64,000 nt of DNA from Chondrosia reniformis (Eukaryota > Porifera > Demospongiae > Chondrillida > Chondrillidae), in NCBI GenBank assembly GCA_947172415.1, contig OX359197.1, forward strand, positions 7,131,673-7,195,672, given 5' to 3'. Shown in pieces: positions 1 through 64,000 of the stretch. Numbering within the stretch: position 1 is the first letter of the stretch; each line of letters opens with the position of its first letter. Position numbers and translations under genes: made by a program. The notes below the pieces were generated by a model that was given only the letters and a program-made list of their open reading frames with translations, was not told the DNA's origin and searched no databases.

Positions 1-37
1 GCAAAAGACTTTGGCAGGAGGCAAACTTGGTAGGTCT

Positions 38-130
38 GAGTGAGAGGAGAGAGATATGCTACCTTACCAAAGTGAGAGGAGAGAGATATACTACCTTACC
101 AAAGTGAGAGGAGAGATATACTACCTTACC
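38..130. repeat. Short tandem repeat, about 3 copies of a ~33-bp unit
   Basis: A GA-rich unit (agtgagaggagagagatat followed by ctaccttacca) occurs three times head to tail, with the last copy slightly shortened. It lies 3' of the last visible PITHD1 exon, inside what should be a PITHD1 intron. No coding potential seen. Confidence 0.8.
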
Positions 131-259
131 ACAATCATCACTTCATAAACCAGAATGGTAATTATTGTACTAGTTTTATGAAAATACAGCTCAAAAACTT
201 ACCACATAACTCTTTTGAATGTACCAAATACACTACAGCTTGTTACCATGGTTACTCAC

Positions 260-1368
260 TTGACTGTATATTCCACTTGTGCCGTTTCATCATGTGTTAG
301 TTCAATGACTTGGTCCGGAGGTCCACGTACTTCATCAAATCCCAAAAGTGGTCGGTTCTTAAATCTACAGCACATCCAACTATGAATGTACATATCTACA
401 ACAGTACTGATTGATAGCCTACATTCTCAGCTCCGAGGGATGAGTGTCTCCGCCTCCTCCGATCACTCTGAGACCTTTCAACTTCACATCACCCGTGAAA
501 CTGCAACACAAAGTTGCAAAGACTTAAGAATAACATTATGATAAGTGTAATTGATGAGTGTAATTGATGAATGCATGCGAGCCAAGGATTCACAGAAGAT
601 CAAGATAAAGAAAAGACAAAGACTCCCAGGATCACTGATAAAGGGTGGAATTCCCAGAAACGGCTGTCTGACCCAGTGGAGAAGATGAAAGAAGGGAAAG
701 AAGGAAGAAAAGATTCCTGTATCCTCATCCAAAAGCTCTCTTCAGGTTTAGTTCCCCTATAGGCTCTTTTACAGAATAGGCATTTAGCATGTAGGAAAAT
801 GGTATCTTAGATTTTTCATATAATTCTTATGACCTGATTTTGATTATCTTACTTACGGAACATAAAAGAGCAGTTCTTCATCCAAATCACTGACAACAAA
901 CTGCAGAAGGCAAAGATTACCAAACATTACAAATCTCAAAACACACTAGAAGTCTACGAATGGACACGAAGCACTATCAGACACTCCAAAACAGCTGCTG
1001 GTAGAGGAGATATATTTAGGAGAAGTTACATTTTCAGTGTCCATTCGTTCCTCCCAAGATTTGAATACAGTCTTTCCAGAACCTTCACTCTCCTCATTCA
1101 AACACTGAACTTTGTCCAGATCGATCTAAAAAACAAAATAATATGCAAAAGCTATATAGACGAGCTGTCCCTTCATTAGGTCATAGGTTGCTGCCAATAA
1201 CAGATTTGAGCAGACTAGTTAAGAAGGTACTGCAGCTCGCGCCATTTTTCTGCTAGAAAGAGAGATGTTTTTACTTGCCTTTTGATACAGGCTATAAAGT
1301 ATAGCAACATCTTCCGATGAGGAATCGTGATCGTGGTCATGTGAGCAATGGCCGTGTCCGTGCGCCAT
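260..1368 (-). CDS. PITHD1: PITHD1 (PITH domain protein), 5' five exons; gene continues off the left edge
   Basis: Exons on the minus strand: 1368-1279, 1125-1030, 900-857, 500-423 and 364-260. Phases are mutually consistent (0, 0, 2, 2, 2), and the last donor (gtgagt) points beyond the window. The N-terminus is MAHGHGHC followed by a His/Asp run, typical of PITHD1. The conserved IDLDKVQCLNE, WEERMD, FVVSDLDEELLF, FTGDVKLKG and HPSELR blocks follow in family order; this is the beta-rich PITH domain shared with the thioredoxin-like TXNL1 C-terminus and associated with the proteasome. Intron 1 uses a GC donor (AAG followed by gcaagt). About 138 residues are visible, so the last third of the protein lies to the left. 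The start is the first in-frame ATG and the protein aligns from its first residue. Identification is strong; exon ends are inferred from splice consensus and phase. Confidence 0.9.
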
Positions 1369-1426
1369 TTTGGCTTTTGATCAGCTAACCACGCCCCCAT
1401 TTGATGGGTGTGTCCGGAGGCGAAGC
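1369..1426. promoter_or_regulatory. Divergent promoter between PITHD1 and the membrane protein gene
   Basis: Only 58 bp separate the two opposed start codons (1368 minus, 1427 plus). 5' UTRs and core promoter elements must overlap here or inside the first exons. The segment contains a CCACGCCCCC GC-box-like stretch at about 1389-1398; no TATA box was seen. A shared bidirectional promoter is inferred. Confidence 0.55.
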
Positions 1427-2781
1427 ATGGCGGATAGGAGGTGGGCAGTGGTAATTCTTTTCACTTTACCGCACAACTGCGCTGCCCAGTTTGGTAAGCC
1501 ATGTCAATGATATTAAATAAAGAGACAAAAATGTCTTATATAGTGCCTGCAGAGTTTCAATTTTATGATGTCCACATAGTATCATCATATCACTTTAAAG
1601 TTAGACCATATGGTTAGGGGAAGGTCCCTCTAACTCACAGGCTAGTCTACTTTGGGAGTTTACTATTTAAATCTGTGTCTTATAAATTGCCAAAATCTCA
1701 ATGAGATTGTTGACATCTATATTGTATCTCACAATGGTAGATGATACCTCACGTACTGTGGCTATTGTGGTAGCTGTGGCTCTGGTGTTGGTTGCCATGG
1801 CAGCAGCTGTCATAATAATAGGCATTCTTGTTCAGTGGTGCAGGCAGCGAAAGAGGAGTACATTTGGTCAGTTAAACAATGTAATGTGATAGTGACATTT
1901 CATCCTCACAGATTCTGAGGAGTAATTAGTATACCCCATATTTGAATAGTTGATATTCCAACTAACAATGTCACATGTATGATACTACGGACTTGTATGT
2001 TTACTAGTAATAATAACTCACTTAGTTTAAATTTCATCAATTTATTCCCAGATCCTATTTTTATAACTTTTGTGTTTTTATAACAGTGTTTGTGTAATAT
2101 ATAAACTTCTGTCATGCACTACTGTTTACATATGTGTTCATCTCATGAGGATGAGCACAGTTTATGATATTTATAGGGAAAGACAGGAAACCATTTGGAT
2201 ACAAGTTATGGAAGAGGAGGAGTCAAAACTTGGAACCCTATAATCAGACAACAGTGACAGTTGGCGTACCTGAAGATTCAATTTCATCACAGCCACCTCT
2301 AAAGCCATTAAAAAGTTCCTTGAAAAAGTCAACCTATAAAGTAACTATAGAAGATGAGTCTTTAGAGCTGCATCCAAAACCTCTTAAGCACCTACCCCCC
2401 ACTGAAGAGACTTCAAAAGAAAAGGAGAACAGCTTAAAACAAGAGACCCACACGAGATTAACACTATTAGAATCTAAAAATGTGATTGATGACCTGCAAG
2501 GCAAAATGGATGCAGAAGTAACAGAAAATAATGGAGCAGACTCTTTGGCAAATGAAGATTATAAAGAAAAGAACATTGGGAATTTCCCTTCTGACCAACC
2601 TGCAATGCATCGACCTGTGATTGTAAAAGACATATCTGAAGATATACAGAGATCACATGAAGTGAAAGGTTTCCAAAGTGATCACGAAGAAGAGCGGTTG
2701 TTACCAGAAACGGATGAAGATGACTTTAATGATGATGTTGATATTGATGACGATGAAGAGGACCCCGTGTCGTTTCTGTAA
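1427..2781 (+). CDS. Small single-pass membrane protein with acidic cytoplasmic tail (265 aa, 3 exons)
   Basis: Exons 1427-1493, 1741-1866 and 2177-2781 join with phase-1 introns throughout (gtaagc, gtcagt donors; tag acceptors), ending at TAA. The first exon encodes a hydrophobic signal-peptide-like segment ending near NCAAQF. After a very short predicted lumenal piece (DDTSRT) comes a strongly hydrophobic helix of about 25 residues rich in Val/Ala/Ile, followed by WCRQRKR as a stop-transfer anchor. The tail of about 200 residues is hydrophilic, with basic stretches near the membrane and a C-terminus dominated by Asp/Glu (around DEDDFNDDVDIDDDEED), finishing PVSFL. No known domain was recognised. 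Topology is inferred from the charges: type I, or type III if the N-terminal segment is not cleaved. The exon model is well supported by phase; function unknown. Confidence 0.7.
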
Positions 2782-2984
2782 TACATTTACATGCAAATAC
2801 AATGGACTATTATACATTACGTACATTCACTTTTTAATTACATAATGTTCCTGTATACGTATGTAATGATGTAGTCATGGTAACTATACCTTAAGTAATG
2901 ATATAGATTAGTGAAGAAAACCTTGCAATTTTGGCTAAAAGTAATGATAATAATACATACATCACAATTTCTTAACATACAACA
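2782..2984. other. 3' flank of the membrane protein gene, AT-rich, no gene seen
   Basis: AT-rich sequence with no ORF of note and no RNA gene recognised. It probably holds the 3' UTR of the upstream gene, followed directly by the repeat block. Confidence 0.5.
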
Positions 2985-2999
2985 GGCAGGCTATGTATA

Positions 3000-3192
3000 T
3001 GCAGCTTCATATCTTTCCGTTTGATAGAGTTACAGTACTTAATGTACATAAAATTCTGGTATACAAAGTTAACGTATGGTGAGAGATAGGGCAAATTTAT
3101 GTTCCATCAAAATTTCAAAATCTCATTGAACATACTCCATAGGTATCTGTGAATGCTGACACAAAGTCACAGCTTCTTGAGTTACATAACTA
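3000..3192 (-). repeat. Single satellite monomer in inverted orientation
   Basis: Read on the minus strand, this stretch contains the landmark words of the array monomer: gtcagcattcacagata, gatagggc and tctatcaaacgg are recognisable as reverse complements. It is more diverged than array monomers, as expected for an arm that did not take part in array homogenisation. Confidence 0.7.
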
Positions 3193-3375
3193 CAGTTAAT
3201 GTAAGAGATAATTGCGTAATATTATATATGGCCGACCGTTAGTAGGTGTATTTAAAGATAAGATTCGATACTATATCCGAAAATTTAGAAGATTTTCTAA
3301 ATTTTATTATACATTGGGAAATGCACTGTGTATAGCACTTAATTGTTATTGAAGCACTATCTATCCATATATATT
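3165..3375 (+). repeat. Left terminal inverted repeat of core 1
   Basis: Landmarks actacagttaatgt, attgcgtaata, atatggccgaccgttag and gcactgtgtat recur as reverse complements, in mirrored order, at about 4205-4400. Similarity is clear but imperfect. Cores 2-4 lack this left arm. Confidence 0.75.
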
Positions 3376-3386
3376 ATACATATTAA

Positions 3387-4200
3387 TGTCGTACATGCGA
3401 TAAAATAAATATCGGACCTCTCACTATATCTAGTTTTCTGTATCACGAAAAGTCGCTCTCCTCCTTCCACCAAGACACATACAGGATTTTATCCATTTGC
3501 CACAGTTTTGAGATGTATTGGAAATACTGCGTATGTGTGTAAAATAGCTTAGAACGATTCACTGGTCTGGAATTAAAGTGGAATAAATTGACGATTTCTC
3601 GAAAATAATTGGGATCAGAAAAGTCGTTCTCCTCGGCCCATCAAGACACTTACAGGATTTTTTTCGCTTTTCCCAGTTTTCAGGTGAACCACTAATACTG
3701 CCTATGTCTTTAAGTGTGCTTGAAACAATTCACTGATCTGGAAATAACGAGAAATATATAAAAAAAGGTCCCAACCACAACCGTTTCCTTTGGACAAAAC
3801 ATCATATAAATAGAAGCGAAAAACCTTATATAGTAGGCCTACCTGGACACATCTCTATGGTGGTTGCGGTTCCCATAGAGGTTGGTAGCGCTTAGACTCT
3901 GAAGCTGTCTCCTAATCGGTTGGTGCCATAGAGACGTGCTCACCAATAATCCGGATTTCGGGGGGGTTCCACGTAATGTGGGATTGGCATCTGATATCTT
4001 AGGATTCATATGAGTCGGCCATATCGAGAAGAACTGGTTCTTCTCACGCAAGTGACACCCAAAGCTCAACTCGGCAGAGCGTTACCACCGATCCCGGCCT
4101 ATGAGCGTCGTGGATGGTAGCGTTCGGTATGGTCCAACTTTTTTTCTTTGGAGTTTCGTTGGCTATCGATTGACGAAATTTCACTTTCACTAGATCCGTA
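3387..4200. mobile_element. Element core, copy 1
   Basis: Unique-looking segment recurring almost unchanged at about 8740, 16318 and 17946. The middle (about 3835-4130) is more GC-rich than its surroundings and contains short hairpins, for example CTCTATGG paired with CCATAGAG at about 3850-3880. Short minus-strand ORFs of 76 and 63 codons recur in the copies, but they have no recognised domain and are probably not coding. Confidence 0.7.
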
Positions 4201-4204
4201 TCAA

Positions 4205-4400
4205 AATATATGGATAGATAGTATTTCAATAACAATCAAGTACTACACAGTGCATATCCCTATGTTTAAAAAATTGGAAAGTATTCTAGATTTTCAGATA
4301 TAGTTTGGAATTTTGTCTTTATTATATTATACCTTCTAACGGTCGGCCATATATAGTATTACGCAATTTTCTCTAACAAAACAGTACATTAACTGTAGTT
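4205..4400 (-). repeat. Right terminal inverted repeat of core 1
   Basis: Mirror image of the left arm (ctaacggtcggccatat, agtattacgcaatt, acattaactgtagtt). It passes directly into the first forward-oriented satellite monomer. The same right arm is present in all four cores. Confidence 0.75.
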
Positions 4401-7400
4401 CTGTAACTCTATCAAATGGAGAGATATGAAGCTAAATCTTTTTGTCAGCATTCACAGACATCCTATAGAGCATGTCCAATGGGTTTTTGAAATTTTGATG
4501 AAACTTAAAATTTGCCCTATCTCTCACAATACATTAACTTTCTATACAGAAGTAAATGTACATTGAGGGCTGTAACTCTATCAAATGGAGAGATATGAAG
4601 CTAAACATTTGTGTCAGCATTCACAGACATCTATACAACATGTCCAATGGGTTTTTGAAATTTTGATGAAACTTAAAATTTGCCCTATCTCTCACAATAC
4701 ATTAACTTTCTATACAGAAGTAAATGTACATTGAGGGCTGTAACTCTATCAAATGGAGAGATATGAAGCTAAACATTTGTGTCAGCATTCACAGACATCT
4801 ATACAACATGCCCAGTGGGTTTTTGAAATTTTGATGAAACTTAAAATTTGCCCTATCTCTCACAATACATTAACTTTCTATACAGAAGTAAATGTACATT
4901 GAGGGCTGTAACTCTATCAAATGGAGATATATGAAGCTAAACATTTGTGTCAGCATTCACAGACATCTATACAACATGCCCAGTGGGTTTTTGAAATTTT
5001 GATGAAACTTAAAATTTGCCCTATCTCTCACAATACATTAACTTTCTATACAGAAGTAAATGTACATTGAGGGCTGTAACTCTATCAAATGAGAGATATG
5101 AAGCTAAACATTTGTGTCAGCATTCACAGACATCTATACAACATGTCCAATGGGTTTTTGAAATTTTGATGAAACTTAAAATTTGCCCTATCTCTCACAA
5201 TACATTAACTTTCTATACAGAAGTAAATGTACATTGAGGGCTGTAACTCTATCAAATGGAGAGATATGAAGCTAAACATTTGTGTCAGCATTCACAGACA
5301 TCTATACAACATGCCCAGTGGGTTTTTGAAATTTTGATGAAACTTAAAATTTGCCCTATCTCTCACAATACATTAACTTTGTAAACCTGAATTTAATGTA
5401 CATTGAGGGCTGTAACTCTATCAAATGGAGAGATATGAAGCTAAACATTTGTGTCAGCATTCACAGACATCTATACAACATGTCCAATGGGTTTTTGAAA
5501 TTTTGATGAAACATAAAATTTGCCTTATCTCTCACAATACATTAACTTTGTAAACCTGAATTTAATGTACATTGAGGGCTGTAACTCTATCAAATGGAGA
5601 GATATGAAGCTAAACATTTGTGTCAGCATTCACAGACATCTATACAACATGTCCAATGGGTTTTTGAAATTTTGATGAAACATAAAATTTGCCCTATCTC
5701 TCACAATACATTAACTTTGTAAACCTGAATTTAATGTACATTGAGGGCTGTAACTCTATCAAATGGAGAGATATGAAGCTAAACATTTGTGTCAGCATTC
5801 ACAGACATCTATACAACATGTCCAATGGGTTTTTGAAATTTTGATGAAACATAAAATTTGCTTTATCTCTCACAATACATTAACTTTGTAAACCTGAATT
5901 TAATGTACATTGAGGGCTGTAACTCTATCAAATGGAGAGATATGAAGCTAAACATTTGTGTCAGCATTCACAGACATCTATACAACATGTCCAATGGGTT
6001 TTTGAAATTTTGATGAAACATAAAATTTGCCCTATCTCTCACAATACATTAATTTTGTAAACCTGAATTTAATGTACATTGAGGGCTGTAACTCTATCAA
6101 ATGAGAGATATATGAAGCTAAACATTTGTGTCAGCATTCACAGACATCTATACAACATGGCCAATGGGTTTTTGAAATTTTGATGAAACTTAAAATTTGC
6201 CTTATATATCACCATATATTAACTTTGTAAACCTGAATTTAATGTACATTGAGGGCTGTAACTCTATCAAATGGAGAGATATGAAGCTAAAGCTTTGTGT
6301 CAGCTTTCACAGACATCTATACAACATGTCCAATGGGTTTTTGAAATTTTGAGGAAACTTAAAATTTGCCCTATCTCTCACAATACATTAACTTTCTATA
6401 CAGAAGTAAATGTACATTGAGGGCTGTAACTCTATCAAATGGAGAGATATGAAGCTAAACATTTGTGTCAGCATTCACAGACATCTATACAACATGTCCA
6501 ATGGGTTTTTGAAATTTTGATGAAACATAAAATTTGCCCTATCTCTCACAATACATTAACTTTGTAAACCTGAATTTAATGTACATTGAGGGCTGTAACT
6601 CTATCAAATGAGAGATATACGAAGCTAAACATTTGTGTCAGCATTCACAGACATCTATACAACATGCCCAATGGGTTTTTGAAATTTTGATGAAACATAA
6701 AATTTGCCCTATCTCTCACAATACATTAACTTTCTATACAGAAGTAAATGTACATTGAGGGCTATAACTCTATCAAATGGAGAGATATGAAGCTAAACAT
6801 TCGTGTCAGCATTCACAGACATCTATACAACATGCCCAATGGGTTTTTGCAATTTTGATGAAACTTAAAATTTGCCCTATCTCTCACCATACATTAACTT
6901 TGTAAACCTGAATTTAATGTACATTGAGGGCTGTAACTCTATCAAATGAGAGATATATGAAGCTAAACATTTGTGTCAGCATTCACAGACATCTATACAA
7001 CATGCCCAATGGGTTTTTGAAATTTTGATGAAACTTAAAATTTGCCTCATATATCACCATATATTAACTTTGTAAACCTGAATTTAATGTACATTGAGGG
7101 CTGTAACTCTATCAAATGGAGAGATATGAAGCTAAAACTTTGTGTCAGCTTTCACAGACATCTATACAACATGTCCAATGGGTTTTTGAAATTTTGATGA
7201 AACTTAAAATTAAATTTGCCCTATCTCTCACAATACATTAACTTTCTATACAGAAGTAAATGTACATTGATGGCTGTAACTCTATCAAATGGAGAGATAT
7301 GAAGCTAAACATTTGTGTCAGCATTCACAGACATCTATACAACATGTCCAATGGGTTTTTGAAATTTTGATGAAACATAAAATTTGCCTTTTCTCTCACC

Positions 7401-8690
7401 ATACATTAACTTTGTAAACCTGAATTTAATGTACATTGAGGGCTTTAACTCTATCAAATGGAGAGATATGAAGCTAAACTTTTGTGTCAGCATTCACAGA
7501 CATCTATACAACATGCCCAATGGGTTTTTGAAATTTTGATGAAACTTAAAATTTGCCCTATCTCTCACCATACATTAATTTTCTATACAGAAGTAAATGT
7601 ACATTGAGGGCTGTAACTCTATTAAATGGAGAGATATGAAGCTAAACATTTGTGTCAGCATTCACAGACATCTATACAACATGTCCAATGGGTTTTTGAA
7701 ATTTTGATGAAACATAATATTTGCCCTATCTCTCACAATACATTAACTTTGTAAACCTGAATTTAATGTACATTGAGGGCTTTAACTCTATCAAATGGAG
7801 AGATATGAAGCTAAACCTTTGTGTCAGCATTCACAGACATCTATACAACATGTCCAATGGGTTTTTGAAATTTTGATGAAACATAAAATTTGCCCTATCT
7901 CTCACAATACATTAACTTTGTAAACCTGAATTTAATGTACATTGAGGGCTGTAACTCTATCAAATGGAGAGATATGAAGCTAAACTTTTGTGTCAGCATT
8001 CACAGACATCTATACAACATGTCCAATGGGTTTTTGAAATTTTGATGAAACTTAAAATTTGCCCTATCTCGCACAATACATTAATTTTCTATACAGAAGT
8101 AAATATACATTGAGGGCTGTCACTCTATCAAATGGAGAGATATGAAGCTAAACATTTGTGTCAGCATTCACAGACATCTATACAACATGTCCAATGGGTT
8201 TTTGAAATTTTAATGAAACATAAAATTTGCCCTATCTCTCACCATACATTAACTTTGTAAACCTGAATTTAATGTACATTGAGGGCTGTAACTCTATCAA
8301 ATGGAGAGATATGAAGCTAAACATTTGTGTCAGGATTCACAGACATCTATACAAAATGCCCAATGGGTTTTTGAAATTTTGATGAAACTTAAAATTTGCC
8401 CTATCTCTCACAATACATTAATTTTCTATACCAGAAGTAAATGTACATTGAGGGCTGTAACTCTATCAAATGGAGAGATATGAAGCTAAACCTTTGTGTC
8501 AGCATTCACAGACATCTATACAACATGGCCAATGGGTTTTTGAAATTTTTATGAAACTTAAAATTTGCCCTATCTCTCACCATACATTAACTTTCTATAC
8601 CAGAAGTAAATGTACATTGAGGGCTGTAACTCTATCAAATGGAGAGATATGAAGCGACATCTTTGTTTCAGCATTCACAGACATCTAATA
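4401..8690 (+). repeat. Satellite array block A (about 25 monomers of ~168-171 bp)
   Basis: Head-to-tail monomers marked by gagggctgtaactctatc, agagatatgaagct, gtcagcattcacagac and gggtttttgaaattttgatg. Two main variants alternate in the spacer before the repeat boundary: one with tttctatacagaagtaaatg and one with tttgtaaacctgaattta. Monomer length is not a multiple of three and the short ORFs restart at every copy, so coding use is unlikely. Confidence 0.9.
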
Positions 8691-9740
8691 AAACCGGCCT
8701 AGTTGAAATATTGATCATAGACATAAATATCGTGCAGGCGATAAATATCGGACCTCTCACTATATCTAGTTTTCTGTATCACGAAAAGTCGCTCTTCTCC
8801 CTCCACCAAGACACATACAGGCTTTTACCCATTTGCCACAGTTTTGAGATGTATTGGAAATACTGCGTATGTGTGTAAAATAGCTTAGAACGATTCACTG
8901 GTCTGGAATTAAAGTGGAATAAATTGACGATTTCTCGAAAATAATTGGGATCAGAAAAGTCGTTCTCCTCGGCCCATCAAGACACTTACAGGATTTTTTT
9001 CGCTTTTCCCAGTTTTCAGGTGAACCACTAATACTGCCTATGTCTTTAAGTGTGCTTGAAACAATTCACTGATCTGGAAATAACGAGAAATATATAAAAA
9101 AAGGTCCCAACCACAACCGTTTCCTTTGGACAAAACATCATATAAATAGAAGCGAAAAACCTTATATAGTAGGCCTACCTGGACACATCTCTATGGTGGT
9201 TGCGGTTCCCATAGAGGTTGGTAGCGCTTAGACTCTGAAGCTGTCTCCTAATCGGTTGGTGCCATAGAGACGTGCTCACCAATAATCCGGATTTCGGGGG
9301 GGTTCCACGTAATGTGGGATTGGCATCTGATATCTTAGGATTCATATGAGTCGGCCATATCGAGAAGAACTGGTTCTTCTCACGCAAGTGACACCCAAAG
9401 CTCAACTCGGCAGAGCGTTACCACCGATCCCGGCCTATGAGCGTCGTGGATGGTAGCGTTCGGTATGGTCCAAATTTTTTTCTTTGGAGTTTCGTTGGCT
9501 ATCGATTGACGAAATTTCACTTTCACTAGATCCATATCAAAATATATGGATAGATAGTACTTCAATAACAATCAAGTACTACACAGTGCATATCCTTATG
9601 TATAAAAAATTGGAAAGTATTCTAGATTTTAGGATATAGTTTGGAATTTTGTCTTTATTATATTATACCTTCTAACGGTCGGCCATATATAGTATTACGC
9701 AATTTTCTCTAACAAAACAGTACATTAACTGTAGTTCTGT
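8691..9740. mobile_element. Element core, copy 2 (left arm missing)
   Basis: Begins abruptly inside a monomer at accggcctagttgaaatatt, then follows core 1 from the atcggacctctcac landmark through the right inverted arm. The left arm is replaced by about 50 bp not found in core 1 (gatcatagacataaatatcg). The same left boundary is shared with copies 3 and 4, so they descend from this truncated form. Confidence 0.75.
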
Positions 9741-10034
9741 AACTCTATCAAATGGAGAGATATGAAGCTAAATCTTTTTGTCAGCATTCACAGACATCCT
9801 ATAGAGCATGTCCAATGGGTTTTTAAATTTTGATGAAACTTAAAATTTGCCCTATCTCTCAACATACATTAACTTTGTAAACCCGAATTTAATGTACATT
9901 GAGGGCTTTAACTCTATCAAATGGAGAGATATCGAAGCTAAACCTTTGTGTCAGCATTCACAGACATCTATACAACATGGCCAATGGGTTTTTGAAATTT
10001 TGATGAAACGTAAAATTAAATTTGCCCTATCTCT

Positions 10035-12043
10035 CACAATACATTAACTTTGTAAACCTGAATTTAATGTACATTGAGGGCTTTAACTCTATCAAATGGA
10101 GAGATATGCAGCTAAATCTTTTTGTCAGCATTCACAGACATCTATACAACATGCCCAATGGGGTTTTGAAATTTTGATGAAACTTAAAATTAAAGTTGCC
10201 CTATCTCTCACAATACATTACTTTCAATACAGAAGTAAATGTACATTGAGGGCTGTAACTCTATCAAATGGAGAGATATGAAGCTAAATCGTTTTGTCAG
10301 CATTCACAGACATCCTATAGAGCATGTCCAATGGGTTTTTGAAATTTTGATGAAACTTAAAATTTGCCCTATCTCTCACAATACATTAACTTTCTATACC
10401 AGAAGTAAATGTACATTGAGGGCTGTAACTCTATCAAATGGAGAGATATGAAGCTAAATCTTTTTGTCAGCATTCACAGACATCCTATAGAGCATGTCCA
10501 ATGGGTTCTTGAAATTTTGATGAAACTTAAAATTTGCCGTATCTCTCACCATACATCAACTTTCTATACCAGAAGTAAATGTGCATTGAGGGCTGTAACT
10601 CTATCAAATGGAGAGATATGAAGCTAAACATTTGTGTCAGCATTCACAAACATCTATACAACATGTCCAATGGGTTTTTGAAATTTTGATGAAACATAAA
10701 ATTTGCCTTATATCTCACCATATATTAACTTTGTCAACCTGAATTTAATGTACATTGAGGGCTGTCACTCTATCAAATGGAGAGATATGAAGCTAAACAT
10801 TTGTGTCAGCATTCACAAACATCTATACAACATGCATGTCCAATGGGTTTTTGAAATTTTGATGAAACATAAAATTTGCCTTATATCTCACCATATATTA
10901 ACTTTGTAAACCTGAATTTAATGTACATTGAGGGCTGTCACTCTATCAAATGGAGAGATATGAAGCTAAACATTTGTGTCAGCATTCACAGACATCTATA
11001 CAACATGCCCAATGGGTTTTTGAAATTTTGATGAAACGTAAAATTTGCCCTATCTCTCACCATACATCAACTTTCTATACCAGAAGTAAATGTACATTGA
11101 GGGCTGTAACTCTATCAAATGGAGAGATATGAAGCTAAACCTTTGTGTCAGCATTCACAGACATCTATACAACATGCCCAATGGGTTTTTGAAATTTTGA
11201 TAAAAACTTAAAATTAAATTTGCCCTATCTCTCACAATACATTAACTTTCTATACCAGAAGTAAATGTACATTGAGGGCTGTAACTCTATCAAATGGAGA
11301 GATATGAAGCTAAATCTTTTTGTCAGCATTCACAGAAATCCTATAGAGCATGTCCAATGGGTTTTTGAAATTTTGATGAAACTTAAAATTTGCCCTATCT
11401 CTCACCATACATCAACTTTCTATACCAGAAGTAAATGTACATTGAGGGCTGTAACTCTATCAAATGGAGAGATATGAAGCTAAACATTTGTGTCAGCATT
11501 CACAGACATCTATACAACATGCCCAATGGGTTTTTGAAATTTTGATGAAACATAAAATTTGCCCTATCTCTCACAATACATTAACTTTCTATACAGAAGT
11601 AAATGTACATTGAGGGCTGTAACTCTATCAAATGGAGAGATATGAAGCTAAACCCTTGTGTCAGCATTCACAGACATCTATACAACATGTTCAATGGGTT
11701 TTTGAAATTTTGATGAATTCGAAACATAAAATTTGCCCTATATATCTCTCACAATACATTAACTTTCTATACAGAAGTAAATGTACATTGAGGGCTGTAA
11801 CTCTATCAAATGGAGAGATATGAAGCTAAACATTTGTGTCAGCATTCACAGACATCTATACAACATGTCCAATGGGTTTTTGAAATTTTGATGAAACTTA
11901 AAATTTGCCCTATCTCTCACAATACATTAACTTTGTAAACCTGAATTTAATGTACATTGAGGGCTGTAACTCTATCAAATGGAGAGATATGAAGCTAAAC
12001 ATTTGTGTCAGCATTCACAGACATCTATACAACATGTCCAATG
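10035..12043 (+). repeat. Higher-order duplication in the array, first copy
   Basis: A run of about 12 monomers whose private variants (gagatatgcagctaaat, gccgtatctctcacc, acaacatgcatgtcc, gatgaattcgaaacat) recur in the same order exactly 2,731 bp downstream. A short internal tract at about 11060-11110 differs in its spacer variant, consistent with local conversion. Confidence 0.85.
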
Positions 12044-12765
12044 GGATTTTGAAATTTTGATGAAACATAAAATTTGCCCTATCTCTCACCATATATTAAC
12101 TTTGTAAACCTTAATTTAATGTACATTGAGGGCTGTAACTCTATCAAATGGAGAGATATGAAGCTAAACATTTGTGTCAGCATTCACAGACATCTATACA
12201 ACATGTCCAATGGGTTTTTGAAATTTTGATGAAACATAAAATTTGCCCTATCTCTCACCATACATTAACTTTGTAAACCTGAATTTAATGTACATTGAGG
12301 GCTGTAACTCTATCAAATGAGAGATATGAAGCTAAACATTTGTGTCAGCATTCACAGACATCTATACAACATGTCCAATGGGATTTTGAAATTTTGATGA
12401 AACATAAAATTTGCCCTATCTCTCACCATATATTAACTTTGTAAACCTGAATTTAATGTACATTGAGGGCTGTCACTCTATCAAATGGAGAGATATGAAG
12501 CTAAACTTTTGTGTCAGCATTCACAGACATCTATACAACATGCCCAATGGGTTTTTGAAATTTTGATGAAACATAAAATTTGCTCTATCTCTCAACATAC
12601 ATTAACTTTGTAAACATGAATTTAATGTACATTGAGGGCTTTAACTCTATCAAATGGAGAGATATGAAGCTAAACCTTTGTGTCAGCATTCACAGACATC
12701 TATACAACATGTCCAATGGGTTTTTGAAATTTTGATGAAACATAAAATTTGCCCTATATATCTCT

Positions 12766-14774
12766 CACAATACATTAACTTTGTAAACCTGAATTTAATG
12801 TACATTGAGGGCTTTAACTCTATCAAATGGAGAGATATGCAGCTAAATCTTTTTGTCAGCATTCACAGACATCTATACAACATGCCCAATGGGGTTTTGA
12901 AATTTTGATGAAACTTAAAATTAAAGTTGCCCTATCTCTCACAATACATTACTTTCAATACAGAAGTAAATGTACATTGAGGGCTGTAACTCTATCAAAT
13001 GGAGAGATATGAAGCTAAATCGTTTTGTCAGCATTCACAGACATCCTATAGAGCATGTCCAATGGGTTTTTGAAATTTTGATGAAACTTAAAATTTGCCC
13101 TATCTCTCACAATACATTAACTTTCTATACCAGAAGTAAATGTACATTGAGGGCTGTAACTCTATCAAATGGAGAGATATGAAGCTAAATCTTTTTGTCA
13201 GCATTCACAGACATCCTATAGAGCATGTCCAATGGGTTCTTGAAATTTTGATGAAACTTAAAATTTGCCGTATCTCTCACCATACATCAACTTTCTATAC
13301 CAGAAGTAAATGTGCATTGAGGGCTGTAACTCTATCAAATGGAGAGATATGAAGCTAAACATTTGTGTCAGCATTCACAAACATCTATACAACATGTCCA
13401 ATGGGTTTTTGAAATTTTGATGAAACATAAAATTTGCCTTATATCTCACCATATATTAACTTTGTCAACCTGAATTTAATGTACATTGAGGGCTGTCACT
13501 CTATCAAATGGAGAGATATGAAGCTAAACATTTGTGTCAGCATTCACAAACATCTATACAACATGCATGTCCAATGGGTTTTTGAAATTTTGATGAAACA
13601 TAAAATTTGCCTTATATCTCACCATATATTAACTTTGTAAACCTGAATTTAATGTACATTGAGGGCTGTCACTCTATCAAATGGAGAGATATGAAGCTAA
13701 ACATTTGTGTCAGCATTCACAGACATCTATACAACATGCCCAATGGGTTTTTGAAATTTTGATGAAACGTAAAATTTGCCCTATCTCTCACAATACATTA
13801 ACTTTGTAAACCTGAATTTAATGTACATTGAGGGCTTTAACTCTATCAAATGGAGAGATATGAAGCTAAACCTTTGTGTCAGCATTCACAGACATCTATA
13901 CAACATGCCCAATGGGTTTTTGAAATTTTGATAAAAACTTAAAATTAAATTTGCCCTATCTCTCACAATACATTAACTTTCTATACCAGAAGTAAATGTA
14001 CATTGAGGGCTGTAACTCTATCAAATGGAGAGATATGAAGCTAAATCTTTTTGTCAGCATTCACAGAAATCCTATAGAGCATGTCCAATGGGTTTTTGAA
14101 ATTTTGATGAAACTTAAAATTTGCCCTATCTCTCACCATACATCAACTTTCTATACCAGAAGTAAATGTACATTGAGGGCTGTAACTCTATCAAATGGAG
14201 AGATATGAAGCTAAACATTTGTGTCAGCATTCACAGACATCTATACAACATGCCCAATGGGTTTTTGAAATTTTGATGAAACATAAAATTTGCCCTATCT
14301 CTCACAATACATTAACTTTCTATACAGAAGTAAATGTACATTGAGGGCTGTAACTCTATCAAATGGAGAGATATGAAGCTAAACCCTTGTGTCAGCATTC
14401 ACAGACATCTATACAACATGTTCAATGGGTTTTTGAAATTTTGATGAATTCGAAACATAAAATTTGCCCTATATATCTCTCACAATACATTAACTTTCTA
14501 TACAGAAGTAAATGTACATTGAGGGCTGTAACTCTATCAAATGGAGAGATATGAAGCTAAACATTTGTGTCAGCATTCACAGACATCTATACAACATGTC
14601 CAATGGGTTTTTGAAATTTTGATGAAACTTAAAATTTGCCCTATCTCTCACAATACATTAACTTTGTAAACCTGAATTTAATGTACATTGAGGGCTGTAA
14701 CTCTATCAAATGGAGAGATATGAAGCTAAACATTTGTGTCAGCATTCACAGACATCTATACAACATGTCCAATG
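12766..14774 (+). repeat. Higher-order duplication in the array, second copy
   Basis: Matches the block starting at 10035 monomer for monomer at a constant 2,731-bp offset. About 720 bp of array lie between the two copies, so the repeat unit, including that spacer, is about 16 monomers. Confidence 0.85.
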
Positions 14775-16262
14775 GGTTTTTGAAATTTTGATGAAACATA
14801 AAATTTGCCCTATCTCTCAACATACATTAACTTTGTAAACATGAATTTAATGTACATTGAGGGCTTTAACTCTATCAAATGGAGAGATATGAAGCTAAAC
14901 CTTTGTGTCAGCATTCACAGACATCTATACAACATGTCCAATGGGTTTTTGAAATTTTGATGAAACATAAAATTTGCCCTATATATCTCTCACAATACAT
15001 TAAGTTTCTATACAGAAGTAAATGTACATTGAGGGCTTTAACTCTATCAAATGGAGAGATATGAAGCTAAACCTTTGTGTCAGCATTCACAAACATCTAT
15101 ACAACATGTCCAATGGGTTTTTGAAATTTTGATGAAACATAAAATTTGCCTTATATCTCACAATATATTAACTTTGTAAACCTGAATTTAATGTACATTG
15201 AGGGCTGTAACTCTATCAAATGGAGAGATATGAAGCTAAACCTTTGTGTCAGCATTCACAGACATCTATACAACATGGCCAATGGGTTTTTGAAATTTTG
15301 ATGAAACATAAAATTTGCCCTATCTCTCACAATACATTAACTTTGTAAACATGAATTTAATGTACATTGAGGGCTTTAACTCTATCAAATGGAGAGATAT
15401 GAAGCTAAACCTTTGTGTCAGCATTCACAGACATCTATACAACATGTCCAATGGGTTTTTGAAATTTTGATGAAACATAAAATTTGCCCTATATATCTCT
15501 CACAATACATTAACTTTCTATACAGAAGTAAATGTACATTGAGGGCTGTAACTCTATCAAATGGAGAGATATGAAGCTAAACCTTTGTGTCAGCATTCAC
15601 AAACATCTATACAACATGTCCAATGGGTTTTTGAAATTTTGATGAAACATAAAATTTGCCTTATATCTCACCATATATTAACTTTGTAAACCTTAATTTA
15701 ATGTACATTGAGGGCTGTAACTCTATCAAATGGAGAGATATGAAGCTAAACATTTGTGTCAGCATTCACAGACATCTATACAACATTGCCAATGGGTTTT
15801 TGAAATTTTGATGAAACATAAAATTTGCCCTATCTCTCAATATACATTAACTTTGTAAACCTGAATTTAATGTACATTGAGGGCTTTAACTCTATCAAAT
15901 GGAGAGATATGAAGCTAAACCTTTGTGTCAGCATTCACAGACATCTATACAATATGTCCAATGGGTTTTTGAAATTTTGATGAAACATAAAATTTGCCCT
16001 ATCTCTCACCATACATTAACTTTGTAAACCTGAATTTAATCAAATGGAGAGATATGAAGCTAAACCTTTGTGTCAGCATTCACAGACATCTATACAACAT
16101 GGCCAATGGGTTTTTGAAATTTTGATGAAACTTAAAATTAAATTTGCCCTATCTCTCACAATACATTAAATTTCTATACCAGAAGTAAATGTACATTGAG
16201 GGCTGTAACTCTATCAAATGGAGAGATATGAAGCTACATCTTTGTTTCAGCATTCACAGACA

Positions 16263-17310
16263 TCTAATAAAACCGGCCTAGTTGAAATATTGATCATAGA
16301 CATAAATATCGTGCAGGCGATAAATATCGGACCTCTCACTATATCTAGTTTTCTGTATCACGAAAAGTCGCTCTTCTCCCTCCACCAAGACACATACAGG
16401 CTTATATCCATTTGCCACAGTTTTGAGATGTATTGGAAATACTGCGTATGTGTGTAAAATAGCTTAGAACGATTCACTGGTCTGGAATTAAAGTGGAATA
16501 AATTGACGATTTCTCGAAAATAATTGGGATCAGAAAAGTCGTTCTCCTCGGCCCATCAAGACACTTACAGGATTTTTTTCGCTTTTCCCAGTTTTCAGGT
16601 GAACCACTAATACTGCCTATGTCTTTAAGTGTGCTTGAAACAATTCACTGATCTGGAAATAACGAGAAATATATAAAAAAAGGTCCCAACCACAACCGTT
16701 TCCTTTGGACAAAACATCATATAAATAGAAGCGAAAAACCTTATATAGTAGGCCTACCTGGACACATCTCTATGGTGGTTGCGGTTCCCATAGAGGTTGG
16801 TAGCGCTTAGACTCTGAAGCTGTCTCCTAATCGGTTGGTGCCATAGAGACGTGCTCACCAATAATCCGGATTTCGGGGGGGTTCCACGTAATGTGGGATT
16901 GGCATCTGATATCTTAGGATTCATATGAGTCGGCCATATCGAGAAGAACTGGTTCTTCTCACGCAAGTGACACCCAAAGCTCAACTCGGCAGAGCGTTAC
17001 CACCGATCCCGGCCTATGAGCGTCGTGGATGGTAGCGTTCGGTATGGTCCAACTTTTTTTCTTTGGAGTTTCGTTGGCTATCGATTGACGAAATTTCACT
17101 TTCACTAGATCCATTTTAAAAATATATGGATAGATAGTACTTCAATAACAATCAAGTACTACACAGTGCATATCCCTATGTTTAAAAAATTGGAAAGTAT
17201 TCTAGATTTTCAGATATAGTTTGGAATTTTGTCTTTATTATATTATACCTTCTAACGGTCGGCCATATATAGTATTACGCAATTTTCTCTAACAAAACAG
17301 TACATTAACT
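16263..17310. mobile_element. Element core, copy 3 (left arm missing)
   Basis: Near-identical to copy 2, with the same left boundary (aaaaccggcctagttg) and a complete right inverted arm. Confidence 0.75.
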
Positions 17311-17890
17311 GTAGTTCTGTAACTCTATCAAATGGAGAGATATGAAGCTAAATCTTTTTGTCAGCATTCACAGACATCCTATAGAGCATGTCCAATGGGT
17401 TTTTGAAATTTTGATGAAACTTAAAATTTGCCCTATCTCTCAACATACATTAACTTTGTAAACCCGAATTTAATGTACATTGAGGGCTTTAACTCTATCA
17501 AATGGAGAGATATCGAAGCTAAACCTTTGTGTCAGCATTCACAGACATCTATACAACATGGCCAATGGGTTTTTGAAATTTTGATGAAACAAAAAATTTG
17601 CCCTATCTCTCAACATACATTAACTTTGTAAACCTGAATTTAATGTACATTGAGGGCTTTAACTCTATCAAATGGAGAGATATGAAGCTAAACCTTTGTG
17701 TCAGCATTCACAGACATCTATACAACATGGCCAATGGGTTTTTGAAATTTTGATGAAACTTAAAATTAAATTTGCCCTATCTCTCACAATACATTAAATT
17801 TCTATACCAGAAGTAAATGTACATTGAGGGCTGTAACTCTATCAAATGGAGAGATATGAAGCTACATCTTTGTTTCAGCATTCACAGACA
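17311..17890 (+). repeat. Satellite array block C (about 3-4 monomers)
   Basis: Short run of forward monomers between cores 3 and 4. It is close in sequence to the start of block B (shared gagatatcgaagctaaac variant), which suggests the core-plus-arm unit was duplicated as a whole. Confidence 0.85.
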
Positions 17891-18935
17891 TCTAATAAAA
17901 ACCGGCCTAGTTGAAATATTGATCATAGACATAAATATCGTGCAGGCGATAAATATCGGACCTCTCACTATATCTAGTTTTCTGTATCACGAAAAGTCGC
18001 TCTTCTCCCTCCACCAAGACACATACAGGCTTATATCCATTTGCCACAGTTTTGAGATGTATTGGAAATACTGCGTATGTGTGTAAAATAGCTTAGAACG
18101 ATTCACTGGTCTGGAATCAAAGTGGAATAAATTGACGATTTCTCGAAAATAATTGGGATCAGAAAAGTCGTTCTCCTCGGCCCATCAAGACACTTACAGG
18201 ATTTTATCGCTTTTCCCAGTTTTCAGGTGAACCACTAATACTGCCTATGTCTTTAAGTGTGCTTGAAACAATTCACTGATCTGGAAATAACGAGAAATAT
18301 ATAAAAAAAGGTCCCAACCACAACCGTTTCCTTTGGACAAAACATCATATAAATAGAAGCGAAAAACCTTATATAGTAGGCCTACCTGGACACATCTCTA
18401 TGGTGGTTGCGGTTCCCATAGAGGTTGGTAGCGCTTAGACTCTGAAGCTGTCTCCTAATCGGTTGGTGCCATAGAGACGTGCTCACCAATAATCCGGATT
18501 TCGGGGGGGTTCCACGTAATGTGGGATTGGCATCTGATATCTTAGGATTCATATGAGTCGGCCATATCGAGAAGAACTGGTTCTTCTCACGCAAGTGACA
18601 CCCAAAGCTCAACTCGGCAGAGCGTTACCACCGATCCCGGCCTATGAGCGTCGTGGATGGTAGCGTTCGGTATGGTCCAAATTTTTTTCTTTGGAGTTTC
18701 GTTGGCTATCGATTGACGAAATTTCACTTTAACTAGATCCATATCAAAATATATGGATAGATAGTACTTCAATAACAATCAAGTACTACACAGTGCATAT
18801 CCTTATGTATAAAAAATTGGAAAGTATTCTAGATTTTCAGATATAGTTTGGAATTTTGTCTTTATTATATTATACCTTCTAACGGTCGGCCATATATAGT
18901 ATTACGCAATTTTCTCTAACAAAACAGTACATTAA
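17891..18935. mobile_element. Element core, copy 4 (left arm missing)
   Basis: Same structure as copies 2 and 3, with only scattered point differences such as gatttttttcgc changed to gattttatcgc near 18200. Confidence 0.75.
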
Positions 18936-19715
18936 CTGTAGTTCTGTAACTCTATCAAATGGAGAGATATGAAGCTAAATCTTTTGTCAGCATTCACAGA
19001 CATCCTATAGAGCATGTCCAATGGGTTTTTGAAATTTTGATGAAACTTAAAATTTGCCCTATCTCTCACCATACGTACATTAACTTTCTATACAGAAGCA
19101 AATGTACATTGAGGGCTGTAACTCTATCAAATGGAGAGATATGAAGCTAAATCTTTGTGTCAGCATTCACAGACATCTATACAACATGGCCAATGGGTTT
19201 TTGAAATTTTGATGAAACATAAAATTTGCCCTATCTCTCACAATACATTAACTTTGTAAACCTGAATTTAATGTACATTGAGGGCTGTAACTCTATCAAA
19301 TGGAGAGATATGAAGCTAAACATTTGTGTCAGCATTCACAGACATCTATACAACATGGCCAATGGGTTTTTGAAATTTTGATGAAACATAAAATTTGCCC
19401 TATCTCTCACCATACATTAACTTTCTATACAGAAGTAAATGTACATTGAGGGCTGTAACTCTATCAAATGGAGAGATATGAAGCTAAACCTTTGTGTCAG
19501 CATTCACAGACATCTATACAAAATGCCCAATGGGTTTTTGAAATTTTGATGAAACTTAAAATTTGCCCTATCTCTCACAATACATTAACTTTGTAAACCT
19601 GAATTTAATGTACGTACATTGAGGGCTGTAACTCTATCAAATGGAGAGATATGAAGCTAATTTTGATGAAACTTAAAATTTTCCTTTTCTCTCACCATAC
19701 ATTAACTGTCCATTT
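18936..19715 (+). repeat. Satellite array block D, terminal monomers
   Basis: Last four to five monomers. The final one has an internal deletion joining gagatatgaagctaa directly to ttttgatgaaac near 19655, and the array ends at cattaactgtccatttgatag before unique sequence begins. Confidence 0.85.
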
Positions 19716-19904
19716 GATAGCTCAAGCTACAACAGGATATATATCTTCCAGGGATTATTCACTTTTTCCATACATTGCACATACATATACAAAGAATTTA
19801 TATATAGTATATAATACAATATAAGTGAATTACGTACAAAACAAAGGAATAGAATAAGAGGTTGCATGAAAAGGCTGAAAACATGAATGTTAATTTAAGA
19901 GAAT

Positions 19905-22900
19905 TTATTTCTTTTTCTTTTCCTTCTTATCAGTATCTTTATCTTTCTTCTTTAATCCAAAAAATTTAAATTTTTTACTCTTGTCATTTCCACTGACATT
20001 TCTATAGAGTGTAGACACACAAATGAATTGGATATCTGTGACTGTTGTCTCTCAGCTCAAGTTACATGGAAACAATAACCAAGATAGTCCTTATATAGGA
20101 GCTGCTCTAGGTAAATTTAATTCCTTATTACTAGAAGTTTCTCAATAGACATGAAATGCCATTGTCTATCCAGTTGCATTACAGTCTGAACAGTTGATCA
20201 TGTAAGAAAACGACTTACTTTAGCTCTGTTTCTGCCTTTTCTCTAAAGAACTGACATTCAGCTAGTTCAGCCTTGGCTCTTCTCAGCTCTTCACGCAAGT
20301 ACTCAATCTGCAGGAATAGTTTAGGTGATAAGAGGGAAGGGTAGGCCAAATCTAAACAGATAGTAACTAAGCACCACTATTGTCTAGTGCTCAATTGTGA
20401 GTGAGTGAATGCATACTTCTCTTTTTAAATCTTCATTTTCTTGTTCAAGGTCACTTTTTGAAACAGAGTTTATGACATCTGCGTTTGCCTCTGGTCTGTG
20501 ACCGTTTTGGGCGACTGTCACTGGCGGAGTAGACTCCCTGGATATACTGGTTTGTCCCAGTCCTACTCCTGTGAAATGTACAGAAAGTATAATAAATTAT
20601 TGTTACAATTAATTTAACAACTCTTTAAACACTTTACATGGAAGTGTTTTCATGTAAAGTGTGTGTGATTATATTAGCAATTAAACTATATATATGTCTC
20701 ATTAGTGTACACGTACATAGTTAAGTACATTATCAAATCTACACACTACATGAGCAGACAAAACAGCTACTGACATGGAGCCATTCTGGCGCATGTACAT
20801 AAGTATGTTGGCATGGCAACACTGTAGTGAGCTGTATAGATGGAGGAAATTGGAGTGTGCATTGACCTAAAGGACTTTGTTGAATTATCTGATTCTTCTT
20901 CCTCCTCAAACTGGCTGTTCTCTTCAGACTCTTTGTCTTGGAGGACGGTTTGATGTTGCCTTTGACTGGAGCTACAGGACTCCCTTGTACTGGTGAGGGT
21001 AGAACTGGTGGTGAGGCGTCTTCTGTGAAGAAGAAGGAAATTCATCTGAACACACCTGTTGTGTCTAATATATATAACACACAATATGCACACAGACTAA
21101 TACTAACACTATGTCTATACATCGCAGTGAGAGTTCTATAAGTATATGCTACATATATTACATACGTATACTACATATGCTACATACGTATACATGCTGA
21201 TCTCACTGCTTTGGTGTTGCAGTTGTGGAGTATCACTTGCTGACTGCTCCTCACCAGATGTACTCTTCAGTTGACTAGGTTTCAGATTTACTATCAGCTC
21301 AAGCTGGCCCTACATATGACCAGCAAGTGACCAGCATGTGACTAGCATGTGACTAGCATGTGACTAGCAGCCACAAATGGACTATTACACATGTATGTAT
21401 GTACGTACTTGAGGTTCTATTTCTAACAAAAGTCTTTCTTTGTATTCCTCAGATACAGTGACTGCCTTGTCTCCGTAGTGTGAGCTCTTGACATCGTTCC
21501 TTGAGGTGGCCCTGTCTAAAGGCACAATGTATCCTATGGGCAGGATGCACACACCACACCACGCAGTCGTACCATCCTCACTGAGTAACACAGATTAAAG
21601 AATAGTCTTCAATAGTGTGCAGATGTAATTACTAGCTAATTAGTACACATTAATAATAATATTCATACATTTTATTTATTTCAGGGCATGTCGGAAAATG
21701 GCCAGTATGTAATATGGATGGGCGTGGTGACACAGTTGGGGGTGTGGCAACCCAATAGGTATAGTGTGACATAGCTAACCTGTAGGCCCACAACTGTATG
21801 TCAAAATCAATGTTCTTCTTTGCTGTGAAATGGATCGGTTCGTTTCTCCATCCTTCGGTTGAGTATTCCATAATTGGAGCAGGAGACGTAGATTCCTATA
21901 GCAAGATCAGTGGAGATAGGCATATACACACAGTACACTACAAAGAGGAGTACAGTACAGCCAGACCTTATCCTAACATGACAATATGTCTGCCCGTACT
22001 ACATACCAAATATGGAAACACCAAATATGAGCACTCACTAATACATCTTTATCTATTTTGACAGTACAAGATATTTCACAATCCTTTAATGGAGGCACAA
22101 GCAAGTCTTGGGCTCTGACTATGGTCAGTGTTCCTTCACAGGATATCCTGCATCTCGGCATTAGTGCTACACAGATGGGGAGCACTCACTTGTCATGGGA
22201 AGATGTGTAAGTGGTATAATCTCTCTACAGTGCTACTAATTATAACAGGTACGTATATATATATATACAGGTTCAACACACATTACTACTTATTCACAGA
22301 CAGATGCTAAGTACATACCTCATGGGCAAAACCTGTACATGTATATGTACAGTATGTAATATATAAATCATATTAACAGTCTACCTCAAACAATACGTAT
22401 ACATATATAAATAATCTAATATGCCATTTTCCTACATGCTATGCCTAATTATAAAGCCTATAGGGAACTAAACCTACGTATATACCGTATACATATATGT
22501 ATGTAAACTAACGAGTGAAGAACATTCCAAGCTTAATGGATCCTTTGGGCTGAAGAGGGAGAGAGACCTCGTGCTCCTTCACAGACCCGTCCAAGTGACT
22601 GGGACACTCAATCAAGGGAAGAATGGAAGCTCCAATACAGGTATCACTTCTGTCTGCATCATTTTCCATTAGAAAGTTATGATTTAAGACAGGGACTTCC
22701 CCCTCTGTTAACTCAACCTACATAGATGTAGTGCAGGGAAGGAACAACCATTGCAGTACCACAATCCTTACAAGAGATGAACAATGCTGTCACAAACTGA
22801 CACAGAACCACTACCATAGATACATAAGAACAGCTAATCCACATCAGCTGTTGCAATAACAAACTTTCATTTAATAAGACATAATCAGACTATAGCAGAC

Positions 22901-25193
22901 ATTTTATGGTTTTGAGAGTCGCCCGTTTGCTAATGAAACTAAATCATTTAAGAGGTTCTACCAAAGAGCAGTACTGTACACTAGTCTCAACAGACCTTGC
23001 GGCAAAGAACAAATAGTTGTCTAGATTGGTTGGTGTAGAATAATCTGTCGGGCTCTTCCTCCTCGTACAAGATTGGTCGGTTGGGAACTACCTTGACAAC
23101 AGAAGACTTGACCCTTGTATTGCCTCCGTTCACAGTAAACACACAGTAAAGACCAGTCTGTACACATAGATAGTAAACACAGGTTTATATACATAGATAT
23201 AACAGGTTTATATACATAGATATAACAGGTTTATATACATAGATATACGTAGTAAGGAGCAATAATTATTCAGAGTTTCATTTTTGTGCATTACACAAGG
23301 ACATGCAAACTGTACATTTGATGTGACAGGTGGTGAGGCGGATGAGGTGTCACTCTCATTGTCATCAGGAACTGGTGAACAGGAAGTAAGTGTCAGTTGG
23401 ACATCCTCAGGAAGTACCACTCCTAATATGGAAGCACAAAGGAGTAATAAATCTTGAGTGTCACCAGTCATGTTAGGATAGAACAGAACTCCATTTCCCG
23501 TTGCCACGGTTACCTTTGGCCCTGACTCTGAGCACCCCCAGCAGGTCATGTGACCCGTAGTAGCTGATGCCCTCCGCCCCCGACTTGGCAAGCTTCTTGG
23601 TGACCACGTCCTTGGCCGTGTTCTGTGTCGGCCTCAGGAGCTCTGCCAGTGAGTGTGAGCGGTGCTTCCTCTGTTTGGGGGACTCCCTCCTCAAAAGGTT
23701 GGCACCTGACACAGTCTTCCGATGCTTGGATAGAGATTCTGAGGAGAGAGAACAAGCTATGTAGCTCCTACGTAGGTCACATGTCCTTATTTGGTATGTA
23801 ATACGTACTGTACCTATAATATATGTAGATATACCCAAGTAACCAGGACAGTAATATACGTACGTACTGTACCTATAATATATGTAGATATACCCAAGTA
23901 ACCAAGACAGTAATATACGTACGTACTGTACCTATAATATATGTAGATATACCCAAGTAACCAAGACAGTAATATACGTACATAAGTACACACGTGTGTA
24001 CCTTTTGCTGGTTCATGTTCTTCAACAGCAACCTTGACCACACTGTCCAGAGGTACCCAGGACCGAGGTGGCTTGGGCGGGGCCTCAGATATTGGACTGG
24101 GCTCGGGGGAGGAGCAGGGAGACACTTCATTTGATAGGATGGTCATAGTGCTAGAGAAATGAGTACAGTATTTCAACAACACTGCTTACATGTACGTACG
24201 TATGTATAAGGTTTCTTCCCCTTTAGAGGAGCAGGGGGCTTTAAAGAAAGATACAGACATCATACTTGACTATCACATGAGTGACGTGTGTATAACTATA
24301 CATACAGACCTGTTGCTAGGGGTGGACACTGGTGAGGTTGCATTGACCAGAAGAACTTCATGAGTGACATCCATCAGGAGTTCAGCGGACACTATCACCT
24401 TGGCTGCAGTCTTCACTGGCTTTAGAGAAAGTATCTTCTTCTCTAGGACTGGACAGAGAAAGAATATAAAAATGTACATGTACAGACCAATTTATATGTA
24501 AAGCAATGGGATACACTAGCATATAAATAAATGATAATATAACAGTAGGTTCCTGCTCTGTTGCTAGGAGACAGCTCACCTGGTCCAGCTTGGCTTGCCA
24601 GTCGCAGAGAGGCAATGTCAAAGCTAACAATGGCTAGGATCTTTGATTTGTTATTCTGAGTGACATTACCTACTCTCAAGTTAAATTTTATCTTTTTTGA
24701 AACAAACATTCCATCTTGCTTCTTTTGCAGTTTTAAGTTGATTTTCAAATCAATGTCACTCCAACTGGCCTCAAACTGGTCATGACCTATACACCAATAC
24801 ATATACACTCATACAGGACACTTTTAATATATAATTCAATGTATGTACATAGTCGAGCTGTATATAGAGGTGACCATTCATACAGGTTCATAATGGACAC
24901 TTTTATACATATTGTATAGGTATATAAATTCATACAGGTTCATAATGGATATTGTCTAGGTATATATAGAGGTAACCATTAATACACAGGTTCCACGTAC
25001 TTACTCACTTACCAGATTTCTTGATCTCCTTTGTAGGTGTGCTAATGGTCTGTTCTCCTTTAGCTATTCCTATAGACATTGGAGGGAGGGCCATGCCTGC
25101 AGAGAGAACGTCCTCAGTGAAGGAGATATTCAGTGAATTGATCTTAAAGGAAAGTGTAAATCCATATTTCTGTGTGGGGGACAGCTCGGCCAT
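19905..25193 (-). CDS. C2-like, coiled-coil protein, about 790 aa, 16 exons
   Basis: Exons: 25193-25013, 24786-24580, 24448-24310, 24150-24002, 23738-23514, 23422-23316, 23157-22996, 22717-22513, 22166-22045, 21895-21780, 21580-21409, 21309-21207, 21022-20867, 20568-20417, 20307-20219 and 19992-19905. All phases match and the sum is 2,373 nt. The N-terminal ~175 residues resemble an NT-C2 domain (MAELSPTQKYGF, then FEASWSDIDLKINLKLQKK). A Pro/Ser-rich linker follows, then two C2-like folds: one with TGLYCVFTVNGGNTRVKSS and KGSIKLGMFFT, one with GTLTIVRAQDLLVPPL, GWRNEPIHF and GQLELIVNL. The end is a coiled coil (LEQENEDLKREIEYLREEL) and a Lys-rich tail. I see no obvious full set of Ca-binding Asp residues. 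Probably a membrane- or trafficking-linked scaffold. Family not recognised; the exon chain is strong, the role weak. Confidence 0.7.
23158..23245. repeat. Short tandem repeat with a ~22-bp unit
   Basis: Unit tacatagatataacaggttta repeated about three to four times in the intron between exons 6 and 7 of the C2-like gene, abutting the exon 7 acceptor. Simple AT-rich minisatellite. Confidence 0.7.
23805..23985. repeat. Intronic tandem repeat, three copies of a ~58-bp unit
   Basis: Unit marked by gtactgtacctataatatat, gtagatatacccaagtaacc and gacagtaatatacgta, repeated three times in the intron between exons 4 and 5 of the C2-like gene. Copies are nearly identical, so the expansion is recent. 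Confidence 0.85.
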
Positions 25194-26252
25194 GAACAAG
25201 CTGTGTGGAAGGTGAAGAAGTGTTACATCATTTGAGTGATATTCTACGTATATATAGATATCTGAATACTACATACATATATACATATCATTATATAGGT
25301 TCCAACTGTACAGTTACGTATGTACGTACATACACAGTTAAAATTTCAGTCTGGTTGTGACCTGGAAACACTTTCCATTACTACATACTCTATTTATCTG
25401 TATATATGTGATTATACTACATTGACTGATATGAATACAAACAATTCAATGGTACCTGAATGATCTCAGTGCCAGTGTTAAACTATGCCTTTCCTTTATG
25501 ACATTGGATAACTAACACTTGATACAGCATTTTTTCATAATTTAACTTGTTTGCATTCAATTCATTATTATTGAATAAAGATGGGACATTAAATACGTAT
25601 AACTCTACAGCAGCAGTGTCCTATAATGGTTGCTAACATTACATTAGGAGGAGGCACTCCGAATAGACCGATCAGTTTGCTGAAATTAAAAGCACTTAAA
25701 TGTTTAAGGAGACTAGACCCGAATATGTAATTGGATGAATGGAATGCTAATAATACACAGCTTTAACAATACGGTAACCAACAATTGTATAATGTATGCT
25801 TGCCGCATGCGAATGGTCGTTACTCAGGTCCAGCTACTTATATATACACTTGGACTTCTTATCTTTAGCCCTCCGAAAGGAATAATCCAATTGGAGCTCA
25901 CGTCGACACAACATTTCTACAAGAGTGGCAACGCCTGGGACGATATATAGTCTACATTTAGCATCGCACTCGGTCGGGAGGCGTAGCTTCTCCACGTACC
26001 TACCTACTCGCTACGCCCTAAACTCACTGGTAAATAAGTCTCTATTGGTTGATCGACTACTATTTCGCGTCACTCACCTTTTAATCTCTATGAGTGTGAC
26101 ATAAAACTTGTCGTAAACTGCGAAAGGTTATTTACACTATTTTATGATAAATGCATTGCGTAAGTGTATCAATATTTCTCACGTGACCAAATGTACCAAA
26201 TCTGACCAAAAATAAACACAAACAGTACATATCATTGGACATGAAGATAAAG
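25194..26252. other. Intergenic region: coilin 3' flank and C2-like gene upstream region
   Basis: About 1.06 kb without a supportable gene. The cacag just before the C2-like start (about 25203) could be an acceptor for a non-coding first exon lying somewhere here. An Alu-like or tRNA-like sequence was not seen. The short ORFs are in AT-rich sequence and lack support. Confidence 0.5.
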
Positions 26253-29043
26253 TCATGACTGAACCAGCCTGACGTTCTCGAATCGATCTAAAGACATTTC
26301 AACCTAAGAAAAACAAAGAGATGAGACCAAATTAATGCTTGACTGACGAACACACATATTATACACACATATTTTAAGGAAACTGTAGCCACAATCAACA
26401 CCATTAGTCACACAAGCCTGTTCGGCTGATAGAGTAGAGACAAACCTCCTTCTGAAGCTCAGCTGGTTCTATCTCTCCCTCTCCCTCCCCTTCCTGCGCC
26501 AAGGCAAACTTGCCTTGCTGCATCTTTGACTCTGTAAACAGAAGAAAATTATCTCTATTAAAACCCTTTAAAATAGCACTTTTGTTGTCATGGAAACAGT
26601 AACTGTCCTACTGAAGGTGATGTCTCAGAAAGCAACAAAAGGTATAGGATAAGCAGAAATGAGGAACGGCTTGCAGTTACCAGACCTTTCTCCTTCTCCC
26701 TCTGAAGGGTTGCCTCTGTATAGCTGATCTTGACTGTCTTTGTCTCCTCGCTGACAGAGAGCACTACGGCCTCCTTATAGTCTGACAGTGTGGGAGTGTA
26801 ATCTGAGGTCATCTCCAGTACCTAACACACACAGTACAGAGTGACACATCAAGAGGACAAGATCCAGTGTTGGACCAACATTACTAGCATACCACACCAA
26901 GTGATAAGCGATCATACACACATACAGAGAGATCCCATATAATACATAGGGCTTTACTACCCCAATACACTGTACCAGTAAAGTAATACATTCAGATACA
27001 CACATTAATATACTTGCTACTCTATCATTGTACATGGATGTGCATGAGGAGATCTAATGACAGTTACATTGTTATGACAATTACTACATATAGTCACTAT
27101 CACGGGACTTTCCCACAGTGAAGAATATTCCTACATGTAGTCACTATCACGGGACTTTCCCACAGTGAAGAATATTCCTACATATAGTCACTATCACGGG
27201 ACTTTCCCACAGTGAAGAATATTCCTACATATAGTCACTATCACGGGACTTTCCCACAGTGAGAAAAATATTCAATGGGACAGAATGGCATCACCTGAAA
27301 TGCAATGTGGTCTCCCTCTCGAGGAGGCCCAGAGATCTTCTTTAGCGATGAATAGTCTCTTTCTTGCACAATCTCTGCTACTATAGACGAACCTACAGAT
27401 GTGGTTGCTAGGTTACCCGGCTTATTGTTTGTATATACTACACTGGTGGTCCTTAGGGTGTCACTGACTCCGCCCACAATTGGTGGGGCAGTACTCTGCT
27501 TTGAGCCATTCCCCCTACCCTTACCCTTGGTCCTGGATAAATTAGAGGGTTGTCCCCTTCCCCTCCCAAGAACAGCTTGTTTCAAGTTCCCAATGTTATT
27601 CTTCAGTGATGAAGCCACACTAGGTGGGCCCATATTGGGGGCCTGGGACGGCATTTCTGAACTCACTGGTCCATTACCAGTAGCAGAGGAAGTAGACTTT
27701 GGTGAAGGTGTACAACTTTGCTTCTTTCCCTTCTTGCCAATATCCATCTCCTCAGAATCGCTACTACTGGAACTGCTGCTAGTGCTGGAGTGGAACTTAG
27801 TGTGGACACCTCCAGTTTTAGACTTTGCTGATTTGGCATGTAGAGGTTGGTCTAATGGAAATAACACTTCTTCACATTCTACATCACAGAAATAGCATGC
27901 TAGCGAATATCTTTCATAAATTTGGGGCCAATTACACTATCTAGTTATATAGCACTGTATAGTTGGATGGTATACCAACTCACTCTTAGCAGTAGTTGGG
28001 TTCTTTGTATTTGTCACTTTAGCTGTTGTTAGTGTGGATAGAGTGACTTTAGCTGTTGTTTGTGTGGATGGAGTGACTTTAGCTGTTGTTTGTGTGGATG
28101 GAGTGACTTTAGCTGTTGTTTGTGTGGATGGAGTGAGTTTAGCTGTTGACACGTTAGTTGGTTCTTTGGAAACTGCACTGTCTTCACAACTTGAAGAACT
28201 GGACAATTGAGAATGTCTCTTAGAAGCATTTCCTTTCTTGTTGGATAACTTGACTTTGTGTGGAGAAGATTGAAGAGTCTTCTGTGATTTAGTGGTACTT
28301 GTCTCTGTGGACATGTGCTTTGACTTCTTGGGTTTAGAAGTGACTTCAACTTCAGTTGTATGTTTTCTCTTTTTTCCTTTTGACTGGTCACATTGAACAA
28401 CAGTGCATTTGACTCTAACACACAAAAGAACTACAAACGTACAACATTCTTAAATAGGAACTGTGTGACTGAAGGTATATAATATAGGGTATGGCAGGTA
28501 GTCTTATTTAGACTGGGAAGGCTATTATTACTGGACTACTATTAAGGCACCAGTGATAATGAGATATCTTACATTCCTAGCTTCACCATTTAATACAACA
28601 CTAATACCAAATATTACCTGTGGATGTACTGTATTGGTCCTTAAGACATGTTTAGTATACATCACTTATATCATTAGTTGTGGTACTACACAACATCAGA
28701 AAGTATATCTATAATGTCAATGTTAGGTACAACCTACTATAGACATACTGCAAAGTATAGCTCTTCGCTCGTATGTCAGTGTGCACATATGAAATGGACC
28801 AACATACCGAATTGTGTCGTTATCCTTTAGCAGATGAATGTCTTCTTGAGGGAGCAGCGCACAGTCGTCCATTGTGAGGTCCAGTTTGACGCCACGCAGA
28901 TCTTCAAAGAACCTCTTCTTGATGGCGCCACACAGATCAGCAATGATGGAACAGGATGTCAGATTCATGAGAAACCAAACGAACTGTGGACAAGCAGGAG
29001 GAGGGTTGACGAACAATAACTTCAACCTTATCGAGTCGGCCAT
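26253..29043 (-). CDS. COIL: Coilin, complete (about 499 aa, 6 exons)
   Basis: Exons 29043-28808, 28414-27984, 27851-27295, 26821-26681, 26529-26446 and 26303-26253; all phases agree. Exon 1 encodes the coilin N-terminal self-association domain (ubiquitin-like fold): VRLKLLF-like start, PPPACP, LCGAIKKRF, LLPQEDIHLLKDNDTIR. Exons 2-3 are a Lys/Ser/Thr linker with basic runs suited to nuclear import, a TTAKVTPSTQ repeat, an acidic Ser block (SSSSSDSEEMD) and Gly/Arg-rich GRGRGQP and KGKGRGNG. Exons 3-4 give the atypical Tudor-like C-terminal domain (ISGPPREGDHIAF, EMTSDYTPTLSDYKEA). Coilin scaffolds Cajal bodies and snRNP maturation. Exon 5 could start 2 bp earlier, but 26529 keeps the frame. 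This is the only full coilin in the window; its exons 1-2 are the source of five partial copies to the right. It lies 314 bp downstream of a TRIM-NHL gene. Confidence 0.88.
27090..27262. repeat. Four 47-bp tandem repeats, each with a kappaB-like site
   Basis: In coilin intron 3 the unit tagtcactatcacggga followed by ctttcccacagtgaagaat occurs four times with GGGACTTTCCC starting at 27104, 27151, 27198 and 27245. The 47-bp spacing is exact. GGGACTTTCC fits the GGGRNWYYCC Rel/NF-kappaB consensus. Enhancer activity is inferred only. Confidence 0.85.
28018..28142 (-). repeat. In-frame coding minisatellite in coilin exon 2
   Basis: A 30-bp unit encodes TTAKVTPSTQ with small variations; about five units are present here against one to three in the partial copies to the right. 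Length is a multiple of three, so copy-number change keeps the frame. The linker is low complexity and rich in Thr/Lys. Confidence 0.85.
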
Positions 29044-29357
29044 TTTACATCTTATTTGACTATAAGATGTTGATGTTTGTCGGCCATTTTGTGTTGTTTG
29101 ATTAGAAACTAAAAACTTTCTACAAAAATATTAATAGTGAAGATGTAGGGATGGCCAGTTTATAACATGGCTGCAGCTAACTATAACTTTTCGGCGGTTT
29201 TCAGCCTTTCGCTCCTATACAAATGTATAGGGAAAACGAAACAACTAGCTACCGTACTCTCTGATAATATCCAAAATTCAAACGAAAATAATTTTGAAGC
29301 AATTACAAAGCAGTAATCTATAAAGCATAGCTAATTAAAGCATATTCGTTATATCAG
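29044..29357. other. Spacer between TRIM-NHL T8 and coilin, likely coilin promoter
   Basis: Contains the coilin 5' flank. Near the coilin ATG, tttgtcggccattttgtg repeats the start-codon context, suggesting a small local duplication. The T8-proximal part carries the 3' flank shared with other TRIM copies (ttttgaagcaattacaaagc). The equivalent spacer in the amplified units is only 107-118 bp. Confidence 0.5.
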
Positions 29358-31586
29358 TCAGAGTACTAGTACAACAATTCTCTTCTTACCACTGTCAGCA
29401 ATATATAGATTTCCTTCATCACTGATAGCAAGACTATAAGGACGGTACAACCCAAGATTACCAACTTCACCAACACACTGTCCATCTGGTGTGAAGATGG
29501 AGATTTTGTTAGCATAACATGATGCAACTATTATGTGTCCATCACTTGTGACTGCTATACCAGTGGGGCTCTTGACAATGTCTTCACCAAACTGTCGGAT
29601 GTACCGTCCATCCTGATCATGTACTTTAATGCAATGATTGATATTGTCAGTGATGTACACTAATCCATCTGGTGATATACAGAGCTGCCAGGGAAATTTA
29701 AAGCAACCTGCTCCAATGCCATACGAACCAAAGCACTTTAGGAACTGACCATTCTCTGTAAATACAGATATTCTATGATTGCCACTTTCTGCTATAAAAA
29801 GGTGTCCCTCCTCATTGACTGCCACTCCTGTAGGATCACCTAATTGACCTTGCTTTGACCCTTCACCTCCAAACTGTCTTACTAGTTGACCAGTTGGAGT
29901 GTAGATCTTGATAACATGGTTGCTAAAGTCACTAATGACAATGTTACCAGATTTGCTGAATGTGATCCCATTGACATCGCCACAACCATGCTTAAATCTT
30001 CTTGCAATTTGACCTGCCCTGTTAATAACAAGGATTTCTTTGGTATTATATTTTGCAGCATACAACATTCCATCTGATCCACAAGCTACTGCATAGCATG
30101 CTCCACCAATTTTAATCTCTTTTTGGATTTTGTTCATCTTCTTAATATCTAATGGCTTAGCAACCTTCACCTCTACTGGACTTCCCACTACATGGTGACC
30201 TCCGATGGTCACACTCAGCATACATTCGAGTGATGGAACACTCTTAAAGTGTACCTCATATGTGCCATCTCTCTTGTCTGTTACCTTACCTCTCAGAGGA
30301 ATACCTGCTGTCACAGGACAAAGGACAGCCAACACCTTTTCTCCTCCTCTGCACTCATTGCCTCTCTCATCTCTGGTGGTGACTTTGAAGGAAAATTCTT
30401 TCTTCTTCTGTATGTGAACAAAGGCAGCACCATCTTTGTTCTTCTTCAACCCTCTAATACTGCAGTTTGGTGGATGTGCCTGCAAGCAGACTCCTCCAAA
30501 TGAAGACAATGTCTTCTCTGTTTCGGATTGCTTGGAAGAGATAAACTGGACAAATGGGTGAATGTAGCAAGATGGCTGAGGAGTATGTCCAGTAAGTTCA
30601 AACACTCGTTTGACCACCATCTTGGTCAAGTAAAGCTGTTCTTCTTTTCTTCCATTTGAAAAGATGTCTTCTGAAAAGGAAAGAAACTCCTCCCATTTCT
30701 TTATTTTAACTTGAAGCACTTTTCTCTGATTGACAAGAGACTTTCTTCCGATTTCTTCCGTTTTCCTCACTTCACCAACAAGACTATCACATCTTCTAGT
30801 TACCATGGTAATTAGGTGTTGCTTGATTGCAAGGATCTCTCCTACAGCATCAGCGGACTGCTGTTGGAGACTAGCTTCACTGGCCTCCACTTCCTGAAGG
30901 GCATTGCTCAATGCCTTTTTCTGTCCCCTGGCAGACAGCACACACTGTGTCAGAGTGCTCCTGTTTAGCTCTCCCAGTTTGTCATTGATTAAGGACACAC
31001 TGTGAGTCTTGTGGCCACCAACAGAATGACATATGGCACAGATCATCTGTTGACACTCGTGACAGTATAGCTTCTTCTTTTCATTGTGTTCTGAGCATCG
31101 GAATAGACTGTTGGATTGAAGAATGCTATCTACTTCATGAACACCTTTCTTCAAGATTTCTTTCACTGATTGAATTTGGTGTTTCTTCAATATCTTATTG
31201 GATTTATGAAGATCAGTACACTCTTGACATATGAAGGTATCACAGTCTGAGCAGTAGCTCACGGCTGCTCTCTTCTCTTCGTGGTCCTCTTGACAGACCA
31301 CTCCTTCCTTCTGGTACTGACTGCTCACTGTCTTCCTCAGAGCAAAGGGATGGCTTGGAAGACCACCGGGAGGGATGGAGAACACTTCATCACAGATCTC
31401 ACAGGTCACTCCTTGTTGGAGCATCTTCTCCTGACACTCCACCTTCTCACACAAGGCCAGGGAGTGCAGACAAGGTAGACATTTAAACTCTTCTACTCTC
31501 ACTCCACAACTGACACAAGAGAGACTGAGATTAGTTGATGGAAAAGAAGAACTAGAAGTGGATGGAACCTCTGGAAGCTCAGCCAT
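29358..31586 (-). CDS. TRIM-NHL protein T8 (742 aa, intronless)
   Basis: Divergent RING at residues 24-65 (C24-x2-C27, PCLH at 38-41, C62-x2-C65), B-box 1 at about 98-136, and a canonical B-box 2 at 164-195 (CSEH, CHEC, CAIC, HKTH). A coiled coil runs to about residue 320. The filamin/ABP280 repeat is at about 370-485 (DGTYEVHF, GGHHVVGSPVEV), followed by about six NHL repeats forming a C-terminal beta-propeller. The architecture is that of TRIM2/TRIM3/TRIM71. Such proteins bind RNA or partners through NHL and can ubiquitinate through RING, but RING spacing here departs from C3HC4, so E3 activity is uncertain. MAEL is taken as the start because it is common to all copies; an in-frame ATG 24 bp upstream (31610) is present here but not in every copy. 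It belongs to the linker type with QIQSVKEILKKG, shared with T5 and T6, and is nearly identical to T6 over most of its length. Confidence 0.88.
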   Translation of the reverse strand: MAELPEVPSTSSSSFPSTNLSLSCVSCGVRVEEFKCLPCLHSLALCEKVECQEKMLQQGVTCEICDEVFSIPPGGLPSHPFALRKTVSSQYQKEGVVCQEDHEEKRAAVSYCSDCDTFICQECTDLHKSNKILKKHQIQSVKEILKKGVHEVDSILQSNSLFRCSEHNEKKKLYCHECQQMICAICHSVGGHKTHSVSLINDKLGELNRSTLTQCVLSARGQKKALSNALQEVEASEASLQQQSADAVGEILAIKQHLITMVTRRCDSLVGEVRKTEEIGRKSLVNQRKVLQVKIKKWEEFLSFSEDIFSNGRKEEQLYLTKMVVKRVFELTGHTPQPSCYIHPFVQFISSKQSETEKTLSSFGGVCLQAHPPNCSIRGLKKNKDGAAFVHIQKKKEFSFKVTTRDERGNECRGGEKVLAVLCPVTAGIPLRGKVTDKRDGTYEVHFKSVPSLECMLSVTIGGHHVVGSPVEVKVAKPLDIKKMNKIQKEIKIGGACYAVACGSDGMLYAAKYNTKEILVINRAGQIARRFKHGCGDVNGITFSKSGNIVISDFSNHVIKIYTPTGQLVRQFGGEGSKQGQLGDPTGVAVNEEGHLFIAESGNHRISVFTENGQFLKCFGSYGIGAGCFKFPWQLCISPDGLVYITDNINHCIKVHDQDGRYIRQFGEDIVKSPTGIAVTSDGHIIVASCYANKISIFTPDGQCVGEVGNLGLYRPYSLAISDEGNLYIADSGKKRIVVLVL

Positions 31587-32042
31587 TTTATTTGGTAATG
31601 CTGGGATCATGTGACTTTGAAATTAAGGAGGAGCTAAATATATCAAACTATTCGTTATGTCCAAATTTATATGTAAACAGTCATGTACAATATGCACTAG
31701 TTATATATAGTTACTGTACGTATGTATATTTGGCTTTGTAAATTTCAGTAACTAAAGTACTTTCACTGAGTTCTTTAGTTAAGTTTCAACTCCATCACTG
31801 ATAGCAATAACACCATTTTCAATCTCACAGAATCTATTGTATTTAGAGGTGGTCTCTCGGGTTAGGGCTCAGAGAAGGTCTCCCTATTAATCCACTACAT
31901 GGGTTCTCACTATATACGACCTGTATCTGCAGTTGAACAGATAGACAGAATACTATACTCCTTTCTGATACAAGAAACATGCAAAATCAAATTATACTAT
32001 AATATGTACAATAATTAATATAACAAAAGTGCATTCAGTCCA
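31587..32042. promoter_or_regulatory. T8 upstream region
   Basis: Holds TCATGTGAC (about 31607-31615), an M-box/E-box-like word close to the start codon and common to T2, T5, T6 and T8. An aggaggagctaaatatatcaaa block follows, also shared. Further up is the 3' flank of supervillin-derived sequence. No gene of its own was seen. Confidence 0.45.
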
Positions 32043-32532
32043 TCAAAGTCCAGCGTCCTTTTTCAGTGAAGTCTGCTTCCAAGGAGGCAGAGATGAGAAG
32101 TCCATCCGTGACATTTTAAACACATTCTACATAAGGTACATACAATTATGTTTTGCTATGCAGACAAATAACAAAATACTAAATTAGTATACATTAAGCC
32201 AAGTATGACACTGGCAGGAGAAGGGACACATGGAATCCACCAAGTATTTACCTTAAAGTCCTCATCTCCAAGGTAGGTTTCTAATTTCTTTGGATCAACT
32301 CCTTCGGGGAGAGGCTTCTTTTTCAGCTCAGCCAGCGAGTATCTGTCTCTGCTCAGCTTCTTCAGCTCCTCTGAAGCATCTGATCGATGAGGACTCTTGA
32401 TGATCACAAAAGGTCTGTTAGCCTCGGCCACCTTCTTATCACTCTCCCAGGATGGAAAGAGATTGGTGAACCGCTGGTGTTTAAAACCAGCAGAGACAAC
32501 GTAAACATGAGGTTCCACAATGCGACCAGTAG
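32043..32532 (-). pseudogene. SVIL: Supervillin 3' fragment, last two exons only (headpiece)
   Basis: Exons 32532-32252 (ATGRIVEPHVYVVSAG, FTNLFPSWES, then PLPEGVDPKKLETYLGDEDF) and 32126-32043 (NVFKMS, LPPWKQTSLKKDAGL) encode the end of the last gelsolin-like domain and the villin headpiece. A 3-bp deletion before the stop removes the terminal Phe found in all other copies. The preceding supervillin exons are absent: about 100 bp upstream the sequence switches into a TRIM-NHL N-terminus. Without a start and upstream exons it is presumably inactive, although both splice sites are intact. Confidence 0.8.
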
Positions 32533-32583
32533 CTACACACAGGAAGACCAATTAATCATATCAATACATAAGAATTAAAAAGT

Positions 32584-32859
32584 TTACAGATGATGATTGA
32601 GAATGATTACTAATGGTTTGATTATCGCTTCAGTTATATTGGGAGGGATGGAGAACACTTCATCACAGATCTCACAGGTCACTCCTTGTTGGAGCATCTT
32701 CTCCTGACACTCCACCTTCTCACACAAGGCCAGGGAGTGCAGACAAGGTAGACATTTAAACTCTTCTACTCTCACTCCACAACTGACACAAGAGAGACTG
32801 AGATTAGTTGATGGAAAAGAAGAACTAGAAGTGGATGGAACCTCTGGAAGTTCAGCCAT
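32584..32859 (-). pseudogene. TRIM-NHL 5' fragment (RING region only)
   Basis: Starts at the usual MAELPEVP and keeps residues 1-73, through C62-x2-C65 and FSIPP. At about 32640 it changes into supervillin intron sequence and runs 18 more codons to a stop. B-boxes, coiled coil, filamin and NHL are missing. The junction differs from the main coilin/supervillin junction, so it is a separate rearrangement. Confidence 0.85.
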
Positions 32860-33215
32860 TTGGTAATGGTGGGATGATGTGACTATGAAATGAGGGAGGA
32901 GCTAAATTATACGTATGCTGTGTTATTATGTACGTAAACATTCTAAATCTAGGAACTCTGCCATAGATATAGTATAGTTTCATTTAGTGAGTTTGTTTTC
33001 AATTTCAAGAATGAGAATAATAGAAAATTTCCTCGTTTCTATATAGTGTCAGCATTATGAAGAGTGTCTCCCATTCACTGATAGCAATACTCTATTATTA
33101 GATGTGCATATGCATAGATGTTGGCTGATTTTGAGTTTTATATATCAAATAAGGTAAAATTGAACTTTACAAAGTTAAATATAAAATTGAAACTATCTAT
33201 AATTTACAACAGGGG
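32860..33215. other. Spacer upstream of the TRIM fragment
   Basis: AT-rich, with pieces of the TRIM 5' flank (gagggaggagctaaat) and array spacer (agtgtctcccattcactgatagc). No gene seen. Confidence 0.5.
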
Positions 33216-35411
33216 TCAGAGCACAACAATTCTATCACAGTCAGCAATATATAGATTTCCTTCATCACTGATAGTGACACTATAAGGATGGTCCAACCAA
33301 AGATTATCAACTTCACCAACACATTGTCCATCTGGTGTGAAGATGGAGATTTTGTTAGCATAACATGATGCAACTATTATGTGTCCATCACTTGTGACTG
33401 CTATACCAGTGGGGCTCTTGACAATGTCTTCACCAAACTGTCGGATGTACCGTCCATCCTGATCATGTACTTTAATGCAATGATTGATATTGTCAGTGAT
33501 GTACACTAATCCATCTGGTGATATACAGAGCTGCCAGGGAAATTTAAAGCAACCTGCTCCAATGCCATACGAACCAAAGCACTTTAGGAACTGACCATTC
33601 TCTGTAAATACAGATATTCTATGATTGCCACTTTCTGCTATAAAAAGGCGTCCCTCCTCATTGACTGCCACTCCCATAGGACCACTTAACTGACCATGCT
33701 TTGACCCTTGACCTCCAAACTGACTTACTAGTTGACCAGTTGGAGTGTAGATCTTGATAACATGGTTACTATAGTCACTAATGACAATGTTACCAGATTT
33801 GCTGAAAGTTATCCCATAGACAAAGCCACAATCATGTTTAAATCTTCTTGCAATTTGACCTGCCCTGTTAATAACAAGGATTTCTTTGGTGTCATAATTT
33901 GCAGCATACAACATTCCATCTGATCCACAAGCTACTGCATAGCATGCTCCACCAATCATAATCTCTTTTTGAATTTCGTTCATCTTATTAATATTCAATG
34001 GCTTAGCAACCTTCACCTCTACTGGACTGTCCGCTAAATGGTGACCTCCGATGGTCACACTCAGCATACATTCGAGTGATGGAACACTCTTAAAGTGTAC
34101 CTCATATGTGCCATCTCGCTTGTCTGTTACCTTACCTCTTAGAGGAACACCTGCTGTAACAGGACAAAGGACAGCCAACACCTTTTCTCCTCCTCTGCAC
34201 TCATTGCCTCTCTCATCTCTTGTGGTGACTTTGAAGGAAAATTCTTTCTTTTTCTGTATTTGAATGAAGGCAGCACCATCTTTGTTCTTCTTCAACCCTC
34301 TAATACTGCAGTTTGGTGGATGTGCCTGCAAGCAGATTCCTCCAAATGAAGACAATGTCTTCTCTGTTTCGGATCGCTTGGAAGAGATAAACTGGACAGA
34401 TGGGTGAATGTAGCAAGATGGCTGAGGACTATGTCCAGTAAGTTTGTACACTCGTTTGACCACCATCTTTGTCAAGTAAAGCTGTTCTTCTCTTCTTCCA
34501 TTTGAAAAGATGTCTTCTGAAATGGAAAGAAACTCCTCCTACTTCTTCATTTTAACTTGAAGCACTTTTCTCTGCTTGACAAGAGCTTTTCTTCCCTTTT
34601 CTTCCGTTTTCCTCACTTCACCAACAAGACTTTCACATCTTCTAGTTACCATGGCAATTAGCTGTTCCTTCATTGCAAGGATCTCTCCTACAGCATCAGC
34701 GGACTGCTGTTGGAGACTAGCTTCACTGGCCTCCACTTCCTGAAGGGCATTGCTCAATGCCTTTGTCTGTCCCCTGGCAGACAGTACACACTGTGTCAGA
34801 GTGCTCCTGTTTAGCTCTCCCAGTTTGTCATTGATTAAGGACGCACTGTGAGTCTTGTGGCCACCAACAGAATGACATATGGCACAGATCATCTGTTGAC
34901 AGTCGTGACAGTATAGCTTCTTCTTTTCATTGTGCTCTGAGCATTGGAAAATATCTTCTTTTGTAGAGCCACTTTCTAAGGTTTCATTAATCGATTGGAT
35001 TTGATGCCTCTTGAGCATTTTCTTTGATCTATGAAGATCTACACACTCTTGGCAAATAAAGAAATCACAGTCTGTGCAGTAGCTCACGGCTGCCCTCTTC
35101 TCTTCGTGGTCCTCTTGACAGACCACTCCTTCCTTCTGATACTGACTGCTCACTGTCTTCCTCAGAGCAAAGGGATGGCTTGGAAGACCACCGGGAGGGA
35201 TGGAGAACACTTCATCACAGATCTCACAGGTCACTCCTTGTTGGAGCATCTTCTCCTGACACTCCACCTTCTCACACAAGGCCAGGGAGTGCAGACAAGG
35301 TAGACATTTAAGCTCCTCTACTCTCACTCCACAACTGACACAAGAGAGACTGAGATTAGTTGATGGAAAAGAAGAACTAGAAGTGGGTGGAACCGCTGGA
35401 AGTTCAGCCAT
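33216..35411 (-). pseudogene. TRIM-NHL T7 with a premature stop
   Basis: Collinear with the full-length genes from MAELPAVP through RING, both B-boxes, coiled coil, filamin and NHL. In the coiled-coil region the conserved Trp of the KKWEEFL motif is TAG (34541-34539), ending the N-terminal product at about 290 aa. The downstream frame stays open (first Met at 34475) and would encode the filamin and NHL part. The last NHL blade is shortened (IADCDRIVVL). Linker type is QIQSINETLESG as in T1-T4, while the NHL part resembles T6 and T8, so the copy looks like a conversion mosaic. Translation of the 3' ORF from an internal start cannot be excluded. Confidence 0.88.
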
Positions 35412-35507
35412 TTTGGAAATACTTGGGATCATGTAAATAATAATAATAATTTTGAAGCAATTACAAAGCAGTAATCTATAAAGCATAGCTAATTAAAGCA
35501 TATTCGT

Positions 35508-35655
35508 TATATCAGTCAGAGTACTAGTACAACAATTCTCTTGTTTCTACTGTCAGCAATATATAGATGTCCTTCATCGCTGATAGTAAGACTATATAAA
35601 GGACGGTCCAACCCAAGATTATCAACTTCACCAACACACTCTCCATACTTGTGAC
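35508..35655 (-). pseudogene. TRIM-NHL 3' end fragment
   Basis: About 150 bp match the last NHL blade and stop region of the TRIM genes (ctgtcagcaatatatagat, aggacggtccaacccaag), with a frame-disrupting insertion (actatataaagg). Nothing of the gene lies beyond it. Relic of a deleted unit between T6 and T7. Confidence 0.8.
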
Positions 35656-36002
35656 TGTGTATGTGGATTGTACAGTAAATTAGCAGTAAATATAAATTAT
35701 AAATTTCAGTATCTAGGAATTAAAGTAACTATGTCACTGATTAAGTTTAGTTTCATTTAGTGTTTTTAACTTCAAAAATGGAAATAATAGAAAAGTTCAA
35801 CAATAACCTTTCTATAGAGTGTCAGCAATTTATAGAGTGTCTCCCCAAAACTGATAGCAATACTCCATTAGATGTGTACGTATTTGTTGATTATTATCTG
35901 ATTTTGAATTTTAAGCAATTAAGGTTTAAATTAAATTTTAAGTTTATAAAGTTATATATATATAAAATTGAAGCTATTATAAAGTATAGTTCATTATATC
36001 AG
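35656..36002. other. Spacer between TRIM relic and T6 3' end
   Basis: AT-rich, made of the same spacer fragments seen elsewhere in the array (gtgtcagcaatttatagagtg). No coilin sequence follows T6, unlike T1-T5 and T8. No gene seen. Confidence 0.5.
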
Positions 36003-38231
36003 TCAGAGTACTAATACAACGATTCTCTTCTTACCACTGTCAGCAATATATAGACTTCCTTCATCACTGATAGCATTACTATAAGGACGGTCCAACCCAA
36101 GATTACCAACTTCACCAACACATTGTCCATCTGGTGTGAAGATGGAGATTTTGTTAGCATAACATGATGCAACTATTATGTGTCCATCACTTGTGACTGC
36201 TATACCAGTGGGGCTCTTGACAATGTCTTCACCAAACTGTCGGATGTACCGTCCATCCTGATCATGTACTTTAATGCAATGATTGATATTGTCAGTGATG
36301 TACACTAATCCATCTGGTGATATACAGAGCTGCCAGGGAAATTTAAAGCAACCTGCTCCAATGCCATACGAACCAAAGCACTTTAGGAACTGACCATTCT
36401 CTGTAAATACAGATATTCTATGATTGCCACTTTCTACTATAAAAAGGTGTCCCTCCTCATTGACTGCCACTCCTGTAGGACAACTTAACTGACCTAGCTT
36501 TGACCCTTGACCTCCAAACTGACTTACTAGTTGACCAGTTGGAGTGTAGATCTTGATAACATGGTTGCTAAAGTCACTAATGACAATGTTACCAGATTTG
36601 CTGAAAGTTATCCCATTGACATCGCCACAACCATGCTTAAATCTTCTTGCAATTTGACCTGCCCTGTTAATAACAAGGATTTCTTTGGTATTATATTTTG
36701 CAGCATACAACATTCCATCTGATCCACAAGCTACTGCATAGCATGCTCCACCAATTTTAATCTCTTTTTGGATTTTGTTCATCTTCTTAATATCTAATGG
36801 CTTAGCAACCTTCACCTCTACTGGACTTCCCACTACATGGTGACCTCCGATGGTCACACTCAGCATACATTCGAGTGATGGAACACTCTTAAAGTGTACC
36901 TCATATGTGCCATCTCTCTTGTCTGTTACCTTACCTCTCAGAGGAACACCTGCTGTCACAGGACAAAGGACAGCCGACACCTTTTCTCCTCCTCGGCACT
37001 CATTGCCTCTCTCATCTCTGGTGGTGACTTTGAAGGAAAATTCTTTCTTCTTCTGTATGTGAACAAAGGCAGCACCATCTTTGTTCTTCTTCAACCCTCT
37101 AATACTGCAGTTTGGTGGATGTGCCTGCAAGTAGACTCCTCCAAATGAAGACAATGTCTTCTCTGTTTCGGATTGCTTGGAAGAGATAAACTGGACAAAT
37201 GGGTGAATGTAGCAAGATGGCTGAGGAGTATGTCCAGTAAGTTCATACACTCGTTTGACCACCATCTTGGTCAAGTAAAGCTGTTCTTCTTTTCTTCCAT
37301 TTGAAAAGATGTCTTCTGAAAAGGAAAGAAACTCCTCCCACTTCTTTATTTTAACTTGAAGCAATTTTCTCTGAATGACAAGAGACTTTCTTCCGATTTC
37401 TTCCGTTTTCCGCACTTCACCAACAAGACTATCACATCTTCTAGTTACCATGGCAATTAGGTGTTGCTTGATTGCAAGGATCTCTCCTACAGCATCAGCG
37501 GACTGCTGTTGGAGACTAGCTTCACTGGCCTCCACTTCCTGAAGGGCATTGCTCAATGCCTTTTTCTGTCCCCTGGCAGACAGCACACACTGTGTCAGAG
37601 TGCTCCTGTTTAGCTCTCCCAGTTTGTCATTGATTAAGGACACACTGTGAGTCTTGTGGCCACCAACAGAATGACATATGGCACAGATCATCTGTTGACA
37701 CTCGTGACAGTATAGCTTCTTCTTTTCATTGTGTTCTGAGCATCGGAATAGACTGTTGGATTGAAGAATGCTATCTACTTCATGAACACCTTTCTTCAAG
37801 ATTTCTTTCACTGATTGAATTTGGTGTTTCTTCAATATCTTATTGGATTTATGAAGATCAGTACACTCTTGACATATGAAGGTATCACAGTCTGAGCAGT
37901 AGCTCACGGCTGCCCTCTTCTCTTCGTGGTCCTCTTGACAGACCACTCCTTCCTTCTGATACTGACTGCTCACTGTCTTCCTCAGAGCAAAGGGATGGCT
38001 TGGAAGACCACCGGGAGGGATGGAGAACACTTCATCACAGATCTCACAGGACACTCCTTGTTGGAGCATCTTTTCCTGACACTCCACCTTCTCACACAAG
38101 GCAAGGGAGTGCAGACAAGGTAGACATTTAAGCTCTTCTACCCTCACTCCACAACTGACACAAGAGATACTGAGATTAGTTGATGGAAAAGAAGAACTAG
38201 AAGTGGATGGAACCTCTGGAAGCTCAGCCAT
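36003..38231 (-). CDS. TRIM-NHL protein T6 (742 aa, intronless)
   Basis: Same domain chain as T8: divergent RING, two B-boxes, coiled coil, filamin, NHL propeller. Nearly identical to T8, with differences such as VSCEIC in place of VTCEIC near residue 61 and LSCPTGV for LGDPTGV in an NHL loop. An upstream in-frame ATG at 38252 also exists. It lacks a coilin gene downstream, so its unit was truncated by the rearrangement that left T7 and the relic beside it. Confidence 0.88.
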   Translation of the reverse strand: MAELPEVPSTSSSSFPSTNLSISCVSCGVRVEELKCLPCLHSLALCEKVECQEKMLQQGVSCEICDEVFSIPPGGLPSHPFALRKTVSSQYQKEGVVCQEDHEEKRAAVSYCSDCDTFICQECTDLHKSNKILKKHQIQSVKEILKKGVHEVDSILQSNSLFRCSEHNEKKKLYCHECQQMICAICHSVGGHKTHSVSLINDKLGELNRSTLTQCVLSARGQKKALSNALQEVEASEASLQQQSADAVGEILAIKQHLIAMVTRRCDSLVGEVRKTEEIGRKSLVIQRKLLQVKIKKWEEFLSFSEDIFSNGRKEEQLYLTKMVVKRVYELTGHTPQPSCYIHPFVQFISSKQSETEKTLSSFGGVYLQAHPPNCSIRGLKKNKDGAAFVHIQKKKEFSFKVTTRDERGNECRGGEKVSAVLCPVTAGVPLRGKVTDKRDGTYEVHFKSVPSLECMLSVTIGGHHVVGSPVEVKVAKPLDIKKMNKIQKEIKIGGACYAVACGSDGMLYAAKYNTKEILVINRAGQIARRFKHGCGDVNGITFSKSGNIVISDFSNHVIKIYTPTGQLVSQFGGQGSKLGQLSCPTGVAVNEEGHLFIVESGNHRISVFTENGQFLKCFGSYGIGAGCFKFPWQLCISPDGLVYITDNINHCIKVHDQDGRYIRQFGEDIVKSPTGIAVTSDGHIIVASCYANKISIFTPDGQCVGEVGNLGLDRPYSNAISDEGSLYIADSGKKRIVVLVL

Positions 38232-38708
38232 TTTATTTGGTAATGGGATCATGTGACTTTGAAATTAAGGAGGAGCTAAATATATCAAACTATTCGTTAT
38301 GTAAACTGTCCAAATTTATATGTAAACAGTCTAAATGTACAATATGCACTAGTTATATAATTATAAATATGACTGTATGTATGTATATTTGGCTTTGTAA
38401 ATTTCAGTATCTAGAAACTAAAGTACTTTCACTGAGTTCTTTAGTTAAGTTTCAACTCCATCACTGATAGCAATAACACCATTTTCAATCTCACAGAATC
38501 TATTGTATTTAGAGGTGGTCTCTCGGGTTAGGGCTCAGAGAAGGTCTCCCTATTAATCCACTACATGGGTTCTCACTATATACGACCTGTATCTGCAGTT
38601 GAACAGATAGACAGAATACTATACTCCCTTCTGATACAAGAAACATGCAAAATCAAATTATACTATAATATGTACAATAATTAATATAACAAAAGTGCAT
38701 TCAGTCCA
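38232..38708. promoter_or_regulatory. T6 upstream region
   Basis: Near-copy of the T8 upstream region, with TCATGTGAC at about 38249-38257 and the same gctaaatatatcaaac block, reaching the supervillin last exon of unit 5. The similarity extends across the whole spacer, so T6 and T8 units derive from one recent duplication. Confidence 0.45.
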
Positions 38709-40465
38709 TCAAAATAGTCCAGTGTCCTTTTTCAGTGAAGTCTGCTTCCAAGGAGGCAGAGATGAGAAGTCTGTCCGTGACATTTTAAACACGTTCTACA
38801 TAAGGCACATACAATTATGTTTTGCTATGCAGACAAATAACAAAATACTAAATTAGTATACATTAAGCCAAGTATGACACTGGCAGGAGAAGGGACACAT
38901 GGAATCCACCAAGTATTTACCTTAAAGTCCTCATTGCCAAGGTAGGTTTCTAATTTCTTTGGATCAACTCCTTCAGGGTTTCTTTTTCAGCTCAGCCAGC
39001 GAGTATCTGTCTCTGCTGTCAAATCAAGCGTACTCACCCTTGGAGTAGTTGACGGCAGTCTCCAGTGCTAATCTTTTGTCTCTTATGAATCTCACTTGAG
39101 CATCTCCAGTAAACTGGTTCTTTTCTCTGAAACGTGGATCTGACTGCACCGGCCACCAGCCTGACCACACATAGATCTCATATTGAGCGTCCAATAGGAA
39201 GAGAGCTGAGGGTGATGGAGCAGACAGACTGTAAACAGGAGACCATTACAGCAAGGGGGAGTACCTGTGTTGTAGTGGCTTACCAGGTTGTTCACAAGAG
39301 TATAAGTCTGTTTGCAGGAAGGGAAAGGCTTCCGGCTCTCCTGTCCTGCAAGGATAGAGGACCTCTGTTGGGAGGAACTCTCCCGTAGACTCCACACTTG
39401 GAGCCAATTACATTATCTACTTATATAGCACTGTACAGTTGGGATGCTACACCAACTCACTCTTAGCAGTAGTTGGGTTCTTTGCATTTGTCACTTTAGC
39501 TGTTGTTTGTGTGGATGGAGTGACTTTAGCTGTTGTTTGTGTGGATGGAGTGACTTTAGCTGTTGACACGTTAGTTGGTTCTTTGGAAACTGCACTGTCT
39601 TCACAACTTGAAGAACTGGATGATTGAGAATGTCTCTTCGAAGCATTTCCTTTCTTGTTTGATAAATTGACTTTGTGTGGAGAAGATTGAAGAGTCTTCT
39701 GTGATTTAGTGGTACTTGTCTCTGTGGACATGTGTTTCGGCTTCTTGGGTTTAGAAGTGACTTCAACTTCAGTTGTATTTTTTCTCTTTTTTCCTTTTGA
39801 CTGGTCACATTGAACAACAGTGCATTTGACTCTAACACACAAAAGAACTACAAACGTACAACATTCTTAAATAGGAACTGTGTGACTGAAGGTATATAAT
39901 ATAGGGTATGGCAGGTAATCTTATTTAGACTGGGAAGGCTATTATTACTGGACTACTATTAAGGCACCAGTGATAATGAGATATCTATTCATTCCTAGCT
40001 TCACCATTTAATATAACACTAATACCAAATATTATCTGTGGATGTACTGTATTGGTCCTTAAGACATGTTTAGTATGCATCACTTATATCATTAGTTGTG
40101 GTACTACACAACATCAGAAAGTATATCTATAATGTCAATGTTAGGTACAACCTACTGTAGACATGCATACTGCAAAGCATTGCTCTTCGCTCGTATGTCA
40201 GTGTGCACATATGAAATGGACCAACATACCGAATTGTGTCGTTATCCTTTAGCAGATGAATGTCTTCTTGAGGAAGCAGCGCACAGTCGTCCATTGTGAG
40301 GTCCAGTTTGACACTACGCAGATCTTCGAAGAACCTCTTCTTGATGGCGCCACACAGATCAGCAATGACGGAACAGGATGTCAGATTCATGAGAAACCAA
40401 ACGAACTGTGGACAAGCAGGAGGAGGGTTGACGAACAATAACTTCAACCTTACCGAGTCGGCCAT
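38709..40465 (-). pseudogene. Unit 5 coilin-supervillin chimera, broken in the headpiece exon
   Basis: Coilin exon 1 (40465-40230) and exon 2 (39831-39461) are intact and in frame, and this copy keeps an extra TTAKVTPSTQ repeat. The junction to supervillin is at about 39400. Supervillin exon pieces at 39400-39284 and 39205-39038 are intact. The next exon has lost its acceptor and first two thirds through a deletion near 39015, and also carries a 5-bp deletion around 38977. The final exon 38795-38709 remains. Reading past the 39038 donor meets a stop within a few codons. Any product would therefore be coilin NTD, linker and a gelsolin-like piece without headpiece. Confidence 0.75.
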
Positions 40466-40583
40466 TTTATCTATAGACTATTGAACTACGTAGATCTAAA
40501 TATCCTTTGCGAAAATTCAATTAACATTAAATAATTTTGAAGTTACAAAGCAGTAATCTATAAAGCATATCTCGTTATATCAG

Positions 40584-42806
40584 TCAGAGTACTAGTACAA
40601 CTATCCTCTTGTTTCCACTGTCAGCAATACATAGATTTCCTTCATCACTGATAGCAAGACTATGAGGACGGTCCAACCCAAGATTACCAACTTCACTAAC
40701 ACACTGTCCATCTGGTCTGAATATGGAGATTTTGTTAGCATAACATGATGCAAATATTCTATCACTTGTGACTGCTATACCAGTGGGGTGTTTGACAATG
40801 TCTTCACCAAACTGTCGGATGTACCGTCCATCCTGATCATGTACTTTGATGCAATGATTGCTATAGTCAGTGATGTACACTAATCCATTTGGTGATATAC
40901 AGAGGTACCAGGGAAATTGAAAGCAACCTGCTCCACTGCCAAGTGAACCAAAGCACCTTAGGAACTGACCATTCTCTGTAAATACAGATATTCTATCATT
41001 GCCACTTTCTGCTATAAAAAGGTGTCCCTCCTCATTGACTACCACTCCTATAGGACCACTTAATTGACCTAGCTTTGACCCTTGACCTCCAAACTGTCTT
41101 ACTAGTTGACCAGTTGGAGTGTAGATTTTGATAACATGGTTGCTATAGTCACTAATGACAATGTTACCAGATTTGCTGAAAGCTATCCCATAGACAGAGC
41201 CACAATCAGGCTTAAATCTTCTTGCAATTTCACCTGCCCCGTTAATAACAAGGATTTCTCTGGTGTTGTAATTTGCAGCATACAACATTCCATCTGATCC
41301 AAAAGCTACTGCATAGCATTCTCCACCAATCTTAATCTCTTTTTGGATTTTGTTCATCTTCTTGATATCCAATGGCTTAGCAACCTTCACCTCTATCGGA
41401 CTGCCCACTACGTGGTGACCTCCGATGGTCACACTCAGCATACATTTGAGTGATGGAACACTCTTAAAGTGTACCTCATATGTGCCATCTCTCTTGTGTG
41501 TTACCTTACCTCTCAGAGGGACACCTGCTGTCACAGGACAAAGGACAGCCAACACCTTTTCTCCTCCTCTGCACTCATTGCCTCTCTCATCTTTTGCGGT
41601 GACTTTGAAGGAAAATTCTTTCTTCTTCTGTATCTGAACAAAGGCAGCACCATCTTTGTTCTTCTCCAACCCTCTAATACTGCAGTTTGGTGGATGTGCC
41701 TGCAAGCAGACTCCTCCAAATGAAGACAATGTCTTCTCTGTTTCGGATCGCTTGGAAGAGATAAACTGGACAGATGGGTGAATGTAGCAAGATGGCTGAG
41801 GACTATGTCCAGTAAGTTCATACACTCGTTTGACTACCATCTTGGTCAAGTAAAGCTGTTCTTCTCTTCTTCCATTTGAAAAGATGTCTTCTGAAAAGGA
41901 AAGAAACTCCTCCCATTTCTTCATTTTAACTCGAAGCACTTTTTTCTGCTTGAGAAGAGCTTTTCTTCCGTATTCTTCCGTTTTCCTTACTTCACCAACA
42001 AGACTATCACATCTTCTAGTTACCATGGCAATTAGCTGTTCCTTCATTGCAAGGATCTCTCCTACAGCATCAGCAGACTGCTGTTGGAGACTAGCTTCAC
42101 TGGCCTCCACTTCCTGAAGGGCGTTGTGCAATGCCTTTGTCTGTCCCCTGGCAGACAGCACACACTGTGTCAGAGTGCTCCTGTTTAGCTCTACCAGTTT
42201 GTCATTGATGAAGGACACACTGTGAGTCTTGTGGCCACCAACAGAATGACATATGGCACAGATCATCTGTTGACAGTCGTGACAGTATAGCTTCTTCTTT
42301 TCATTGTGTTCTTCACATCGGAATAGAATATTGGATTGAAGAATGCTATCTACTTCATGAACACCTTTCTTCAAGATTTCTTTCACTGATTGAATTTGGT
42401 GTTTCTTCAATATCTTATTGGATTTATGAAGGTCAGTACACTCCTGACATATGAAGGTATCACAGTCTGAGCAGTAGCTCACGGCTGCCCTCTTCTCTTC
42501 GTGGTCCTCTTGACAGACCACTCCTTCCTTCTGATACTGACTGCTCACTGTCTTCCTCAGAGCAAAGGGATGGCTTGGAAGATCACCGGGAGGGATGGAG
42601 AACACTTCATCACAGATCTCACAGGTCACTCCTTGTTGGAGCATCTTCTCCTGACACTCCACCTTCTCACACGAGGCAAGGGAGTGCAGACAAGGTAGAC
42701 ATTTAAGCTCTTCTACTCTCACTCCACAACTGACACAAGAGAGACTGAGATTAGTTGATGGAAAAGAAGAACTAGAAGTGGATTGAACCGCTGGAAGCTC
42801 AGCCAT
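40584..42806 (-). CDS. TRIM-NHL protein T5 (740 aa, intronless)
   Basis: Full domain chain. It is the most divergent of the seven: C46 context changed (LASCEKVEC), CEEH in B-box 2, KVLRVKMKK in the coiled coil, and a shortened NHL stretch (TSDRIFASCYANKISIFRPDG). It carries the QIQSVKEILKKG linker type yet sits to the right of T6, among copies with the other type. Its stop lies 118 bp before the coilin exon 1 of the same unit. Start chosen at MAELPAVQ. Confidence 0.87.
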   Translation of the reverse strand: MAELPAVQSTSSSSFPSTNLSLSCVSCGVRVEELKCLPCLHSLASCEKVECQEKMLQQGVTCEICDEVFSIPPGDLPSHPFALRKTVSSQYQKEGVVCQEDHEEKRAAVSYCSDCDTFICQECTDLHKSNKILKKHQIQSVKEILKKGVHEVDSILQSNILFRCEEHNEKKKLYCHDCQQMICAICHSVGGHKTHSVSFINDKLVELNRSTLTQCVLSARGQTKALHNALQEVEASEASLQQQSADAVGEILAMKEQLIAMVTRRCDSLVGEVRKTEEYGRKALLKQKKVLRVKMKKWEEFLSFSEDIFSNGRREEQLYLTKMVVKRVYELTGHSPQPSCYIHPSVQFISSKRSETEKTLSSFGGVCLQAHPPNCSIRGLEKNKDGAAFVQIQKKKEFSFKVTAKDERGNECRGGEKVLAVLCPVTAGVPLRGKVTHKRDGTYEVHFKSVPSLKCMLSVTIGGHHVVGSPIEVKVAKPLDIKKMNKIQKEIKIGGECYAVAFGSDGMLYAANYNTREILVINGAGEIARRFKPDCGSVYGIAFSKSGNIVISDYSNHVIKIYTPTGQLVRQFGGQGSKLGQLSGPIGVVVNEEGHLFIAESGNDRISVFTENGQFLRCFGSLGSGAGCFQFPWYLCISPNGLVYITDYSNHCIKVHDQDGRYIRQFGEDIVKHPTGIAVTSDRIFASCYANKISIFRPDGQCVSEVGNLGLDRPHSLAISDEGNLCIADSGNKRIVVLVL

Positions 42807-43484
42807 TTTGGAAATACAGTACAAGGGATCATGTGACTTTGAAATTAGGGAGGAGCTAAATATATCAAACTATTTGTTATGTAAACAGTCCAAACTTACA
42901 TTTATATATAATTTGAGTTGAACAGTAAATTGTCAATGTAAATTTATGTTTCTAGAAACTAAAGTACTTTCAATGAATTCATTTATTAGACTGCCAAATT
43001 ATACAACATATATAGTGTTACTATAGAGTGTCTCCACCACTGATAGTGATACCATATATAGGACCATTCAATCTCACAGGCCACAATCTATTGTATTTAG
43101 AGGTGGTCTCTCTATCTAATTAATAAAAAAAATAATTGATGATGATAGCCTCCTTCTAGTATATTAGACTGCCAAATTATACAACACATATACAGTGTTA
43201 CTATAGAGTGTCTCCATCACTGATAGCAATACCATATATAGGACCATTCAATCTCCCTGGTCAGCAACCTATTATATTCAGAGGTGGTCTCTCTATCTAT
43301 GGGTTAGGGCTCGGAGAAGGTCTCCTTATTAATCCACTACATGGGTTCTCACTATATACGACCTGTATCTGCAGTTGAACAGATAGACAGAATACTGTAC
43401 TCCCTTCTGATACAAGAAACATGCAAAATCAAATTATACTATAATATGTACAATAATTAATATAACAAAAGTGCATTCAGTCCA
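42807..43484. promoter_or_regulatory. T5 upstream region with a ~175-bp duplicated spacer
   Basis: TCATGTGAC lies at about 42829-42837. Further up, a block containing gactgccaaattatacaaca and agagtgtctccaccactgat occurs twice at about 42990-43110 and 43165-43285. No gene seen. Confidence 0.5.
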
Positions 43485-45820
43485 TCAAAATAGTCCAGCG
43501 TCCTTTTTCAGTGAAGTCTGCTTCCAAGGAGGCAGAGATGAGAAGTCCGTCCGTGACATTTTAAACACGTTCTACATAAGGCACATACAATTATGTTTTG
43601 CTATGCAGACAAATAACAAAATACTAAATTAGTATACATTAAGCCAAGTATGACACTGGTAGGAGAAGGGACACATGGAATCCACCAAGTATTTACCTTA
43701 AAGTCCTCATCTCCAAGGTAGGTTTCTAATTTCTTTGGATCAACTCCCTCGGGGAGAGGCTTCTTTTTCAGCTCAGCCAGCGAGTATCTGTCTCTGCTCA
43801 GCTTCTTCAGCTCCTCTGAAGCATCTGATCGATGAGGACTCTTGATGATCACAAAAGGTCTGTTAGCCTCGGCCACCTTCTTATCACTCTCCCAGGATGG
43901 AAAGAGATTGGTAAACCGCTGGTGTTCAAAACCAGCAGAGACAACGTAAACATGAGGCTCCATAATGCGACCAGTAGCTACACACAGGAAGACCAATTAA
44001 TCATATCAATACATAAGGATTCAAAAGTTAATAGAAAGTTAATAGAATAAGGATTCCTTTTAAACGCTAAAAAGTCGAAGGATGTACCATCCCAAAGATA
44101 GATTCAAAAGTTAATAGACGATGATTGAGAATGATTACCAATGGTTTGATTATCGCTTCATAGATTTTAACTGATAATTACGTTACATGTTATATTTGTA
44201 AGCACAACAAAATATTATTTATTTATTGAGAGCAGTCATTAGATAGGAAGGCAAATGATCCAATATTAAGCATTTATGAACTAGAGAAGTTAATTGCACT
44301 CAGCTGTACAGAGGCTATGATGATAAGCACATAATCACTGGAAATGTATTACACCAAACCAGCCAAGTGATATAAGCCATTTATGTTCACTGATATCAGT
44401 AAAATGTAATAAAATCTCTGCTGTCAAATCAAGTGTACTCACCCTTGGAGTAGTTGACGGCAGTCTCCAGTGCTAATCTTTTGTCTCTTATGAATCTCAC
44501 TTGAGCATCTCCAGTAAACTGATTCTTTTCTCTGAAACGTGGATCCGACTGCACCGGCCACCAGCCAGACCACACATAGATCTCATATTGAGCGTCCAAT
44601 AGGAAGAGAGCTGAGGGTGATGGGGCAGGCAGACTGTAAACAGGAGACCATTACAGCACGGGGGAGTACCTGTGTTGTAGTGGCTTACCAGGTTGTTCAC
44701 AAGAGTATAAGTCTGTTTGTAGGAAGGGAAAGGCTTCCAGCTCTCCTGTCCTGCAAGGATAGAGGACCTCTGTTGGGAGGAACTCTCCCGTAGACTCCAC
44801 ACTTGGAGCCAATTACATTATCTACTTATATAGCACTGTACAGTTGGGATGCTACACCAACTCACTCTTAGCAGTAGTTGGGTTCTTTGGATTTGTCACT
44901 TTAGCCGTTGTTTGTGTGGATGGAGTGACTTTAGCTGTTGACACGTTAGTTGGTTCTTTGGAAACTGCACTGTCTTCACAACTTGAAGAACTAGACGATT
45001 GAGAATGTCTCTTCGAAGCATTTCCTTTCTTGTTGGATAACTTGACTTTGTGTGGAGAAGATTGAAGAGTCTTCTGAGATTTAGTGATACTTGTCTCTGT
45101 GGACATGTGCTTTGGCTTCTTGGGTTAAGAAGTGACTTCAACTTCAGTTGTATTTTTTATCTTTTTTCCTTTTGACTGGTCACATTGAACAACAGTGCAT
45201 TTGACTCTAACACACAAAAGTACTACAAACGTACAACATTCTTAAATAGGAACTGTATGACTGAAGGTATATAATATAGGGTATGGCAGGTAATCTTATT
45301 TAGACTGGGAAGGCCATTATTACTGGACTACTATTAAGGCACCAGTGATAATGAAATATCTATATATTCCTAGCTTCACCATTTAATACAACACTAATAC
45401 CAAATATTATCTGTGGATATACTGTATTGGTCCTTAAGACATGTTTAGTGACATCACTTATATCATTAGTTGTGGTACTACACAACATCAGAAAGTATAT
45501 CTATAATGTCAATGTTAGGAACAACCTACTGAATAGACATACTGCAAAGCATAGCTCTTCGTTCGTATGTCAGTGTGCACATATGAAATGGACCAACATA
45601 CCGAATTGTGTCGTTATCCTTTAGCAGATGAATGTCTTCTTGAGGAAGCAGCGCACAGTCGTCCATTGTGAGGTCCAGTTTGACGCCACGCAGATCTTCT
45701 TCTTGATGGCGCCACACAGATCAGCAATGACGGAACAGGATGTCAGATTCATGAGAAACCAAACGAACTGTGGACAAGCAGGAGGAGGGTTGATAACTTC
45801 AACCTTACCGAGTCGGCCAT
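43485..45820 (-). pseudogene. Unit 4 coilin-supervillin copy, coilin part degenerate
   Basis: Coilin exon 1 (from 45820) has a 7-bp deletion after RLKL and a 10-bp deletion removing the KRFFE region, so the frame ends within about 25 codons. Exon 2 (45206-44866) has a nonsense codon (TCT TAA CCC, near 45126). The supervillin exons 44805-44689, 44610-44443, 43977-43697 and 43571-43485 are intact and would splice in frame among themselves. The unit is dead as a coilin fusion, while the supervillin part shows no lesion. Confidence 0.82.
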
Positions 45821-45938
45821 TTTATCTATAGACAATTGAACTACGTAGATCTAAATATCTTTTGCGAAAATTCAATTAACATTAAATAATTTTGAAGTTA
45901 CGAAGCAGTAATCTATAAAGCATATCTCGTTATATCAG

Positions 45939-48143
45939 TCAGAGTATTAGTACTACAATTCTCTTGTTTCCACTGTCAGCAATATATAGATTTCCTTCAT
46001 CACTGATAGCAAGACTAAAAGGAAGGTCCAACCCAAGATTATCAACTTCACCAACATACTGTCCATCTGGTGTGAAGATGGAGATTTTGTTAGCACTGTA
46101 TGATGAAACTATTATGTGTCCATCACTTGTGACTGCTATACCAGTGGGGCGCTTGACAATGTCTTCACCAAACTGTCGGATGTACCGTCCATTCTGATCA
46201 TGTACTTTGATGCAATGATTGTTATGGTCACTGATGTACACTAATCCATCTGGTGATATACAGAGATACCAGGGAAATTGAAAGCAACCTGCTCCACTGC
46301 CATATGAACCAAAGCATCTTAGGAACTGACCATTCTCTGTAAATACAGATATTCTATGATTGCCACTTTCTACTATAAAAAGGTGTCCCTCCTCATTGAC
46401 TGCCACTCCCATAGGACCACCTAATTGACCTTGCTTTGACCCTTGACCTCCAAACTCTCTTACTAGTTGACCAGTTGGAGTGTAGATCTTGATAACATGG
46501 TTGCTAAAGTCACTAATGACAATGTTACCAGATTTGCTGAAAGTCATCCCATTGACATCGCCACAACCATGCTTAAATCTTCTTGCAATTTGACCTGCCC
46601 TGTTAATAACAAGGATTTCTTTGGTATTATATTTTGCAGCATACAACATTCCATCTGATCCACAAGCTACTGCATAGCATGCTCCACCAATTTTAATCTC
46701 TTTTTGGATTTTGTTCATCTTCTTAATATCTAATGGCTTAGCAACCTTCACCTCTACTGGACTTCCCACTACATGTTGACCTCCGATGGTCACACTCAGC
46801 ATACATTCGAGTGATGGAACACTCTTAAAGTGTACCTCATATGTGCCATCTCTCTTGTCTGTTACCTTATCTCTCAGAGGAACACCTGCTGTCACAGGAC
46901 AAAGGACAGCCGACACCTTTTCTCCTCCTCTGCACTCATTGCCTCTTTCATCTTTGGTGGTGACTTTGAAGGAAATTTTTTTCTTCTGTATGTGAACAAA
47001 GGCAGCACCATCTTTGTTCTTCTCCAATCCTCTAATACTGCAGTTTGGTGGATGTGCCTGCAAGCAGATTCCTCCAAATGAAGACAATGTCTTCTTTGTT
47101 TCGGATTGCTTGGAAGAGATAAACTGGACAGATGGGTGAATGTAGCAAGATGGCTGAGGAGTATGTCCAGTAAGTTTGTACACTCGTTTGACCACCATCT
47201 TTGTCAAGTAAAGCTGTTCTTCTTTTCTTCCATTTGAAAAGATGTCTTCTGAAAAGGAAAGAAAGTCCTCCCATTTCTTTATTTTAACTTGAAGCACTTT
47301 TCTCTGCTTGACAAGAGCTTTTCTTCCCTTTTCTTCCGTTTTCCTCACTTCACCAACAAGACTATCACATCTTCTAGTTACCATGGCAATTAGCTGTTCC
47401 TTCATTGCAAGGATCTCTCCTACAGCATCAGCGGACTGCTGTTGGAGACTAGCTTCACTGGCCTCCACTTCCTGAAGGGCATTGCTCAATGCCTTTGTCT
47501 GTCCCCTGGCAGACAGTACACACTGTGTCAGAGTGCTCCTGTTTAGCTCTCCCAGTTTGTCGTTGATGAAGGACACACTGTGAGTCTTGTGGCCACCAAC
47601 AGAATGACATATGGCACAGATCATCTGTTGACAGTCGTGACAGTATAGCCTCTTCTTTTCATTGTGTTCTTCACATTGGAAAATATCTTCTTTTGTAGAG
47701 CCACCTTCTAAGGTTTCATTAATCGATTGAATTTGATGCCTCTTAAACATTTTCTTTGATCTGTGAAGATCTACACACTCTTGGCAAATAAAGAAATCAC
47801 AGTCTGTGCAGTAGCTCACGGCTGCCCTCTTCTCTTCGTGGTCCTCTTGACAGACCACTCCTTCCTTCTGATACTGACTGCTCACTGTCTTCCTCAGAGC
47901 AAAGGGATGGCTTGGAAGATCACCGGGAGGGATGGAGAACACTTCATCACAGATCTCACAGGACACTCCTTGTTGGAGCATCTTCTCCTGACACTCCACC
48001 TTCTCACACAAGGCAAGGGAGTGCAGACAAGGTAGACATTTAAGCTCTTCTACTCTCACTCCACAACTGACACAAGAGAGACTGAGATTAGTTGATGGAA
48101 AAGAAGAACTAGAAGTGGGTGGAACCTCTGGAAGCTCAGCCAT
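45939..48143 (-). CDS. TRIM-NHL protein T4 (734 aa, intronless)
   Basis: Full domain chain. Linker type is QIQSINETLEGG. One codon is lost in the filamin repeat (KKKISFKV rather than KKKEFSFKV). The reading frame is open 41 codons upstream of MAEL, but that extension lies in the spacer, is not conserved in sequence among copies, and the MIP-type ATG is absent because the tcatgtgac word is changed to tgatgtgac. MAEL at 48143 is therefore preferred. The N-terminal half of NHL matches T8 closely and the C-terminal half does not. Confidence 0.87.
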   Translation of the reverse strand: MAELPEVPPTSSSSFPSTNLSLSCVSCGVRVEELKCLPCLHSLALCEKVECQEKMLQQGVSCEICDEVFSIPPGDLPSHPFALRKTVSSQYQKEGVVCQEDHEEKRAAVSYCTDCDFFICQECVDLHRSKKMFKRHQIQSINETLEGGSTKEDIFQCEEHNEKKRLYCHDCQQMICAICHSVGGHKTHSVSFINDKLGELNRSTLTQCVLSARGQTKALSNALQEVEASEASLQQQSADAVGEILAMKEQLIAMVTRRCDSLVGEVRKTEEKGRKALVKQRKVLQVKIKKWEDFLSFSEDIFSNGRKEEQLYLTKMVVKRVYKLTGHTPQPSCYIHPSVQFISSKQSETKKTLSSFGGICLQAHPPNCSIRGLEKNKDGAAFVHIQKKKISFKVTTKDERGNECRGGEKVSAVLCPVTAGVPLRDKVTDKRDGTYEVHFKSVPSLECMLSVTIGGQHVVGSPVEVKVAKPLDIKKMNKIQKEIKIGGACYAVACGSDGMLYAAKYNTKEILVINRAGQIARRFKHGCGDVNGMTFSKSGNIVISDFSNHVIKIYTPTGQLVREFGGQGSKQGQLGGPMGVAVNEEGHLFIVESGNHRISVFTENGQFLRCFGSYGSGAGCFQFPWYLCISPDGLVYISDHNNHCIKVHDQNGRYIRQFGEDIVKRPTGIAVTSDGHIIVSSYSANKISIFTPDGQYVGEVDNLGLDLPFSLAISDEGNLYIADSGNKRIVVLIL

Positions 48144-49008
48144 TTGATTTGGTAATGGTGGGATGATGTGACTTTGAAATAAGAAAGGAGCTAAATATAT
48201 CAAACTATATGCTGTGTATACAGTACGTACACGTAAACATTCTATATAATCTAGGAACTCTGCCATGGATATAGTTTAGTTTCATTTAGTAAGTTTCTTT
48301 TCAATTTCAAGAATGAGAATAATAGAAAATTTCCTGGTTTCGAGTGTCGACATCAGCATTATGAAGAAGAGTGTCTCCCTATCACTGATCTATTATATGT
48401 GCATGCATATGCATATATAGTTGTTGGCTGATTTTGAGTGGAACCGCAGGAAGCTCAGCCATTTTGGAAATACTTGGGATCTGAAATTAGGGAGGAGCTC
48501 AATATATCAAGCTATTCATTATGTAAACAGTCCAAACCAATATTGTGTATGACAATGTAAATTTTAGTTTCTAGAAGCTAAAATACTATCAATTAATAAT
48601 TCATTTAGTGAGTTAGCATGGTTTTCAACTTAAGAATGGAAATTAATAATTAATAGAAAAGTTAATGATAGTCTCCTTTCTATTATATTAGACTGCCAAA
48701 TTATACAACACATATACAGTGTTACTATAGAGTGTCTCCATCACTGATAGCAATACCATATATAGGACCATTCAATCTCCCGGGCCATCAACCTATTTCT
48801 ATTTGAGGTGGTCTCTCTATCTATGGGTTAGGGCTCGGAGAAGGTCTCCCTATTAATCCACTACATGGCTTCTCACTATATACGACCTGTATCTGCAGTT
48901 GAACAGATAAACAGAATACTGTACTCCCTTCTGATACAAGAAACATGCAAAATCAAATTATATTATAATATGTACAATAATTAATATAACAAAAGTGCAT
49001 TCAGTCCA
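48144..49008. promoter_or_regulatory. T4 upstream region with a relic TRIM start
   Basis: At about 48438-48540 the first codons and 5' flank of a second TRIM gene (gaagctcagccattttgg, reverse strand) remain without the rest of the gene. The T4 proximal promoter lacks the TCATGTGAC word. No other gene seen. Confidence 0.55.
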
Positions 49009-51284
49009 TCAAAATAGTCCAGCGTCCTTTTTCAGTGAAGTCTGCTTCCAAGGAGGCAGAGATGAGAAGTCCGTCCATGACATTTTAAACACGTTCTACA
49101 TAAGGCACATACAATTATGTTTTGCTATGCAGACAAATAACAAATACTAAATTAGTATACATTAAGCCAAGTATGACACTGGTAGGAGAAGGGACACATG
49201 GAATCCACCAAGTATTTACCTTAAAGTCCTCATCTCCAAGGTAGGTTTCTAATTTCTTTGGATCAACTCCCTTGGGGAGAGGCTTCTTTTTCAGCTCAAC
49301 CAGCGAGTATCTGTCTCTGCTCAGCTTCTTCAGCTCCTCTGAAGCATCTGATCGATGAGGACTCTTGATAATCACAAAAGGTCTGTTAGCCTCTGCCACC
49401 TTCTTATCACTCTCCCAGGATGGAAAGAGATTGGTGAACCGCTGGTGTTCAAAACCAGCAGACACAACGTAAACATGAGGCTCCACAATGCGACCAGTAG
49501 CTACACACAGGAAGACCAATTAATTATATCAATACATAAGAATTAAAAAGTTTATAGATGATAATTGAGAATGATTACCAATGGTTTGATTATCGCTTCA
49601 TAGATTTTAACTGATAATTATGTTACATGTTACATATTTGTAAGCACAACAAAATATTATTTATTTATTGAGAGCAGTAATTAGTTAGGAAGGCAAATGA
49701 TCCAATATTAAGCATTTATGAACTAAAGAAGTTAATTGCACTCAGCTGTGCAGAGGCTATGATCATAAGCACATAATCACTGGAAATGTATTACACCAAA
49801 CCAGCCAAGTGACATAAGCCATTCATGTTCACTGATATCAGTAAAATGTAAATAAAATCTAAGATGTCAAATCAAGTGTACTCACCCTTGGAGTAGTTGA
49901 CGGCAGTCTCCAGTGCTAATCTTTTGTCTCTTATGAATCTCACTTGAGCATCTCCAGTAAACTGGTTCTTTTCTCTGAAACGTGGATCCGACTGCACCGG
50001 CCACCAGCCAGACCACACATAGATCTCATATTGAGCGTCCAATAGGAAGAGAGCTGAGGGTGATGGGGCAGGCAGACTGTAAACAGGAGACCATTACAGC
50101 ACGGGGGAGTACCTGTGTTGTAGTGGCTTACCAGGTTGTTCACAAGAGTATAAGTCTGTTTGTAGGAAGGGAAAGGCTTCCGGCTCTCCTGTCCTGCAAG
50201 GATAGAGGACCTCTGTTGGGAGGAACTCTCCCGTAGACTCCACACTTGGAGCCAATTACATTATCTACTTATATAGCACTGTACAGTTGGGATGCTACAC
50301 CAACTCACTCTTAGCAGTAGTTGGGTTCTTTGTATTTGTCACTTTAGCTGTTGTTAGTGTGGATGGAGTGACTTTAGCTGTTGACATGTCATGACACGTC
50401 AGTTGGTTCTTTGGAAACTGCACTGTCTTCACAACTTGAAGAAATGGACGATTGAGAATGTCTCTTTGAAGCATTCCCTTTCTTGTTGGATAACTTGACT
50501 TTGTGTGGAGAAGATTGAAGAGTCTTCTGAGATTTAGTGGTACTTGTCTCTGTGGACATGTGCTTTTTTTGGGTTTAGAAGTGACTTCAACTTCAGTTGT
50601 ATTTTTTCTCTTTTTTCCTTTTGACTGGTCACATTGAACAACAGTGCATTTGACTCTAACACACAAAAGAACTACAAACGTACAACATTCTTAAATAGGA
50701 ACTGTGTGACTGAAGGTATATAATATAGGGTATGGCAGGTAATCTTATTTAGACTGGGAAGGCCATTATTACTGGACTACTATTAAGGCACCAGTGATAA
50801 TGAGATATCTATACATTCCTAGCTTCACCATTTAATACAACACTAATACCAAATATTACCTGTGGATATACTGTATTGGCCCTTAAGACATATTTAGTGA
50901 CATCACTTATATCATTAGTTGTGGTACTACACAACATCAGAAAGTATATCTATAATGTCAATGTTAGGTACAACCTACTATAGACATACTGCAAAGTATA
51001 GCTCTTCGTTCGTATGTCAGTGTGCACATATGAAATGGACCAACATACCGAATTGTGTCGTTATCCTTTAGCAGATGAATGTCTTCTTGAGGAAGCAGCG
51101 CACAGTCGTCCATTGTGAGGTCCAGTTTGACGCCACGCAGATCTTCAAAGAACCTCTTCTTGATGGCGCCACACAGATCAGCAATGACGGAACAGGATGT
51201 CAGATTCATGAGAAACCAAACGAACTGTGGACAAGCAGGAGGAGGGTTGACGAACAATAACTTCAACCTTACCGAGTCGGCCAT
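49009..51284 (-). CDS. Unit 3 predicted coilin-supervillin chimera (open frame)
   Basis: Exons: coilin 1 (51284-51049), coilin 2 (50655-50309), supervillin 50053-49886, 49500-49220 and 49095-49009. A further supervillin piece (about 50211-50132, acceptor ccaacag) can be included without changing frame. Coilin exon 2 ends in phase 1 and both possible acceptors are phase 1. The product would have the coilin N-terminal domain, a basic linker, a gelsolin-like segment (LFLLDAQYEIYVWSGWWP, FTNLFPSWES) and a villin headpiece ending KKDAGLF. The linker carries two indels that cancel, so about 55 residues are read in another frame without a stop. If unspliced, exon 2 stops a few codons after TTAKSELV. 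Existence of the transcript is inferred from splice sites and phases, not shown. Confidence 0.6.
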
Positions 51285-51402
51285 TTTATCTATAGACTAT
51301 TGAACTACGTAGATCTAAATATCTTTTGCGAAAATTCAATTAACATTAAATAATTTTGAAGTTACGAAGCAGTAATCTATAAAGCATATCTCGTTATATC
51401 AG

Positions 51403-53610
51403 TCAGAATATTAGTACTACAATTCTCTTGTTTCCACTGTCAGCAATATATAGATTTCCTTCATCACTGATAGCAAGTCCATAAGGAAGGTCCAACCCAA
51501 GATTATCAACTTTACCAACACACTGTCCATCTGGTGTGAAGATGGAGATTTTGTTAGCACTGTATGATGAAACTATTATGTATCCATCACTTGTGACTGC
51601 TATACCAGTGGGGCGCTTGACAATGCCTTCACCAAACTGTCGGATGTACCGTCCATCCTGATCATGTACTTTGATGCAATCGTTGTTATAATCTGTGATG
51701 TATACTAATCCATCTGGTGATATACATAGGTAACAGGGAGATCTAAAGCAACCTGCTCCACTGCCACGTGAACCAAAGAACATTAGGAACTGACCATTCT
51801 CTGTAAATACAGATATTCTATGATTGCCACTTTCTACTATAAAAAGGTGTCCCTCTTCATTGACTGCCACTCCCATAGGCCAACTTAATTGACCTTGCTT
51901 TGACCCTTGACCTCCAAACTGTCTCACTAGTTGACCAGTTGGAGTGTAGATCTTGATAACATGGTTGCTATAGTCACTATTGACAATGTTACCAGATTTG
52001 CTGAAAGTTATCCCATAGACATAGCCACAATCATTCTTAAATCTTCTCACAATTTGACCTGTCCTGTTAATAACAAGGATTTCTTTGGTGTTGTATTTTG
52101 CAGCATACAACATTCCATCTGATCCACAAGCTACTGCATAGCATGCTCCACCAATCATAATCTCTTTTTGGATTTCGTTCATCTTCTGAATATTCAATGG
52201 CTTAGCAACCTTCACCTCTATCGGACTGCCCACTACGTGGTGACCTCCGATGGTCACACTCAGCATACATTCGAGTGATGGAACACTCTTAAAGTGTACC
52301 TCATATGTGCCATCTCTCTTGTCTGTTGCCTTACCTCTCAGAGGAACACCTGCTGTCACAGGACAAAGGACAGCCAACACCTTTTCTCCTCCTCGGCACT
52401 CATTGCCTCTCTCATCTTTTGTGGTGACTTTGAAGGAAAATTCTTTCTTCTTCTGTATTTGAATGAAGACAGCACCGTCTTTGTTCTTCTTCAACCCTCT
52501 AATACTGCAGTTTGGTGGATGTGCCTGCAAGCAGACTCCTCCAAATGAAGACAATATCTTCTCTGTTTCGGATTGCTTGGAAGAGATAAACTGGATGGAT
52601 GGGTGAATGTAGCAAGATGGCTGAGGAGTATGTCCAGTAAGTTCAAACACTCGTTTGACCACCATCTTGGTCAAGTAAAGCTGTTCTTCTCTTCTTCCAT
52701 TTGAAAAGATGTCTTCTGAAAAGGAAAGAAAGTCCTCCCACTTCTTCATTTTAACTTGAAGCACTTTTCTCTGCTTGACAAGAGACTTTCTTCCGATTTC
52801 TTCTGTTTTCCTCACTTCACCAACAAGACTATCACATCTTCTAGTTACCATGGCAATTAGCTGTTCCTTCATTGCAAGGATCTCTCCCACAGCATCAGCG
52901 GACTGCTGTTGGAGACTAGCTTCACTGGCCTCCACTTCCTGAAGGGCATTGCTCAATGCCTTTGTCTGTCCCCTGGCAGACAGCACACACTGTGTCAGAG
53001 TGCTCCTGTTTAGCTCTCCCAGTTTGTCATTGATGAAGGACACACTGTGAGTCTTGTGGCCACCAACAGAATGACATATGGCACAGATCATCTGTTGACA
53101 GTCGTGACAGTATAGCTTCTTCTTTTCATTGTGTTCTGCGCATTGGAAAATATCTTCTTTTGTAGAGCCACCTTCTAAGGTTTCATTAATCGATTGGATT
53201 TGATGCCTCTTGAGTATTTTCTTTGATCTGTGAAGATCTACACACTCTTGGCAAATAAAGAAATCACAGTCTGAGCAGTAGCTCACGGCTGCCCTCTTCT
53301 CTTCGTGGTCCTCTTGACAGACCACTCCTTCCTTCTGATACTGACTGCTCACTGTCTTCCTCAGAGCAAAGGGATGGCTTGGAAGACCACCGGGAGGGAT
53401 GGAGAACACTTCATCACAGATCTCACAGGTCACTCCTTGTTGGAGCATCTTCTCCTGACACTCCACCTTCTCACACAAGGCCAGGGAGTGCAGACAAGGT
53501 AGACATTTAAGCTCTTCTACTCTCACTCCACAACTGACACAAGAGAGACTGAGATTAGTTGATGGAAAAGAAGAACTAGAAGTGGGTGGAACCTCTGGAA
53601 GCTCAGCCAT
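51403..53610 (-). CDS. TRIM-NHL protein T3 (735 aa, intronless)
   Basis: Full domain chain. Linker type is QIQSINETLEGG; NHL loops differ from the left-hand genes (LSWPMGV, MFFGSRGSGAGCFRSP, TDYNNDCIKV). The frame is open 48 codons upstream of MAEL through non-conserved spacer; MAEL is preferred. The first two thirds are almost identical to T1, including the private IVNSDYSNHV variant, whereas the last NHL blades differ. Confidence 0.87.
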   Translation of the reverse strand: MAELPEVPPTSSSSFPSTNLSLSCVSCGVRVEELKCLPCLHSLALCEKVECQEKMLQQGVTCEICDEVFSIPPGGLPSHPFALRKTVSSQYQKEGVVCQEDHEEKRAAVSYCSDCDFFICQECVDLHRSKKILKRHQIQSINETLEGGSTKEDIFQCAEHNEKKKLYCHDCQQMICAICHSVGGHKTHSVSFINDKLGELNRSTLTQCVLSARGQTKALSNALQEVEASEASLQQQSADAVGEILAMKEQLIAMVTRRCDSLVGEVRKTEEIGRKSLVKQRKVLQVKMKKWEDFLSFSEDIFSNGRREEQLYLTKMVVKRVFELTGHTPQPSCYIHPSIQFISSKQSETEKILSSFGGVCLQAHPPNCSIRGLKKNKDGAVFIQIQKKKEFSFKVTTKDERGNECRGGEKVLAVLCPVTAGVPLRGKATDKRDGTYEVHFKSVPSLECMLSVTIGGHHVVGSPIEVKVAKPLNIQKMNEIQKEIMIGGACYAVACGSDGMLYAAKYNTKEILVINRTGQIVRRFKNDCGYVYGITFSKSGNIVNSDYSNHVIKIYTPTGQLVRQFGGQGSKQGQLSWPMGVAVNEEGHLFIVESGNHRISVFTENGQFLMFFGSRGSGAGCFRSPCYLCISPDGLVYITDYNNDCIKVHDQDGRYIRQFGEGIVKRPTGIAVTSDGYIIVSSYSANKISIFTPDGQCVGKVDNLGLDLPYGLAISDEGNLYIADSGNKRIVVLIF

Positions 53611-54486
53611 TTGATTTGGTAATGGTGGGATGATGTGACTTTGAAATAAGAAAGGAGCTAAATATATCAAACTATATATGCTGTGTATACAGTACGTACA
53701 CGTAAACATTCTATATAATCTAGGAACTCTGCCATGGATATAGTTTAGTTTCATTTAGTAAGTTTCTTTTCAATTTCAAGAATGAGAATAATAGAAAATT
53801 TCCTGGTTTCGAGTGTCGACATCAGCATTATGAAGAAGAGTGTCTCCCTATCACTGATCTATTATATGTGCATGCATATGCATATATAGTTGTTGGCTGA
53901 TTTTGAGTGGAACCGCAGGAAGCTCAGCCATTTTGGAAATACTTGGGATCATGTGACTTTGAAATTAGGGAGGAGCTCAATATATCAAGCTATTCATTAT
54001 GTAAACAGTCCAAACCAATATTGTGTATGACAATGTAAATTTTACTTTCTAGAAGCTAAAATACTATCAATTAATAATTCATTTAGTGAGTTAGCATGGT
54101 TTTCAACTTAAGAATGGAAATTAATAATTAATAGAAAGGTTAATGATAGTCTCCTTTCTATTATATTAGACTGCCAAATTATACAACACATATACAGTGT
54201 TACTATAGAGTGTCTCCATCACTGATAGCAATACCATATATAGGACCATTCAATCTCCCGGGCCAGCAACCTATTTCTATTTGAGGTGGTCTCTCTATCT
54301 ATGGGTTAGGGCTCGGAGAAGGTCTCCCTATTAATCCACTACATGGCTTCTCACTATATACGACCTGTATCTGCAGTTGAACAGATAAACAGAATACTGT
54401 ACTCCTTTCTGATACAAGAAACATGCAAAATCAATTTTTACTATAATATGTACAATAATTAATATAACAAAAGTGCATTCAGTCCA
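53611..54486. promoter_or_regulatory. T3 upstream region with a relic TRIM start
   Basis: Near-copy of the T4 upstream region. A relic TRIM start and 5' flank lie at about 53908-54010 and still contain the tcatgtgac word that T3's own promoter has lost. No other gene seen. Confidence 0.55.
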
Positions 54487-56606
54487 TCAAAATAGTCCAG
54501 CGTCCTTTTTCAGTGAAGTCTGCTTCCTAGGAGGCAGAGATGAGAAGTCCGTCCATGACATTTTAAACACGTTCTACATAAGGCACATACAATTATGTTT
54601 TGCTATGCAGACAATAACAAATACTAAATTAGTATACATTAAGCCAAGTATGACACTGGCAGGAGAAGGGACACATGGAATCCACCAAGTATTTACCTTA
54701 AAGTCCTCATCTCCAAGGTAGGTTTCTAATTTCTTTGGATCAACTCCCTCGGGGAGAGGCTTCTTTTTCAGCTCAGCCAGCGAGTATCTGTCTCTGCTCA
54801 GCTTCTTCAGCTCCTCTGAAGCATCTGATCGATGAGGACTCTTGATGATCACAAAAGGTCTGTTAGTCTCGGCCACCTTCTTATCACTCTCCCAGGATGG
54901 AAAGAGATTGGTTAACCGCTGGTGTTCAAAACCAGCAGAGACAACGTAAACATGAGGCTCCACAATGCGACCAGTAGCTACACACAGGAAGACCAATTAA
55001 TCATATCAATACATGACCAATGAATCAATATATTAGGATTTAAAAGTTAATAGATGATAATTGAGAATGATTATCAATGGTTTCATTATCGCTTCATAGA
55101 TTTGAAATGATTTTAACATTACATTATATATTTAAAACACAACAAAATATTATTTATTTATTGAGAGCAGTCATTAGTTAGGAAGGCAAATGATCCAATA
55201 TTAAGTTTTTTATGAACTAAGGAAGTTAACAGAGGCTATGATGGTAATCAAATAATCACTGGAAATATATTACACCAAACCAGCCGAGTGACATAAGCCA
55301 TTTATGTTCACTGATATCAGTAAAATGTTAATAAAATCTCAGATGTCAAATCAAGTGTACTCACCTTTAGAGTAGCTGACGGCAGTCTCCAGTGCTAATC
55401 TTTTGTCTCTTATGAATCTCACTTGAGCATCTCCAGTAAACTGGTTCTTTTCTCTGAAACGTGGATCCGACTGCACCCACCAGCCAGACCACACATAGAT
55501 CTCATATTGAGCATCCAATAGGAAGAGAGCTGAGGGTGATGGGGCAGGCAGACTGTAAACAGGAGACCATTACAGCATGGGGGAGTACCTGTGTTGTAGT
55601 GGCTTACCAGGTTGTTCACAAGAGTATAAGTCTGTTTGTAGGAAGGGAAAGGCTTCCGGCTCTCCTGTCCTGCAAGGATAGAGGACCTCTGTTGGGAGGA
55701 ACTCTCCCGTAGACTCCACACTTGGAGCCAATTACATTATCTAGTTATATAGCACTGTACAGTTGGGATGCTACACCAACTCACTCTTAGCAGTAGTCGG
55801 GTTCTTTGTATTTGTCACTTTAGCTGTTGTTTGTGTGGATGGAGTGACTTTAGCTGTTGACACGTTAGTTGGTTCTTTGGAAACTGCACTGTCTTCACAA
55901 CTTGAAGAACTGGACGATTGACAATGTCTCTTCGAAGCATTCCCTTTCTTGTTGGATAATTTAACTTTGTGTGGAGAAGATTGAAGAGTCTTCTGAGATT
56001 TAGTGGTACTTGTCTCTGTGGACATGTGCTTTGGCTTCTTGGGTTTAGAAGTGACTTCAACTTCAGTTGTATGTTTTCTCTTTTTTCCTTTTGACTGGTC
56101 ACATTGAACAACAGTGCATTTGACTCTAACACACAAAAGAACTACAAACGTACAACATTCTTAAATAGGAACTGTGTGACTGAAGGTACATAATATAGGG
56201 TATGGCAGGTAATCTTATTTAGACTGGGAAGGCCATTATTACTGGACTACTATTAAGAAAGAAAGTATATCTATTAATGTCAATGTCAGGTACAACCTAC
56301 TATAGATATACTGCAAAGTATAGCTCTTCGTTCGTATGTCAGTGTGCACATATGAAATGGACCAACATACCGAATTGTGTCGTTATCCTTTAGCAGATGA
56401 ATGTCTTCTTGAGGAAGCAGCGCACAGTCGTCCATTGTGAGGTCCAGTTTGACGCCACGCAGATCTTCAAAGAACCTCTTCTTGATGGCGCCACACAGAT
56501 CAGCAATGACGGAACAGGATGTCAGATCCATGAGAAACCAAACGAACTGTGGACAAGCAGGAGGAGGGTTGACGAACAATAACTTCAACCTTATCGAGTC
56601 GGCCAT
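54487..56606 (-). CDS. Unit 2 predicted coilin-supervillin chimera (open frame)
   Basis: Exons: coilin 1 (56606-56371), coilin 2 (56125-55785), optional supervillin piece 55688-55608, then 55529-55365, 54977-54697 and 54573-54487. Phases match along the chain. Length is about 369 aa without and 396 aa with the optional piece. The coilin NTD is complete (LLPQEDIHLLKDNDTIR) and the linker is undamaged. The gelsolin-like segment lacks one codon (SGWWVQ rather than SGWWPVQ). In the headpiece the Trp of the LPPWKQ motif is Arg (CCT AGG AAG), which removes a conserved residue of the actin-binding face. Coilin intron 1 is shorter here, about 245 bp. The protein would combine a Cajal-body oligomerisation domain with an actin-binding module; expression and function are inferred only. 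Confidence 0.6.
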
Positions 56607-56713
56607 TTTATCTATAGACTATTAACTACGTAGATCTAAATATCCTTTGCGAAAATTCAATTAACATTAAATAATTTTGAAGTTACAAAGCAGTAATCTA
56701 TAAAGCATATCTG

Positions 56714-58921
56714 TCAGAGTACTAGTACAACAATTCTCTTGTTTCCATGGTCAGCAATATATAGATTTCCTTCATCACTGATAGCAAGACTAAAAGGAAG
56801 GTCCAACCCAAGATTATCAACTTCACCAACACATTGTCCATCTGGTGTGAAGATGGAGATTTTGTTAGCACTGTATGATGCAACTATTATGTGTCCATCA
56901 CTTGTGACTGCTATACCAGTGGGACACTTGACAATGTCTTCACCAAACTGTTGGATGTACCGTCCATCCTGATCATGTACTTTGATGCAATGATTGTTAC
57001 AGTCAGTGATGTACACTAATCCATCTGGTGATATACAGAGCTGCCAGGGAAATTGAAAGCAACCTGCTCCACTGCCACGTGAACCAAAGCACCTTAGGAA
57101 CTGACCATTCTCTGTAAATACAGATATTCTATGATTGCCATATTCTGCTATAAAAAGGTGTCCCTCCTCATTGACTGCCACTCCCATTGGATAGCTTAAT
57201 TGACCTTGCTTTGACCCTTCACCTCCAAACTGTCTTACTAGTTGACCAGTTGGAGTGTAGATCTTGATAATATGGTTGCTATAGTCAATAATGACAATGT
57301 TACCAGATTTGCTGAAAGTTATCCCATGGACAATACCACAATCATTCTTAAATCTTCTCGCAATTTGACCTGCCCTGTTAATAACAAGGATTTCTTTGGG
57401 ATTGCAATTTGCAGCATACAACATTCCATCTGATCCACAAGCTACTGCATAGCATTCTCCACCAATCTTAATCTCTTTTTGGATTTCGTTCATCTTCTTA
57501 ATATCCAATGGCTTAGCAACCTTCACCTCTACTGGACTGCCCGCTAAGTGGTGACCTCCGATGGTCACACTCAGCATACATTCAAGTGATGGAGCACTCT
57601 TAAAGTCTACCTCATATGTGCCATCTCTCTTGTCTGTTACTTTACCTCTCAGAGGAACACCTGCTGTCACAGGACAAAGGACAGCCAGCACCTTTTCTCC
57701 TCCTCTGCACTCATTGCCTCTCTCATCTTTGGTGATAACTTTGAAGGAAAATTCTTTCTTCTTCTGTATGTGAACAAAGGCAGCACCATCTTTGTTCTTC
57801 TCCAACCCTATAATACTGCAGTTTGGTGGATGTGCCTGCAAGCAGATTCCTCCAAATGAAGATAATGTCTTTTCTGTTTCGGATTGCTTGAAAGAGATGA
57901 ACTGGACAGATGGGTGAATGTAGCAAGATGGCTGAGGAGTATGTCCAGTAAGTTCATACACTCGTTTGACCACCATCTTTGTCAAGTAAAGCTGTTCTTC
58001 TCTTCTTCCATTTGAAAAGATGTCTTCTGAATTGGAAAGAAACTCCTCCCATTTCTTCATTTTAACTTGAAGCACTTTTCTCTGCTTGACAAGAGCTTTT
58101 CTTCCCTTTTCTTCCGTTTTCCTCACTTCACCAACAAGACTATCACATCTTCTAGTTACCATGGCAATTAGCTGTTCCTTCATTGTAAGGATCTTTCCTA
58201 CAGCATCAGCGGACTGCTGTTGGAGACTAGCTTCACTGGCCTCCACTTCCTGAAGGGCATTGCTCAATGCCTTTGTCTGTCCCCTGGCAGACAGCACACA
58301 CTGTGTCAGAGTGCTCCTGTTTAGCTCTCCCAGTTTGTCATTGATGAAGGACACACTGTGAGTCTTGTGGCCACCAACAGAATGACATATGGCACAGATC
58401 ATCTGTTGACAGTCGTGACAGTATAGCTTCTTCTTTTCATTGTGTTCTGAGCATTGGAAAATATCTTCTTTTGTAGAGCCACCTTCTAAGGTTTCATTAA
58501 TCGATTGAATTTGATGCCTCTTAAACATTTTCTTTGATCTGTGAAGATCTACACACTCTTGGCAAATAAAGAAATCACAGTCTGAGCAGTAGCTCACGGC
58601 TGCCCTCTTCTCTTTGTGGTCCTCTTGACAGACCACTCCTTCCTTCTGATACTGACTGCTCACTGTCTTCCTCAGAGCAAAGGGATGGCTTGGAAGACCA
58701 CCGGGAGGGATGGAGAACACTTCATCACAGATCTCACAGGTCACTCCTTGTTGGAGCATCTTCTCCTGACACTCCACCTTCTCACACAAGGCCAGGGAGT
58801 GCAGACAAGGTAGACATTTAAGCTCTTCTACTCTCACTTCACAACTGACACAAGAGAGACTGAGATTAGTTGATGGAAAAGAAGAATTAGAAGTGGATGG
58901 AACCTCTGGAAGCTCAGCCAT
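56714..58921 (-). CDS. TRIM-NHL protein T2 (735 aa, intronless)
   Basis: Full domain chain. Substitutions near the zinc sites spare the Cys/His residues (VSCEVRV instead of VSCGVRV). The coiled coil has KILTMKEQ and FLSNSEDIF. NHL loops are distinctive (LSYPMGV, IVIIDYSNHI, TDCNNHCIKV, IADHGNKRI). An in-frame upstream ATG exists at 58945. The stop lies 107 bp before coilin exon 1. Confidence 0.87.
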   Translation of the reverse strand: MAELPEVPSTSNSSFPSTNLSLSCVSCEVRVEELKCLPCLHSLALCEKVECQEKMLQQGVTCEICDEVFSIPPGGLPSHPFALRKTVSSQYQKEGVVCQEDHKEKRAAVSYCSDCDFFICQECVDLHRSKKMFKRHQIQSINETLEGGSTKEDIFQCSEHNEKKKLYCHDCQQMICAICHSVGGHKTHSVSFINDKLGELNRSTLTQCVLSARGQTKALSNALQEVEASEASLQQQSADAVGKILTMKEQLIAMVTRRCDSLVGEVRKTEEKGRKALVKQRKVLQVKMKKWEEFLSNSEDIFSNGRREEQLYLTKMVVKRVYELTGHTPQPSCYIHPSVQFISFKQSETEKTLSSFGGICLQAHPPNCSIIGLEKNKDGAAFVHIQKKKEFSFKVITKDERGNECRGGEKVLAVLCPVTAGVPLRGKVTDKRDGTYEVDFKSAPSLECMLSVTIGGHHLAGSPVEVKVAKPLDIKKMNEIQKEIKIGGECYAVACGSDGMLYAANCNPKEILVINRAGQIARRFKNDCGIVHGITFSKSGNIVIIDYSNHIIKIYTPTGQLVRQFGGEGSKQGQLSYPMGVAVNEEGHLFIAEYGNHRISVFTENGQFLRCFGSRGSGAGCFQFPWQLCISPDGLVYITDCNNHCIKVHDQDGRYIQQFGEDIVKCPTGIAVTSDGHIIVASYSANKISIFTPDGQCVGEVDNLGLDLPFSLAISDEGNLYIADHGNKRIVVLVL

Positions 58922-59391
58922 TTTATTTGGTATGTTTGGGATCATGTGACTTTGAAATGAGGAAGGAACTAACTAGTTTCTATGTAAACAGTCTAAACTG
59001 TAAAATATGTAAAATATGCACTAGTTATATATAGATGTGTGAAAATGTATATATAAATAGCAAGTGTATATTTGGCTTTGTAAATTTCAGTATCTAGAAA
59101 GTATTTTCACTGAATTCATTCACTCCATCACTGATAGTAATAATAACATTATCAATCTCACAGACCCCAGCAACCTATTTCTATTTAGAGGTGATCTCTC
59201 TATCTATGGGTTAGGGCTCGGAGAAGGTCTCCCTATTAATCCACTACATGGCTTCTCACTATATACGACCTGTATCTGCAGTGGAACAGATAGACAGAAT
59301 ACTGTACTCCCTTCTGATACAAGAAACATGCAAAATCAAATTATACTATAATATGTACAATAATTAATATAACAAAAGTGCATTCAGTCCA
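58922..59391. promoter_or_regulatory. T2 upstream region
   Basis: Carries TCATGTGAC at about 58942-58950 and a diverged version of the shared flank (gaggaaggaactaac). The distal part is the common array spacer (cctattaatccactacatgg). No gene seen. Confidence 0.45.
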
Positions 59392-61655
59392 TCAAAATAG
59401 TCCAGCGTCCTTTTTCAGTGAAGTCTGCTTCCAAGGAGGCAGAGATGAGAAGTCCGTCCGTGACATTTTAAACATGTTCTACATAAGGCACATACAATTA
59501 TGTTTTGCTATGCAGACAAATAACAAATACTAAATTAGTATACATTAAGCCAAGTATGACACTGGCAGGAGAAGGGACACATGGAATCCACCAAGTATTT
59601 ACCTTAAAGTCCTCATCTCCAAGGAAGGTTTCTAATTTCTTTGGATCAACTCCCTCGGGGAGAGGCTTCTTTTTCAGCTCAGCCAGCGAGTATCTGTCTC
59701 TGCTGAGCTTCTTCAGCTCCTCTGAAGCATCTGATCGATGAGGACTCTTGATGATCACAAAAGGTCTGTTAGCCTCGGCCACCTTCTTATCACTCTCCCA
59801 GGATGGAAAGAGATTAGTGAACCGCTGGTGTTCAAAACCAGCAGAGACAACGTAAACATGAGGCTCCACAATGCGACCAGTAGCTACACACAGGAAGACC
59901 AATTAATCATATCAATACATTAGGATTCAAAAGTTTATAGATGATGATTGAGAATGATTACCAATGGTTTAATTATTGCTTCAGTGATTCATTGATGATT
60001 ACGTTACATGTTATATTTGTAAGCACAACAAAATATTATTTATTTATTGAGAGCAGTCATTAGTTAGGAAGGCAAATGATACAATATTAAGCATTTATGA
60101 ACTAAAGAAGTTAATTGCACTCAGCTGTACAGAGGCTATGATGATAAGCACATAATCACTGGAAATGTATTACACCAAACCAGCCAAGTGACATAAGCCA
60201 TTTATGTTCACTGATATCAGTAAAATGTTAATAAAATCTCAGATGTCAAATCAAGTGTACTCACCCTTGGAGTAGTTGACGGCAGTCTCCAGTGCTAATC
60301 TTTTGTCTCTTATGAATCTCACTTGAGCATCTCCAGTAAACTGGTTCTTTTCTCTGAAACGTGCATCCGACTGCACCGGCCACCAGCCAGACCACACATA
60401 GATCTCATATTGAGCATCCAATAGGAAGAGAGCTGAGGGTGATGGGGCAGGCAGACTGTAAACAGGAGACCATTACAGCAAGGGGGAGTACCTGTGTTGT
60501 AGTGGCTTACCAGGTTGTTCACAAGAGTATAAGTCCGTTTGTAGGAAGGGAAAGGCTTCTGGCTCTCCTGTCCTGCAAGGATAGAGGACCTCTGTTGGGA
60601 GGAACTCTCCCGTAGACTCCACACTTGGAGCCAATTACATTATCTAGTTATATAGCACTGTACAGTTGGGATGCTACACCAACTCACTCTTAGCAGTAGT
60701 TGGGTTCTGTCTATTTGTCACTTTAGCTGTTGTTTGTGTGGATGGAGTGACTTTAGCTGTTGACACGTTAGTTGGTTCTTTGGAAACTGCACTGTCTTCA
60801 CAACTTGAAGAACTAGACGATTGAGAATGTCTCTTTGAAGCATTCCCTTTTTTTGTTGGATAATTTGACTTTGTGTGGAGAAGATTGAAGAGTCTTCTGT
60901 GATTTAGTGGTACTTGTCTCTGTGGACATGTGTTTTGGCTTCTTGGGTTTAGAAGTGACTTCAACTTCAGTTGTATTTTTTCTCTTTTTTCCTTTTGACT
61001 GGTCACATTGAACAACAGTGCATTTGACTCTAAGAACTACAAACGTACAACATTCTTAAATGGGAACTGTGTGACTGAAGGTAGCATATAATATAGGGTA
61101 TGGCAGGTAATCTTATTTAGACTGGGAAGGCCATTATTACCGGACTACTATTAAGGCACCAGTGATAATGAAATATCTATTCATTCCTAGCTTCACCATT
61201 TAATATAACACTAATACCAAATATTACCTGTGGACATACTGTATTGGTCCTTAAGACATGTTTAGTATACATCACTTATATCATTAGTTGTGGTACTACA
61301 CAACATCAGAAAGTATATCTATAATGTCAATGTTTGGTACAACCTACTGAATAGATATACTGCAAAGCATAGCTCTTCGTTCATATGTCAGTGTGCACAT
61401 ATGAAATGGACCAACATACCGAATTGTGTCGTTATCCTTTAGCAGATGAATGTCTTCTTGAGGGAGCAGCGCACAGTCGTCCATTGTGAGGTCCAGTTTG
61501 ACGCCACGCAGATCTTCAAAGAACCTCTTCTTGATGGCGCCACACAGATCAGCCATAACGGAACAGGACGTCAGATTCATGAGAAACCAAACGAACTGTG
61601 AACAAGCAGGAGGAGGGTTGACGAACAATAACTTCAACCTTACCGAGTCGGCCAT
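59392..61655 (-). pseudogene. Unit 1 coilin-supervillin copy with a frameshift in the linker
   Basis: Coilin exon 1 (61655-61420) is intact. Exon 2 (61029-60688) has one extra T in a poly-T run (ccctttttttg at about 60844-60854), so its length no longer fits the phases and the chimeric frame is lost. The exon 2 acceptor has also lost part of its pyrimidine tract. Supervillin exons about 60626-60511, 60432-60265, 59883-59603 and 59478-59392 are intact. A homopolymer sequencing error could explain the single extra base. Confidence 0.72.
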
Positions 61656-61773
61656 TTTATCTATAGACTATTGAACTACGTAGATCTAAATATCTTTTGC
61701 GAAAATTCAATTAACATTAAATAATTTTGAAGTTACGAAGCAGTAATCTATAAAGCATATCTCGTTATATCAG

Positions 61774-63984
61774 TCAGAGTATTAGTACTACAATTCTCTT
61801 GTTTCCACTGTCAGCAATATATAGATTTCCTTCATCACTGATAGCAAGACCATAAGGAAGGTCCAACCCCAGATTATCAACTTCACCAACACACTGTCCA
61901 TCTGGTGTGAAGATGGAGATTTTGTTAGTACTGAATGATGCAACTATTATGTGTCCATCACTTGTGACTGCTATACCAGTGGGGTGCTTGACAATACCTT
62001 CACCAAACTGTCGGATGTACCGTCCATCCTGATCATGTACTTTAATGCAATGATTGATATGGTCACTGATGTACACTAATCCATCTGGTGATATACAGAG
62101 CTGCCAGGGAAATTGAAAGCAACCTGCTCCACTGCCATATGAACCAAAGCATCTTAGGAACTGACCATTCTCTGTACTAAATACAGATATTCTATGATTG
62201 CCACTTTCTACTATAAAAAGGTGTCCCTCTTCATTGACTGCCACTCCTATAGGACAACTTAACTGACCTAGCTTTGACCCTTGACCTCCAAACTGTCTTA
62301 CTAGTTGACCAGTTGGAGTGTAGATCTTGATAACATGGTTGCTATAGTCACTATTGACAATGTTACCAGATTTGCTGAAAGTTATCCCATAGACATAGCC
62401 ACAATCATTCTTAAATCTTCTCACAATTTGACCTGTCCTGTTAATAACAAGGATTTCTTTGGTGTTGTATTTTGCAGCATACAACATTCCATCTGATCCA
62501 CAAGCTACTGCATAGCATGCTCCACCAATCATAATCTCTTTTTGGATTTCGTTCATCTCCTTGATATCCAATGGCTTAGCAACCTTCACCTCTATCGGAC
62601 TGCCCACTACGTGGTGACCTCCGATGGTCACACTCAGCATACATTCGAGTGATGGAACACTCTTAAAGTGTACCTCATATGTGCCATCTCTCTTGTCTGT
62701 TACCTTACCTCTCAGAGGAACACCTGCTGTCACAGGACAAAGGACAGCCAACACCTTTTCTCCTCCTCGGCACTCATTGCCTCTCTCATCTTTTGTGGTG
62801 ACTTTGAAGGAAAATTCTTTCTTCTTCTGTATTTGAATGAAGACAGCACCGTCTTTGTTCTTCTTCAACCCTCTAATACTGCAGTTTGGTGGATGTGCCT
62901 GCAAGCAGACTCCTCCAAATGAAGACAATATCTTCTCTGTTTCGGATTGCTTGGAAGAGATAAACTGGATGGATGGGTGAATGTAGCAAGATGGCTGAGG
63001 AGTATGTCCAGTAAGTTCAAACACTCGTTTGACCACCATCTTGGTCAAGTAAAGCTGTTCTTCTCTTCTTCCATTTGAAAAGATGTCTTCTGAAAAGGAA
63101 AGAAAGTCCTCCCACTTCTTCATTTTAACTTGAAGCACTTTTCTCTGCTTGACAAGAGACTTTCTTCCGATTTCTTCTGTTTTCCTCACTTCACCAACAA
63201 GACTATCACATCTTCTAGTTACCATGGCAATTAGCTGTTCCTTCATTGCAAGGATCTCTCCCACAGCATCAGCGGACTGCTGTTGGAGACTAGCTTCACT
63301 GGCCTCCACTTCCTGAAGGGCATTGCTCAATGCCTTTGTCTGTCCCCTGGCAGACAGCACACACTGTGTCAGAGTGCTCCTGTTTAGCTCTCCCAGTTTG
63401 TCATTGATGAAGGACACACTGTGAGTCTTGTGGCCACCAACAGAATGACATATGGCACAGATCATCTGTTGACAGTCGTGACAGTATAGCTTCTTCTTTT
63501 CATTGTGTTCTGCACATTGGAAAATATCTTCTTTTGTAGAGCCACCTTCTAAGGTTTCATTAATCGATTGAATTTGATGCCTCTTAAACATTTTCTTTGA
63601 TCTGTGAAGATCTACACACTCTTGGCAAATAAAGAAATCACAGTCTGAGCAGTAGCTCACGGCTGCCCTCTTCTCTTCGTGGTCCTCTTGACAGACCACT
63701 CCTTCCTTCTGGTACTGACTGCTCACTGTCTTCCTCAGAGCAAAGGGATGGCTTGGAAGACCACCGGGAGGGATGGAGAACACTTCATCACAGATCTCAC
63801 AGGTCACTCCTTGTTGGAGCATCTTCTCCTGACACTCCACCTTCTCACACAAGGCCAGGGAGTGCAGACAAGGTAGACATTTAAGCTCTTCTACTCTCAC
63901 TCCACAACTGACACAAGAGAGACTGAGATTAGTTGATGGAAAAGAAGAACTAGAAGTGGGTGGAACCTCTGGAAGCTCAGCCAT
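61774..63984 (-). CDS. TRIM-NHL protein T1 (736 aa, intronless)
   Basis: Full domain chain, starting at MAELPEVPP 16 bp from the window edge, so its promoter lies outside. One extra codon in an NHL strand (VFSTENGQF for VFTENGQF). It shares long tracts with T3 from the coiled coil to the third NHL repeat and then resembles T4 (FGSYGSGAGCFQFP, ISDHINHCIKV). The stop lies 118 bp before the coilin exon 1 of its unit. Confidence 0.88.
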   Translation of the reverse strand: MAELPEVPPTSSSSFPSTNLSLSCVSCGVRVEELKCLPCLHSLALCEKVECQEKMLQQGVTCEICDEVFSIPPGGLPSHPFALRKTVSSQYQKEGVVCQEDHEEKRAAVSYCSDCDFFICQECVDLHRSKKMFKRHQIQSINETLEGGSTKEDIFQCAEHNEKKKLYCHDCQQMICAICHSVGGHKTHSVSFINDKLGELNRSTLTQCVLSARGQTKALSNALQEVEASEASLQQQSADAVGEILAMKEQLIAMVTRRCDSLVGEVRKTEEIGRKSLVKQRKVLQVKMKKWEDFLSFSEDIFSNGRREEQLYLTKMVVKRVFELTGHTPQPSCYIHPSIQFISSKQSETEKILSSFGGVCLQAHPPNCSIRGLKKNKDGAVFIQIQKKKEFSFKVTTKDERGNECRGGEKVLAVLCPVTAGVPLRGKVTDKRDGTYEVHFKSVPSLECMLSVTIGGHHVVGSPIEVKVAKPLDIKEMNEIQKEIMIGGACYAVACGSDGMLYAAKYNTKEILVINRTGQIVRRFKNDCGYVYGITFSKSGNIVNSDYSNHVIKIYTPTGQLVRQFGGQGSKLGQLSCPIGVAVNEEGHLFIVESGNHRISVFSTENGQFLRCFGSYGSGAGCFQFPWQLCISPDGLVYISDHINHCIKVHDQDGRYIRQFGEGIVKHPTGIAVTSDGHIIVASFSTNKISIFTPDGQCVGEVDNLGLDLPYGLAISDEGNLYIADSGNKRIVVLIL

Positions 63985-64000
63985 TTGATTTGGTAATGGT

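Follow-up and report, generated by a model that had tools for sequence, protein, structure and literature searches.

The closest precedent for the locus described here is Sdic of Drosophila melanogaster, an AnxB10-sw chimera that has been tandemly expanded, affects sperm competition and shows selection on its coding sequence (PMC7475035). The likeness lies in an adjacent gene pair, a segmental duplication fusing its members, and tandem expansion between surviving parents; the wide gene conversion reported for Sdic is suspected here too (PMC7475035). The sponge locus has both parents at the ends of the array, one tandemly repeated junction, and a fused frame open in part of the units. It differs from Sdic in that its fused products are predicted ones, 13 of the 23 array units are broken for the two predicted splice forms, and the repeated unit holds a third, whole gene, TRIM-NHL (PMC7475035).

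Chimeras born of tandem duplication in Drosophila yakuba are similar in that the end points fall in two genes and create a new 5'-3' combination, although those are population variants with RNA data, whereas the coilin-supervillin junction has been amplified to 23 copies (PMC5460883). The whole gene in the unit resembles the TRIM-NHL genes (TRIM subfamily C) in having a B-box, filamin and NHL repeats, but the Pfam matches of the single sponge copy scanned include no RING domain (PMC3503706). In the open-licence literature searched, I found no paper treating coilin and supervillin together.

The chimeric units and their reading frames

The window, meaning the whole 64,000-nucleotide stretch of Chondrosia reniformis DNA analysed, contains two units (2 and 3) in which coilin exons 1 and 2 are followed on the same strand by the last exons of supervillin, as the original prediction had it. 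Domain matches agree: a Pfam scan places the head in Coilin_N (E 1.2e-24) and, at E 3.1e-13, the tail in VHP, the family of villin headpieces, and among solved structures the tail is closest to the supervillin headpiece 2k6m (E 1.2e-17), with villin next (E 1e-15). The scan found Coilin_N only and no C-terminal Tudor-like domain in the chimera, whose coilin part stops at exon 2; its supervillin part, too, is cut, beginning within a late exon and so lacking the extended N-terminal region and the complete series of gelsolin-like repeats.

56606-54487, minus strand: unit 2, whole coilin-supervillin chimera
56371..56606, minus strand: unit 2 coilin exon 1, start codon at 56606
55785..56125, minus strand: unit 2 coilin exon 2, donor AAGA/gtgagt, phase 1
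55722..55784, minus strand: unit 2 leftover of coilin intron 2 as far as the breakpoint, where the shared letters end in ...GGCTCCAA
55714..55721, minus strand: unit 2 filler of 8 nt between coilin intron 2 and supervillin exon, same junction at 23 array places
55689..55713, minus strand: unit 2 former supervillin exon sequence (TCTACGGG...CCAACAG), now intronic, ending in the new acceptor ccaacag
55608..55688, minus strand: unit 2 optional supervillin exon Sa, 81 nt, remainder of the parental exon
55365..55529, minus strand: unit 2 supervillin exon Sb, acceptor ccctcag
54697..54977, minus strand: unit 2 supervillin exon Sc
54487..54573, minus strand: unit 2 last supervillin exon Sd, headpiece end and stop
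51284-49009, minus strand: unit 3, whole coilin-supervillin chimera
51049..51284, minus strand: unit 3 coilin exon 1
50309..50655, minus strand: unit 3 coilin exon 2, compensated frameshift (-4 near 50566, +10 near 50396)
50131..50211, minus strand: unit 3 optional supervillin exon Sa
49886..50053, minus strand: unit 3 supervillin exon Sb
49220..49500, minus strand: unit 3 supervillin exon Sc
49009..49095, minus strand: unit 3 last supervillin exon Sd and stop

That coilin exon 2 ends in phase 1 was confirmed, and intron 2 of the parental coilin is phase 1 too in the gene model built here. The natural ccctcag acceptor continues the parental supervillin frame, also in phase 1, and the new ccaacag acceptor lies within exon sequence of the parental supervillin gene; a splice to either stays in frame to the headpiece stop in both units, again as anticipated. 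What allows in-frame splicing across the junction is the phase 1 shared by coilin intron 2 and the supervillin intron that follows; a frame match by chance has a probability of 1/3 per acceptor. The predicted products of unit 2 are 396 aa via ccaacag (55688) and 369 aa via ccctcag (55529), both open to the supervillin stop, and a third predicted splice form, which skips coilin exon 2 and runs from 56371 to an inner acceptor in Sa, likewise keeps the frame in units 2 and 3 as far as the headpiece stop. Both predicted splice frames are open in unit 3 as well, but only because coilin exon 2, having lost 4 nt, has also gained 10 nt; between the two changes some 57 linker codons are read in another frame. 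This compensated frameshift was absent from the original prediction.

The array and its parents

Junctions of one kind, with the 8-nt filler, occur 23 times in C9:7171084-7291846, and extra copies of the unit are found on other contigs (four units examined on C3, two on C7). On C7, coilin and supervillin meet at another, different junction, which is out of frame in each of the two units there, so such junctions form regardless of frame. The array has at its left end a coilin gene in which both the N and the Tudor domain are present, and at its right end a longer gene of supervillin type, as the duplication model requires. It is the expected remnant, after unequal exchange, of a tandem duplication that had one end within a supervillin exon and the other in coilin intron 2. 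The window holds these further features.

26253..29043, minus strand: parental coilin gene, open 6-exon model, 507 aa, Coilin_N and Tudor_Coilin
38712..40465, minus strand: chimeric unit C9_7170384, broken by a deletion extending into Sc
43488..45808 (upper end approximate), minus strand: chimeric unit C9_7175160, broken, 17 nt lost from coilin exon 1
59395..61655, minus strand: chimeric unit C9_7191067, broken for the two predicted forms (+1 in coilin exon 2), open with exon 2 skipped
56714..58918, minus strand: TRIM-NHL gene of the repeat unit, B-box, filamin and NHL repeats in a single open frame
51403..53754, minus strand: TRIM-NHL open frame of the next unit, from its first ATG, with the MAELP start inside

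The parental coilin retains its Tudor domain (E 2.8e-14), and can be called intact on the choice of the exon 4 donor gtctgg, picked by hand for an open frame; a first model with a different exon 4 donor lost the frame after exon 4 and was discarded. A Tudor_Coilin search of the sponge's own genome gave no match, and as it also missed the parental coilin, in which the domain is split by introns, it is no proof of absence. At the right end, Pfam searches with four upstream frames gave one gelsolin repeat above cut-off (E 1.2e-6) and two below; these upstream exons occur only in the right-end gene, without counterpart in the chimeric units. Its 743-aa frame had no Pfam match, and two upstream frames gave nothing above cut-off against NCBIfam. 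Judging by its tail, the whole gene is probably supervillin rather than another villin-gelsolin relative.

Promoter loss was also considered, since about 210 bp upstream of the parental coilin start are missing in 17 of the 19 units aligned upstream of exon 1 (C9_7272220 was partly aligned there, and the C9_7233456 row failed to align with the rest). With 40 of 538 candidates scored, part of this stretch has at least 37 further matches elsewhere in the genome; it may therefore be a later insertion in the parental coilin, and promoter loss was not retained as an explanation. The TRIM-NHL copies are mostly open, with a changeable NHL end.

Frame decay and substitution

The two predicted splice forms are intact in 10 of the 23 array units and broken in the other 13; if the exon-2 skip is included, any of the three forms is open in 13. 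Neither the four C3 units nor the two C7 units examined have the two predicted forms intact. TRIM-NHL is open in 23 of 28 copies (a total that includes two fragments) against 10 of 23 for the chimera (Fisher p=0.007), which favours the fused frame being a passenger. Counting against this, frame-shifting gap patterns in 17 units number 11 over 1191 reference nt of exon versus 28 over 929 nt of intron, intron 4 alone providing 13 of the 28. This intron comparison covers 17 of the 23 units, with four badly broken and two near-identical ones left out; mean pairwise p among them is 0.024 in coilin exon 1 and 0.040 in exon 2, both within the intron range of 0.019-0.057.

Exons far from reference length and the two C7 units were left out of the exon alignments, and the near-identical C9_7222865 and C9_7228389 out of the C9 private-change counts. 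Copy-private changes in coilin exon 1 (14N:4S, neutral expectation 11.1:4.7; units with exon 1 indels or truncation, seven on C9 and two on C3, left out) are indistinguishable from neutral. Those in exon 2 of frame-intact units are 14N:9S against an expected 10.0:3.8, without unit 3. Supervillin Sb-Sd is at most weakly constrained (26N:17S, expectation 35.2:14.9, p=0.11; C9_7277007 was left out of Sb-Sd and C9_7284855 out of Sa), and its private omega is alike in frame-intact (about 0.61) and frame-broken (about 0.49) copies. Taken by themselves, the frame-broken units have a nominally low private supervillin ratio (15N:13S, p=0.046), a point against the frame being a passenger.

The proposed dN/dS comparison between units gave pairwise values below 1. 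Among 11 frame-intact units, the supervillin half stands at 0.17 (CI 0.07-0.33), coilin exon 1 at 0.48 (CI 0.17-1.74) and exon 2 at 0.48 (CI 0.27-0.86); the frame-broken C9 and C3 units give 0.22 (CI 0.13-0.36), 0.22 (CI 0.07-0.60) and 0.48 (CI 0.32-0.74), respectively. Unit 3 is absent from the exon 2 figures, and C9_7228389 too from the exon 2 figures of the pairwise and shared-variant tallies; otherwise pairwise dN/dS kept both near-identical copies, and the broken set of the shared-variant tally dropped only C9_7222865. Also against a passenger, changes in the supervillin exons of frame-intact units fall 9, 8 and 24 at codon positions 1, 2 and 3, and variants common to at least two C9 units in Sb-Sd are poor in amino-acid changes (7N:13S). 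Strong purifying selection, which the pairwise values might suggest, was set aside, as private changes disagree and shared variants are mosaic.

Probable origin and fate of the fused frame

The fused frame is probably for the most part a passenger of TRIM-NHL amplification, following a tandem duplication that joined the coilin 5' end to the supervillin 3' end, and I hold this with good confidence. The duplication would have run from a late supervillin exon through the TRIM-NHL gene to coilin intron 2, setting the 5' end of coilin before supervillin's 3' end. The 23 junction copies between two surviving parents, and the extras on other contigs, may then have come from unequal crossing over together with gene conversion, with selection on TRIM-NHL as the putative driver. 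Transcription and splicing of the fused frame are possible, but it would decay copy by copy and not found a maintained protein family. Since about half of the copies are broken and recent changes look nearly neutral, the chimera is most plausibly a side effect of gene amplification.

That the coilin head and the supervillin tail are dead pieces, each on its own and never part of one transcript, is unlikely: coilin exon 2, if unspliced, stops at TTAKSELV, but all 23 array units keep the exon 2 donor GT and the Sa acceptor AG, and 22 of the 23 keep the Sb acceptor AG, with just 96 or 255 nt from donor to acceptor in unit 2. Another reading is a working chimeric family, in which ten to thirteen units would express the coilin self-association domain with the actin-binding tail of supervillin, the broken ones being the usual pseudogenes of a tandem family. 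The three in-frame splice forms, the 10 to 13 open units of 23, the low pairwise ratios of the supervillin half and coilin exons, and the scarcity of amino-acid variants among those shared in Sb-Sd speak for it; the private changes of coilin exon 1, indistinguishable from neutral, the like supervillin values in intact and broken units, and an open fraction below that of TRIM-NHL make it quite improbable. Its fullest version, a new family of duplication-born, partly conversion-homogenised actin-binding condensate proteins, expressed from ten to thirteen units with the coilin domain joined directly or via a variable linker to a gelsolin-headpiece tail of supervillin, I judge very improbable.

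The pairwise dN/dS below 1 and the shared variants that look filtered are evidence against a mere passenger, yet exchange with the parental genes could be the source of these constraint-like patterns. If the end exons of the parental supervillin, situated in the same repeat context, swap sequence with the units, shared variants would be filtered in the parent, an explanation compatible with the frame being a passenger and one I rate slightly above even. Shared variants are mosaic among units, several being the parental letter (e.g. Sc positions 31, 37, 106 and 217), and frame-broken units are similarly low in ratio, but many shared variants are not on the one parental haplotype seen. Of an amplified chimeric gene with a preserved frame, the open, spliceable frame holds and the maintained family is not supported, with more units broken than intact and private changes near neutral; the new kind of protein family envisaged is unsupported, supervillin constraint being alike in intact and broken copies and TRIM-NHL more often open. 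The supervillin dN/dS of the frame-intact units keeps the idea of a possible fusion gene alive.

The locus is a clean natural record of the birth of a chimeric gene by tandem duplication: parents and breakpoint are preserved, the 23 copies in the array have decayed to differing degrees, and a different, out-of-frame junction of the same gene pair lies elsewhere. It offers a yardstick against assuming that amplified chimeras with open frames are functional; here the TRIM-NHL copies beside the chimeras look the likelier target of selection.

Architecture of the array

The window lies on contig C9 of a 117 Mb genome, and the minus-strand order is a supervillin-type gene, then repeated units of TRIM-NHL gene plus chimera, then a coilin gene:

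C9:~7295950-7305400, minus strand: longer supervillin-type gene, 5' end beyond this span
Window 29358-64000 and C9:7161030-7295214: TRIM-NHL copies, 23 of 28 open
Window 29043-26253, minus strand: parental coilin gene, open six-exon model of 507 residues with Coilin_N and Tudor_Coilin

Upstream frames of the right-end gene include one with a gelsolin repeat above the cut-off and two with weaker ones. Between chimeras sits a TRIM-NHL-type gene, whose one scanned copy shows B-box, filamin and NHL. The chimera's head matches Coilin_N (E 1.2e-24) and its tail VHP (E 3.1e-13). Among solved structures the tail comes closest to the supervillin headpiece 2k6m (E 1.2e-17), with villin second (E 1e-15).

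Window 29047-29345, which lies upstream of where parental coilin starts, contains a ~100-base piece, perhaps a small mobile repeat, found at 37 other genome places among the best 40 candidates scored. Window 4420-19521 is a satellite-like array (period ~169 bases, dozens of copies). A 9.2-kb block (C9:7171856-7181056) recurs 47,705 bases away (+47705) at 99.9% identity, reflecting recent duplication within the array or an assembly effect.

Chimera structure and origin

The original prediction joined coilin exons 1 and 2 to either of two phase-1 supervillin acceptors; its coordinates, phases and frames are correct in unit 2 and valid in unit 3. Exon 1 (E1) is 236 nt, and exon 2 (E2) 341 nt in unit 2 and 347 nt in unit 3, followed by four supervillin exons, Sa, Sb, Sc and Sd, of which Sa (81 nt) is optional. 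Unit 2 is predicted to yield 396 residues with Sa and 369 without. A third form, absent from that prediction, runs from exon 1 to an inner Sa acceptor (ccttgcag), also in frame. Exon 2 of unit 3 has lost 4 nt by deletion at one point and gained 10 nt by insertion at another; the two changes offset each other and leave the intervening linker in a different frame. Coilin exon 2 (e.g. window 28150-28010) also carries a 30-base in-frame repeat whose copy number differs between units, and the length of this exon in parental coilin and in two units exceeds that in unit 2 by ~90 bases.

The coilin-supervillin junction occurs 23 times in the C9 array and in the four units examined on contig C3; because the genome searches scored just their best candidates, unit counts outside the array are at least four on C3 and at least two on contig C7. 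Read against the parents, its coilin side ends within intron 2 (to ...GGCTCCAA), 8 nucleotides of filler follow, and its supervillin side begins midway through an exon (from TCTACGGG). The predicted new acceptor, ccaacag, thus derives from what used to be exon, and the parental frame is carried on by ccctcag. Because the parental gene model gives coilin intron 2 phase 1, an in-frame splice to a phase-1 acceptor is a one-in-three event.

The two tandem C7 units (C7:2944450-2952600) have a different junction, from the interior of coilin exon 3 to that of Sb, out of frame. C7:2846500-2852500 holds another supervillin-type gene fragment, 91-93% like the parent, fused to a TRIM gene piece. Older TRIM gene copies (75-86% identical, blastn) with coilin exon 1 behind them lie at C9:1578000-1589500, the coilin part containing stops.

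The history is of the same kind as that of Sdic in Drosophila, which went through segmental duplication over two adjacent genes, fusion, tandem expansion and gene conversion (PMC7475035). More generally, tandem duplications are known to yield chimeric structures (PMC5460883). No paper treating coilin and supervillin together was found in the open-licence literature searched; the pairing appears new to me, the type of event already known.

Is the fusion maintained?

A maintained fusion should show constraint linked to an intact frame and retention about equal to that of its neighbour gene. Among array units, the form with Sa is open with splice sites in place in 9/23, the form without Sa in 10/23, the exon-2-skipping form in 13/23 and at least one of the three in 13/23; one further unit has an open frame but has lost the donor after Sc. 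Neither exon-2-containing form is open in any of the four C3 or two C7 units examined, and the skipping form is open in one of those four C3 units. TRIM-NHL frames reach at least 700 residues in 23/28 copies, the other five comprising three full-length but broken copies and two fragments. Chimera and TRIM-NHL openness differ significantly (10/23 vs 23/28, p=0.007), even though the TRIM frame has roughly double the length; the p value applies to the 10/23 count and not to the 13/23 reached with the skipping form.

Pairwise dN/dS (NG86, codon bootstrap) among 11 frame-intact units, counting the unit that has lost its post-Sc donor and another whose frame is open only when Sa is left out, is 0.48 (0.17-1.74) for E1, 0.48 (0.27-0.86) for E2 and 0.17 (0.07-0.33) for supervillin. 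Frame-broken C9 and C3 units give 0.22 (0.07-0.60), 0.48 (0.32-0.74) and 0.22 (0.13-0.36), and parent against frame-intact units 0.39, 0.57 and 0.18.

The between-unit dN/dS check proposed with the original prediction gave a divided answer: pairwise values fall below 1 in the supervillin half, and private changes (confined to one unit; expectations from the intron spectrum) stand at 14N:4S in E1 (expected 11.1:4.7) and, in frame-intact units, at 13N:9S in supervillin (p=0.18). Broken units have 15N:13S in supervillin (p=0.046), and Sb-Sd overall 26N:17S (expected 35.2:14.9, p=0.11). For exon 2 the C9 units used give 50N:15S, with 6 stops, a count inflated by frameshifted rows; frame-intact units give 14N:9S (expected 10.0:3.8, p=0.16). 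Variants shared between units are poorer in amino-acid changes (E1 3N:5S, E2 23N:15S, Sb-Sd 7N:13S) and mosaic across units, some with the parental letter, as unequal exchange predicts. Over 17 units, exons differ pairwise by 0.017-0.040 on average and introns by 0.019-0.057. Gap patterns that shift the frame number 11 in exons against 28 in introns, a deficit that speaks for some constraint.

Among the array units compared, neither constraint tied to an intact frame nor retention on a par with TRIM-NHL was found. Of the proposed amplified chimera with a preserved frame, the part that stands is an open, spliceable frame in 10/23 units (13/23 in any form). The weak, frame-independent constraint would fit exchange with parental exons better than a maintained fusion. 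The predicted fusion protein may nonetheless function, since the shared variants look filtered. Quite probably, then, the chimera is a tandem-duplication product, mostly a passenger of TRIM-NHL amplification, whose fused frame is unmaintained; I hold this a shade less firmly because the count for the exon-2-skipping form, like the pairwise intervals of frame-broken units that lie under 1, slightly opposes it.

As for the TRIM-NHL copies, dN/dS across 23 of them is 0.35 (CI 0.24-0.51) over the first third and climbs to 0.92 (CI 0.69-1.22) over the NHL third, and private changes in 21 copies are 37N:37S vs 123N:42S. By these substitution patterns the front is evidently constrained and the NHL end drifting or diversifying, and selection within the array may act on that end.
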